A DNA stretch of 64,000 bases from Rhodamnia argentea (Eukaryota > Streptophyta > Magnoliopsida > Myrtales > Myrtaceae): NCBI RefSeq assembly GCF_020921035.1, contig NC_063157.1, positions 8,406,001 through 8,470,000 on the forward strand. Direction: 5' to 3'. Below the pieces are notes generated by a model. The model was not told the DNA's origin, did not search any database, and saw nothing but the letters and a program-made list of their open reading frames with translations. Numbering within the stretch: the first letter of the stretch is position 1; the number at the start of each line of letters is the position of its first letter. Shown here piece by piece: positions 1 to 64,000 of the stretch. A program made the position numbers and the translations under genes.

Positions 1-3000
1 TCGCATTGGCATCTTTGCTGAAATGATCACGTACAGGCTGCATAAGTAAAAATGAATTAGGAATTCCATCAAGGAGCTATAGATAGACATGTGTCCCCCC
101 AAAGTTTGCAAGGGCTTCAGTTGCTGTAATTGCAAATAATAGTGTACTCCTAACGCTCGTGTGTGGAAATTCTCATGCTCTCTTCCATACTAGCAGAATA
201 TCATGTAGCTTGGCTCTTCATACGTGATGAGACCAAATGGTCATTCAGGATTCTCAACCGTTTGTGCCTGCATAAAAAGATGCTCGTGAGGATTGAAGGG
301 AGCTTACCTGAAGTATCTTATTCAAAGACTTTGAAAGGGCCGGTTTCAGATCACCAGGATGCAAATCTCCACGTTCATAGTCAACAACAAGTTCATCAAA
401 GCTTTTAAAGGTCCTACGTGGCAAGAAAGCAAGAAAGAGCAACAACGTAATCAAAATACACTAATATTCAATTAGCATGATAAAGTTGTAGGTGAAAAAG
501 CAACTCGACATCATAGACAGCTCACTTGTCACTGCCGTTATCTGCAGATCGCTCCACTTTGAACTCATTAAACCACGGCAATACGATGTATTTTATGTAC
601 TCCAAACATGGGTTTCCTTCAACAATCATAGGTGGACAGTATGCTTTTTTTATCTTCACATTCACCTCGGCCTACATATGGCATAAAAAAATTATTCTTC
701 AGAAGATAAAATAAAAAGGCGGTTCCTCACTACTGCACAAGGATATGCAGCTCTGTCACAAAATTTTACCTCGTCATCTTCCATAAAGATGGATGAGGAC
801 GGATCGCTTTTTGACATTTTTTCTTGGCCTTGCTGCAGACCAGGGAGCATATCTGCATACCAAAACAATCAAGACCAAATAACCATTCCAACCTTAGAAA
901 GACAACTGAATTTATGAGAAGAAAGAGAGTCAAACCATACGATGAGACAAAATGATAGGCTTGTTCTTTCTCTTTATAAGATCACAGTACTCTCTGGCAA
1001 GTACATTCACCTTTCGTTGATCCATTCCCAATTGACAAATGTCAGCCTGTTCAAGTAAAAGCATTTTGCAAAGACATTTTAGAAGCGACAAACAGATACA
1101 GCACAAACATTAAAATCACAAACAGCAAGGCTACCGGAATACTGTCCAGCTGTCCCAATCACGATTCATTCACTGCACTATCAAGTACAACTCAGCACAC
1201 ACATTTTGCAAACAGTCTTTTTTGGTACTAGAGATCACAAATAGCACTTATAATTTGCATGTATTTGTGGGAAAGAATTGAACCAAAGGTCGAACAACCC
1301 ATATTATCCAACAAAAAGATGTATGAACTCATGCATGCAGCTCACAATTTCCTGCATGTATTCATCGTGCTTGCAGTTTTTACAAGTCGTTGTTCAACTA
1401 TAGAATAAACTGCTAAGCACATTATCAAGAAGGAAGATAAAAAACCAAGCAAACATTGTCTCTCTAGGAAGTCATAGACCAAAAAACATAAGAATTGACA
1501 GAAAATGAGTATTGCAATAAAGTCTGATGACAAAACACTATAAGCACCTTCAAGAAAAATATGTCGGCACATTGCATGCATGGGTAGAAAATTTGGGCTG
1601 CACTCAGCTCGTCCTGTTCGCTACGACCCATTATCTGTGAGCACCTGAAAACAACAAAACCGATGAGTAGTGATCTATTATATCAGTCGGGATCAACAAA
1701 ACAATTGCGGGCCTTAGTTATATACCTCATTATTCTAGGGAGCTTGTTTCGGCGAGCAATGTCCATAACCAGTGGCCAGTATTCGTGTGACCGGGAGTTA
1801 ATTTCTTCTGACGACCACAGAAATTCCACTTTATTATCTGAGAGATCCATGCCGACAGCTTTCCATATTTCGATCATATAGTGTCCAACTGTTTGGATTT
1901 TTTTTAAATCTCCACCCATTTTGTTGTTCAACTGAGCAAACCAATCAGCAATCCATATCTTAACTTTGCATCCAGCAGAAGTCATTTTGTTCACACTTAT
2001 CGTCTTCATGACTCCCTGTGCTCTAAAGGAAAATGCGAATATGAACTTCCAAACTAATAAAAATCCAGCCCCAACAAAATTTTACATTAATCTCCAGCTT
2101 AAAATTGAAAAGCAAGCGTCCTTTAAAATTGCAAGCAAAACAGCAGAAACAAGCCACTAAGTAGCAAAATGTCTCCACAACAAAAATCAATCCTCTGAAT
2201 GAGTTAGCATATAAGTCCTTCACACCAAGATATCTTTTCTCTTTGACAAAAAAGGGCAACGATTAGTAACGCACAAGCTACAATAAAAGACAGATGGTTT
2301 TGACGCACAATATAGGCAACAGTAGGCAAAAAAATAAATTACGTACTATAGAATGGCAATATGCAAGCTTATTGCATATAACCAGACATCAGTCTACATT
2401 TAATCAGCCTCATGTGCATTTTCTGTCTGCTACTTGCTCAATTACGAAACCAAGCATCTTTCAAGTTCATGGTGCAGAAAAAGGATTGCAATCTGTCATT
2501 ACTTCGAGACTAACTTTATAAAATGATGATGGGTATTTGGACATTTCCAAATGATACTGCATGGACAATAAACTAAAACAGGACCGTTCTATCTCAAACC
2601 TTCATATTCGACTGGCCAAAAAGCTTGGAGACAAAAATTAGGCCACTTTACCCTTGACGCAAGTTACAAATTATGTCAAGTGCAAATATTTTCCGAAGTA
2701 AGAGGTAGGCACCCGGTGAGAGACAAGAGTACTTGATGCTACATCTACGAACCAATCTAGCCAAAGCATTATAAGTTGCAATGATAGATATGAATTTATG
2801 TGAAACTATATAGAGTATTCTATTAAACTATAATGGGCCAAATACAATAAATCAACCCAACAAAAAATCAGACTATCTCAAGGGAAAGAGGGGATCAGGG
2901 GAAAACAAGACCTGAGCAATGTGCATTCGGCCAGATGGTTCGAATCCATCATAGCAAATGGGTAGGGGTTTCTTGGTTAGAAGATTCATCAGCTCATCTT

Positions 3001-3058
3001 CCTGAATGCACTCTTCCCCAATGCTCCTCACAATTCGAAACCTCTCCTCCGGACTCAT
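1..3058 (-). CDS. Cytosolic tyrosine--tRNA ligase (class I), 3' end cut by window
   Basis: Charges tRNA-Tyr with tyrosine in the cytosol. Eight exons can be joined in frame on the minus strand: 3058-2912, 2015-1726, 1644-1548, 1046-941, 852-770, 671-526, 413-308 and 37-1 (partial). All introns are GT-AG. The protein starts MSPEERFRIVRSIGEECIQE. It carries the HIGH-type signature PSGRMHIAQ at about residues 41-49 and KMSKSDP at about 225-231, and matches the plant cytosolic TyrRS family throughout (for example KIWIADWFAQLNNK, GMDQRKVN, MLPGLQQGQ). The chosen ATG lies two bases after an acceptor (poly-T then TGTCAG), so an upstream exon must exist. That exon is probably 5' UTR, but a short N-terminal extension seen in some plant homologues cannot be excluded. 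No lesion was found. The last exon, starting PVRDHF, runs off the window edge. Confidence 0.95.
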
Positions 3059-3603
3059 CCTGACAAAAAAAAAAAAAAAACCCATCAAGGAAATTCAACA
3101 CACTCGCAGACCAATATATGATCCTTTCATGCAATTTCCAGATCGTGACCAAGTGGAATTCGAAGAGCTTACTGGGTGACTGTTGGGCAACTCGAGGAGG
3201 AGCCCCCTTCTGCCTGACAATCCATGGAGAGAGACTCCAGTTCATTGGAAGGGGGGTTCTGATCAGCTTGATTTTCCATTTAAATGAAGTTTTCGCGAAA
3301 GCCCAGTTCAATAAAATACTCCTCCCACACCCCAGAGATCTGCATAAGCCCAATGGAGATGCGCTAACCTCAAGAACCTCCAATCACTCGAACAATTCAT
3401 GATAATTGAAACACGCTAAAAGAACCATCTAATCCTACGCTTCAGTTGTCCAGAAGTTGAAGGTATTTAAAGCAACGAAACATGAACAGCAATCCTTGGC
3501 AGAGACATGATGGGGGGAAAAATACCTTCGCGCGATACAGAGATGAGGGCGATGAAGGTAGAGAGAACCAAGAAACGCGCCGGCAATGTACTGAGAAAAC
3601 CCA

Positions 3604-3612
3604 AAACCCTAG
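3604..3612 (+). promoter_or_regulatory. Telo-box-like motif upstream of TyrRS
   Basis: AAACCCTAG lies about 550 bp upstream of the TyrRS start codon, near where the first (UTR) exon should begin. AAACCCTA telo-boxes are enriched close to the start sites of plant translation-machinery genes and work in either orientation. The link to this gene is inference from position; a short motif can also occur by chance. Confidence 0.3.
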
Positions 3613-3699
3613 CTTTATGGAGCCAGGCGGCTTAAATGGTGTGGATCTGCTGCTGATCAGAACGTTGCGTGGGCTAATCAACGAAGGGTGATGGCTGGA

Positions 3700-4214
3700 A
3701 TATTGTGCACTGTGAGCGTAAACCAAAAATGAAAAATTGCAAAGCAATCTGTTACTGTCAGTAAAATTTCGACCAGAAAAAAAAAATTCTGTTAGTAAAA
3801 TACTACTGTTCTTCCAAGAAATTACCTTTGTAAGGCAATCTGTTAATAAAATACCACTGTTCTTCCAAAAAGTTACCTCGCTCCATCTCCCTCATGTCTG
3901 ATAAGCTTGTAGAAAGCTACTCGTCTTTGTCAAATAAAAAGAATTTACACACGTATAAAACATGTTATATGGTGCGCGGATAAAAACATTTAATTTCTTT
4001 TACTCGTTTCATAACTTTTCACCAACTCATTAATATTTTCACTTGGGGCATGATTATAGTTAACCGATTGTTCAGTGGTAAACTAGCACGGTAACTTATC
4101 ACCATAATCCTCCATTTAGATCTCAATTCCCCTACCTTCAAAATCAAACTCAACAACTATTGTTCTTGAGCCGGGAACATACGAGAATTTTTTACCATTT
4201 GGATTACATATCGA
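3700..4214. other. AT-rich spacer, no gene seen
   Basis: This is the promoter side of the TyrRS gene followed by AT-rich sequence. A short near-duplication is visible: the segment ending ACTGTTCTTCCAA occurs at about 3795-3830 and again at about 3840-3875. No convincing coding frame or RNA gene was found. Confidence 0.5.
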
Positions 4215-5500
4215 TTATATAAAATTGTCCCATTATAATGTAGTTGTTCCAATTTAATGATTATTTTTTTTATTATTAACTTGCTTTTAAAGAAAACTAC
4301 GTCATACATTCTTCTTATCTCGTGCTTTACAATATCGACGTGTGTAATATTGATAGAGCTTTAGCACCGTACAAGTACTAATTACTAATGGCAATTCTAG
4401 CATGTCGGATTCATTAACGTGTAAGTAAATTCGGGGTTTAATTCACGGTCTTATGTAAGAGCTTAACACTACTGAGTGTATAAGAAAGTTATTAATCATG
4501 TATGGTAGTGCCGTTAATACGATGAATACTTTCTTATCAAATATTTGCTAATCACATAAATAAATCATCAATCAAATTTTTTTACCTATAGTTAAAAGGC
4601 GATAACCATTTGGAAAATCGATTAGTTACTAACTTTTCATAGGAAAAATTGTGTGATTTTTATTAAACATTGGATCGCGTGAGTATAAAAAGCAAAAACA
4701 AATAGAAAGTATGGTTAGTATCATGAAAAACCTTAAATTGTAAACTTATGATAAATTCATCTTTAATTAATTTTTTTATCATAAAAAACTCCAAATTAGT
4801 ATACCTATGAAAGACTTTAAAAATGAACTTTTATATTATGCAAAAGTAAGTACGTAATTATATAAATTTATGTATTTGCTGTGATTACCACATTGAAAAT
4901 AGTGTGTAGTAGCTAGTTATGTCTTTTATGTAATGATCAATGTCTGGCAAAAATTTCATCGTATCTAAACTTAGTAAATTCGTAATGTTCATATTTGTTT
5001 TTCCTGCGAAAAATTTAGTAACTAATGGATTTTCGAAATGGTTATGGACTTTTAAATGGGTAAAAATTTTGATTTAATCGATAATTTATTTTTGTGATTA
5101 GCAAATATTTAATAAGAAAGTATTCGTTGTATTTACAGTAATACCATACGTAATTTTTAGCTTTCTTATAAAATTAATTGTGTTATGCTTTTACATAAGG
5201 CAGTGAATTGAACCCCGGATTTACTTACACGTTAATGCATCTGACATGCTAGAATTGCCATTAGTAATTAGTACTTTTTATTTTTATTTGGTTGGAGTAT
5301 TTAGTACTTGTAGTTTATGGGGTCAAAACTCTATCACTAGTATACTCGTCGGATATTGTACAATACAAGACAAAAAAGAATATATGATATATTTTTCTTC
5401 TAAAGCAAGTGAAATAGTTAGCTGTTATTGTTGTAATGGTACATTAAATTGGAAGAATTATACTAGGATAAACAAAAATTACTCATTAAGTTGGAAAAAA
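4215..5500. repeat. Long inverted-repeat (foldback) element, about 1.28 kb
   Basis: Two arms of more than 500 bp are imperfect reverse complements. The left arm runs from about 4220 to 4740 and the right arm from about 4980 to 5490. Matching landmarks include AGTACTAATTACTAATGGCA (from 4374) against its complement ending at 5275, TTCCAATTTAATG (about 4248) against its complement near 5450, and the CATTAACGTGTAAGTAAAT block against its complement near 5225-5240. The middle, about 4740-4980, is AT-rich. There is no transposase frame. It resembles a non-autonomous foldback or MITE-type element. The right arm has small insertions relative to the left. The exact ends and target-site duplication were not resolved. 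Confidence 0.75.
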
Positions 5501-5730
5501 GTTTGTATAAGTTAAATGATTGACGTGCGAAAAAAATTCAATTGCAACACTCAATTCAAAACCCATCGCTCATCCAACCATGAATGATACATATTGAAAC
5601 TATTCATATTGAAAACGTGACTTTAAATAAGTCAATTGGTTTTAAAAAGTCAATTGATTAGTGTTCGTGCTATTGTTGATGCCTTATATTGAAATAACGA
5701 GTTTATGCCTCGCCTGGAAGACTCGAATAA

Positions 5731-6124
5731 AGGATAAGTACAGCACAAGTGTCATAACTTTCTACGCGCCCACTTGTGAGCCATAACTTTTTTTTCAACC
5801 ACTTAAGTGCAATTACTTCTAAAAAATATTCACTTGAGTATCATAACTTTAAATCGATCACTCAAGTGTCAATTTGTGTTTTAAAACGTTCATCCAAGTG
5901 TCGTAAATCCGACGTGGCATAGTACTTGTGGTGAACGTTTTTAAAAAGTTATGGTATTGAAATGATCAATTCAAAAATTATATGAAATTCAAGTGATCGA
6001 AAAAAAAGTTATGTCTTTAAGTGAGCGTCATACATAAGTTATGATACTCAAATGATTGAAAGAACAGTAATGACACTCATGAGCGTCATACGAAAGTTGT
6101 GACATCTGTGATGCCCTTATCCCC
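5731..6124. repeat. Short foldback (MITE-like) element
   Basis: The left end, GGATAAGTACAGCACAAGTG, mirrors the right end, which reads ACATCTGTGATGCCCTTATCC on the plus strand. The inverted similarity continues inward through repeated CATAACTTT and ACTTAAGTG-type motifs to a centre near 5920 (CGACGTGGCA). It is about 394 bp long with no coding capacity. The motif 'cataactttt...cacttgagtg' recurs several times within each arm, so the arms are themselves internally repetitive. Confidence 0.65.
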
Positions 6125-6800
6125 TTAAAATGAGCTCATTAATGGCTTTTTTATTTTTTATTTCCAAAGACTCTGAAAATCAACGAGAGGCCACTAAGGA
6201 GACAATTTTTGGATTTTGAGAAACTTTGTCTTTTCTCATCCACTTCTTCAAAAGGTATTCGATCTCGTCCTTAAGTGTTTGGTCGCTTGGATTCCTATGT
6301 TTTATCTTCGATTGAATTAGGAAAAAGGACAAAGGTACAGGTAAAATGGTTTCCCTACTCTTTGACTAAAATCCCTTCCTTTGATGGATAAAAATGAGAA
6401 AAAGGGATGATACCCGTTGATACCCTATTCAAAGGACTAGAGGTGTGTTTGGCAACAATTCTGATCAGTTTAGAATGGACTTTTTCCGATTCTGTTCGTT
6501 GGACGAGTTTTAGAGAATCAAAACGCGTTTGGTAAGTGCGCAAAATTTTTATTTCCTGAACAAAAATACATTGGGTAACTGCACAAAGTTTCTATCCCTG
6601 GCATCATTTCCTCTTACCCAATTTTTTTTCTGTTCCCTGGTCCAGTACGTCTTTCTGTTCAGTAAGAGCGTGATGAATGTCTCTGATGATCTCCTTGGCC
6701 TCCGACACTAACTAGACTATATACTGCAAAAACAGCGCAGAATTCGGTTTAATGAGAGCAGTAAAACAAAAGTTCAAAGGCACAATGGACTTTTAAGTTC
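6125..6800. other. Gene-free spacer with transposon-like fragment
   Basis: A stretch at about 6435-6600 (GTGTTTGGCAACAATTCTGA, then GTTTGGTAAGTGCG and GGGTAACTGCACAAA) resembles the 'gtgtttggtaac ... ttctg' repeat seen at 19.4 kb and 20.3-20.4 kb in this window. It is probably a fragment of a hAT-type MITE family. Nothing else recognisable was found. Confidence 0.35.
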
Positions 6801-6804
6801 ATAC

Positions 6805-9800
6805 TTCTTGAACGCCCTTCGTCTCCGATGATATTTTACAATTGATTTGATTGAGGTCAGAGGCGGCTTTCATCTGTACTTTATCGGCATAATCAGCCAG
6901 TGCGGACAGTCCTAAACTATGTGTCGTCGTCGTCTTTTCGACCTTCGAACACAGACTTTCTGTTGCCTGGCACGTTTGATAGAACTATTCATTAGAACTG
7001 GCATGAGACAAGCATGTAACTATTTAAAGTAAGCAGTAGTCTCACATCATTTTTACTTTGCAAGAAACAAGGAGACATGTTCTTCAATGCATCTTATTTC
7101 TTGCTGTTGTCGAGAAACTGAGCCCAGGATAGTCCTGTGCAAGTTTTTCAAATTTTGATCAAGTTGAGAGCCAAACATTATGGTTCTCTTCTTCCATCCT
7201 GCTTTTGGAGTCTGCATAGTGGATGATAATATTAGATACTCAAGAGTAATCTTTGTCTCTGTTTTCTCGATGAAATAAACATTCTTCGGACAGAGTCGCC
7301 TCAAACTCAAAAATATAGAGCCACCTCTCCTCACTGTTTCAGCTAATAATGTAGCGTATGCGACTTTACAACCACAAAAAGAAACAGTACCGAATTTCCT
7401 GAACAACAAACTTAAATCCTGAGACGCATCTTGCAAATCTGATCTTAACTCCTTTGCACGATCAATCATGGAGCTTTCTGGATGCACATCAGAAAGATTG
7501 TAAGTCTGTATGAGTAGAACAAATAGACAAATTTGGGATAACTAGCTTAAGTCAACTTCCCATGACAGAATTACCTGATTCTAGCGGCTTTGAGATTACA
7601 AATTCCTTATTCTTCAACATGGAGAAGGCCAACCGGTGTTGCTCTTGAAGATCAAGCAATGCCTTATTACCGGTCTCCAGGTCAATCTGTAGACATCGAT
7701 CATTTATTAGTGCAAGATGCAATTGGCACCCTTATACAAATCATTAATGATGTGAAGTCCATAACCTGTACCTTGCAGTTTTTAAGACTACTTTCGAGGT
7801 CCAATTTCTGTTCCTGCTCTAGAAGGTAGAGCTTGCGAAATTTTTCACTTTGCTGGCCAAAGGGAAAACAATAATTAGTTGATCAAATATCGCATCAGTA
7901 AGAGAAAAGTGCCAAAAGCTAGGCAGCACCTTCTCAGAACTGATGAGATCATTTTCCAATTCCTCTAGCCTTTCATTCCTTGCCTGCAGATGAATGTAAT
8001 CCAATGATTTCCGAAGAGAAAACAATTTGATCTGGGAGTCATGGGTTTATATGTAAGATCAGAGCACTCCATGAAACTGTTTGGACGTGACCTTCTTCTC
8101 AGCCTCTTCTTGGGCAAATCTTTCACGGGAAATATGAACACCATTCTTTTCCCTTGCAGCTCGGATATCTGTATTGACATATATATGTTAAATACTATGT
8201 GATCTGTTCACATAACAGCCGAGACAGTGTGGGCTCATCGTTGTCAAACCTTCTCTCATCCTCTCAATTTCTGCATACAAATCCTTAAGCAACACAGCTT
8301 TTGACACTTTCTGGTTCGCCTGCAAAGCTACTCCATGTAAATGGAAAAGCACATAGGGAAACTCAAAGACACTAAAACAGCAGTTGATCAAACCTCTGGT
8401 TTATTTTCAATGTTTTTAGCCCTATAAGCATAATCTAGCGCGCTTAATGTTTCTTCCAAGCAGTGAGCAGAAGGAGAAATAGTAGCAATAATGCATGTTT
8501 TGGTCTTTCCTCCCAAAGAATCTCTTAGAATTCTTGTCAGCTTACTGTCCCTGCTCATAAAATTGTCAGGCAAGGAAAAACTATTACCAGAAATTATGAA
8601 GAGCTCAATGCCAAGCATACTTCAGTGGATATAGTCTGAGAAATAACCTGTAAGGTATATGAGGAGAATGCTCCCCAAGTGCATTTATCACACTGCCCAA
8701 GGTAAGTAAGCTCTCGTTTATTTCCCCAGCTTATTTTGCATGACCCTGGAATCTGTATGCACTCATTAACTGATATTGCAAATTTTCATGCGAAATTAGA
8801 GAAATATAGAGTCTTCTCCAACACCAACTGTGCAATTCCATATTTACTCACATCGCCTCAGACAGTTAGCAAGCATCTTAGTGCACAAGGTCTTGCATGT
8901 AATATATCCAAGAAAAACACATTCTGATCATAAAGCATATAAATGAACCAAATGTACATAAGATCACGTACTAGTAACTAAATTCATCTACACAGTTGAC
9001 ACATCAATTCTTCTCCAAAAATCTAAATGCTAAAGGTGAAAAGATAGGTAATATAAAAGTTTTAGGGATGTTATTTCTATCTGTCAGTATGAAGAAATTG
9101 ACTGCAGATAATTGCAGCTTCAAGTACGCTCTTAGGTCAGCAGACATCATTGTATAACTATTTGCCGGCGTACATATGTTAACAATTCCGGCTTGCCTCA
9201 TTACTAGGTTTTGCAAGGACTTAAGATTTTGTGAGCATAGTTTTTGGTTCTCGCTCAGCACACTTGTACGTGGGTTTGAGAGAGAGACAGGGACACGGAG
9301 AGACAGAAAGAGATTGCGAAAAATTGCTTTTGATACCAGAGATCAGAGATATCTTACCTCCCTTGCTCCTGATCGAGAAATGTTTTCTGATCCTGCCAAA
9401 TCTACAAAGTTAAGCTTGCCACATTTTATGATCTATTCCTCTCCAACAGTCGCATCCTTTATGTAGGTCGTGATGGAAAAGATGGAATGAGACCGACTGC
9501 AGCAAGGATCATGTCATTGAAAAGTGTAACCGCTAAATGCTTAAGGTTAGAATAGGACTAGCTTTGTAGTTTCCATTAAGTTAGGCGCCCTTAAAAGTTC
9601 GGCGAAGGAGAATAATTACCTGCTACGCTTGTTCAACAAGGTATCAGCCGTTCGCCTTTTCGAAGCTCCTTGTTCTAACAGAGTGTAGATTTCATTTGCG
9701 CTCTATACTGCTACTTCCTCGAGGCCCCTTATGACCACACAACCCTTTCCATCCTCCATCAGTGATATGGGCTTCTTTCTGTCTATCTTCCATATAGCAC

Positions 9801-10375
9801 GAGTAGTCCTTGGAGGCTAGTAAATCGGTTATCTCTTCACTGTAGAGTTCTAAGAAAATCACCTTCATACTATAGTCAGCATTTTGTGCTTCTAGCGTAT
9901 TGAAAATTTGACGAACTGCTCGTGGAATAATGCCGGCCTCAGCAGGCAGTTCACCAACCTATGCTTCATAAAAATGACATCAACCAATGTAAAATATTTA
10001 TGGAACTATGCAATTTGCTGTTTTACCTTTTTCCTCATCCCGCCCTCCATTGCGTAGGTTTTGCCAGTGCCCCTTTGCCCATAGGCGAAGACGGTGCAGT
10101 TAATGGGAGCAACGGCTTGATCATCTTTGCCGTGCTTTAGGCCCAAAAACCTTGCAAATTTGCCAGATAAAATCTACTTCAGCTAGTAATTAAGTGAGAA
10201 ATCTTTCTTCGCAGCTGAGGTCATGTCAGCATACCTTGTCGAAAGTGAAAATCCTATCTATTTGCTTGTTGGCTAAATTCTGCATGACAGTGACCTCTTT
10301 TCTATGTTCATTGCATGAGATGACCTTTTGCACATTCAACCTTTGCTCATCTTCGTTTGATGACCTGACAGATAA
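6805..10375 (-). pseudogene. Kinesin-5 (KIN-5) pseudogene, both ends missing
   Basis: Exon-like pieces in gene order on the minus strand match plant KIN-5 (BimC) motors. They are: 10375-10240 (KEVTVMQNLANKQIDRIFTF), 10175-10035 (P-loop region, AYGQRGTGKTYAMEGG), 9955-9650 (GELPAEAG, FLELYSEEITDLLA, LEEVAV), 9515-9355 (KLNFVDLAGSENISRSGARE), about 8725-8650 ([20 protein letters not shown]), about 8555-8400 ([20 protein letters not shown]), then neck and coiled-coil exons down to 6805. Lesions: TGA at 10121-10123 with loss of the segment before the P-loop, a frameshift near 9770, TAG at 9703-9705 and TAG at 9433-9435. The P-loop reads GQRGTGKT where KIN-5 has GQTGTGKT. The first exon (VQV..CRP) and the C-terminal third were not found. 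Kept exon-intron structure shows a segmental, not retro-, copy. Confidence 0.85.
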
Positions 10376-10379
10376 AATT

Positions 10380-11770
10380 AGAAAAACAAGCTCTGTACTT
10401 AGAATGTCCATCCGAAAAGAGGCATTAAGGAATTATGTAAATGGAAACAAATTTGAGAATTCAAATGGTACAATCCCAATTTGTTGTTTCTTAGCTTTTG
10501 GGTAGCTGCAGAGTTATCTTTCCAATTCATTCAAAACCAATTGTGGAGAACTCCTTCCACTTCAATAATCATATCTCTGTCCACGAATATTCTCATCAAT
10601 ACCGTTGAGTATCTACCTTACGTTACAGATGAGCAGAGTCCAGGGACATAGCACAATGCGCATGCAAATCCTATGAACCCACGACAACAAGGATTCACCA
10701 AACCAAATGGGTGAAAGGAGACGACTTTGAGTGAGCACAAAGTGTTAATGCCCACCTGCACCTCAGCAGAACCTGCACATTCACCAAACCGAATGGTATC
10801 GTGTGGGTCAATCGACTAGGCAAAGAACTTGTCTAAATCTCTCTTTTGTTTGCTTACTGCCAACTCCTTTGGTCCTGCAAACTCATTGGACTAACACCTT
10901 TTTGGTAAGAAATGATGGCAAAGCTCTAGAGTTACATTATTACTCTTCTAATAAAACTCACACCATTACTCTCATAATAAAATTTGATTTTATCTGATCT
11001 CCTATCAACAAAAAAAAGTAAACCTTTTGGTAGTGTATCTAATGCTAAAAGAATCATTTACATCACATGATTGAAGTATCCAATTTGCTAATCAACATCA
11101 CATGATTGAAGTATCCAATTTGCTAATCAATCTGCACACGAATTTCCTTCCCTTTCCCTGAAAGTATGTACGATTTCGACTTGGTAGAAGTACTCTTTAA
11201 CATTTTCCAATCTGAGAAAGCAAAATGTCACCAAAATTGACAGAGGGAGTTGATTTCCGAAGAATAGAAATGGCCGCTGGCGAGTCCCCTTCCTCAATAC
11301 TTTTAGCTCCTTCACGAATACCACCGTCCGGAGCAGATGCACTAAAGTTCTTTCGCCATAATCTCTCCCCTTCTCTCCCTCTTTCCCAGATATACTCCAT
11401 AATCGGGTTTAGCACAGAGCATTGAAATTTTTTCGCCAGAAAAAGTGGAAAAAGAAGGAAGAACGTAACCAAGTTTGGCATCTATATCTAGATGGGGAAG
11501 CCGGCAATGGTAATACCAGTCTCGATACACAGAACCCGCTACATCGAGGATCAGACTTTATCACTAAATTTATTGCACGAGATGACTTCATCATCAAACC
11601 AGTTGTAAACAAATTGGTCATAAAGACCATTCCACGGTTACATTAGACAACCAAACTTGAATAAGACATGGCTACAGTCATCCAGACGCCCCTAACACTC
11701 TAGTCTTTTCTATCACAACTGCATGTTACAAAAATTCTAGTTTGTTAAGTCCAGTACAGAAGTTCAATTC
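10380..11770. other. Spacer between KIN-5 pseudogene and dapF
   Basis: No gene was recognised. It contains the 35-bp tandem repeat listed separately. The dapF 3' UTR should lie in the part just below 11774. Confidence 0.5.
11061..11130. repeat. Two perfect tandem copies of a 35-bp unit
   Basis: The unit beginning CATCACATGATTGAAGTATC and ending TTGCTAATCAA occurs at 11061-11095 and again directly at 11096-11130. The copies look identical, which suggests a recent local duplication. Confidence 0.85.
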
Positions 11771-11773
11771 GTG

Positions 11774-14700
11774 CTAAATGGGTACGGATCCATAGAAGAC
11801 CACCTCAGCTGGGCCAGTCATGTATACATGATTGTCTTTCTCTCCCCATTCAATCTCCAGCGGACCTCCAGGTAAATCCACTGTGCAACACTGTAACATA
11901 ACAAGCCAGCACAAAACAGAGTGATTTACTACGAGGCACTAGAAAAGATAGAAAGATACTCTTTGTTTGCTAGAATATATTTGTTCTCAGAATTAAGAGG
12001 AAGTATACACACGAGACACATCTATATGCTACAGGTACTTAGCTCGAAGTCACAGCACCATGCACCATCTTCATTGAGGTTTACGCGGTAAAGATAAGTG
12101 TCTAAAAGTCAGGATACTGAGGTAATCTCTACACATGTAATAATGCCTACTTTACCAGGAAGCCATGAGAAAGACCGGGTCATGATTTACAAGAAAAGTT
12201 CTCGATTTAGGAACTAGGATTGAACGAATTTCAGTACTTTTAAATGGTCAAATTTTTTTATACTGGCTTTATCTGGGATCGACAAATATATCGTAATTCA
12301 AAACATATGGAATCAGATGAATGCCCTGTCTGCATTATCCTACTACAGAGTTCAATAATGGAGCTTACCCTCCCAGCTTGTCCCTCAAGAACTGCTGCAA
12401 CAACCACAGCACATGCCCCTGTACCACAAGCTAGGGTTGCCCCTGCATCCAAGCAGGCTCACATAAGTTCTTGCCCAGGAAAATGAAAGAAAGAGGGCAT
12501 ATTCACATATGATTCTCTTGTCACGTAGTATGGAGTGGATCATAAAAATGATCGCCATAGTCACTAACCAGCCCCACGTTCCCAAACACGCATTTTCAGG
12601 TGTGAAGGAGAGAAAACTTGCACAAATTCTGCAATCAAATACATTTTGCAGTCATTAATGAGATCTCCAAATGGAAAATAACAGAATATGCAGAGGTACT
12701 ACAAAGGCACAGAAACAGCCAATCCTGAATATAGAAAGCAGAGACTTGGAAGGGGAAAACCAAAAATCATCCTCTTTCATCGCCATCATGTAAAATAAAG
12801 TTGCTGTCGCAATCATGTGCAATCTAATCTGATGTCGAAATGCCTAAGCAGAAAGATGGAGACTCAAACATCACGCGGATAAAAATAAATGAAACCTATA
12901 TTGACTAAAGCTTGAGAATCCGACCAGAAATGACACTGGAAGTCTCACAAATGATAAGCTGCTTGCAGTATTTAAAGTATGAACATATTCGCGGAACTCG
13001 CTTTCCAGAGTCCTGTGAAATGTAGCATATAAACAAAGGGCAATGTGGCAAGTGCAGATAAAATATATGACAGCACTTGAGAATCTTTTAGTCCTTATCA
13101 ACTGTGAAAGTATGAGGGTAAATATACAACTGCAATGTGGATTGGCAGCATTAATTCTTATGGTACAAAAACATGATAGCAACAACATTAGTTAGATCCG
13201 TCTGGAAACAAGAGTATAACTGGAGCGAATGTAGTTGTCAGTTCCATCAATGTCTAACCTGTGTTTGTTCTTGCTGGAAACATCTCATGATGCTCAAATT
13301 TTGGACCTATTTCAGCCAAGTTTAGTTTGTCAACCTGCAAAATCTGCCAAGCAACATATTCCAAAATGAGCTATGGAGTCCAAGATGAGCTATGGATGGC
13401 ATAGGAATGATGTTGAGTACATAGTTCTTGCAAGCAAAAAGTGTCACACGGTAATTATTATACTGAAAATTAAGATATGAAGCCAGAGAAGATTACCAAT
13501 ACAATGAGAAACATAATATCTTGTCCAGAATCACCTGTTCTCCTTTGGCACCAAACGTGACACAGTGGGGATTTCCCATGCTAACACATGTCACATTCCA
13601 GCTTAGACCATCCACTTTTAGTTCGGATTTGACCACAGAGTGGTCTTTGTTTGGCAATAATTTTGTGGGCACATCAGATGCTTTGAGTATCGGTTCCCCC
13701 ATATCAACCGTAACCTGGACGTAAAAGGTCATATTAAAACCAAATACCAAAGTGGCTCTCATCACATAGTACAATTTACAAAGAGCAGACAGTTGCAACA
13801 AGAACTTCGTTGATCAGAGTCTAACGGCATAATGTATTTCCTCATTCCATTCCCCAGATCCTTTTGAAGCAATAACATTTACAGCAGTCGAGAAATACCA
13901 ATGAAGCACTAAGATGCAGCACAAAGAAAATTTGATCCTATAAATTACCTTCCCATCGTCTTGAATCTCTGGAACAATTAGACCAGCACCAGTGTGCACG
14001 GTAAAACTGCCAAATGCAATGAAACAGCGAAATGAGTTAAAAATCAGAATACCCGAGAAAGTTCAATCACGTCCATCTAAAATAACATAGCCAATAAAGC
14101 TCACCCTTTCCCTTAATTCCTCAGTAAGAACTGATTCTCACTTACAATTAAAACATCTCAATGTAAAACCATCTAAAAGTTCATTTCTGTAATTTAGTAA
14201 TAGCACTTGCCACAGAGTAAAATCAAGAAGTGTCAAAAATAAGTGGATGGATGAAAATTCCATATGGCAGGGAGAAATACACAGGAAAAGTATCCACAGA
14301 CCAACAAGCAATTTCCATTACCGTTGTCTTCCACTTAGATTTTCAAGCTCAGCTATGAATCGAGCGAGGCATCGCACTCCATTGCCACACATCTGGAACA
14401 ATTCGAGAAGGGAATGTAAAACCAATAAACATCCGGATATTGATAGATTAAAGCACAAAAGAGTTAAGTATCACCTCAGGCTCACTGCCATCAGAATTGA
14501 AAATCCTCATAGTGTAGTCCGTACCATTAATCCCGGGCATGGCGAAAATCACTCCATCAGCACCAATCCCAAAGTTACGATCACACAGCTTCACTGCTTG
14601 CTCCGTAGTAACTCGAGGCTCCAAAGAGCTCCTATTGTCAACCTAAAATAAGGATCACTAGTCAATACCACACGAGTACACGTGGAATGTGATGCGAATA

Positions 14701-15264
14701 CCCTCCAAAGAAAACGTTTTGATCGATCCAAACTCAATATATGATATGTCCGACTATTTCTACAGCCCAAAAAAAGGAAAGCCCGTGCATTGTGTGTTGA
14801 ATTTGTTTGGTAACGATCAAGCGTTCCTCTGGATATCATTTCCCAAGAACTAGCTAAAGTACGAACGACTCCGGCTCGACCGGGCAATCAAAGAGACTCC
14901 GACATTCTGGCATTTTCCACAATTAAGAAGAGAAACCTCGGAGAGACCGAATAAAAAAACTAACCAAGATGAAGTCGTTGCCGAGGCCGTGGTACTTGAC
15001 GAAATGGAGGAAACCGCTCTCCCGGCGGTCGAGGAAGGACGACGGAGGCGCGCTCCTCTCCGGAGCCCGGGCGGTCATGGAGGCGGCGGCGGAGATCGCG
15101 AGCCGAGGGTTCCGAAGTGGGATTCTGGCGCGGAGGAGACGGGACAGAGGAGGGGAGGAAGCGGGAGAAGGGGAGAAGAACGAGAAGGGTTCGACGGAGG
15201 CTGAGGGAATGCGGGAAGCGGAGCTCGAAGGGAGAGTCGTGGTGGAGGCGGCGGCGATGGCCAT
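11774..15264 (-). CDS. dapF: Diaminopimelate epimerase, chloroplastic
   Basis: Converts LL- to meso-diaminopimelate in plastid lysine synthesis. Nine exons with GT-AG introns join in frame: 15264-14965, 14642-14475, 14392-14322, 14006-13949, 13714-13535, 13334-13259, 12628-12569, 12442-12369 and 11890-11774. The result is 367 residues plus stop. The first about 75 residues are Ser/Ala/Pro-rich, as in a transit peptide. The mature part begins near [20 protein letters not shown]. The two catalytic cysteines are visible: CGNGVRC (Cys about 158) and ACGTGACA (Cys about 310). The end is ...[18 protein letters not shown] chose the ATG at 15264 because it gives a normal-length transit peptide; the frame stays open upstream to 15552 with an APAPAPAPE run, so an earlier start is possible. 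The gene looks intact and functional. Confidence 0.95.
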
Positions 15265-16335
15265 GTCTTCGCTCACGATCGCTTGGGTGGGATGGTCGTC
15301 TACTCCACAGTGGACTTCATTTGGGAATTTATACGGTCCGATTCTCGCGCCGGTTTCCGGAGCCGGAGCCGGAGCCGGAGCCGAAAAGGCGACGACGGCG
15401 ACGGAGGGAAGGGCAAAACTGCCTGCCAAAGAAGCAGAATAGAGAGGTGGCGAGGACTTTAGTGGAAAACCGAAAGAGGCGAGAGAGAGAGCGCACTGCC
15501 AAAGAAAAACGAGGCAGCAAATAATGTATCCTAAAACATGGCAATAAGGCAAATATAAAATACTTGATTAGATGGTGAACTTCTTAGCTGCTTGACTCCC
15601 AGTATGTTATACAAAAATGGCCATTTGGTGAACTTCCATCAATTTTGATGTAATTGTGTGGATAGCAAATACAAACTAAAGCGAAGAACAACAAAAATCG
15701 CGATAATCACAACAGATCATGATAATAATTCGACGAGGACATTCAGTAAGTCATCATGTAAAATCTGATATTAGTGCTTAAGGAATCCCACCTAATGCCT
15801 TCGCTTGTTAATTCGTCTTAATCTTTGTCGAGTGATATAGTTCAATTAGCAACAGTAACAAAGTGAAAAAGGACAAAACCTGGTAAAAGCAAATCACACA
15901 GCAACAGCTAAAAATTGTTTTCTCCCAATCATATCTGTAATCCTAATAGGATAAGCATCGCATAAGGCCTCAGAAAGCAATGCCGCACGACAAGTTTTTA
16001 CGAGGAAATCATCACCAGCTCCCTTCTTTAACTTGCTATACAGAGTATAAGAACTCCGAAAAAAATGTCCTTGCGTCATTTTGTCGAGATGAAAAGCTAC
16101 AGTTCCCTCATGGAGTTACACAATCTAATTGGGGGGTGTGTGTTTTCAAGCTCTGTTCTGTTGAGATAGCTTTTGGAAAAAAAAAAGGACTGGGGAAAAA
16201 CGCTAGAGGTAGTCGCAGATCTAACGAACATAAGGTTTGAACAGAGAATGCGAGTCCAAGCTCCAAAAGGACGTTCCTTCGGATAGAAGGGCGTTAGAAA
16301 ATCTTACCTGGAGACGGGGAAGAGATGGAACGAAG
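15265..16335. other. dapF promoter side; one unidentified minus-strand frame
   Basis: Upstream of dapF the sequence is GC-rich to about 15.45 kb (probable 5' UTR and promoter), then AT-rich. A minus-strand frame at 16079-15894 (KKGAGDDFLVKTCRAALLSE, then YPIRITDMIGRKQFLAVAV and a stop) has a protein-like composition and could be a stray terminal exon. I do not recognise the family and no linked exon was found. Confidence 0.25.
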
Positions 16336-16339
16336 GGAT

Positions 16340-16465
16340 TTGCCTATTTGCTTTTAAGGAATTCAGCTTAAACTGTCCAATAAAGTATGAAGTTCATTGG
16401 ATGACTTTTTTGGTTTTTCACCAGGTGAAAAGAGTTCTCATATCAGGAGAAAATTTATATGTCTC
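16340..16465 (+). repeat. Diverged direct repeat, copy 1 (partner 20722-20835)
   Basis: The segment with TTGCTTTTAAGGA, CCAATAAAGTATG and TTTTTCACCAGGTGAAAAG, followed by AGTTCTCAT, recurs at 20722-20835 in the same orientation. Each copy lies 2.2-2.7 kb upstream of a U5 snRNA gene, so both look like parts of one ancient duplicated block. Confidence 0.7.
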
Positions 16466-18940
16466 GCCCCGACAGAATCACATGTTCTAGGTACTTCTTT
16501 TCACAATATTATTGTCAAGTTGTAAGGACTTAATTGCAAGATCAATGTTCCGTTTCTTTCAATCATGTTGTTAACTGGACTAGAGAACGGTGTATGTCAT
16601 CAGTTCCCTTCTTCAAATAGCAATCATGCAGATGCCAATTCTTTGGCGGCCTTTCTTTTCTCTGTTTTGATATGATTTTGGCGGATTAGCGGATTTAATT
16701 GGGACCAGCTACATGTGGAAGGAAGCAAGAAAAGTTCTTTCTGGTGAAAGCAAAGTTTTTGTTAGCATCTGATGTGCACAAACTTGACTCCATGGACTGT
16801 GTGATTGCATTGTAAATTTTCTTATTTTGGAATTAGTGGGCTTACTCTGCCTCTCTCGTTGATGCATTTAGCAGAAGTAAATGGCTGAATAAGAATTCTC
16901 TCGGCTTTGACTCGGAAAACTTCTGGAGATGTAGAAGGAAACAGTTTCCTTCATAACTGGTTTCCAACTTACCGAGCAACGCGCATGAGACAGTCGGCTG
17001 TGTTTCGACGCTTTTGTGAGAGATTCAGACATGCCGAAACCATGAAGTAGAAACTGGAATAAATGTCCACATTGTAAATTTGAACTCTGGACAGATATCT
17101 CAAAGGAAAAGCCTTTGAGCGACGCGTATGTATCGATAATTTCAGCCCACTTGCTTGGCGGAAGTTTTCCTCTTCAGTTCCAATCCCAGGAGTTCAACAC
17201 TGACTGTCCGAATCTCTTCTAACAACTGCGTGGCCTAGATTGGAGCTGAGAATCTGTTCATCGATTTCTCGCACAACCAATGACTGGGAGTCTATCTGAG
17301 ACTGCAAATTCCCTCCTCTCTTCTTCAGCTCACTCAACTCTTCCTTCATAGATAAATACTAGTCCACTTGTCCTTCTTGGCCTGAAGATCTCTGATAAAT
17401 TTGATAGCCTGCTCAGCAATACGGGATTTCTTTGACCAACTTCAACTTAAGTAGTTGATCAGCGGCTAAGATGGGACTTCTTGCGAACTTATCTTCCAAA
17501 AAATGTATCTCTTTCAGGTTCTCTGAGGACAGCAAGCATGAGAAATCCAGTAGGCATTTCCTCCGCCAAATCAGACCATACATAAGTCAAAGGAGTTGGT
17601 GCGTGAGCTTTATCATGATAATGAGAAAGATGTTTCAAAGACTTCCTATAGTCATCAACATCTTCACAGAATTGAGCCTTGAAGTTCCTAGACTTTTCCC
17701 TCATCTTGTGCGTTGAAAGAATTGGATTCGCAGATGTTAGAAACGATACTTTGGTGAGGAAAGATGTCCTCGATCATGTTTCAGTGTCTCGGATCACTTG
17801 AACTATCATCCTTTAGACAAGTAAATTACAGCCTCTCCATTTGTAGTGTTGGCTGGAGCTGCAATGTCTGATGTATTCAGCAGAGAGTCAAGTGCGAATC
17901 GAAATCTCATCAAGGGGAAAAGGAGATTTCAACGACATGTCTAATCCGCGGATGTGGAGCAAGGCGAAATTGCAACAGAAGGCTGGCAAGGATATTGACA
18001 CATTGATATTTATGATCTCATGGAAATGGAAACTGCTTGAGGGAGATTCCAAGATGATTAGAGTAAAACTAGGACAGTGAGCAAGGTAAAAACAGTTGCA
18101 TGTCTGTAGGTATTCAAATGTCCCATAAGGCCAATAATGCCGTGTCGGTGGTGCAGCGCACATGCTTCTTTCCTTGCGGTGGTTCGTGAGACTGCAGATG
18201 TTGTTTCACCTTCCAAATGATGCAAATCTTGTTTGAATATGTGCCGGCTCTGTGATATCTCTACGCCGTGGATATGGACACCTCACAAGTGCTTGTGAAT
18301 GGATTGGAGCCGGCAAATTTGCTTTCTGCTTCAGATATCTCTGCGAGCACAAACCTTCAACACAAATTTCGCAACCTTACTTATGTCCCCTGAATGTCAA
18401 GCAGGGAAGTCCATGGGAGGAGCGAGCCCAACTTCAGTGTATAAAGATTAGGTTTGTCCCCATGTCAGAGTAGCTAAGGCATGTACAGATGATGTGAGAT
18501 GACAAAAATGTCTCCGACATACAAAGTTCAGCTCTTTAAACAGGCTCACGCGAATCTGGAAGGGCTTCCCCATATTCAGTTGATTTCCTAGTTCCCTAAG
18601 CTTCTCACAAACCTCATCTGTTCAACCGGAAACTGAGTTTCATTCTGCCGATCGAAAGACTGCGGATACTTGCCTGGAGGCCCACCATTAGATTTGACAG
18701 TTCATAGTACCCTCGTATCTTCTCTGAAAGTTGAGGACTTATCTTGGGTCTGGAAGGCGGTGTGTTTTCTGCATGTGCAAACCTCACTCGATTCACCACC
18801 ATGGTGTCTGAACTTAGCTCCCATTTGAGAAACCAAAACGGGCCCGATAGGTGCCGATGCAAGTTAAAAATGGACGGAATGCTCCACTCACACTATTGGA
18901 AGATGATGATTCCACCAGCAGGAACAGCACGAATGGTTCT
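16466..18940 (-). other. Coding-like traces of unknown origin, decayed
   Basis: Several minus-strand stretches have charged, protein-like composition but are separated by stops and frame changes. Examples are 17704-17489 (NFKAQFCEDVDDYRKSLKHL), about 17400-17150 (coiled-coil-like, QAIKFIRDLQAKK, EIRTVSVELLGLEL) and about 18800-18560 (PPSRPKISPQLSEKIRGYYE, CEKLRELGNQLNMGKPFQIR). Together they suggest remnants of a coiled-coil protein gene, but I do not recognise it and cannot build a gene model. No other feature was found in this stretch. Confidence 0.25.
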
Positions 18941-18952
18941 AAGTCCCACACA

Positions 18953-18963
18953 GGAAAAGACGC
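18953..18963 (+). promoter_or_regulatory. USE of U5 snRNA copy 1
   Basis: GTCCCACACAG matches most of the plant snRNA upstream sequence element RTCCCACATCG and lies about 70 bp before the U5 start. Thirty-four bases further on, where Pol II snRNA genes carry TATAAATA, the sequence is ACAAAAAC, so no canonical TATA box is present. Confidence 0.7.
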
Positions 18964-19024
18964 AAGAACATGGAAACAAGACCACTCACAAAAACATGAG
19001 GTCGTCCCCAAGGAATGGTCACGC

Positions 19025-19146
19025 AGCCATGTGGTGAGCACAGAGCGAACTATTCTTTCGCCTTTTACTAAAGAATACCGTGTGCTCGCCTCAATCAGTG
19101 GCATACGCCAATTTTTGGAGGGGGCTTCCTCAACTGAGGAAGCTCC
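19025..19146 (+). ncRNA. U5 spliceosomal snRNA, copy 1
   Basis: The invariant U5 loop 1 with its stem is present (GAACTATTCTTTCGCC, then TTTTACTAAAGAATACC). It is enclosed by the pair GAGCACA/TGTGCTC. The Sm site AATTTTTGG follows at about 19110, then a terminal stem-loop (GCTTCCTC/GAGGAAGC) and the 3' box AGTTGAA at 19157-19163. All structural parts look intact. The 5' end is set by similarity (AGCCATGTG) and may be off by a few bases. Confidence 0.88.
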
Positions 19147-19156
19147 TAAAATTGAG

Positions 19157-19163
19157 AGTTGAA
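19157..19163 (+). terminator. snRNA 3' box of U5 copy 1
   Basis: AGTTGAA fits the plant Pol II snRNA 3'-end box AGTNNAA, 10 bases after the terminal stem-loop. Confidence 0.65.
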
Positions 19164-20418
19164 TTTTCAGTTTTTGAGCTTTCGCCAATTTTCTGACTCA
19201 TCGTAAGGGAATGGATGTCTTCAATCACCACCAACATGGATCGAATGCGTTTCTAAGCCAAGTGACTGCAAAAGCTTTCTACAAGTGTTGGATTCGAACT
19301 CCGAACCAAAATCGGTGTATGGTTCTGTCTCATCTCAAGTCTCTGAGGTTTCCAAGAGTCTTCCAAGTCCGCTATTAAGGGCTTATTAGAATCAATTTTT
19401 TGTATTTGGTAACTGTATAAAATTTCTGTTCTCGGAATAGAAACGCAATTGGTAATTGCACAAATTTCTGTTCTGGGAAATAATTTCTCTTCCCAATTTG
19501 TCATTTAAATCAAATAATTACATAATCATATTTGATGACTTTTCTCAGACCCCACGGTTGCGATCCTCTTGTACCATGACATCTTTTTGACCAAAATATG
19601 GATGCTTCAGATTTGTTCCCTGAAAGGATAATACACTGAAATTATTGTTTTCCCATACTTTTCTTAAGGCTATGCATATGTCAAGGATGCAATAGGTGAC
19701 TCTCATTATCTTTTATTGCTTCAAATGAATAAATTCCATTGTTGCCACATAGGTGGCTCGGTTTTACTCTTGGATATCATGCGAATGGTCATTAACATAG
19801 CAAGGTACTCCGGAAACAAATCAAGCAAGGCTTAGGAAAAATCGAAAGGCAAAATCATCAAAAATAGAATTGGCCAGTTGAATGGACCCATTTATTACTT
19901 TTTGAGATTTTTTGGGATTTTTCGAGACGATTTGCCCATGAGTGGAAAAATCATCATTTGGGAGAAATCGGAAGACAAAATCATCAAAAATAGGATTGGC
20001 CAGTTGAAATGACACATCTCATAATTTTTGAGATTTTTTCTAATTTTTTAGAATTTTTTAGAATTTTCCATTTTTTAGATTTTTTAATCATTTTCTATTT
20101 TTTAATTAATTTCCGAAATTTTTTATTAAAAAATTATTAGGACCTAGTCGGGTTGACTTGGCCCACGCCTCGTGGGCGCCCAACAAAAGTGAAGGAAGAT
20201 ATCATTGCCTTTTTAATCCTCAAAAAGTGTTCTTTTTATTGAGAAACAACTTTTTTTTTTTTTTGTTTCTCAAAATTGACCCAAAAGCATTCTCGGAAGC
20301 ATAATTAGAAACAGAATTATTTGCGTTACCAAATGTGTTTCTGGTTCTTTTTTGTTTCGAAGAACAAAATCAGAGGAACGGAAAGGTTACCAAACATGCC
20401 CTAATTATTCTTCTTTTA
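19164..20418. other. Spacer with direct repeats and transposon-like ends
   Basis: A segment at 19250-19370 (AAGCCAAGTGACTGC, GGATTCGAACTCCG, TTCCAAGAGTCTTCCAAG) is a diverged copy of the sequence just upstream of the U2 copies at 24.0 and 31.2 kb. Two direct copies of an about 65-bp unit (AAAATCATCAAAAATAG, ATTGGCCAGTTGAA) lie at about 19836-19905 and 19966-20035. Stretches at 19395-19505 and 20225-20400 look like opposite ends of a hAT-type MITE ('tttggtaact' and 'gttaccaaacatgccc'). Confidence 0.45.
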
Positions 20419-20583
20419 GTCCCACATCGGGCATCCGAAAGGCATCATCATGCACCAAAGCAGGAGACAAAAGAGGCGGTAGGAAGCATTTCAAAGCTTG
20501 CTGCTGGGTCTCTTGTGCGTCGCTTGGGGCGTTTCACTGCAGCCCTTGCTAGGCGCACCCCGCCCCATCAAGCCCAGTTAAAA
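20419..20583 (+). pseudogene. U2 snRNA pseudogene, internally deleted
   Basis: The promoter USE is present with the full consensus (GTCCCACATCG at 20419). The sequence then runs as in the other U2 copies up to TTTCAAAGC, just before the RNA start. There it jumps directly to the stem-loop III/IV part of U2 (CTTGCTGCTGGG, GCAGCCCTTGCTAGGCGCAC) and ends in the 3' box AGTTAAA. The whole 5' half of U2, including the branch-point-pairing GTAGTA and the Sm site, is missing, so it cannot make a working U2 RNA. Confidence 0.85.
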
Positions 20584-20721
20584 TGAATTTGCTTCACAAA
20601 CCTTGTTTAGCAATGCCGCTCTTGCTTGTCTTTTCTTGACAATGTTGAATGGTTTGGCAGGGTTGGAAGTCAACGAGCGGCCACTGATGAATGTTTTGAG
20701 ATAAACGCATATGCCGATTGC

Positions 20722-20835
20722 TTTTAAGGAGTTTAGCCCCGACACTATCCAATAAAGTATGCAGTTCCCTGGATGTCCTTTTTAGTTTTTCACCAGGTGA
20801 AAAGAGTTCTCATGTCAGCCTCGGGGGAGAAATCC
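20722..20835 (+). repeat. Diverged direct repeat, copy 2 (partner 16340-16465)
   Basis: Same landmarks as copy 1: GATTGCTTTTAAGGAGTTTA, CCAATAAAGTATG and TTTTTCACCAGGTGAAAAG, then AGTTCTCATGTCAG. It marks the left part of the second U5-containing block. Confidence 0.7.
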
Positions 20836-22905
20836 GGTCTTCAAACCTTTATGGCGATTGCTGTCTAAGAGAGTCCTGCTGCGGCACAGCTCGATAACAT
20901 CATCCTTTGATCGGTCGTCGCTTGACTGTAACAGTAACCAGGTGAGGAAAACTGACTGAAGTGTCTTTGAGACTGACGATAGTTTTATGTCGACATAAGT
21001 CATTGTTCTGTGGCAGCACCGTGAACACATAACGAGTTTGCTTTTCCTACTTTGTTGACATTGCATCTCTCTTTTGTCCTGCTAGTTGGTAGTAATCATC
21101 TTTTAAGAGATTACAAGAGAGTATGCTGTTGCTGCAGAATCTTGAAACTACTTGTTGAATTTTCAGATATCCAGGATGTTTAAAGAGCTCGAGAATGAGC
21201 AGAGGATTCGTGAAGAGTACCTCACTGGTTCTGATGTGTTGTACTCTCTTGAGGGGATCTTCAACTGGGGGCTAAAGGTGCTGCTGGATAAGCTCAATCC
21301 TGGATGTTGTGCACATCTTATTCGAAGCGATCGGAACTCACGATAGCGTTAATAGAGCCGTACTCCTTGACGCACAAGAGCAATTCGAAACCTTTCCCAC
21401 GTGCACGGGGTCCTGGCCGTATGAAATTCAAGAATACACCTTTTTGAAACTTTGCCATTCACAACAGCATCGTTTGAGGCACAACTCCTACTCGACCAAT
21501 GTTCGTTCTATGTCAACATATCCATGTATGCGGATTTGTGATGTACGGATATGGAATCTCATCAATGAGGGAGTTGTAATACTGCAGATCAAGAGGGAAT
21601 TTGGGTCGTTCGACAAATACATATGGATTATTTGTCAACGCGATGCAGACAAGCCACAAGATTCCAAGTGAAAAAGTCAAATGCAGAGACCATTAGTAAA
21701 GACATGGTAAGGAGGGGATTCAGGTTCGTCGGTCCGACTCTAGTTCACTCCTTCATGCAAGCTGGCTGGCCTCACCAATGACCACTTGATCACTCGCCAT
21801 CGCCGCCTTCAGTGGACGGCATTAGCAGAACAGACCACCGCTTGATCCGTCCTCCCATGGGAACTGAAAGAAAGTGAACCCAATTTTAATCTCCTTGTAA
21901 TTTCCTTGTGCAAGCGCAGCTGCAACTTGAGAGAGGTGACCATCGCACTCCGCATGATTTGGGTGTGTGAGGGGATGGAAATGCATATGGAAAGAGAAGG
22001 GCCACAAGCCTCGCCAGTCTACTACTCTCTTCATCTCTTTATCTCTTGGAGCTTTTTTGCATTCGGCTTTTGTTGATTTGAGTTCGAGCAGAGGCCAAAA
22101 GAAGAAGAAGAAGAAAGAAGAGGAACCGAGCCGAACTGGGTTTCCAGTTTGGGTTGTGTTCGGCTCGGCCGGCGGATCGATTCAAAGCAAACGCACACCC
22201 TGACAGTTCCATTTCCTGAAAACCCGAACCATCGACACCCCCGCTTACTTTTGGGTTGCGTAACTAAACCACAAAGCTTTCAGGTGTGGTCTCGGTCTCT
22301 CTCTGTGTTGGTGAATAATTATGGGGTCGTCGCTGTAGGAGCCAAGCAAACATCATGCCGAAGCGAAGAATCCAAAAGACTAGCGATCCGTCTCCGTTTC
22401 TCGGCTTTGCTTGTGCTATAAGCGGTCCTCTTCTATTATAAAATGAGCATTGAAGTTTTTCTATGATGGTGAATGTCCCACAAATTCATGGCTCCTAAAT
22501 TGGTTTTTGAAAACTTTCCTTGTCAGAATCATGACCATTCGAAACCGGTTGAACGGTCTCGGTGGTTTGTAAAATTGCTTTCAACCATTGCGGTTTATGG
22601 TAAAATTGGTAATATTGGACATAATCGTAAAATCGTGCAAATTTTAATCTTTATCCATTGACAGCGTTAGTCCCATAGATAAAAAAAAAAAATTGGACCA
22701 AATAACTTGGGCTCACATGAAATAGGGATTTCGAAAAATGAGTTTGGCGGCGTAGACAGAATAATTTCCCACCCTTAATTTAAATGAAAAAAACGACATG
22801 TCATTTAACGAATAATGCAAAGACGTTCTATTATAGGTGAGTAGCTATAAGATACGAAGAAGCGCAAAAGTAATGAAAAGAGCTTCTTCCACTAGTGGTT
22901 CTTTA
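20836..22905. other. Spacer before U5 copy 2, no gene recognised
   Basis: A plus-strand frame at 21167-21346 after a TTTTCAG acceptor-like site reads MFKELENEQRIREEYLTGSD and looks exon-like. It stops soon after, and I cannot identify it or connect it to other exons. The rest (purine run near 22100, AT-rich part at 22.6-22.9 kb) shows nothing else. Confidence 0.3.
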
Positions 22906-22911
22906 AGGAAC

Positions 22912-22922
22912 GTCCCACACAG
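22912..22922 (+). promoter_or_regulatory. USE of U5 snRNA copy 2
   Basis: GTCCCACACAG is identical to the USE of U5 copy 1. Thirty-five bases downstream the TATA position reads ACAAAACA. Confidence 0.7.
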
Positions 22923-22993
22923 GATGTGAGGCAAGAACATGGGCAGCAAGGCCAGCGACAAAACACGAGGTCGCAGGATTGGAGAAATCACGC

Positions 22994-23115
22994 AGCCATG
23001 TGATGAGCACAGAGCGAACTATTCTTTCGCCTTTTACTAAAGAATACCGTGTGCTCGTCACAATAAATGGCATACGCCTATTTTTGGAGGGGCTTCCTCA
23101 AATTGAGGGAGCTCC
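22994..23115 (+). ncRNA. U5 spliceosomal snRNA, copy 2
   Basis: Same architecture as copy 1. Loop 1 and its stem are identical (CTTTCGCCTTTTACTAAAG), with GAGCACA/TGTGCTC closing the long stem. The Sm site here reads TATTTTTGG instead of AATTTTTGG. The terminal stem GCTTCCTCA/TTGAGGGAGC and the 3' box AGTTGAA at 23126-23132 follow. The single change in the Sm site could weaken Sm binding; otherwise the gene looks intact. Confidence 0.87.
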
Positions 23116-23968
23116 TAAAATTGAAAGTTGAAACGATTTCTCAGCCTCTTAAACATGTAATGTCTCACTTGGGTGCTGTCCTCCTCAAAAGGTTCTGGCG
23201 ACTACGTACCTTATTACCAGCAATGCTCTCTTCAAACCTAACACGGCACTGCCGATCGCCAAATAATATTTACCGTCTTTCACTAACCGCGTATATGTGA
23301 CTACTGACTACTTCTATTTTTTTTTTTTTTTGGTCTGAAAGAGGAGTCGTAGGAGCCTGTTTATGGAGTTTACCCAGAAGCCAACACCTGTGGCAATGTC
23401 GGGCTCAGAGGAAGAGGAAATATGTGACTTATCTCCATATGTTGACTAAAGAAGCGTGACCGTGCGCTCGCAATCCTTGCAACTCTCAGATCCGGAAACT
23501 GGACCATTGGCTTCAAAGACAACGTTGTCACTGAGACCAGTTCAAGCGTCAAAATGCACAACATAAGGCGCCATTCAATGAAGCCAACTCCGGTTCAGTT
23601 TAATCGGCTTCACTCATTCGTGTATAGAATGGTGTTTTATCTGTCTCTTGGGCTGTCTCGCATGGGTAAGATTCGTAAGAACGAAAGAGCAGGAGTATTA
23701 GCACCATGGATTCTTGCTTCGCACCATGGATTCTTGCTTCACACCAAGGCTTGCGTTTCTAGTTTTGGTCAAGAGTTTTCACTCGTTCGCTGGCACAGAT
23801 TTGATCGTGGTTTCTCCAAGCCAAGTGACTGCGAAAACTTTCTTGGTAAGGATTGGATTCGAACTCCGAATCAAAATCATTAAGCCACTGCAGGTTTTTC
23901 TCCACGAGCCTTCCAAAGTCTGCCATTAATTCTTCTTCTTTTCTGGGACCGTGAAACACTGAAGCTGA

Positions 23969-23979
23969 GTCCCACATTG
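23969..23979 (+). promoter_or_regulatory. USE of U2 copy A
   Basis: GTCCCACATTG, one mismatch from the plant USE (C to T). The TATA position 33 bases further reads AACAAAGG. Confidence 0.65.
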
Positions 23980-24045
23980 GGCGTCCGAAAGGTATCACGC
24001 ACCAGAGCATGAAACAAAGGAGGAGGCCAGGAGACGTACGAAAGC

Positions 24046-24225
24046 ATACCTTTCTCGGCCTTTTGGCTAAGATCAAGTGTAGTATCTGTTCTTATCAGTT
24101 TAATATCTGATACGTGGGCCATCGGTCCACATGGAGAGGCCGCCACGGTAGCTTGCTACTGGGCCTATTGCGCGTCGCTCGGGCGTTGCACTACAGCCCT
24201 TGCCTGGCGCACCCCACCCAAGCCC
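24046..24225 (+). pseudogene. U2 snRNA copy A, Sm-site segment deleted
   Basis: Starts ATACCTTTCTCGGCC and matches plant U2 perfectly in character through stem I, the branch-point-pairing GTAGTA, stem IIa/b and the stem ending GGTCCACATG. It then lacks about 24 bases that hold the Sm site (present in copy B at 31303-31326) and continues with GGAGAGGCCGCC and stem-loops III/IV. The 3' box AGTTGAA follows at about 24227. Without an Sm site the RNA should not mature into an snRNP, so it is called a pseudogene although promoter and ends are kept. Confidence 0.85.
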
Positions 24226-24753
24226 AGTTGAATTTTGCCTTCCAACATTCAACATGCTTCGTTTTGTTGCATGTATAGACCGAAAACATACTGACGGGTC
24301 GAGGTCTGCTCGTGCAAGGACATAAAAAACATTCTCTGGTCGTTGTTTCGTGTCGTCTGTTGTTGGGTCCTCCCCAGGACTGATGCCTCAAAAACATTTG
24401 AATAATTGTTACGACATGAACGCAACTTACGTTAAAGCATAGAAAAGGCCGAGCAACTAGGACTTTTGGAGGGAAAAGCAATTTTTGCCTGGCACTCTAG
24501 CTCAATACAACTTGAGAAGAAAACACGAGAAAATAGATTCTTAGATTACACAATGACAACGAAGCAACTGGCAACCTGCACAGGATTGTTCTTTCATGCG
24601 CACTATGGAAAGTAGAAACTACGTACCTCAAGCAGGCCATTCTTTTAGCTTGAACCAACGAAGCAGATGCCGACCAAGACATCTTTTAAAGTCGCAAACA
24701 AACTGAGATGACCGTGCGAAATAAGTTTTTGGACTGGGAAGAGACCGGCACTT

Positions 24754-27138
24754 TCATCGGAGCGTTCCCACTGCCCTCTTGTACGTGTACCACCTTGCTA
24801 CCAAGAGATAAGCTCCCAAGTTGAGCACGCTGAGGACCGTCAACAGCCAAAAGAAGTAATGGAGGTGACCGTAGTTCAGATTGTCCGGTATCCATCCCAG
24901 CCTCCCGTGTCTTGTACTAATACTCGTGACAATAGTCACCAGGAGAGAGCTCAAGTAGCTCCCGAGTGCATTTGTTGTGAGCGAGAGAGCGGAGCACGTG
25001 CTCCTCATGGCATCGGGCGCTTGCTCGTAGAAAAACTCCAATTGGCCAATGAACGTGAACACTTCCGCACAACCGATAAGGAAGTACGGGGGGACCTGCC
25101 AGAATATCGACATCGGTACGTACTTGTAATTGTAGTAGTCATGCCTCCTTACCATCTTTAGCCTAATCACCTCTAGTATTGCTGCCGATATCATGGCGAA
25201 GATGGATATGAAGAGACCGATCCCCATTCTCTGCAGTTGGGTTAAGCCGCTTTTGTGACCCGTGAATCTCCTCGCCACTGGAACAATGACGCGGTCGTAT
25301 ATAGGGACCCAGAATATGACGCTCAGGGTGTCAAAGATGGAGAGAGAGGCTGCTGGAATCTTGAAGCTGGAGTTTCCAACATGAGGGTCCATAGTATAGC
25401 CTTGTAAAACAAATAAAGTACCCATCTGGTTGCACACAGTAGCAAAGACGATTCCGGTTGCCCATATAGGAAGCAGTCGTATGATCGCCTTCAACTCCTC
25501 CACTTGGGTGACGGTGCACAGCCTCCATGGATTCACGGGTTCCTTAATGCGGTCGGTTGGTGTTTCCACAGCAGCCTTGTCGAAGAAACTGCAGATTAAG
25601 AAAATGCAAAGAAACTATCGTTAGGACAAGCAAGTGTGCTGAAGGATTTCTTGGAGTAAAGTAGAGCCAATTCGGAAATTAAATTTCACCATACTCTCTT
25701 GAGGGTTGCAGATTGGAGTTCTATTTTCTTCTCTTTCGTGTGGAATCGAGTTAGTATTTGTACCCTAATTGTCTCACATAAACAGCAGCATAACCTTGGA
25801 ACTAACAATCATGCAATTGATACAGTATGTGCTGCACGATTGAGAAATACGTTGGGACTGCTCACTTTCAACCAACTCAGGTGACTGACTAATTTAACCA
25901 GAATGAACTGAGGAATCCTGATCAAAGTTTGATTGAACAGTGCAATCACACAACTGCAATTTGAGGCACTAACCTCAAATCTTGGGTGTGATCATGCTTG
26001 CGGCTTCCTTTGATTGAAGACTCGGCATCTGCAGTCTCATACAGTAGAGACTTGTCAGCCGGTACTTCCACTCGATATTTTCTGAAGGACGCCACCACCA
26101 CCTGACAGAGGCGCGTGAGGGGGCTCCCTCCGGGTTTTTGGTTACGAAAAAGGCGCGTGCCCGAAAAGAGAGTACATACTGCGATTACCATAGCAGCTGC
26201 TGGAATGCCGAAACCCAACCCCCAACCCACATTGTCTTGTATATAGACCAAAACAGAGCCCGCAATGAGCGCGCCTATATTGATTGATAAATAAAACCAG
26301 TTGAAGAAAGAACCCTTGTGCTTCTTCTCGACCTCATCAGCATCGTCAAATTGATCGGCTCCATAGGATGAGACACAAGGCTTGATCCCTCCAGTCCCTA
26401 GGGCTATGAGATAGAGTGCTATAAAGCACACTGCACTTTGTATGTCCGTAGCATGGCAATTATCTTTTGCCGTACAGCTCGGCTTTAGTCCCGGGACTGA
26501 AGCCGACAGCGTCAGCAGTGTCATCCCCTGTGAATCATGATATAATAAGTAAACCTTGCTGAATCTTAGTTGATTGTAAACAGTATGCTATTGGTTCTAG
26601 TTGGTAAGATATCTATGTGAATGTTGAACAAAGAAATGCGGAACCCCTAATTTGTGAAGCACAAACTGTGCAGGTTGATTATCAAGTACTCAGAAGAGGA
26701 AAGACATGTAGTGTCACTTACGAAAACATAGATAATCGAGAAGATTGCTATAGTCCAATATCTCCCAAGATAGGCATCGGCGATAAAAGCTCCAATCAAA
26801 GGAGTGATGTAGCACGTTCCTCCCCAGTTTGAAACATTGTTAGAAGCGGTCGTACTGTGTTGATGCAAGCGGAGCTTAAAGTAAAGCACCAGATTGGAGC
26901 GCATGCCATAGTATGCCAGCCTTTCACAACATTCATTGCCTATTGATAAGTCAAAGATAACATAAGCATATATCCCTTCTGTGAATAATAAGGTTCACTT
27001 GAGCTCTTTATGGAAGTGGTTGTGAGAAGTACCTAGAATAAAAGGGCAGGCCTTCCATGTTCCGGTTTTCTTTTTGTTGGCCGGGTCGCCTTTGTAGTCC
27101 ACCGTTCCATCATTCGTGTAAACATCTTCTTCTGCCAT
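24754..27138 (-). CDS. NRT1/PTR family 8 peptide transporter, copy A
   Basis: Proton-coupled di/tripeptide transporter of the NPF8 (PTR1/PTR2-type) clade, about 12 membrane helices. Four exons join in frame: 27138-27033, 26939-26722, 26527-25974 and 25588-24754, giving 570 residues. It starts [20 protein letters not shown]. Family signatures are [11 protein letters not shown] (ExxER motif), [40 protein letters not shown] and [12 protein letters not shown]. The frame is intact and the length equals copy B. Compared with copy B and remembered Arabidopsis NPF8.1, three otherwise constant positions differ: QMGTLF (Ser to Gly, about 349), [10 protein letters not shown] (Gln to Pro, about 460) and ALGSYLSS (Asn to Ser, about 503). 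The gene may be drifting or have altered function. Confidence 0.93.
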
Positions 27139-28979
27139 GTGGTTTTGGCGATTCTCGTCTTTGCGTTGATTTGTCTCAATTTGGCTTCCCGCCAAGTGGT
27201 CGAGGAAGCTATAATGTCTTCAGGCTGCAGTAGAGTAGCACGATTCACATAAAGCCTTTCTGCCTTCATTTCTCCACAAAGGCGAAATTACTAAAGTTAC
27301 ATTTGTGAAAGAGCGACAAATCGACAAACTGTGGTCAGGTTCGCCATTTCAAATTTCACTAAGTGGTTGAAAAACTATGCTGTTTTTAAGGTGGATGGAC
27401 TCGTGAAGTCAAAATATATTCTTTTCCGGTCTATCGCACCAGCTCATATGTTTCTTAATCCCGATTCTAATCTTGGAAATGGACCAGCAAACAGCACCAT
27501 CACTCATGAAACAAAGCAGCAAAGTACTACAACTTCAGAGGCAGATCTGGCAGAATGCAAATAGATGTCCCAATCCAATCCAGCATAACAAGTGTAAATA
27601 ACTAACTAAGCCCGACATAATCACGAGTCGAGCCTGCATAAATAACCGAGTCGAAGTAAATAATACCACGAGAATCTTCAAAACCAATATCACAATTTGG
27701 CGAGCGAGCGAGCGAGCTCAATTGCTGCTCTATACTAGCACCCTAACTCCCGATGCTTGTGACGAGCATTTGTGGCCACACAAAGGGGATGATGAAGATC
27801 AGACTCTCTAACTTGACTTTCTAAACAATGGCGATTGGGCTAATGGAGCACAATCCAGTCAGCGCAAGTATTGTAGATCTCTCAAGAGTTTGCAGCGCGA
27901 AGGAACTTCCGTGTGATCGTGAAAGTGGGCTAATCAAGAGCGCGCCCACACAATTCATCCCGCTGGTTGAACCCAGTTACAGTGATCAGCACAAGATGTG
28001 GGCGGGAACGACCCACGAGCGCTCGCAGAACTCAAAGCTCAACAACCGGAAAGTCAACCCACGAGTCCTTGACTGACTGACCATGACTGACGCATCTCAT
28101 TTGCTTACAGGACCTGCAACTCTCGACCAACAGCTCGCCGAAGAAGAGAACAGCCAGAACAGAACAAAAAAAAAAAAAAACTGAAACGCTTGGCGAGGTC
28201 ATCGTCTCAAGCTCGAAAGTGAAACAAAGATAGAGCAGCCCATGGCGAGGCTTCAATCTTGCCTGTGCGTCGGCTTCTTCCGGTGCTCAGAGAGAGACGG
28301 GGAGAGGGGAATGCTCATCAGCGGCCGGAGATTCTCCTGCGACGGAGATAGCTGAAGAAGACGGTGGTCGTTTTGAATCGCCCACCCAGCTTTGGGAACG
28401 AGGGAGCTTCACAAGCTCAGACCGTTTTACTCGAGCTCGCGGACAGTTAGCTCTTCCCAAGCAATGGCCGTTTAGCATTATCTTTTAATTTTTCATGTCC
28501 GCTCTTTTCTTATAATCTATTTTGTCGTTATGAAATTTATGATACAAGGTAAATTTAGCCAATCGCTTGCGCATTGCTTCTCCGTGACGTCTGGTTTCCA
28601 TTGTCGAGCGGGCGATCCACCGTTGATGCGTGATTCATGCTCGGAAAACGAGCAGGGGAGGGACCAATCTCGGCGGAACATCGTACAGTCCATGAAAACG
28701 ACGAGGGCAGAGCAGACAATGAAGAGTGGCCGGTAAGTCCGGGCGCTCCTTTTGGACCTGTCTGAGGATTGACGATGATGTCGTTGTGGACAGGAGAAAA
28801 ACTGCAACACCATGTCTCTGTGGACTCTTCCACCTCTCACCTCGTCTCTGTCAAAGTAAGGAATGTAAGCCACCAATATGGCACGTAAGCAGAAAATATC
28901 AAATACTACGTGATAGAAGAGAGGAATGGTGCGCACCTTATTTGAAATCCATCGAAACTCAATACGGAACGGGGGCCAT

Positions 28980-29280
28980 TCGGAACCCAAGCGCTTCCCC
29001 GTTATTCTCTCTTTGAAACACACACTGGCCGAATTAGAGTGCCACTCACGAACGGGGTGTGTTCTTCCTTTGTGTGAGTTCACTTGTGCGTCAAAGGGTA
29101 GAGGAGGAAATTGAGCGCTATTTATCAAGTTTTCAGCCATGGCCCCTTCATCATGGGCCGGGTTTAACTCAACCCATACTAGCCAACCCATATTAAATCG
29201 ATTACGAATCCTTATATCTTGTCTTATTAGACCAACTCGTAAAACGGTAAATAACAATTTCAATAAATGTAAGCTCATTT
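28980..29280 (+). repeat. Direct repeat, left copy (partner 29990-30275)
   Basis: Shared blocks include CACTGGCCGAAT, GGTGTGTTCTTCCTT, GAGCGCTATTTAT, CCAACCCATATTAAAT and CGTAAAACGGTAAATAAC. The two copies are about 300 bp long and 1 kb apart, like LTRs of a short non-autonomous element, but clean TG...CA ends and a primer site were not found. Confidence 0.6.
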
Positions 29281-29989
29281 AGAAAAATTCTTACATTCTC
29301 CCACTTTGGCTATATTAATTGTAATCGTCTTGTATGTACGCACCTTTATGCTGGTCTAGAGATATTCTTGATAATCAATCCAACCCCATAAAGCCTCAAG
29401 CATTGTATCATGGCTGTAATTGCATCAATAGACACAGAGACTTACATGATCACGAATGCCTTTAACTCTATTGATATGGATTTAATATGGTAATATGGAA
29501 ATGGATAATACCTTACAAAATAGTGATTATTTACGTGTCATCCCCTTTGTCGGTTACATTCTCTCTCCTTATGTATCACAAAACTTGATATGCCACTAGA
29601 AAATATTCTTTGTGTTTTCAACGAACCTACATATGCATTGTCCTTATGGTTAACTTTACTTTATGTATAACAAGACATATATTCAAGGCTAATAATTAAA
29701 TGCCCCTAACCTTTAATCAAGGTATACACGTACCTTATGATTTTCACCGGATATATGTCACCACAACCGTTGACAACGGCCAACAGAAGTGACATTTCAC
29801 TTGCACGAGCACGTGACAATGCTTGGGCTAACTCCTGGCGTCCTCTAGTGGCATACAACCACTCTGAATGGTCTTCTAAAAAAGATTTATTCGGCTATGT
29901 GATCAAAACTAAAATTTACGGAAGAAACACGCACAAAATAGGCTGAAAATCTTGACATTCACCGGTAATCGTCTCGCGCTAACTTTGTT

Positions 29990-30275
29990 CAGAACCCAAA
30001 TGCTTCTCCTCTATTTCCTCTCCAAAACACTGGCCGAATGAGAGTGTTACTCACGAGTGGGTGTGTTCTTCCTTTATGTGAGTTCATTTATGCGTCGGAG
30101 GGTAAATGAGGGACTTGAGCGCTATTTATAGAGTTTCAAGCCGCGAGTCCTTTCATAATGGGCTGAATCTAACTCGGTCCACACTAACCAACCCATATTA
30201 AATTGATTAATTATCCTTAATCTTATTAGATTAATCCGTAAAACGGTAAATAACGATTTCAATTAAAGTAAGCAG
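29990..30275 (+). repeat. Direct repeat, right copy (partner 28980-29280)
   Basis: Same block order as the left copy. This copy has GCGCTATTTATAGAG, which keeps a TATA-like TATTTATAG; in the left copy the corresponding part reads TATTTATCAAG. Confidence 0.6.
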
Positions 30276-31147
30276 GAATATTAAGACAAATGGCCCCTAA
30301 CACATGTGTATGTCTCACATGGCGGCTGTCTCCAAGTTCTCGGTTCCTTGAGTTCTCGGCTCTGCTGCTGGGTTAGTCTTCGAGCCTCAATCATCTTTCA
30401 AGCGACCTGACCTAAACCCCAACACCGCACCGCCGATCGCCAAATAATATTACCCTCTCCCCCTAACCGGGTACATGTGCGACCACTTGCGGTTGTAGGA
30501 GCCTGTTTGTGAAGTTTACCCTTGCTGAAAAGTAGCCAACACCTTTAGCAATGTCCGGGCTCAGAGGAAGAGAAATATGTGACTATCCCCATATGTTATA
30601 GTCCACTAAAGGACGGTGACCGTGCGCTCGCAATCCTTGCAACTCTCAAGTCCGAAAACCGAACTATTAGCTTCAAACCAACGATATCACCGGACTAGTT
30701 CCAGCTTCAAAATGCGGAACAAATGGAACCATTCAATGAACCAACACCGGTTCGGTTTAATCGGCGGTATTTTATCATCTCTTTGGCTCTCTTGCGGGGG
30801 TAATAACAGAAGAGCAGGCGTAATAGGACGATGGATTCTTGCTTCACACAAAGCCTTGCGTTTCTAGTTTTTTCGAGTTTTCCCCTCTGTTCTCTGTCTC
30901 ATCGGTAAACGGATGGATTGCTGTTCCACTGCCACCAACAGACAACACACAGATCGGTTGCTTTTCTAAGCCAACTGACTGCAACATCTTTCTTGGTAAG
31001 GATTGGATTCGAACTACGAACCAAAATCATTAGCCGAACGGACGTGTTCTCGGTCCTCTCTCATCTCAACTCCACCGATGCTTTCACGAGTCTTCTGACT
31101 CTGCTATTGTTCTTCTTTCTTGCGAATAAAAACCATGAAAAGGAGGA

Positions 31148-31158
31148 GTCCCACATAG
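31148..31158 (+). promoter_or_regulatory. USE of U2 copy B
   Basis: GTCCCACATAG, one mismatch from the plant USE. The TATA position 34 bases downstream, the spacing typical of Pol II-type plant snRNA genes, reads ACAAAATA. Confidence 0.65.
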
Positions 31159-31224
31159 GGAACGCTAAAAGAGTCACGGACCGGAGCGGGCGACAAAATA
31201 GGAGGCGAGGCGGCCTTTCAAAGC

Positions 31225-31427
31225 ATACCTTTCTCGGCCTTTTGGTTAAGATCAAGTGTAGTATCTGTTCTTATCGGTTTAATATCCGATACGTGGGCCA
31301 TCGGTCCACATGATATTAAATTAATTTTTGTAGGGGGAGAGGCTGCTACGGTGGCTTGCTTCTGGGCCTCTCGTGTGTAGCTCCGGCGTCACACTACGGC
31401 CCTTGCACGGCGCACCCCACCCAAGCC
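31225..31427 (+). ncRNA. U2 spliceosomal snRNA, full-length copy B
   Basis: Starts ATACCTTTCTCGGCC and contains the branch-point-pairing GTGTAGTATCTG, stem IIa, the Sm-site region (GATATTAAATTAATTTTTG), stem-loop III (GAGAGGC/GCCTCTC) and stem-loop IV, ending CCCACCCAAGCC. The 3' box AGTTGAA is at 31429-31435. Differences from copy A include GGCTAAG to GGTTAAG in stem I and a paired change in stem IIa (ATCAG...CTGAT becomes ATCGG...CCGAT) that keeps base pairing. It is the only U2 in the window with all parts. Stem IV has several changes, so activity is likely but not certain. Confidence 0.85.
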
Positions 31428-31444
31428 TAGTTGAATTTTGCTTT

Positions 31445-31800
31445 TGTTGATGCATCAAGGCTGCACGATCTATTTTCTGTTGAGTCGGTTTGTTAGAGTC
31501 CTATTTTGTAGGGTCGTTTAGTTGCATGTTATCTATTCCGTTAGTTTGTTGCGGATTTATTCTATTAGTTTGTTGCGGATTTATTTTGTTAGTTTGTTGC
31601 AGATTTTTTTGGATCAAGCAATCTGTTGCTTAGTGGGTAACGTGTGTTTAGTGGGCAACAAACAAAGTTTTAGTATGTACTTAAGTATTTTTCAGTTTTT
31701 CGAATAAAGTGAAGTAGTTTTTCCTTTCCATACGTTCTACTTGCTGCAAATACATAGCTTTTGCTGTCAATTCTTCTTTTTGTTCTTTGAGAAAACAACA
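31445..31800 (+). repeat. 5' LTR of the copia element
   Basis: 356 bp. By eye about 10 substitutions and no gaps against the 3' LTR (near 2.8 %), including the C/T change at position 17. Contains three tandem copies of an about 23-bp unit (GTTAGTTTGTTGCGGATTTA) at about 31530-31605. The likely polyadenylation motif AATAAAG is at about 31704. Confidence 0.95.
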
Positions 31801-31893
31801 TTGGTATCAGAGCCTTCTTGATCTTAAGGGGCCGTGAGTGACTTGTGAGATTGATTGAGAGGAGTGTACGCATCCATAGAAGACGAAGGCAAG

Positions 31894-34800
31894 ATGGAGA
31901 CAGGATCGAGTGTTTTTTCAATGACTCCACCGGTGTTTGATGGAGAAAATTATCAAGCCTGGGCAGTGAGAATGCAAGCCTATCTAGAAGGTTGTGATTT
32001 TTGGGAAGCTGTGGAACAAGATTATGAAGTTGCTCCCCTTCCCGACAATCCAACCATCAATCAGATCAAGCTTCACAAGGAGAGGACAACAAGGAAGGCA
32101 AAGGCAAAGTCTTGTTTATATCTTCTTTGTCTCACCTGCTATTTTCAGCAGAATTATGGCTTGTGAATCAGCCAAAGCTATCTGGGACTTCCTCAAAGCC
32201 GAGTATCAAGGAGATGAGAGGATCAGAAGCATGAAGGGGCTAAATCTGATCACAGAATTCGAGAGGCTGCGGATGAAGGAGTCTGAGACAATTAAGGAGT
32301 ATTCTGATAAGTTGACAAGCATTGCAAATCAGGCAAGAGTTCTAGACACCGACCTCTACGATAATAAGCTAGTGCAGAAAATTCTTGTCTCTTTGCCCAA
32401 AAGGTTTGAGGCAACCATTGCCTCTTTGGAGAATACCAAGGATTTGTCTCAAATCAAGTTGGCAGAATTGCTTAGTGCTCTGCAAGCACAAGAGCAGAGG
32501 AGGTTAATGAGTTTGGAAGGAAGTACGGAAGGAGCTTTGCAGGCCAAAGAACAACGGAATGTAGGAGGGAAAGGCAAGAAGTGGAAAGGGAAGAAATGGA
32601 ATGGCAGTAGTGGTTCGGAAGCTGCTGCAAGAGAGAACAGTGCGGGTAACTCCAAGAACAATTGGGGAAGGTATTCCTCATGTCGACCTTGTGGAAAACA
32701 GAATCATCCGCACTTTAGGTGTTGGAAGAGGCCGGATGTAAAGTGCAGAAAATGTCATAAGCTTGGACACATTGAGAAGTTTTGCAAAGAGAAGGGAGAT
32801 CAATAGCAAGGTGAGGCACATGCCGCAACCCAACAAGAGGTAGATCAACTGTTTGTTGCCTCTTGTTTCTCTTCTAGTACTCCATGTGAAAGTTGGCTTG
32901 TTGATAGTGGTTGCACAAACCACATGACAAGTGATGAAAAGTTATTTATAGATCTTGATAAGTCATTGAAGTCAAGAGTGAGGATTGGGAATGGGGAGTA
33001 CTTAGAAGTAAAAGGTAAAGGGACTGTAGCAATAGAGAGTTGTGAGGGAACTAAGCTGGTTTCTGATGTGATGTATGTGCACGAGATTGATCGGAATTTG
33101 CTGAGTGTGGGACAGTTGGTAGAAAAGGGATTTAAGGTGATATTTGAAGAGGGGAAGTGTTTAATCTTTGACTCCGGTGGTCGGGAGCTGTTCAAGATAA
33201 AGATGCAACAGAAGAGTTTTTTCTCTGAATCCTCTCGAGAAAAAGCAAGTGGCATTCAAGTGCCCGGCCGTTGATTCGGAGATATGGCACAAGAGGCTGG
33301 GGCACTTTCATCACAAAGGCGTCTTTGTTCATTCAAAGGAATGAAATGGCAACCGGGTTACCAAGCCTGGAGGAGCAAATCACAAAGTGCAAGGCTTGTT
33401 TGGTGGACAAACAGACAAGACTTCCCTTCAAGGAATCCACTTGGAGAGCTACAGAGAAACTGCAGGTGATTCATATAGATCTCTGTGGTCCACAAGTGAC
33501 TCCTTCACTAAATGGCAACAGGTATTTCATTATTTTCATTGATGATTATACCGGAATGTGCTGGATTTACTTCATGAAGCAAAAGTCAGAAGTTGCTGAG
33601 GTATTTCTGAAGTTTAAAAGATGGGTTGAGAACCAAAGTGGTTGTAAGATTCGGGTCATCGGATCTGATAATGGAACAGAATACACCTTGCAGAGGTTTA
33701 ATTCTTTCTGTGAAGAGGCTGGAATTGAGCATCAGCTTACCGCTCCCTACTCTCCACAGCAAAATGGAGTAAATGAGAGGAAGAATAGAACCATTATGGA
33801 GATGACTAGGTGTCTGCTGCATGAGAAGAATCACGCAAAAGAATTTTGGGCAGAAGCGACAAACACAACAGTTTTTTTGCTGAATAGGCTGCCTACAAGG
33901 GTATTGGAGAAGAAAACTCCCTTTGAAGCTTGGTTTGGTGTCAAGCCAATTCTAAGAAATTTGAAGGTGTTTGGTTGTGCGTGTTTTTCTCATATTCCAC
34001 ACATCAAGAGAGACAAGTGGGGAGAAAAGCTGAACCTGGAATCTTTGTTGGCTATAGTTTAGTGTCAAAAGCCTACAGGATCTTTCAACCACAAACGGGG
34101 AAGGTGATCACTAGTAGGGATGTTCAATTCCTAGAAGATGAGCAATGGGGCTGGACAGATGAGTTACAAGGGAAGCACAAGGAGGTCTCACTTGGAACGA
34201 CCAGTGGTAGATGATGTTCCAGTTAGAGGTACTAGATCTACGGCGATATATATCAGAGGTGTATTGTGGCTGTTTTGGAACCTGCTGGTTATGAGGAAGC
34301 TAAAAGTGATCAGAAGTGGATGAATGCAATGAAGGAAGAGTTGACTATGATAGAAAAGAACCAGACATGGGAGCTAGTGGAGAGGCCCGAAGACGGGAAG
34401 GTAATTGGAGTAAAATGGGTTTTCGGGACCAAACTCAATCCCGATGGCTCGGTGAATAAGCATAAGGCCAGGTTGGTGGTGAAGGGATATGCACAGGTTT
34501 GGGGAGTTGATTTCTCGGAAACCTTTGCTCCTGTTGCAAGATTAGATACAATTAGAATGACTCTTGCTTTGGCAGCTCAACAAGGATGGAAGGTGTATCG
34601 GTTAGATGTGAAATCTGCTTTTTTGAATGGAGTATTGCGGGAGGAGATTTATGTTGAGCAGCCGGAAGGTTTTGTCACACCAGGCCGGGAGGAGAAAGTT
34701 TATTTGTTGAAAAAGGCTCTCTATGGCTTGAGGCAAGCTCCCAGAGCATGGTATAGTAAGATGGATGAGCACTTGCTGGGTCTAGGTTTCAAGAAAAGTC

Positions 34801-35805
34801 TTAGTGAATCCACTCTATATGTTAAGAGGTTAGTATCCGACTTAGTGGTGGTGTCTCTTTATGTAGATGATATGCTGGTGACAGGAAATAATAGTGCTCA
34901 GATTATTGCATTTAAGCAAGAGATGATGAAGATGTTTGAAATGACTGATCTTGGTGAGATGTCATATTTTCTAGGGATGGAGATTAGGCGGACTCGGAAT
35001 GAAATTTTTATCCGTCGGAAGAAGTACTTGAAGGAGATCCTGAAGAGATTCAACATGGAGGAGTGCAAGAGTATGAGTACTCCAATGGGTCGGAAGGAAA
35101 AGTTTCAAAAGAAGGATGGATCAGAACCTGCAGATGAAAGAGTTTATAGAAGTTTGATCGTTTGTCTAATGTATCTCACTGCAACTAGGCCGGACATCAT
35201 GTTTCTTGTAAGTGTCTTGTCTAGATTTCTTAATTGTGCAAGTCGGTTGCATAAGATAGCTGCAAAGAGGGTGTTGAGGTACTTGAAAGGTACTCTTTCA
35301 TATGGAATTAAGTTCCGCAAAATTCGGGAGTTTAAGTTGCGGGTGGGTATTCGATAATGATGGGCGGGATCGAGTGGATGATATGAGGAGCACTTCAGGT
35401 TATTGCTTTACATTTGGGTCGGCATGCTTTTCCTGGTGTTCAAAGAAGCGGGAAATAGTAGCACAATCAAGCTATGAAGCTGAGTTTATTGCAGCTATTG
35501 CGGCTGTGAATCAAGCATTATGGTTGAAGAAGGCGATGGATGATCTGCATTTGGTGCAAGAAGAAGGCATAGAAGTATTTGTGGACAATCAAGCTACTCT
35601 GGCCATTTCACGTAATCCAGTATTTCATGGAAAAACAAAGCATTTTAAGGTCGGGTATTTCTTCTTGAGAGAAGTGCAAAAGGCTGGAGAGGTGAACCTG
35701 GTGTCTTGCAGTTCAGAAAATCAAATTGCAGATATATTCACTAAGTCGTTTCATGTTGGTCGATTCGAACTTCTCGGGGCAAAGTTAGGAGTGTGCAGCA
35801 CTTGA
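31894..35805 (+). pseudogene. Copia gag-pol remnant with frame breaks
   Basis: Polyprotein coding region in pieces. Gag starts near 31894 (PPVFDGENYQAWAVRMQAYL) and shifts frame near 32130. It carries a CCHC knuckle (CRKCHKLGHIEKFC) at about 32740-32785 and a stop at 32804-32806. Protease (WLVDSGCTNHM) begins at about 32893. The pre-integrase motif HKRLGH at about 33288 is in another frame. Integrase (DLCGP, SDNGTEY, SPQQNGVNERKN) spans about 33465-34060 and then shifts. Reverse transcriptase (KARLVVKGYAQ, RLDVKSAFLNG, SLYVDDMLVTG) lies at about 34400-35330. A break or deletion near 35330 precedes RNase H (STSGYCF, VAQSSYEAEF, QIADIFTKSF), which ends at 35805. At least four frame disruptions make it non-functional. 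Confidence 0.93.
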
Positions 35806-35818
35806 TCCAGGAGGAGAG

Positions 35819-36174
35819 TGTTGATGCATCAAGGTTGCACGATCTATTTTCTGTTGAGTCGGTTTGTTAGAGTCCTATTTTGTAGGGTCGTTTAGTTGCA
35901 TGTCATCTATTCTGTTAGTTTGTTGCAGATTTATTCTATTAGTTTGTTGCAGATTTATTTTGTTAGTTTGTTGCAGATTTTTATGGATCAAGCAATCTGT
36001 TGCTTAGTGGGTAACGTGTGTTTAGTGGGCAACAAACAAAGTTGTAGTATGTACTTAAGTATTTTTCAGTTTTCTGAATAAAGTGAAGTAGTTTTTCCTT
36101 TCCATACATTCTACTTGCTGCAAATACATAGCTTTTGCTGTCAATTCTTCTTTTTGTTCTTTGAGAAAACAACA
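35819..36174 (+). repeat. 3' LTR of the copia element
   Basis: 356 bp, same ends and same three 23-bp internal repeats as the 5' LTR, followed directly by the target duplication GCTTT. Confidence 0.95.
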
Positions 36175-36806
36175 GCTTTCACTTGTGATTCTTCAATATG
36201 GTTCTTCTTGTTCCATGTATAGACCAAGAACATATTGACGGGTCTCTTGTTTTTCACTCAATTAGCAAATGTTGGGTTTAGGATTGGGGGTCGAGGGTCG
36301 AGGCTTGAAGATGCACAAGGTCTGCTCGTGCAAGGACAGAAAAAACTGATCGTTGTTTCGTGTCGTCTGTTGTCGGGTCCTCCCCAGGACTGACGCCTCA
36401 AAAACATTTGAATTATTGTTACGGCACGAACCCAACTTACGTTAAAGCATAGAAAAGGCTGAGCAACTAGGACTTTTGGAGGGAAAAGCAATTTTTGCCT
36501 GGCACTTTAGCTCAATCCAACGTGAAAAGAACCACGAGAAAATAGATTGCGTTATACTTTTTCTTTCACTTCCATTTTTGTTTCTTAGATTACACAATGA
36601 CACAGACGTGAAGCGATCGGGAACCTGCACAGAATTGTTCTCTCATGCACACAACAGAAAGTAGAGACTATGCACTTTAAGCAGGCCAATCTTTTAGCTT
36701 GAACCAGCAGAAGCAGATGCCTATCAAGACATCTGTTAAAGTCGCAAACAAAGATGACGTCACTGTGGAAACAAGTTCTTGGACTGGAAGAGACACTACC
36801 GTACTT

Positions 36807-39125
36807 TCAACGGAGCGTCCCCACCGCCTTCTTATATGTGTACCACCTCGCTATCAAGAGAAAAGCTCCCAAGTTGATCACGCTGAGGACCGCCAAGAGC
36901 CAAAAGAAGTATTGGAGGTGACCGTAGTTCAGATTGTCCGGTATCCATCCCAGCTTCCCGTGTCTCGTACTAATTCTTGTGACAATAGTCACAAGGAGCG
37001 AGCTCAAGTAGTTTCCGAGTGCATTTGTGGTGAGCTGGAGAGCAGAGCACATGCTCCTCATGGCATCGGGCGCTTGTTCGTAGAAGAACTCCAATTGCCC
37101 GATGAAGGTGAACACTTCTGCACAACCGATGAGGAAGTACTGGGGGACCTGCCAGAATATTGACATCGGTACGTACTCATAATTGTAGTAGTCATGCCTC
37201 CTTACCATCTTAAGTCTAACCACCTCTAGTATTGCTGCCGATATCATGGCGAAGATGGATATGAAGAGGCCGATCCCCATTCTTTGCAGTTGGGTTAAAC
37301 CGCTTTTGTGACCCGTGAATCGCCTTGCCACTGGAATAATGATGCGGTCATATATAGGGACCCAGAATAGGACACTGAGGGTGTCGAAGATGGCGAGAGA
37401 GGCTGCTGGAATTTTGAAACTAGAGTTTCCAACATGAGGGTCCATAGTATAGCCTTGTAAAACAAACAAGGTACTCATCTGGTTGTACACAGTAGCAAAG
37501 ATGATTCCGGTGGCCCATACAGGAAGCAGCCGTATTATTGCCTTTAACTCCTCCACTTGGGTGACGGTGCACAGCCTCCATGGAGTCACGGGTTCCTTAA
37601 TGTGATCGGTTTGTGTTTCCACAGCAGCTTTGTCAAAGAAACTGCAGGGTTAGAAAATGTGAAGAAAGTAATGTTAGGACAAGCGAGTGTGCTGAAGGAT
37701 TTCTTGAAATGTAAAGTATCCTAACATAATTAAACAGTAATGGATGAGAGTTAAAATTTGTATCCTAACTCTCTTGTAAACAGCAGTATAACCTTGGAAC
37801 TAACAATCATGAAATTGTGCTGGATGATTAAGAAACACGTTGGAACTGCTCACTTTCGACCAACTCAGGTGACCGACTAATTTAATCTGAATAAATTGAG
37901 GAATCCTGATCTAAGCATGGTTGAACAGTGCATTCACACAAACGCAATTTGAAGCTCTAACCTCAAATCTTGGGTATGATCAAGCTTGCGGCTTCCTTTG
38001 ATTGAAGACTCGGCATCTGCCGTCTCGTACAGTAGAGACTTGTCAGCAGGTACTTCCACTCGATATTTTTTGAAGGATGCCACCACCACCTGACAGAGGC
38101 GTGTGAGGGGGCTCCCTCCAGGTTTTTGGTTACGATAAAGGCGCGTGCCCGAAAAGAAAGTACATACTGCAATTGCCATTGTAGCCGCTGGAATGCCGAA
38201 ACCCAATCCCCAACCCACATTGTCTTGTATATAGACCAAAACAGAGGAAGCAATGAGTGCGCCTATATTGATTGAGAAATAAAACCAGTTGAAGAAAGAA
38301 CCCTTGCGTTTCTTCTCAGCCTCATCAGCATCGTCAAATTGATCGGCTCCGTAGGATGAGACACAAGGCTTGATCCCTCCAGTCCCCAGGGCTATGAGAT
38401 AGAGTGCTATAAAGCACACCGCACTTTGGATATTCGTAGCATGACAATTATCTTTCCCTGTACAGCTCGGCTTTAGTCCAGTGACTGATGCCGAGAGCGT
38501 CAGCAGTGTCATCCCCTGTGTATAATGATATATAATAAGTAAACCTTGCTGAATCTTAGTTGATTGTAAACAGTATGCTATTGGTTCTAGTTGGTGAGAT
38601 ATCTTTGTGAATGTACAACAAAGAAATGCGGAACCCCCAATTTGTGCAGACAAAATGTGCAGGTTGATTATCAAGTACTCAGGAGAGGAAAGATATGTAA
38701 TGTCACTTACAAAAACATAGATAATTGAGAAGCATGCTATAGTCCAATATCTCCCAAGATAGGCATCGGCGATAAAAGCTCCAATCAAAGGAGTGATGTA
38801 GCACGTTCCTCCCCAGTTTGAAACATTGTTAGAAGCGGTCGTACTGTGTTGATGCAATCGGAGCTTAAAGTAAAGCACCAGATTGGTGCTCATGCCATAG
38901 TATGCCAGCCTTTCACAACATTCATTGCCTATTGACAAGACAAAGATAACATAAGCATATTCTTTCTGTGAATAATAATGTTCAATTGAGCTCTTTAAGG
39001 AAGTGGTTGTGAGAAGTACCTAGAATAAAGGGGCAGGCCTTCCACGTTCCAGTTTTCTCTTTGTTGGCAGGGTCGCCTTTGTAGTCCACCGTTCCATCTT
39101 TCGTGTAGACATCGTCTTCCCCCAT
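36807..39125 (-). CDS. NRT1/PTR family 8 peptide transporter, copy B
   Basis: Tandem paralogue of the gene at 24754-27138 with the same exon structure: 39125-39020, 38928-38711, 38515-37962 and 37641-36807; 570 residues. It starts [20 protein letters not shown]. All NPF8 signatures are present: [59 protein letters not shown] and ALGNYLSS. At the three positions where copy A deviates, this copy keeps the family residue, so it is the better candidate for the ancestral transport function. Predicted role: proton-driven di/tripeptide uptake at the plasma membrane or tonoplast; the location cannot be read from the sequence. Confidence 0.95.
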
Positions 39126-40619
39126 GTGGTTTTGGCACTTCTCGTCTATGCTTCGATTCGTCTCGATTTGGCTTCTCGACAAATGGTTGCTGAAGCTATA
39201 ATGTCTTCAGGCTGCAGTAGAGAAGCACGATTCACATAAAGTCTTTCTGCCTTCATATCTCCACAAAGGCGAAATCACTTTAAGTTCCATTTGCGAGAAA
39301 GCAACAAATCAAGAACTGCGGTCAGGATCACCATTTCAAAATTCACTAAGGGAATGAAAATTTATGCTCTTTTTAAGGTGGATTTGTGATGTAAAAATTT
39401 ATTTGTGTCCGGTCTACCGCACCGGCTTATATATTACTTAATCCCAGTCCTAATCTTGGAAATGGACCAGTAAACAGCACCATCACTCATGAAGCAAAAC
39501 AGCAAAGTACTACAACTTCAGAGGCAGACCTGGCAGAATGCAAATAGTTATTCAAATCCAATCCAGTTTAACAAGTGTAAATAACTAACTAAGCCCGACA
39601 TAATCACAAGTCGAGCCTGCATAAATAATCGACTAGAAGTAAATAATACCACGAGAATCTTCAAAACCAATATCACAATTTGGCGAGCGAGCGAGCTCAA
39701 TTGCTGCTCTATACTAGCACCCTAACTCCCGATGCTTGTGACGAGCATTTGTGGCCACATAAAGGGGATGATGAAGATCAGACGCTCTAACTTGACTTTC
39801 TAAACAATGGCGATTGGGCTAATGGAGCACAATCCAGTCAGCACAAGTATTGTCGATCTTTTACTACTCTTTCAAGAGTTTGCAGCGCGAAGGAACTTCC
39901 GTGTGATCGTGAAAGTCGGCTAATCAAGAGTGCGCCCGCACAATTCAACCCACTGGTTCAACCCAGCTACAGTGATCAGCTCAAGATGTGGCTGGGAATG
40001 ACGCACGAGCGCTCACAGAACTCGAAGCTCAAGAACGGGGAAGTCAACCCACGAGTCCTTGACTGTCCACGACTGACGCAAGACAGCGCAGCTCATTTGC
40101 TCACAGGACCTGCAACTCTCGACCAACAGCTCGCCCATAAGAAGAAAACAGCGAAACGGAAAAAAACCGAAACGCTTGGCGAGGTCATGGTCTCGAGCTC
40201 AAAAGTGAAGCAAAGACAGAGCAGCCCATGGAGAAGACTCGAATCTTACCCGCACGTCGAGCTTCGTCGTCGCGTTGCACGGTGCTCAGACAGAGAGAGA
40301 GAGAGGAATGCTCATCAGCGGCCGGAGATTCTCCTGCGACGGGGAGAGCGAACAAGACGGTGGTCGTTTTGAATCGCCCCACCAGCGTTGTGAACGAGGG
40401 AAGGAGCTTTATAAGCGCAGACCGTTTTGCTCGCGCTCGCAGACAAGTCAGCTTTGCTTTCCCGAGCAATGTGCCTTTCCGCATTATCTTTTAATACTTC
40501 ATTTCACATTGCCTCTCCGTGACGTCTGGCTTACCATTGATGCGACCCTTTTCTCACCTTAGGATGATAGCTGTGTGGACCTGTAGAAACGGCTGTTCAG
40601 GAATGAATCTTTTGGACTC

Positions 40620-40700
40620 ATACGGATTTAAGACATGAATTGCTATAATTATTAATTATTATTAATTATTATTATTTTGCATCGTGTGAACACGAGAAAA
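40620..40700. repeat. ATTATTA-rich microsatellite
   Basis: Runs of AATTATTAATTATTATTA at about 40638-40675 within an AT-rich spacer. Low-complexity sequence only. Confidence 0.6.
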
Positions 40701-41300
40701 TATTAATATTTTGAAATTTGAGATTTGGACCGCTAAAGATACCACCACCATTATTCTGTTTGCCCTTGTCGCCGTCATCATTTCGGATTCCATCAACTAG
40801 GTCACTTTCTTGCCAATAAAAAAAAAAAAATGCCCAGAGAAAATTCTAACCCAATTTGGATTCCGTTGGCTCATTTCTTGATGTTTCCGAGGGCCAAAGA
40901 AAAAAAGAAGAAGAGAGAGACGAAGAAAAGGAGGAAAACAAAAAAAAAAACACTCGTTGGCTGATCCGGTGGATTGGTGCGAGAGCGTGTCGTGTTTGGA
41001 AAGCTCGTGCGATACGATTCGAGCTCCCGAGCGAACGCGCGATCCACCGTTGATGCGTGATCCATGTTCGGACAACGAGCAGGGGGGGGACCAATCTGGG
41101 CGGAACTTTGCATAGTTCCGCCGGTGAAAGTCAGACCAGACGATGAAGAAGCGGCCGGTGAAAGTCGGGCGCGCTCCTTTTGGACCTGTCTGAGGGTTGA
41201 GGACGATGTCGTTTTGGACCGCAGAAAAAAAAAAAGGCAAACCATGTCTCTGTGGACTTGTCCACCTCTCGCCTCTGTCTCTGTCAAAGCAAGGAAAGTC

Positions 41301-42509
41301 GAAACATGAAACAAATTATATAATTTTAATCTAAAATGTAACTTGATCTTTAATTTTAGCTCCAAAAAAAATCCGAATATGACGTTGCACGTTGGGCTAA
41401 AGTTTAGAAATCGTATCGAATAAACTAAAAATTCATGAATCACGTTATACAATGGGCTAAAGTTCGGGAATAGTGCGTGCCATTATCCCGTCCAATCAAT
41501 AATATGTTTGTAACTTGGAAAATGAAGTCGGAAATTCTCTGGGTCATCTCCTAGCTTTAACACCTTAGTCGCAATTTTTAAACGGCTTTCACACTGTATA
41601 AACTGATTCATTCACACACTCGATAGACGTACATAGATTTTGCGATTTTTGACTTAGTCCAATTGTGATTTTCTTGAATATTCAACCGAGCAAAAAAGGC
41701 CAAGAGAATCGGCGGAATTTGAGATCGGGGCCACGATGTTGATGTGGGATGTGCTCCTCTCCTGTGGTTTTGGACCATCTTATGAGATAAGGGTGATTAG
41801 AAAGCGACGTAATCAGACATTAATGCGGTTTAATTAGTGGGGGACTTGCTGGAGCCGGTTGCTCCCTTTAGGAGTCTCCCTTAGCCTTGAGATTGGTACT
41901 ACTTCGACTATTCTATGCTTTGTTGTGTGTCTACAATGTAAATTGTTAAATGTTTAGCCGAGTAACGTAGAACTTGAAAGAGGGACTGCGAGTCGGAGCT
42001 GCTCCTCATCTGATTGAAATTCTATTTTGCTGTCAATGGCCCCAGGTCAACTTCAGTTGCCGACTATTGGGTAGGTAAGAACAGTAGCCTCCTATGCCTG
42101 AAGTCATGAAGGGAAAGTTTCGGCTTCCTACTAGATCGACCTGTGCTTTGCACAGAATCAATCAGCGGACATGTTGACCTAGTACCCCTAGTTCTAACTT
42201 GCATATTCGATGACTAATCACCCGTAATGCAACCATTCAATTTATTATGCTCCTTAAAAGGAATGGGACGAACCTAGAACTAGAATGGAATATATATATA
42301 TATATATATATCACGGAGAAGGTATTTCATATGATGATTTACCTTATATAACAGTGTCACAAGGTATAACAAGCCTATAAAAAGTAAGTGATTCTAAGAT
42401 TCAAACGTTGGTAGGCCGACGTGAGCATATCATTCGACTGTAATTAGTTGATTCCACCTCATCAGCCGCATCAGCGTCGTGTGAAGCACCTTTACAGGAC
42501 ATAGAATAT
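41301..42509. repeat. Gene-free; diverged direct repeats, first set
   Basis: Two blocks have later partners in the same orientation. 41555-41880 (AACACCTTAGTCGCA, GCGGCCACGATGTTGATGTG-like, TTAATGCGGTTTAATTAGT) pairs with 43910-44225. 41950-42480 (GGAGCTGCTCCTCATC, GTAACAGTG-like, AAGTGATTCTAA) pairs with 45565-45990. An (AT)n run lies at 42291-42310. No gene was recognised. Confidence 0.65.
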
Positions 42510-43063
42510 GGGAGAATCACCAAAATCCTAAACTTATTGCAATTGTGCCAATTCAATTCGTTTTTTTTTTTTTTGCTAATTCAGTCGTAAAATTTTTGTA
42601 ATTGTGCCAATTTAATTCATCAAATCAAGTTTGGCTGGCCGGCGTTGACGTGAATGTCGTCCAGCATTGGCCTTTCGGCAACATAATAATCTAATTTTTT
42701 TATTTTCTTTTTCTTCCTTCTTTTTTTTCTTCCCTCTTCATTCTTTGGCCAATTGCCAGCGACCTCGCCCAGCCTGCCCATCTCTTGGCTATAGGAAGAG
42801 GAGGGAAGGAAAAAACAAAAGAAACAAGAAAAAGAAAAGAAAAAAAGGAAAAAGAATATAAACTAATAAAAAATTAGATTATTATGTCGTTGAAAGGCCA
42901 ACATCGGCAGGTCCACGTCAAGACCGGCCGGTCAAAATTGGTATGATGAACAGAATTAAGCACAATTACAAAAAGTTTAGGACTCAATTGGCCACAAAAA
43001 AAAAATTTAAGATTGAATTGATACAATTATAGTAGATCTAAGACTTTTTTGATAATTTTCCCC
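42510..43063. mobile_element. MITE with long terminal inverted repeats, about 554 bp
   Basis: The left arm starts GGGAGAATCACCAAAATCCT; the right arm ends ACTTTTTTGATAATTTTCCCC, its approximate reverse complement. The inverted similarity extends about 200 bp inward, for example GGCAACATAATAATCTAATT at 42675 against AATTAGATTATTATGTCGTT at 42874. There is no coding frame. A related but shorter copy is in laccase intron 1 (60385-60605). The target duplication was not clear. Confidence 0.75.
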
Positions 43064-44289
43064 ACATACTATATACATCATAGGGTACCTTAACATATGC
43101 TAACTGTTGAAGAAGATAATCCTCATTGGTTACCCCAGAGGCTTCCCTGTATTTTCCGACGGTAGACTTGTGGTTGGACAAAATACGACTATGATCTTAT
43201 GATGTTAAACCGGTCCTGTGGTCTTGTCTCGACACGACATTATGCGGATATTGGACGCACATTGTACCTTTTAGGCAAGTAAGAGATACACCTATTTGAT
43301 TTCCCTGAGTTCGTTTACAATCGATTCAATAATCATCTATTTGGATATTATCAAATGAAAAAAAAAAAATTTCTAACCACAAATACATAAGAAAATGTAC
43401 AAGTCTTAAGATGGTGATTGTCAATTCACTTCATACACAATCACAAGCATCTGCCCCCCCGCGTCTCCGGGTGTTATAAAAATCCAAGCTTTACCAGATA
43501 AAAGGTCGTTAACACCACGAGATCGGTACATAACGCCGAAGGACAAGTAGAGCAGGTAAGTCTGAAGTCCACCGTCCAGTGGATATGGAGAACAGTTACC
43601 AAAATCTATCCGAGAATTCAGGGATAGAACGTACGAAAGTAACTGCTACCAACAATTGCACATTGTACCTAGCTATAAATAGTCGGAGACGAATACATAT
43701 CAATTTTACCCTACAATTTACTTTATTTGCTTTACTTTCATTGCACCTATCTTTATTGTTCAATTTATCTTTAAGTCGCACATTTACTTCCTGTCCGGAA
43801 TCGCCACAAGAAACCGATTAAACATCAAATTCGAAGCTTGACGCCTTCGTTGAAAGATCTTTTGTCGCGAACATTTCCGGCGAGAAATCCTTGTTCTTAG
43901 TGCTCTAAATCAATAGTTTAACACCTTAGTCGCAGTTGGAGCGGCTTTCATGCTGAATGGATCGATTCATACGTAATTACGTGTATTGGGTCGATGTGTG
44001 GTTTTATGATTGGACCGATCCGATCGTATTGTCTTGAATAATATTCAACCGAGCAAAAGGCTCAGAAGATGGGCGGAATTCGAGCTCGCGGCCACGATGT
44101 TGATGTGGTGTGCGTTTTGCTTTTGTGGGGTTTAGACTATCTTATGAGTTAAGGCTGGATAGAAAAAGATGTACTCAGATGTTAATGCGGTTTAATTAGT
44201 CGGGGCTTGCTCGAGCCTCACGTTAAGGCATAGAAAATAAGACTCGCATCGTGTCTCGCTCTAGTCAAACTCTAGCTACCTAGCATATT
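43064..44289. repeat. Gene-free; LTR-like fragment and second set of direct repeats
   Basis: Stretch 43460-43900 has LTR-like features: a TATA-like CTATAAATAG at 43673, a following pyrimidine-rich tract and GCGAACATTTCCGG. The block at 43910-44225 is the partner of 41555-41880. No gene was recognised. Confidence 0.4.
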
Positions 44290-44585
44290 GGGAGAGCATG
44301 GCCACATTTTTACTTTAGAAATCAACTTATGGTCAGAAATCTATTTTTATACTTCTGCTCCTGAGCAAAAATTGATTTTTTTTACTTCTGGAGAAAAGTA
44401 ATTTTTTTTTACTTCTTCAAGTAGCTCCAAAACTACTTCTTGAACAAAAAAAATGCTATAAAAGTATAAAAAAAAAATTAACCAAATAGATTTTTGCTCT
44501 ATAAATCGAGTTACTAAATAGATTTTTGCTTCAGAAATGCTTTTGGAGCAGAAATTCTACTCCATAAATGTTATCATGCGCGCCC
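44290..44585. mobile_element. MITE family M3, copy 1
   Basis: About 290 bp with ends GGGAGAGCATGGCCACATTT and (right) GTTATCATGCGCGCCC in inverted orientation, rich in 'tagaaatcaactt ... gcttctgg' motifs. Related copies are at 48058-48330 and 54524-54766. Confidence 0.65.
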
Positions 44586-46922
44586 ACTTTTTGAGAGCTC
44601 GGACAAAGCCTAGCTCGCTCTGCCCGCCGGTTAGGTTTAGCTATTGGTTGGCTTTGACTAAGACCCTCACCTCTCGATTCTACGGTTTGTGTGGTTGCTA
44701 TAATTGAATAAGGTGGTTACAAGGTAGGTAATAGCTATTAAGTTGTCTGATTTGAGTACAACTGTTTGATCACATGGACAGCACATTATAAGAGAAGGAC
44801 GACATCAGAATTTACACAAACATCCTTAAACTATAATGATTATCACTTTGATAGTGAATCATGATTCAAGAGATTGATATCCGTATAAATTATCGGATAT
44901 AAAATCTATCATACTAGATATCTATATATATTTTAAGAATTTAGGTGTGATTACGATGAAAAGTAAGCACATAACATCTGATGACATTAAAAACATAAAT
45001 TGTGCTTATTATTTTCATACCAATGTTGAGATTAAATATATTTTATATGTAATTATAATATATTTATGATTATGATTTAAATTTAATCATACTTATATAC
45101 ATATTATTCATTACTTAATATGATCGGAAATATTATGCTAATTGCTATCTTACGAATACTTGTTAATATAATAAACAAAATAAGTAACTATCAAGAGAAC
45201 ATTATTGTTGTTACATCGATGGCTCGACGATTATTTATGTCATGTGTGTCATTCGTATGTTTATAAGTAAATATCATATTATTGCAGTTATCACTCTAAT
45301 AACCAATGTTGAGTGTAATTGAAAATATCATCATATTATGAGTAACATGATAGTGAATCATGCTTATATAGATAGCCAGACCAATAGTAAGCAATTAACA
45401 TTATGCTAATTACCAGAGTTTGAATTTTTTCGACATAACAAATCTAAGGAACTATCAGGACAACATAATTGTTATTACATCAATTGTTATCGCCTATTAA
45501 ATTATTTTTTGTTTACTAATTGTATAAAACGTAATTAAGTCTAACTAATTAAGATTGACGTTATCGTTGTACTGAGTTTGAAAGTGGGACTCCGGGTCGG
45601 AGCTGCTCCTCATCCGGTTGAGATTGGGCTGGGCCTGGATTTTAAGATCACTTGTCCTATGCTAATGGCTGGCCCACAATTCCATTGGACAAATTTTATC
45701 CGAATATCCACTAATATTTCCCAACTAGAAAACAGATGAAATTGTTTACGAAAGGAGATAATTCTAGGAGGGATTTTTTTACGCAACACGTGTCTCAACG
45801 TCTTTTATCGAGTCCCTAACAAAGTTTTGACATTTCATGTGATGGTTACGTTATGTAACAGTGGCGCGTGGTACAACAAGCCAATCAAAAGCGAGTGATT
45901 CTAACATTTTAAGCGCTAGGTAGGACGACACTGAGTATCTCACTCGGCAACGTGATTATTCAATCCCACCATGCCAATCGTACGAGCATGGTATAAGATG
46001 CTTTTACAAGGCTAACACCATACATCGAAACAATCCTCTTTGGTCACCTCGGAGGCATTTGTCATGGGCTAGCAGATTTCGGCCTCGGAATCGGCTTGTG
46101 TAATGCTTGGCGAGCCGAGAAACACCGGGCCATCCTTCCTTGTGATGTTGTCCTCGCATCGGATTGTACTACACCTAGCATAGCTCGGCTCAACGGAACA
46201 TGGAGCGAGAACACACAATCTACTTCAGCACAACAACTAGTTTCGGCCTATCATGGCCTCATCAAGATAGCGGCATTAACTCCCAACCAATTTGTACATG
46301 GGATGCCAACCCCGTTTTTAGAGCTTTTTAGAGATGTAATCTTTCTTTCTCAGAACTCCTAGCACAAACCGTCCCGACGCCACTTCCACGAATCAATTGT
46401 ATCTCTTTGTTGCGCATCCCACACTCTTCATAACGACCATAAGCTCCACTCACAAAGATTCGACGAGTACGAGAGGAGTTGAGATGCGGGACTTTCGGTC
46501 CGTCGCATAGTACATGCGCACAGATGGAGGCCCAAGAACATCTGGCCTGTGAATGATCTTAACCGGGAATGATCCTATGGTGTAAACAAGTGTTTTTTTC
46601 AAGAGATCTAGATAACCCGATGACATAGTAAAAGGTCGGTGCATTTTTCTATCCGTCAACGATAGAACGGTGAATATGTAAATTATGTCTCGCACCTACA
46701 ATAAGCCTAATAAAAAAATCTGCATATTTATGAGTCTTCTCATTATTCTCTCTTCCCTTGTTTATGATGACAGGAATTGAAGCCGACCGAACAAGTCGAA
46801 AGTGAGATTATTCACATAATTCTGTGAGTCCGGCTAGCCTAACGATAGAGGCTTTGTTACAGTAGGAACGATTCAACATCCGCCACAAACTTTTATAGAA
46901 GAAATAGGGAGATTTGTTCCAG
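44586..46922. other. Gene-free, partly very AT-rich
   Basis: 44800-45560 is very AT-rich with many short repeats and no coding signal. 45565-45990 repeats the block at 41950-42480. 46000-46060 (AACAATCCTCTTTGGTCACC, then TCGGAGGCATTTG) resembles 43100-43155. 46060-46400 shows a Ser/Thr/Ala-rich plus-strand frame (46096-46362) that looks like a translated LTR or spacer, not a known protein. Confidence 0.45.
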
Positions 46923-47651
46923 TGATTTCTATTTGTTTTGCAGAAAATAACTTCCAAGAAAATATTTTCCGAATTTTTCGGCATTTAGTTCTTCGAAAAT
47001 AAGCTAGTCAATGAATATATCTTCCACCGTGGAAAAAAAAATCCTGAAAAAGGGAGAACATATTTTTCTTCTTTTGAAAAGAGAAAAATATTTTCCCTCA
47101 ATTTTCTTTCCTTCAATCCTTCATATTCCTTTTCTTTTTAACTGTTTTTCTAAATAGATTCAGAATTTTATAATACTTGTGTTTTTCTGTTTTTTTTTTT
47201 CAATTTTTCCTTTTTTCTTTTCTTTTTTTCTTTTATTTCTTGTTCTTCTTTTGACAGTCACCAGCCTGGAGCCTCGCTAAATCGGCAAGCTCTCTCGATA
47301 TCGACGGGATAAAGACCAGTAGAGATAAGAAGAAACTAAAAATTATTTAAAAAAAACTCAAAAATAAAAGGAATTATTACAAAGTTCGGGTTTTGTTCTT
47401 AAATTACAAAATCTGTCTACTTTGGCGCCGGTCATGTCACGTAAGACAATCGGGTCCATATCAGCAATTTTCGACTAAATGACGATGTAGAAAATCAAAT
47501 CGGATTTTCCATACCAAATGACGGAAAATATTTTCCATGTCATTTTTCAGGTATAAACCAAATACCAGAAAATATTGTCATCCTCTTGGAAAATGACTTC
47601 CTGAAAAATATTTTGCAAAAGCGCCATATTTTTCGCCAAACAAATGGAGCC
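46923..47651. mobile_element. Tourist-like (PIF/Harbinger) MITE, diverged copy
   Basis: The right end CAAACAAATGGAGCC is followed by TAA. The left end is degraded (TTCTATTTGTTTTGCAGAAA). The interior is shared with the better-preserved copy at 53393-54077, including TTTCAGGTATAAACCAAATA against TTTTAGGTTTAAACCAAACA. Confidence 0.6.
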
Positions 47652-48057
47652 TAACATTTAGAAACGGCTTGCCCCATATCTTTTCTCTGGTTTAAAATGA
47701 TAATTCAATCCTTTAAAATTACAATTTAAATTTGTTGAGTCTACTTAAATTTTTTTTATGGAAAAATATCTACTTACTAGGATTTTTCTATTTGTGATTT
47801 CAATACTGTTGGCTAATCATTTTCCTCTTTAAATTCTCTAATATAATGCTAAATTAAGCAAATAAATGAGAAGCCATGAGAAGTCAAGAAAAAATTGAAA
47901 CCAGCGGAACCAGTCTCCCGAATGACATTCCACCGTGCATTTTGCAAAATGGCGATACTGTTGGCTAATCATTTTCCTAATTCTATGGATCCGATAAGAC
48001 GGGAGTTGAAATCAGCCGTTTATAGATTTTCCGCATAATTTTTTTTTATTTTTAGAA

Positions 48058-48330
48058 GGAAGACCATGGCAACACTTCTGCTTTAGAAAACAACTTATAG
48101 AGAGAAGTTGATTTTTCTACTTCCGCATCTGAGCAGAAGTTGATTTTTCTGCTTCCGAGAAGAAGTAAAATTCAAGTGGCTCCAAAACTACTTTTGAAAG
48201 CGAAAAAAAATGCTCTAGAAATAGAAAAATGAAGTTGTATAATCAAAATGGATTTCTGCTGCGAAAGTTGCGTTACCAAAATGATTTTTGAAACAGAAAT
48301 TCTACTTTAGAAGTATTGTCATGTGCGCCC
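48058..48330. mobile_element. MITE family M3, copy 2
   Basis: Ends GACCATGGCAACACTTCT (left) and AGTATTGTCATGTGCGCCC (right, inverted). Lies inside the tandem unit, so it was present before that duplication (partner 54524-54766). Confidence 0.65.
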
Positions 48331-49123
48331 ATCTTTTTGGCTACTGTACATGAGGCCCAACCAAGCGCTTGAACTCCGTAACCCATGAAGATGGGATGTC
48401 CAGTTTGAGCCGCCGGGGATGGATTCTCATGAGTCATCAATTCAATAAACATATCTTCAATTATCATCAAATGAAAAAAAAAATTCGATCACAAAGTATA
48501 TCACGCTTAAAATTGCAGTCCTTTTCGCTTTTGTAAATTACGATGCTCTACGTGTTCCCTAAAGTTCACTCAGTATATATTATATTCGTATATCTATAGT
48601 AATGTCAAACTTATCCAATCATTAAGAATTCAAACATTCATACCGACGACTTACGTTGCTTGACAAAATGTACAAGTGTTAAGATGGAGACTTCATGCGT
48701 GACTCTGGTTTTATGAAAATCGAAGCTTGCTTGCATTTCAAAGGCACCGATTTAAGTATTTTAGCTTTTGAAATAGATGACGTGCCATATTGCATCAAAA
48801 GTCTCCAAAATAAGGTTATTTTAATCAGCTAAAGTCCAGGGTACACGTGTCCTTTCGTGACCCTTGCACTTAGTTTTATAAATCAGTAGTTTCTATTGGC
48901 CTACGCATTGGTTTTTTTCACATAGAAAAATAATTTCGAATAGCAAATTAAAGTCGCGAAGAGCCAAAGTTGCATGTCCAAGTTGCTTAAACTTTCTTAC
49001 AATGCAAGTGATGAGGAGAGGGACCGGTGCTACAGAAACATTAACGTGGGTCATAGAAAGACTGCATATGTATAATGCTTCTCATTGATTAAACAAGTTT
49101 GAGAAACTCATTTCTAGGATTGA

Positions 49124-49308
49124 TGTGTGAAATTTGGAATTGACTCACGAAGACGCCTTTTGAGGCGTCTGTAATACGTAGCTTCGAAACTTCAAAATTA
49201 AGCATGTTAAGCTGAGAGCACACAGATATGCCAAAAGATAAAATCATGAGGCTCTGTATGTAACAGCGACAACGGATTGTAGCTTGAGCAAGTTAATTTA
49301 TAATGTCA
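49124..49308 (+). mobile_element. TRIM-like 5' LTR remnant, unit 1
   Basis: Starts TGTGAAATTTGGAATTGACT and ends TAATTTATAATGTCAC. This is a shorter, diverged relative of the LTRs at 52219-52436 and 55945-56163. Its continuation (primer site and interior) is found after the 49309-52005 insertion. Confidence 0.6.
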
Positions 49309-52005
49309 CGCTTTTTAGGATTAGTGTTATCACATATAAGGGGTGAATAGGTGATTTCAACATCACATTTATCCCAAGTTAGTTGGGATCGGTGGTCGAT
49401 GAACCCAAAAATAAATAAAATAAAGCAAGACCGATTGAGGGGAAATAAATAATTATATAAAAATAAAAATATATAAATATATATAGGAAAAAAAGGATTA
49501 AAAAGAACAGCTTGGAACATAGGAATTCTGCCTCTCCACAATGCTAATAGCTTTCCTCCACTCCGTCCTAAGATAAACCGTACGCCAATCTATTTCCCAC
49601 TTCATTAAATGTTGTTTTACTACTTTCCCCCAAGTAAGTTTCAGCCGACCTCTTCCTTTCTTCATGTGATGCTCTCGGTAACAAACTTATGTTTTTACCG
49701 AAGCATCTAAGGATCTTCGAAAAATATGCCCGGATCATCTCAATCTATGTTATCTCATCTTTTCTACCACCGATACGACTCCAACTTTTCGTCAAATATC
49801 TTCATTTCTTATCTTATCCATCCTTATATGACTACACATCCATTTTAACATTCTCATTTTCGCTACTCCCATTTTATGCTTATGTTGCCTCCGTGTTGGA
49901 TATAAATAAAAACGCTCAGACCTTCATTTAGATCCGAGATACCCTCGGATGGAGCGACATGCACGATTCTACTATCATAGTATATAAACAAAAACATTAA
50001 GGGATAGATATGTACATAGAGTTTATAGTGGTTCGGTTTTGTTCAAGCCTACATCTACTTCTTCACGCCGGGCACCAATCAACTGGATTCCACTAGTGAA
50101 AAGCTCAAAGGTTACAATTTGGTGAATAGACTTCCACTCTAACACTCTTACACTTGAATGTTCTCCCCTAAGTATTACAGTGTCGGATCAAAAGTATATG
50201 AAGGATGTGAAGCTCTCTTGATCTTGGAATTTAAGATTTTGTTCTCTCGTGCGTGCGCTTTTCAGCCTTGAGGGGTGAAGGCCTGAATTTCTTCTGTTTA
50301 ATTAGCGAGCAAAACAAGTTTTGTAGTGACAATTATGTGGAGAATATGAGGAATTATATGAAGTTAAACAATATATGATTTTGAGTTTTGGTGTTAGGTT
50401 ATGAGTTATGGACGACAACATTACAAGGTTATGTTTTGATCCGGTTGAGTTGTCCTGAAAATTGATTGCAAATGGACTACTTAAGATCGAACCCACTAAA
50501 ACACCTATATAAAAACCCTCCCTCTCTGTCTACACTCATTCTCTCTTTTCTCTCTCTTCATGTGACCCCCTCCCCTCGTGAGATTCGCCCCAACTCGAGA
50601 CCCATGCCATGCCTCTCTCGCCGCTTGAGCTTGCCACCGATGGTGACGGCAGCGGCTCTTGCGACCTCGGCTCACTCCGACGACCCTTTCTTGCCCCCCC
50701 TCAAGCTCCAACGCCGCTTGTTTCTCTCCCTCAAGCTCTCGGCTGCGAAAGGAAGGAGTTGAGCTCCATTTAGCCGCGAATTAGCTTCATCTTCGCTAGG
50801 TTTCAATCCCGAGGCAAGTGAAGCTTCTAACTCTTTTGCTTACTTGCCGATTTATCGTACGATTGGCTGCGATACGATACTTTAGAAATGGGTATATGAA
50901 ACTGAAGATCATCTTGCATGTGCTAGGAAACGAGATTGATTTGACGATCCATTGCTTGAATTGCCAATTGTGAATCATGGGTATATTGATTATGTAGTCT
51001 AATAGCGTGAATTTCTGTTGAACGATCTTGAATTTGAGTTGCCCGAACCATGGAGGTTTGGCCGTGCGTGTGGTATAAGTGTAAGGTGTGTGGTTATGAG
51101 TTCTGGACCTTATTTTTGGTTATGCGTGTGGAGTATGGTGTTAGAGTGTCTTCGGATTGACTTGTTGCAGTGTCGAGTTGCATTGCGTCTAAAGAATCAA
51201 GGCATGAGTTGTGTGTTCTGGTGTAAAAAAATGTGTGTTTGAGCTTGTACGAGATGGAAGTTTATGGGATGAGTTCCGAGTAGTATGGCCGATTGCTCGT
51301 TTATAGTTCAGTAAGCTTCCACATGCGCCCTCTAATATATACGTAATATGAGATTAAAACAAAACTCGTAAGCGGGGTGACGTCCTTGGACGTCGCGGCT
51401 CTTTCACGACGTCTCTTTTTATACTCCTCCATCTTCAATTACCCATTGCAAGATCTCCAGAGAATCGCTCTCCAAAGTTCCTGTTTGGACGAGACCGTAT
51501 ATAAAGAATTTCGTAGCCGTTTATGTCGACAAAGGAAAGAATCCCTCGTTGGATCAAATCGCTCATACAATTATGATCTTGAGTTTTCATAGATGGAGTT
51601 TTTCATTAGGTGAGTCATTTTCGTCTCCCTTAATCTACGTCATTGATCGATCTTCAAGAAAGAATCTCCAAGTACAAATCCAGTTTGTTTTGCTAGCCGT
51701 TGTAATATGTCAATTAAATCATCTTGAATATAACTCTTGATTATTTGGTTGTTGCATGTGAAATACTTCCTCAGAGCTTGAGCTTCGCTACAACGTCTAA
51801 GCTCCCTACTCACATCCGAGCTCCACACAGTGTCTAAGTCCCTTAAAACATGTCTCGAGTGTTGCTTGCCGATTCAATCTTATGTAACTTGATTCGTACA
51901 CCTTTGGATAATCTGCAAAATAATATTTCACTATATTAATTTAAATATTAAAGAATATAGATTGTTTTGTCAACTTCAAAATCAATTAGAGTTTTTCTCA
52001 ATAAT
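49309..52005. other. Composite insertion splitting a TRIM-like element
   Basis: Absent from the corresponding place of the second tandem unit (55717/55718). It holds an RTE-like LINE fragment (49310-49950) and LTR-like sequence. The part at 50020-50125 (TATAGTGGTTCGGTTTTGTT, AAGCCTACATCTACTTCTTC) is typical of plant LTRs. CTATATAAAAACCCTCC at 50504 is a plausible LTR TATA box, followed by a Pro/Ser-rich frame at 50466-50762. No intact gene was seen. Confidence 0.55.
49310..49950 (-). mobile_element. RTE-type LINE fragment (3' end of ORF)
   Basis: On the minus strand about 49675-49505 reads HHMKKGRGRLKLTWGKVVKQ, then EWRKAISIVERQ. This resembles the C-terminal tail of plant RTE-type LINE proteins (GRGRPK.TW..V....). 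The downstream segment TCCCAACTAACTTGGGATAA (minus strand) is a common RTE 3' sequence. The 5' part is lost and stops are present. Confidence 0.55.
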
Positions 52006-52218
52006 AATATAGTATCAGAGCGGGACCCCCTCAAGTAGGTGTGCGGTTCAACTACGAATCACGCGGTAACAACCCATTCCTATGAGGGCAAGGAGTGATT
52101 GCTTGGATTAGAGGACTCGAACAAAGAGCGGTTATTGGTAAACTTTTAGGATGGCCAATTGGGTAGGTATGAACCGAATTGCACATCAAACTGGGGGAGA
52201 GCTTTCCTAGACTTTGCT

Positions 52219-52436
52219 TGTGAAAAGTAGAATTAACTCTCGAAGATGCCTTTTGATATAACAACAATGCTTAGCTTTGAAATTCAAAGCTAAGTGTGCT
52301 CAGGTGGAAGAACCATCAGCATGGGTGACCTCCTAGGAAAATGTCGTCTTGTGTGTCAAAGGACAAAATCGTAAGACTTAGAAAGGGATAGAACAAAGCA
52401 GACAATACATTGAGTGAGTTAATTTAGGATGTCATA
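52219..52436 (+). mobile_element. TRIM-like 3' LTR, unit 1
   Basis: About 218 bp, TGTGAAAAGTAGAATTAACT ... TTAATTTAGGATGTCATA. Upstream, 52008-52218 is the short interior, starting with a primer-site-like AGTATCAGAGCGGG and ending in a purine-rich GGGGGAGAG. There is no coding capacity, fitting a terminal-repeat retrotransposon in miniature. Confidence 0.6.
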
Positions 52437-52471
52437 TCATGACTATGGAGATTGAGGGTGTGGTACGAGCT

Positions 52472-52474
<3 letters not shown>

Positions 52475-52517
<43 letters not shown>
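52475..52517. repeat. (GA)n microsatellite, unit 1
   Basis: About 21 GA units directly after the TRIM-like LTR. The orthologous place of unit 2 also carries a (longer) GA run. Confidence 0.9.
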
Positions 52518-52521
<4 letters not shown>

Positions 52522-53392
52522 CAAACGGACAGACGAGGGGGGAGCTAGGAAGAGGCATAAAGAGAGAAGGATCGAGAGAGAGACGAGGGTGGCATTGTGC
52601 AACTGCGGTGGCAGTATTAGCTGTTGGTAATAGCGTGATGCAGTACTACACTTTTAGTAGAGAGAGATATTAGGGTTTAATTTGTGACTCCGTGCTTGCC
52701 AAGCACGTGGCATGGATCTCCAACAACTAAAAAAAATGGTTGGTTGATGGATGTAGAGTGTGGAAACAGGCTCCTAATTTTGTGAGAGATGTTTTCGTCA
52801 AAAGGGTGAGTTGGTTGGGTTTGGGCTGAGCTGAAAATGATCCGATCAAAATTGACCAATTTTTGTGCAATATAAATCTAATGACTCATGTCCAAGCTCT
52901 CTCATATTACTGAAAAACACTTCACTATTTGACCAAATCTAGAAACTCATACTCAAGCTGAAGTAAGAGCGCGGAGTGAGTAAGCGCAAAATCAAGTGAG
53001 AGCGAGCAAAAATGAAGGGAGACACATAGCGATGGATTGTGTCTAAGTAAGTTGTGAATCTGTTTAACATATATTATCCGAGGTTTTACCATTCTAAGCT
53101 CATTTATGACCCACTTGCTTAATATAATTAATTCATATGACAACTCAGTCCATTAAATATGGGTTAAAAAAAGAGGAAAATATTTTTAATTCCTTCCGAT
53201 AGCTTCCTGTTTTTCTCAACTTAATTGAGGATTAGATTAGAGGATTTGAAAAGCAAAATTATTAGCTAAAAACATCAAAATCATAAGTGAAAAAACCCCA
53301 ATTAGTGGAAAATTTTGAATATGAGGAACGGGAAATTAATGTAAGTAACGAAATACAAGATAAACACAAGTAAAAAAAAATACTATTGTTAA

Positions 53393-54077
53393 GGCTCCGT
53401 TTGTTTTACGAAAAATAACTTTTAGGAAAAATTTTTACGGATTTTTTTTTCGTTTAGCTCACGGAAAATAAGCTAGTCAACAAATATATTTTCCACTCAT
53501 AGAAAAAACACCTTGAAAAAATGGGAATATATTTTTCTCTTTTTGGAAAAAGAAAAATATTTTTCTTCATCTTTCTTCCCTTCAATCCTTCATATTTCTT
53601 TTCTTTTTAACTGTTTTTTTACGTAAATTCAGAATTTATAACATTTTTGTTTTTTTTTTTTTTTTTTTTTTTTCAATTTTACCTTTTTATTTTATTTTTT
53701 TATTTTATTTCTTCATCTTCTGGCCATTGTCGGCCTCAGGCGAGGCTCCACCTCGCTTGATCCAGCGAGCTTGCCCAAAACCAGCAAGATAGAGAATGAC
53801 CGAGGTAAAAAGAAAAGATAATAAACAAAATAAAAGTTATTAAGAAAGATTCAGAATTTTTTTTAAATTACAGAACTACCCATATCAGCAATTCCCAACT
53901 AAATGACAACACAGAAAATCAAGTCGAATTTTTCATACCAAACGACGAAAAATATTTTCCAGTTCATTTTTTAGGTTTAAACCAAACACCGAGAAATATC
54001 ATCATTTTCTTGAAAAATGACTTCCTGAAAAATATTTTTTTCAAAAATGTCATATTTTTCGCTAAACAAACGGAGCC
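53393..54077. mobile_element. Tourist-like (PIF/Harbinger) MITE, 685 bp
   Basis: Terminal inverted repeats GGCTCCGTTTGTTTTACGAA and (right) TTCGCTAAACAAACGGAGCC, flanked on both sides by TAA (53390-53392 and 54078-54080). A 3-bp TAA target duplication and GGCTCCGTTTG-type ends fit Tourist/PIF-Harbinger MITEs. The middle has poly(T) and no coding frame. Confidence 0.85.
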
Positions 54078-54523
54078 TAACATTTGGGAAGGACTTGACC
54101 GAAATCTTTTCTCTGGTGGAGAATGATATTCAATCCTTGAAAAATTGCAATTTAAAATTTTGTTAGTCTACTTAAATCTTTTCTTTGATGGAAAAATATC
54201 CACTTACTGGGATTTTTCTATTTGTGATTTCAATACTGTTAGCTAATTATTTTCCTTTTTAAATTCTCTAATATAATGCTAAATTAAGCAAAGCAATAAG
54301 AAGCCAGGGGAAGTCAAGAAAAATTGAAACCAGTGGAACCGATCTCCTTGTTTCCTCAATAAAAAAGTGTGATGACATTCCACTGTGCATTTTGCAAAAT
54401 GACTGTACTGTTAGCTAATCATTTTCCTAATTTCATGGATCCAATAAGATGGGAGCTGAAATTAGCCATATACGGATTTTCGACTATTTTTTTTTTTTTT
54501 TTTTTTGTATCTCTAGAAGTTAA

Positions 54524-54766
54524 GGGTCCACATGGCAACAATTTTACTCTAGAAATCAACTTTTAGCCAAAAATGTATTTTTCTACTTCTGCTTCTGAGC
54601 AGAAATTGATTTTTTTACTTTTTGATAGAAGTAAATTTTTTGTTATTCTGTAAGTGGCTTCAAAATTGCTGCTGGAGCAAAAAAAAAATTACTCCAGAAG
54701 TAAAAAGAAAAATGAAGTTGTATAACCAAACGAATTAGTGTTCCAGAAGTATTGTCATGCGCGCCC
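54524..54766. mobile_element. MITE family M3, copy 3
   Basis: Ends GGGTCCACATGGCAACAATT (left) and AGTATTGTCATGCGCGCCC (right, inverted), flanked by TAA on both sides (54521-54523 and 54767-54769). Confidence 0.75.
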
Positions 54767-55717
54767 TAAGCTTTTCAGCTACTGTATATGAGGCCCAATC
54801 AAACGCTCGAACTTCGTAATCCGTGAAGATAGAATGTCCATTTTGAGCCGCCGGAGATGGATTCCCAAATGCCCACGTTGTTGTTTTTTTCACTCATCAA
54901 TTCAATAATCATACGTTCAATCATCATCAAATGAAAAAAAGAAAAGAAAATCGATTACAAAATTTGTAAGATCACAATTAAAATTGCAGTCATTTTCGCT
55001 TTTCTATATTATGAAGCGCGACGACGTGTTTCCTAAAGTTCACTCAGTATAAGAATATTAATATTTGTATAAAGTTATTTATTATAATGTCAAACTTCAA
55101 CATTTATACCGACGACTTACATTGCTTGATAAAATGTACAAGTGTTAAGATGGAGATTGTCTATTCATGCGTGATTCAGGTTTTATGAAAGTCGTAGCTT
55201 GCTTGCATTTCTAAAGATACCAATTGATTATTTTAATGTTGTCGAAATAGATGATGTGCCATATTGCTTATCCGAGAATCATAAGTCTCCAAAATAGGGT
55301 TATTTAATCAGTTAAAATACAGGGTGAACGGGTCTTTTCGTGACCCTTGCTCTTAGTGTTATAAACCAGGAGTTTCTATTGGCTTCCACATTGGTTATAT
55401 TTACGTAGAAAAATCATTTCGAAGAGCAAATTAAAGTCGCAAAGAACCAAAGTTGCATGTCGAACTTGCTTAAAGTTTCGTACAATGCAAGTGATGAGGA
55501 AAAGGACCAGCGCCACAGAAACATAACGTGGGTCCTAGAAAGACTGCATGTGTATAATGCTTCTTGTTGATTAATTAAGCTTGAGAAACTCATTTCTTGG
55601 ATGGGTAACCTTTTGAAAAAGTGCCCACATATACGTCAAAGAATAAAACCATGAGGCTCTCTATATGTAACAGGAAAAATGGATTATAAATCGAGTGAGT
55701 TAATTTAGGATGTCACA

Positions 55718-56163
55718 ATATGGTATCAAAACGGGACCCCCTCCAATAGATGTGTAGTTCAGCTACTAACCACGCGGAAGCTGGTGAGACTATAACAACT
55801 CGTTCCTATGAGGGCGAGGAGTGATTGCTTGGGCTAGAGGGGTCGGACAAAGAACGACTACTAGCATGCTTTTAGGATGGCGAATTGAGAAGGTATGAAT
55901 CGAATTGAGCATCAAACCGAGGGAGAGCGTTCGTATAATTTACTTGTGAAAAGTGGAATTAACTCTCAAAGATTCCTTTTGATATGACGACAACATTTAG
56001 CTTCGAAACTCCAAAACTAAGTGTGCTCGGGTGGAAGAAACATTAGCATGAGTGATCCCCTAGGAAAGTATCGCCTCATGCTTCAAAGGACAAAATCGTG
56101 AGACTTAGTCTGGGATGGAACAAAGTAGATAGTATCTCGAGTGAGTTAATTCATGATGTCACA
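55718..56163 (+). mobile_element. TRIM-like interior and 3' LTR, unit 2
   Basis: The interior (55718-55944) begins ATATGGTATCAAAACGGGAC, a diverged tRNA-iMet primer site just after the 5' LTR end TGTCACA at 55711-55717. The 3' LTR runs 55945-56163 (TGTGAAAAGTGGAATTAACT ... TCATGATGTCACA). The 5' LTR is shortened on its left side. Confidence 0.65.
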
Positions 56164-56199
56164 TCATGACTATCCAAATTGAGGATGGTGGCGCGAGCT

Positions 56200-56200
<1 letters not shown>

Positions 56201-56260
<60 letters not shown>
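56201..56260. repeat. (GA)n microsatellite, unit 2
   Basis: About 29 GA units, longer than the partner in unit 1; likely polymorphic. Confidence 0.9.
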
Positions 56261-56262
<2 letters not shown>

Positions 56263-57639
56263 CAAGGGAGAGACCCGAGGGTGGCGTCGTGCAATTGCGG
56301 TGGCAGTATTGACCATTGGCAATGGCGTGATGCAGTACCGCACTTTTAGTAGAGAGAGATATTAGGGTTTAATTTGTGACTTTGTGCTTGTCGGGCACGT
56401 GGCATGGATCTCCAACAACTAAAAAAAAGGTTACGTTTGATGGATGTAGAGTGTGGAAACGGGGCTCTTAAATCTGTGAGAAATGTTTTCGTCAAACGGG
56501 TGGGATGATCGGGTTTGGATTGAGTGATCCGACCAAAATTGACCAATTTATATGCAACAGAAATCTAATGACCCATACCTATATCCCATATTACCAAAAA
56601 ACACACTTCAATATTTGACCAAATCTAAAAAATCTGTGCCCAAACTGAAGTAAGAGCATGGAGTCAGCAAGTGCAAGATCGAGTGAGGGCGAAAAAGAGT
56701 GAAGAGAGAGTTACAAAGATTTTAACATATATTATCCTAGGATTTACCATTCTAAGCTCATTTATGACCCACTTACTTAATATAATTAATTCATATGACA
56801 ACTCGGTCTATTAAATATGGGTTAAGAAACTGGTTTATGGCCCATTTTAATAGGTTACTCGTAAACAACTGATCAAAGAAGTTTTCTCCTGATTGGTAGA
56901 TTACAAATTATGAATATCGCGATAAACAGCCATTCCTTGCAACAACGATAGAGGACTGCTCCTCACGATCAAAGAGTCACAAGAAGTATGTATCGTCTCG
57001 CCGCACTCGACGCTCAAGCCTCGACTCCCTCCTGTGTCCGGGAGGGCCCGGCGCAACAGGAGGATTCTCTTTGGTCCCCTCATCATCTAATCATAGATGG
57101 AAGGAAAAAAAGGGGCAAAACTGCACGTCATGGCTTTCCTGTCGCTCTCTCCTCTGTCGAAATATTCCAAGTCACAGCCTTGTTGATGGAGAAATTTGGG
57201 CTTTTAATTAAATTGCTGCCAGTCTGTGACCAATCCCAAGAGGAGGAGTTGGGAATTTGGCCAATCCCTAGAAGGTTGAATGAGCTAAGCTGTTCCCCAC
57301 ACTCTCACCTCTTACTTTTACTATATTGAGAAAATTGACCAAATCTCTCAACTTGTGCAAAATCCGACGATCTACGTGAACCCAAAAAGAAAAAAAAAAT
57401 AGCGCCAAAAAAAAAATCAGACGATCTATGACGGGCACTTCTCAACTACGCATATGAGTCGGGTCAACATCTAATATCAAATCTATCTCTTGTTTCTTAG
57501 TAACCAAATCGTCCCGTCTACTTATTTTACTTAACCAAGGTCGGTTCATGGTACAAAGGGGTCAACATAGCTATCTCGAACAGTTCACGTGGCTCGTGGG
57601 AATTGTTAGGATTTGATGCACAATCACAACGAAGTAAAG

Positions 57640-57650
57640 AGAGAGAGAGA

Positions 57651-57696
<46 letters not shown>
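57640..57696. repeat. Compound (GA)n(CA)n microsatellite
   Basis: AGAGAGAGAGAGAC followed by about 20 CA units. It yields artificial Thr-His or Cys-Val frames that are not genes. Confidence 0.95.
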
Positions 57697-57698
<2 letters not shown>

Positions 57699-58469
57699 TT
57701 GGATGAGCAAAACCCCCATGCTTTTCTGTGGATGAAGAGTATGAAGCACACCCCAACAGGGATGAAATTGACAGTGTGTGATTTTTGAGAAAATATCAAA
57801 GTCATAATCGTAGTTATCACCTTAATCACTTGCGTCGACTTGGCGATTAGAGATGGATTCGAACGCCTTTGTGCTTGGATTGCTCATCTCGATCTTCTAA
57901 TACTGAGTCCAATTCATGAGGTTTAAGAGCGTCTCGTGACTTAGGGATTCTCTAAATGGTGGTTCTCTATGAATTTTGATTGCATGGTTCTCTAAACGGT
58001 CGATTCTGATTGGTCGACAATTATATAAGTATAGCAACACTTAAAGGTCTCCCACTGAATCATGAGTCATACGTAAACGGCTAGCTAGTTGCTCATTAAT
58101 ATAATACCTTCCCTTGACACATATAATAAGACAATGTAAACAATTTAGATTCGAAACGCAACTAAAGAAATCTTTGCCAATCATTCGATTACTTAATCCA
58201 ACCTCTCCAATGCTCATCGCAGCTTGGACCTTGTGCGGTAGAAAGATTGCGATATCAATCAGGGGGCGTCATGATCGAGTCCAATCTCGACCTAATTAGT
58301 GACGACACCAACCGGCTAATCGTATGTACTAGGGTGCAACAATAGAAACGAAATCCAAGTGACGCTGGTTCCATGGAGCTGGTAGGAAAGAAGGAAGAAG
58401 AAGAAGAACTGTTTGAAGAGTAGTTAAAAGTTAGATGGGGTTCGGGTGTGCTTCAGCCAATGAGGGTAG

Positions 58470-58476
58470 ACCAACC
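58470..58476 (+). promoter_or_regulatory. AC-type (MYB) element in laccase promoter
   Basis: ACCAACC matches the AC-II element bound by secondary-wall MYBs (MYB46/58/63 class), about 340 bp upstream of the probable TATA box. The match is exact but only 7 bp, so the role is inference from the gene's identity. Confidence 0.45.
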
Positions 58477-58812
58477 TAAGTAGGGTTTCCTCACTGCCGA
58501 GTCAGTGTAGCTCAAACATTAGTAGCTTTAGTTACTAGCTTAATTGGAAAGAGAGAGAGAGAGAACAGTTACTTCTTTTGTCTTCTCGTTCTCTATCTTT
58601 CGGGTGTCTTTTGCCCCCTAAAGGTGGTCTTCGTTTGATGGATAACTAAACCTATTCGTGTCGTACGTGTCAAAGAAACCAAAGAAGGTTCTGGCTTCTA
58701 GCGAGAAGGAAAGGAATATCCACGAAATTTCGAGTATAGTATATGTATTCTTTGGTTCAAGTTGTAAGCTAAAACGACATGGCAACAGAGGAGCAGAGGA
58801 CGAGGACTTGGT

Positions 58813-58819
58813 TATAAAG
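58813..58819 (+). promoter_or_regulatory. Probable TATA box of laccase
   Basis: TATAAAG lies 126 bp before the start codon. The following leader has a (GAA)n run (58849-58875) and a (GA)n run (58917-58941), common in plant 5' UTRs. Confidence 0.55.
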
Positions 58820-58944
58820 TCTAGGGTTGACGGTCACAACCTGCTCTCCAAGAAGAAGAAGAAGAAGAAGAAGAAAAGGGAGCAAAAATTGTCTGCCTCT
58901 AACATACATACACACAGAGGAGAGAGAGAGAGAGAGAGAGGGAG

Positions 58945-61900
58945 ATGATGATGCCATGGATGAGAGTTTTGCTTGCAGTTTGGTTATTGGCGACGCATGC
59001 GGAGGGGATGGTCCGACACTACAAGTTCAATGTAAGCAAATTTTTTCTTTGTTTTCGTCCATTATATCTGCATGAACCCCGAATTGGACTGCACGTTTCA
59101 TCTTTTCCATGCATCTCTCCTCCTCCTCTTCTTCTTTGACTTCGTATATAGACATTAACGCAGAGCAACCTGTTGTAAACCCTAACCTTTTTTAAACTAC
59201 AAGGGAAGCAGAAAAAGGTTTTGAACTCAAAAATGTGAACTGAAACATGAGCAGAGTTCCACTGTTTCAGCCTGCAGCCATTTTCCTGCATATTTAGGCT
59301 AACCTACCTTGTCTCTAGTGACAAGGAGTCTTCGGATTTGACGAGACTCACGTAAATTTGGCTCGCATGAACGCGTGCACGCATTATAAGAAGATCATTT
59401 GGCCCTGGAAGGCGGGCGAGCTTTCATGCGCGCCACTATTTTCTCCGTTATATTCATCCATTTCTTTTAATTTCTTTCTTTATAAATAACACGGGATATC
59501 CAAACCCTTTTCTTCTGTCTTTGAACAATTCATTTGGTACAAAATGGCGCTCTCTTCGCTATGTGCCCCTCGGTTTTTCCTCCTATCAAGTTCTGCACGA
59601 GAACCTCGTATGTGGTCCGGCTGAAACCGATGGATTAACGGCCGATATATTTGTACCCCCAAGTGAACGTATCGGCAACTGAGCAGACACGTGCCTGGGA
59701 GTAATAAACGGAGTTTAGCATTGATTTGAGTTACATGCAATCTTCAGAAACCCTTTATTTTTTTATGGGGGTCGGGACCTTTTGCATGCTGATCATCTTT
59801 TGAATTAAAACCATATAATAATCTGCTGAAGCATTTAATATAAATCAGACGGTTCATATTTATGTATAAGCGTGACGAAATCAAGTAAGCGCGTTGATAT
59901 TTCGTTTTCAAGCCCAATGTTTGATTAGGGTTTGCATGGCATGACAACTGGATTAATTTTTATTTGATTGCAAGGATGAGCCAAAGAAATTTCAAAGTGT
60001 CGTGCTATATAATATGTCGTTGCATGTTGATGTATAGATTTTAAATATGTTACGTTGCTTGAGACAGTGAACATAGATTTGATATAGATATTGCTAAACA
60101 CAGCTAAGTGTGAGAATCGTGCAGATTAGCGCACGCACACCCATGTTTTCGTGTACTGATCTAGTGCCAAACCATATTATATTTCAACCCTCTTTGTTTA
60201 ACATATCGAAGAATTTACTGCTCGGACGTCTATTGGTACGTTATTGATTATAAAATGGATCTCAACTAGCAGTGTTAATCTATTGGTCGTGCAGAAACTC
60301 ATACTAGTCGCCTCTTGTTGTTGAATAATCAGAATCGAGCTCCGACTCCACACTAGAAGATTCAAACATCTCGTGAAGATGGGGATAATTATTCGGAAAG
60401 TCTTAAATCTATTGTACTTTTGCCAATTCAGTCTTAAACCTTTTAATTTGATCAATTGAGTCATAAACCTCTTGTGAAGATGGGGATTTTAGGCCAAAAT
60501 TAGCCGGATGGACTTAATTGGCAAAACACGAAAACGTTTAGAACTTAATTGGAAAAATTACGAAGTTTGTGACTTAATTGGCAAAAATGCCATAGGTTAG
60601 GAATCGAACGCTTTGTGTAGATCGAAAGGTTCGAGGCAGCTTATTTGACTTTTTGAAAGCGAATTAGGAAACCTCGTTCGTTAATTCCACGTCACGAAAT
60701 GACATTACTTGAGGAAAAATTAGCATCTTCCTATGGCACATGAGTGCACCAATATTGCATTTAATCCCAAGAGCGCCCTCCACCGACAAGTCCACGTCGT
60801 ATTAGGTGGAACATTTTCTTAAGTGTCTTTCGTGTGACGATGTTATTCACGACATTTAATGTTTTATCCGAAAATTGCCATGGCTTCGATAACGTGCGGG
60901 TTGGCTGTTCTGGTGAATTTGTTTAGGTGGTGGTGAAAAGGGCCGACAGATTGTGTAGCACGAAGCCCATCGTGACGGTCAACGGGAGGTTCCCCGGCCC
61001 GACGATCTACGCCCGGGAAGACGACACGGTGCGGGTCAAGGTGGTGAACCACGTCCGCTACAACGTGACCATCCACTGGTAGGTTCGAGTAATTAATCGT
61101 TTTGTCAATTTATCCGCTCCTAAACCAGCTTTTGAAGGATCTAAACGCCAAGCGATTACCGCAAAGATCATCTTTCTTGGGTGGGGAGATGGACATGAAG
61201 CCAGTATTTCGAGATGATTAGGGGTGAAATCGAGTCAACCTATTCACAAGTAGCCTGTGTTCAATTTGGTGACTACTTGAGATCGACTCGCCTAATTTCA
61301 TGTCCCGCTTGTCAACACATGTTGTTTTCAAAAGCATATCTAATAATTGCAAAAGGAAACAGAGTATACTTAAAGTAGTATAAAAATTTTCTATTTATAG
61401 ATTAACTGAGATTAGTTGAGTCGAGCTCGAGTAACTCGGTGTTCTTATCGAATTGGCCTCCGGCAGGAAAATTACTACTTGATCGAAACTATGTACCACA
61501 TATCCAATTGATGATTTGCTTCCGAATTCGCCGGAGGTGGGTTTTCGAAAGCGGTGTGATCGTAGAAAGTAAATGGTATCTTAATCGATATGAATTAGAT
61601 GGGAAAAGTACTTCCTGTTTTCAGTGGACAATCTGCCAGATCTGAAACATGCCATCTTAACAAATCTTTTGTATCCATTTCGATCTTTAGGCATGGAGTC
61701 AGACAACTGAGGACGGCTTGGGCCGACGGACCGGCGTACATAACGCAGTGCCCTATTCAGCCAGGACAAGTCTATACATACAACTTTGCTGTCACCGGCC
61801 AACGGGGCACGCTTCTCTGGCACGCCCACATCCTGTGGCTGAGGGCCACCGTTCACGGCGCCCTGGTCATCTTGCCCAGGCGAGGGGTCCCTTATCCATT

Positions 61901-63429
61901 TCCCAAGCCCCACAAAGAGAAGGTGATCGTATTAGGTGAGCCCAAATAGCTTTTCCAATTTGATCCATCTTCAATTGATAAGATTTCGAGGCGCTTCAGA
62001 AGATGGATAAAGATTCGAGTCAAATGACGTTGCATGATTTGAACTTGATTTGCCGCCATTGGCAGCTGAATGGTGGAAGTCGGACGTGGAAGCGGTGATC
62101 GATGAGGCCATGAAATCTGGAGCAGCACCCAATGTCTCCGATGCTTACACCATCAATAGCCATCCGGGACCCGTCGCCAATTGTCCCAAGGGTACTAGGA
62201 AAACAAGAATAACGTTGTTGGTCGCAAAAATTTAAGAGTCCGTTGCCGCCGATCTGACCGGTTCCGATAATGTGCAGATGGATACAAATTGGCAGTTCGA
62301 CCGGGCAAGACTTACATGCTGCGGATCATTAACGCGGCGCTCAATGAGGAGCTCTTCTTCAAGGTCGCCTGCCACCAACTCACGGTGGTCGAGGTCGACG
62401 CCACCTACGTCAAGCCTTTGCGCACCGACGCCATCCTTGTCGGCCCGGGCCAAACCACCGCCGCCCTCCTCACCACCAACCACTCGACTGGCAAGTACCT
62501 GATCACCGTCTCCCCCTTCATGGACGCCCCCATCGACGTCAACAACATCACCGCCACCGCGACGTTGCTCTACTCCGGCACGTCGAAGGCTTCCCTGGTG
62601 GCCCCCACCACCCCACCGCCCAAGAACGCCACGTGGGTGGCCGAGAGGTTCGTTGGCTCTCTGAGGAGCCTAAACACAAACACCTACCCCGCGCGAGTCC
62701 CGCTCGAGATGGACCACTCCCTGCTCTTCACCGTCGGCATCGGGGTCAAGCCCTGCGCGACCTGCCCGAGCGGCATCCGGGTCGTGGCCGACATCAACAA
62801 CATCAGTTTCGTCATGCCCAAGACCGCGCTTTTATCGGCGCACTACTACAAGACGCCCGGCGTCTTCACGGACGATTTCCCCGCGAAGCCATTGATAGAG
62901 TTCAACTACACGGGGAAGCAGCCGGCGAACCTGAACACCATGAGCGGGACGAGGCTATACAGGCTCACGTACAATGCGACGGTCCAGCTGGTCCTGCAAG
63001 ACACGGGGATGATTGCGCCGGAGAGCCACCCGATCCACCTCCACGGATTCAATTTCTTCGCGGTGGGAAGAGGGCTGGGGAATTTCGACCCGGTCAAGGA
63101 CCCGAGGAAGTTCAATCTCGTGGACCCGGTGGAGCGCAACACCATTGGAGTCCCGTCCGGTGGGTGGGCGGCCATAAGGTTCAGGGCCGATAATCCAGGT
63201 AAGCTCGCAATCTTCTGGATCATAATATACTTACATGACTTTTATACTGAAAAGGGCTTTTCTTCTTCTTCTTCTTATTCTTCTATTTTGATTTGCAGGG
63301 GTTTGGTTCTTGCATTGTCACCTAGAAGTGCACACGACATGGGGACTCAAGATGGCATTTGTCGTCGACGATGGGGAAGGCCCCGACCAGTCCCTCCTGC
63401 CCCCGCCGAGCGATCTCCCCAAGTGTTGA
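58945..63429 (+). CDS. Laccase (multicopper oxidase), LAC4-like
   Basis: Secreted p-diphenol:O2 oxidoreductase that oxidises monolignols in the cell wall. Six exons join in frame: 58945-59031, 60927-61078, 61691-61935, 62066-62191, 62278-63198 and 63299-63429; 553 residues. A signal peptide ([21 protein letters not shown]) is followed by MVRHYKFN, typical of LAC4-type laccases. All copper-binding clusters are present: HWHG (79-82), WHAH (123-126), HPIHLHG (454-460) and HCHLEVH (516-522). It ends ...[10 protein letters not shown], the conserved laccase C-terminus. Many N-x-S/T sites suggest heavy glycosylation. Intron 1 is 1.9 kb and contains a MITE. Exon 5 is GC-rich (codons ending G/C), unlike the AT-rich surroundings. 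A likely miR397 site lies in exon 5. Similarity is closest to Arabidopsis LAC4 from memory; related group members cannot be excluded. Confidence 0.96.
60385..60605. mobile_element. MITE remnant in laccase intron 1
   Basis: Inverted arms: GGAAAGTCTTAAATCTATTG and TTTGCCAATTCAGTCTTAAA on the left, GACTTAATTGGCAAAAATGC on the right. Same family as the 554-bp element at 42510-43063 but shorter. Confidence 0.6.
62327..62347 (+). promoter_or_regulatory. Probable miR397 target site in laccase exon 5
   Basis: The 21 bases encoding part of IINAALNEE differ from the perfect complement of miR397 at three positions, by my count two of them G:U wobbles and one mismatch. miR397 is the known negative regulator of lignin laccases in plants and targets this same coding region in LAC4-type genes. 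No expression evidence is available. Confidence 0.7.
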
Positions 63430-64000
63430 AACAGTCGCCGAGGGGACATACAGGATTTTGAGTTAGTGTAAGGAATGAGGAGTGCATACTACAGCATAAA
63501 GGACAGGGACATTGTAATTGGATTGATGTAGGTCAGTGGAAAAAACAACATTGGTGAGCAATATAGATTTTTAAGAGCTAGACCAAGCTGCTTATACCTT
63601 GACCAATTCGTGGGTTCTCCTTAGCTCGAGCAGTTCCGCTTGATTGTCGAGATTGTTGGAGATGCGGTTCATTTTCCTTGAAGTGATTTGAGTATGTCAA
63701 TTCAGTTGGGAATTAAATCATATGCAATTGCCAAAGTATCTTTTCTCTATCTGTCCCGCGAGAAGATGGCCGCAACGAAAGATGTTTCACCGAAGGTTGA
63801 AATCCTTCGGCTTTGATGTTTTAATCGGGTTGTCAATCACCGATCGCCGTGGATGTTGATTCTCGCGGACAGCAACGATATTAGGTTCTTGACTTCTGGT
63901 TCTGGCTATGATCACTTCCTCAAATCTAACCATAAATGGTCCCACCAGGCGTACTAAAAAGATGTTTCGTCGGAAGATGTCCGCGACGAAAGATATTTCA
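63430..64000. other. Laccase 3' UTR and downstream spacer
   Basis: No clear AATAAA signal was seen. Two short related segments, CGCAACGAAAGATGTTTCAC (63771) and CGCGACGAAAGATATTTCA (63982), may belong to a repeat running out of the window. Nothing else was recognised. Confidence 0.4.

Follow-up and report, generated by a model that had tools for sequence, protein, structure and literature searches.

A U5-U2 snRNA gene cluster in Rhodamnia argentea, probably multiplied by tandem duplication and now in partial decay

Introduction

Do five snRNA-like elements on one strand of plant DNA make up five genes? A first-pass annotation of a 64,000-nucleotide stretch of Rhodamnia argentea contig NC_063157.1 (the window) described a spliceosomal RNA cluster of two U5 and three U2 copies, each with a USE upstream and an AGTNNAA 3′ box downstream. 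Coding-gene pipelines overlook such loci, and the value of describing one is mainly annotation: naive counting gives three U2 genes here, although no more than one has every part of U2.

Results

Four of the five claimed genes match Rfam models

Searches with the Rfam covariance models for U5 (RF00020, gathering score 40) and U2 (RF00004, gathering score 46) placed four of the five claimed genes above gathering level. The two U5 genes start at 19025 and 22994 and two U2 genes at 24046 and 31225, exactly as first proposed. All four matches lie on the plus strand, which bears out a mixed U5/U2 cluster in a single orientation, and their E-values, from 6e-15 to 2e-31, rule out a chance origin. The remaining claim, a U2 gene starting at 20419, was rejected: this copy has no Rfam match at E<1, and what begins at 20419 is the USE of a U2 whose 5′ part is gone. 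Along the plus strand the copies are ordered U5-U2-U5-U2-U2 (Table 1). No other Rfam family reached gathering level and no tRNA gene was found in the window; nine weaker Rfam matches (E up to 1) all fall below their own gathering scores. Several of the weak matches lie on a purine/pyrimidine-rich hairpin at 42.7-42.9 kb.

Table 1. Features of the cluster and its surroundings (window coordinates)
Feature	Position	Strand	Basis
USE of U5-1, GTCCCACACAG, 2 mismatches	18943..18953	+	left edge of U5-1/U5-2 BLAST match
U5-1 snRNA	19025..19144	+	Rfam RF00020, 92.8 bits, E 6.1e-15
3′ box core of U5-1, AGTTGAA	19157..19163	+	right edge of U5-1/U5-2 BLAST match
Insertion, about 1 kb, in unit-1 U5-U2 spacer	19385..20405	.	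three-unit spacer alignment and self-BLAST; ends by eye
USE of U2-1, perfect GTCCCACATCG	20419..20429	+	pattern position
U2-1 remnant, 3′ part	20498..20561	+	nhmmer; RNA 5′ part deleted at AGC repeat
3′ box of U2-1, AGTTAAA	20576..20582	+	pattern position
USE of U5-2, GTCCCACACAG, 2 mismatches	22912..22922	+	pattern position
U5-2 snRNA	22994..23113	+	Rfam RF00020, 93.6 bits, E 3.8e-15
3′ box core of U5-2, AGTTGAA	23126..23132	+	pattern position
USE of U2-2, GTCCCACATTG, 1 mismatch	23969..23979	+	pattern position
U2-2 snRNA gene	24046..24217	+	Rfam RF00004, 136.5 bits, E 1.1e-27
3′ box of U2-2, AGTTGAA	24226..24232	+	pattern position
NPF/PTR-family transporter gene, copy A	24754..26994	-	Pfam PTR2 and homology to copy B
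Insert at unit 2/3 junction	28979..30273	.	two direct repeats at its ends
USE of U2-3, GTCCCACATAG, 1 mismatch	31148..31158	+	pattern position
U2-3 snRNA gene, 196 nt	31225..31420	+	Rfam RF00004, 152.4 bits, E 1.7e-31
3′ box of U2-3, AGTTGAA	31429..31435	+	pattern position
Copia LTR retrotransposon (with target duplications)	31440..36179	+	LTR pair, target duplication, Pfam domains
NPF/PTR-family transporter gene, copy B	36807..39019	-	Pfam PTR2, E 1e-60 and 4e-55

Both U5 copies appear complete

In the alignments, both U5 copies carry loop I (CGCCUUUUACUAAAG) and an Sm site. U5-1 has an intact loop I, the Sm site AATTTTTGG and a single U-U mismatch in stem I; in U5-2 every pair of the Rfam model is formed and the Sm site reads TATTTTTGG. 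The fold z-scores are -4.0 and -5.6, respectively. Between the two copies there are 14 differences over the 120 positions of the RNA body and 29 over 82 positions of promoter (Fisher p = 9e-5), and one stem position has changed on both sides, being G-C in U5-1 (19034/19089) and A-U in U5-2 (23003/23058). The BLAST match between them (18943-19163 with 22912-23132) begins exactly where the USE does and ends with the final base of AGTTGAA. Because the RNA bodies diverge less than their flanks and the U5 match spans USE to 3′ box, the sequences point to Pol II snRNA genes that were once selected.

Only one U2 copy retains an Sm site

U2-3 is full length, with the Sm site AATTTTTG. Compared with U2-3, U2-2 is missing 24 nt after position 24132; its Sm site is deleted, and the Sm stretch of the Rfam model is left unmatched. 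U2-1 retains roughly the last 65 nt of U2, with no Sm site; nhmmer searches with the neighbouring U2 copies pick up 20493-20561 (E 3.3e-8 and 1.3e-5). As an Sm site between stem II and stem III is present in U2-3 and absent in U2-2 and U2-1, U2-3 is the sole candidate U2 gene. The Sm site is described as the place of Sm-core assembly in PMC5758608. The three U2 copies first counted are thus one with all U2 parts, one without an Sm site and one promoter joined to a 3′ fragment.

U2-2 and U2-3 differ at 18 of 172 nt. Their 5′ domains differ at 3 of 87 positions versus 175 of 720 in the spacer (p = 8e-7), and stem IIa contains a paired change, A-U at 24097/24108 in U2-2 and G-C at 31276/31287 in U2-3. 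The 3′ domains differ in 15 of 86 columns (one such column lies beyond the end of the RNA), which is not significantly below the spacer (p = 0.18). The conserved UUGCA of U2 loop IV has a protein-binding role; it is intact in U2-2, changed in U2-1, and altered in U2-3 from TTGCACTAC to TCACACTAC. Paired positions of the Rfam model are non-standard at 10 sites in U2-3 and 6 in U2-2. Full-length folds are more stable than shuffled sequences (z -3.2 for U2-3 and -2.2 for U2-2), the minimum-energy fold of U2-3 lacks the standard stem IIa, and the three U2 3′ parts folded alone give uninformative z-scores of -1.1, -0.2 and -0.7.

All five promoters have a USE and lack a TATA box

Plant Pol II snRNA genes carry a USE, consensus RTCCCACATCG, at about -75. 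As had been claimed, a USE (zero to two mismatches) and an AGTNNAA motif accompany each of the five copies, the USE starting 77, 77, 79, 82 and 82 nt before the inferred RNA start. The USE is printed as RTCCACATCG in PMC545797. With up to two mismatches the pattern occurs 18 times in the whole window, where 18.3 are expected; since it is no commoner than chance, the evidence lies in its placement. A USE-like site 75-85 nt upstream is found for 0.19% of plus-strand positions, a slot picked after the positions were known. AGTNNAA is expected by chance at 3.7% of plus-strand positions. For the 3′ box, the core holds in all five copies, and the full form, CA(N)3-10AGTNNAA, is present in the three U2 copies and not in the two U5 copies.

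No TATA box was found near -30 in any of the five promoters; the first-pass annotation mentions neither this lack nor the missing Sm site of U2-2. The best match to TATAAA has two mismatches in each, and about half of random stretches do equally well. ACAAA is present in all five where TATA is expected (-31 to -37; 18988-18992 in U5-1), and the distance from the USE to this -30 element, 34-37 nt, is the Pol II spacing. Given that none has a TATA box, all five promoters could be weak or silent.

From these features, we infer that the USE and the weak -30 element would recruit Pol II, with cleavage of the transcript close to the AGTNNAA box. U5-2 and U5-1 are predicted to yield functional U5, and U2-3 may yield a usable or an impaired U2. 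The RNA of U2-2 is predicted to be unable to form an Sm core, and U2-1 could yield nothing longer than a short 3′ fragment of U2.

Probable duplication history of the cluster

This is probably a decaying plant Pol II snRNA locus in which a head-to-tail pair of genes, U5 followed by U2, was multiplied by tandem duplication. The spacer alignment contains blocks common to all three units; the spacers of units 1 and 2 align in these blocks only and not overall (56% differences). The common blocks suggest that, in a first step, an ancestral U5-U2 pair was duplicated to give U5-1/U2-1 and U5-2/U2-2. In a second step, a block of about 5.7 kb containing U2-2 and the adjoining NPF gene, with its edge just beyond the U5-2 3′ box, would have been duplicated to give U2-3 and NPF copy B. 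Such a duplication would produce the order U5-U2-U5-U2-U2 without a lost U5.

The second step, read from homology edges, is the least certain. Judged by eye, homology between units 2 and 3 starts some 10-20 bp beyond the 3′ box of U5-2; it is BLAST-significant from 23234 only. The NPF tract is collinear between the two copies, which supports duplication. Copy A has open stretches at 24754-25614, 25946-26587 and 26647-26994, the first two with Pfam PTR2 matches (E 6e-58 and 3e-52) and the third assigned by homology to copy B. The tract is about 10% diverged, compared with 24-33% in the U2 flanks, so a single block duplication needs later gene conversion or some other history; beside the tract, divergence is 16-32%.

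We asked whether the cluster could instead have had three full U5-U2 units, the third U5 being lost when the insert at the unit 2/3 junction arrived. This would replace the second step and is otherwise compatible with the history above. The insert, whose end repeats (28979-29274 and 29988-30273) are 77% identical, sits where a third U5 would be expected. However, no trace of U5 is seen by eye to the left of the unit 2/3 homology, as if U5 lay outside the duplicated block, and no U5 match occurs there at E<1. A lost third U5 is a possible but not a likely course of events.

The third step of the tandem-duplication history, decay, can be read from the copies themselves. U2-1 has lost its 5′ part through a deletion at an AGC repeat and U2-2 its Sm site, the 3′ domain of U2-3 has been altered, and a copia element has inserted 9 nt beyond the U2-3 3′ box. 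The element has 5-bp target duplications (GCTTT, 31440-31444 and 36175-36179), paired LTRs (31445-31800 and 35819-36174, 97.2% identical), a primer-binding site, and the Pfam domains gag, Pol_BBD, rve and RVT_2, with integrase ahead of reverse transcriptase. Because the inverted ends of the insertion in the unit-1 spacer are weak (10-bp match, E 0.84), calling it MITE-like is only a guess.

Outside the window, exact U2 or U5 core stretches had no match in a viral contig collection. The exact U2 core was present in three contigs of a genome contig collection, taken for eukaryotic contaminants in bacterial assemblies. Only one of them looks plant-like; its U2 starts in the same way, and it has TATAAG and a site resembling the USE.

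Discussion

Both U5 copies seem complete, but each of the three U2 copies departs in some way from the canonical form. Thus, the locus is an ordinary snRNA gene cluster, partly ruined, and not a new system.

How far has the ruin gone? All five copies might be pseudogenes of a formerly active cluster, the plant relying on other U2 and U5 genes. The missing TATA box in every promoter, the disabling deletions in two of three U2 copies, the altered loop IV of U2-3 and the two mismatches in each U5 USE are consistent with this. Yet the U5 bodies diverge less than their own flanks, U5-2 keeps all Rfam-model pairs and shows a paired change relative to U5-1, and the homology edges coincide with the USE and 3′ box; we therefore consider a wholly dead cluster unlikely. 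The opposite reading, five working snRNA genes forming a single co-regulated spliceosomal cluster as the first-pass annotation had it, draws on the USE and AGTNNAA at all five copies and is highly improbable, as U2-1 lacks most of the RNA and U2-2 its Sm site, so that, barring an assembly error, the sequence itself contradicts this reading for two of the five.

It is conceivable, but doubtful, that flowering plants have long conserved the U5-then-U2 pair as a unit and, jointly, that a lineage-specific ACAAA core promoter is present in both of its members. Should the order prove common to flowering plants, it would be worth testing whether linked snRNA genes are co-regulated in pairs and so help to balance snRNA supply. 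The rule for plant snRNA core promoters would need widening if ACAAA also stands in for TATA at other snRNA genes of the species.

A literature search for U5-U2 snRNA gene pairing in plants under that name found nothing; one for U1-U4 clusters found two papers. Mixed clusters had been called a departure from the usual tidy picture; comparable ones are already published for Arabidopsis, where a survey counts a single U2-U5 cluster alongside seven of U1 and U4 (PMC545797). The promoter parts described in PMC545797 and PMC5079582 are the USE, TATA box and 3′ box. The present cluster shares the USE, AGTNNAA and 34-37 nt between USE and -30 element, but has ACAAA for TATA in all five copies and lacks the CA of the 3′ box in two of five.

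Like the cluster here, the U1-U4 clusters, as the survey describes them, join genes for two kinds of snRNA head to tail; the pairs have been multiplied, and some members are pseudogenes. The differences are that the genes there are U1 and U4 instead of U5 and U2, that they stand 180-300 nt apart and that the clusters are spread across two chromosomes instead of forming a single tandem array. The U2-U5 cluster appears in Table 1 of the survey, on the minus strand of chromosome 5, as U5-10 (4690412-4690370, a 43-nt match) and U2-17 (4690105-4690008, a 98-nt match). As listed, this is one pair, less than 200 nt apart and not multiplied, and its U2 has lost 3′ sequence, whereas the 5′ part or the Sm site is lost here. 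By these coordinates the U5-then-U2 order is the same in both plants; the U1-U4 arrangement, to which we liken it, may be a conserved unit of this kind. As in our cluster, the Arabidopsis U5 and U2 lie close together on one strand, their listed coordinates imply U5 followed by U2, and the U2 is shortened.

snRNA gene calls

The first-pass annotation proposed two U5 and three U2 genes, arranged as U5-U2-U5-U2-U2. Using cmscan with gathering thresholds on the 64 kb window, we obtained four Rfam matches, each on the + strand, the U5 and U2 models passing at 19025, 22994, 24046 and 31225; the fifth, a U2 at 20419, has no gene match. Raising the E-value limit to 1 gives 13 Rfam matches in the window, the same four plus nine under gathering scores, and even then none lies at 20419. 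A perfect upstream promoter element (USE), GTCCCACATCG, begins at this position, which was rejected as the start of a U2 gene. Downstream of this USE, nhmmer with the neighbouring copies as queries detects a U2 remnant at 20493–20561 (E = 3.3e-8 and 1.3e-5). In this copy, U2-1, solely the 3' part of U2 is left, and the junction CAAAGC/TTGC fuses the promoter to the stem-III region. Because U2-3 starts CAAAGC/ATACC and stem III of U2-2 reads GTAGC/TTGC, an AGC repeat marks the ends of the deletion.

Coordinates of the snRNA genes, the ACAAA motifs in their promoters and the neighbouring copia element
Feature	Coordinates	Strand	Rfam score (bits)	Distance after USE end (nt)	Promoter position	Other
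U5-1	19025–19144	+	92.8			
U5-2	22994–23113	+	93.6			
U2-2	24046–24217	+	136.5			
U2-3	31225–31420	+	152.4			
ACAAA, U5-1	18988–18992			34	-37	
ACAAA, U2-1	20467–20471			37	-31	
ACAAA, U5-2	22958–22962			35	-36	
ACAAA, U2-2	24014–24018			34	-32	
ACAAA, U2-3	31193–31197			34	-32	
copia element	31445–36174					TSD GCTTT; LTRs 97.2% identical, K2P 0.029

State of the RNAs

All pairs of the Rfam model are formed in U5-2, and stem I of U5-1 contains a single U-U mismatch. The two copies also differ in a stem-I pair, G-C in U5-1 (19034/19089) and A-U in U5-2 (23003/23058). Both RNAs fold better than their shuffles (z = -4.0 for U5-1 and -5.6 for U5-2). U2-3 is 196 nt long, a length shared by 12 of the 16 Arabidopsis U2 entries of at least 190 nt among the table rows examined, and its Sm site is present (AATTTTTG). 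Stem IIa carries a paired change, G-C in U2-3 (31276/31287) versus A-U in U2-2, and is absent from the minimum-energy fold of U2-3. Loop IV is altered in U2-3 (TCACACTAC versus TTGCACTAC), and the Rfam alignment flags 10 paired positions as non-standard in U2-3, compared with 6 in U2-2. Missing from U2-2 are 24 nt that include the whole Sm site, the place of Sm core assembly (PMC5758608). With U2-2 lacking this site and U2-1 reduced to its 3' part, at most one of the three U2 copies has all parts.

Promoter and 3' signals

The USE reported upstream of each copy is confirmed in all five. It starts 77 nt before the RNA in U2-2 and U2-3 (one mismatch each), 79 nt in U2-1 (no mismatch; RNA start inferred by alignment) and 82 nt in both U5 copies (two mismatches each). 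Across the whole window, sites within two mismatches of the USE are no more frequent than chance predicts (18 sites, 18.3 expected); a USE-like site 75–85 nt upstream, a slot fixed once the distances were known, is found for 0.19% of + positions. The 3' box claim holds for the AGTNNAA core, which lies just downstream of all five copies (3.7% of + positions by chance), but the full plant form, CA(N)3-10AGTNNAA (PMC5079582), is present in the three U2 copies only.

None of the five promoters has a TATA box: within -42 to -19 the best TATAAA match has two mismatches in each, as it does in 51% of random stretches; another 17% of random stretches have a better match. Where TATA is expected, near -30, all five have ACAAA. 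Chance would place it in a 4-nt slot about 1% of the time; the five copies belong to two families and so do not count independently, and the motif was chosen post hoc.

Matches to the U2 core outside the window included a plant-like U2 (L003:1697–1838) on a contig whose assembly is assigned to Trichormus, a genus of Azolla symbionts. There, TATAAG begins just 22 nt past the USE end, and such short USE-TATA spacing is that of Pol III snRNA genes. A bacterial MAG contig (L001:118–4586) combines U1, U2 and 5S rRNA with three histone 3'-end stem-loops; this resembles a multigene cluster of an animal and suggests contamination.

Divergence and selection

Between unit 2 (U5-2/U2-2) and unit 3 (U2-3, without U5), K2P is 0.30 in the spacer, 0.39 in the U2 promoter and 0.11 in the U2 body; between U5-1 and U5-2 it is 0.48 in the promoter stretch and 0.13 in the body. 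The 5' domains of U2-2 and U2-3 differ at 3 of 87 nt, far under the spacer (175 of 720; p = 8e-7). Their 3' domains differ in 15 of 86 columns, one of which lies beyond the RNA end, and are not below the spacer (p = 0.18). Across 68 columns of the U2 3' part compared in three copies, the odd one is U2-3 six times, U2-1 four times and U2-2 twice, and all differ four times. In blastn, the two U5 units match from USE to 3' box (18943–19163 with 22912–23132). As the bodies are less diverged and the U5 match spans both signals, selection probably acted on both during much of the period that followed duplication. Added to this, U2-1 and U2-2 have lost sequence through deletion.

Origin of the gene order

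The U5-U2 spacers of unit 1 (U5-1/U2-1) and unit 2 give no whole-length alignment (56% differences); those of units 1 and 3 are alignable across 269 columns (32% differences). Once a putative ~1 kb insert in unit 1 (~19385–20405) is omitted, the three spacers have alignable blocks in common, and U5-1 start to U2-1 start is ~450 nt. In a ~70 bp spacer block (19239–19313, 23810–23878, 30952–31028), unit 1 is 83–84% identical to the other two. Its reverse strand holds GTTCGAATCC, which we take to resemble a tRNA B box; the block has no tRNA or Rfam match.

Units 2 and 3 are also collinear over a tract carrying an NPF/PTR transporter gene (Pfam PTR2) on the - strand, at 24.75–27.0 and 36.8–39.0 kb. 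By eye, their homology starts ~10–20 bp past the U5-2 3' box (BLAST-significant from 23234), and it ends near 28866/41299. Because it begins past that box, the copied block probably lacked U5; alternatively, a third U5 may have been lost under a repeat-bounded insert at 28979–30273. The NPF tract (24266–28400 with 36210–40400) is ~10% diverged overall, 2–24% in 100-column windows, between flanks at 16–32%, which suggests, without proving, later gene conversion.

The copia element lies 9 nt beyond the U2-3 3' box. Plant substitution rates are 0.7–1.3e-8 per site per year, and with the LTR divergence they give it an age of about 1–2 million years. Downstream of the cluster are more 1–2 kb duplications of 75–78% identity (46932–49120 with 53400–55602; 52006–53171 with 55717–56829).

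Elsewhere, the window contains laccase-type multicopper oxidase exons (61599–63461, +; Pfam Cu-oxidase, Cu-oxidase_2 and Cu-oxidase_3) and, on the minus strand, a tRNA-synt_1b (W/Y synthetase) exon (1683–2081) and an ORF (14923–15567) without a Pfam match, in which a stretch of 12 residues is DapF-like. Assignment of the window to a land plant is based on the USE and 3' box together with the laccase, NPF and copia genes.

Comparison with Arabidopsis

Among the matches listed from open-licence literature (title and abstract start), there was no further paper on plant U2-U5 clusters. The Arabidopsis survey counts 18 U2 and 14 U5 copies and describes seven clusters of U1 with U4 and a single one of U2 with U5, U2-17/U5-10 (PMC545797). 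All 14 of its U5 genes have USE and TATA (PMC545797), unlike the U5 copies of the window, which depart from that pattern. We regard the locus as ordinary and of a known kind, with well-supported annotation and two modest leads: the ACAAA near -30 and the shared U5→U2 order. In Table 1 of the survey, which lists partial matches of 43 nt for U5-10 and 98 nt for U2-17, the minus strand carries both genes and U5-10 has the higher coordinates, so that U5-10 is upstream of U2-17 (PMC545797). U5 thus precedes U2 there as it does here.
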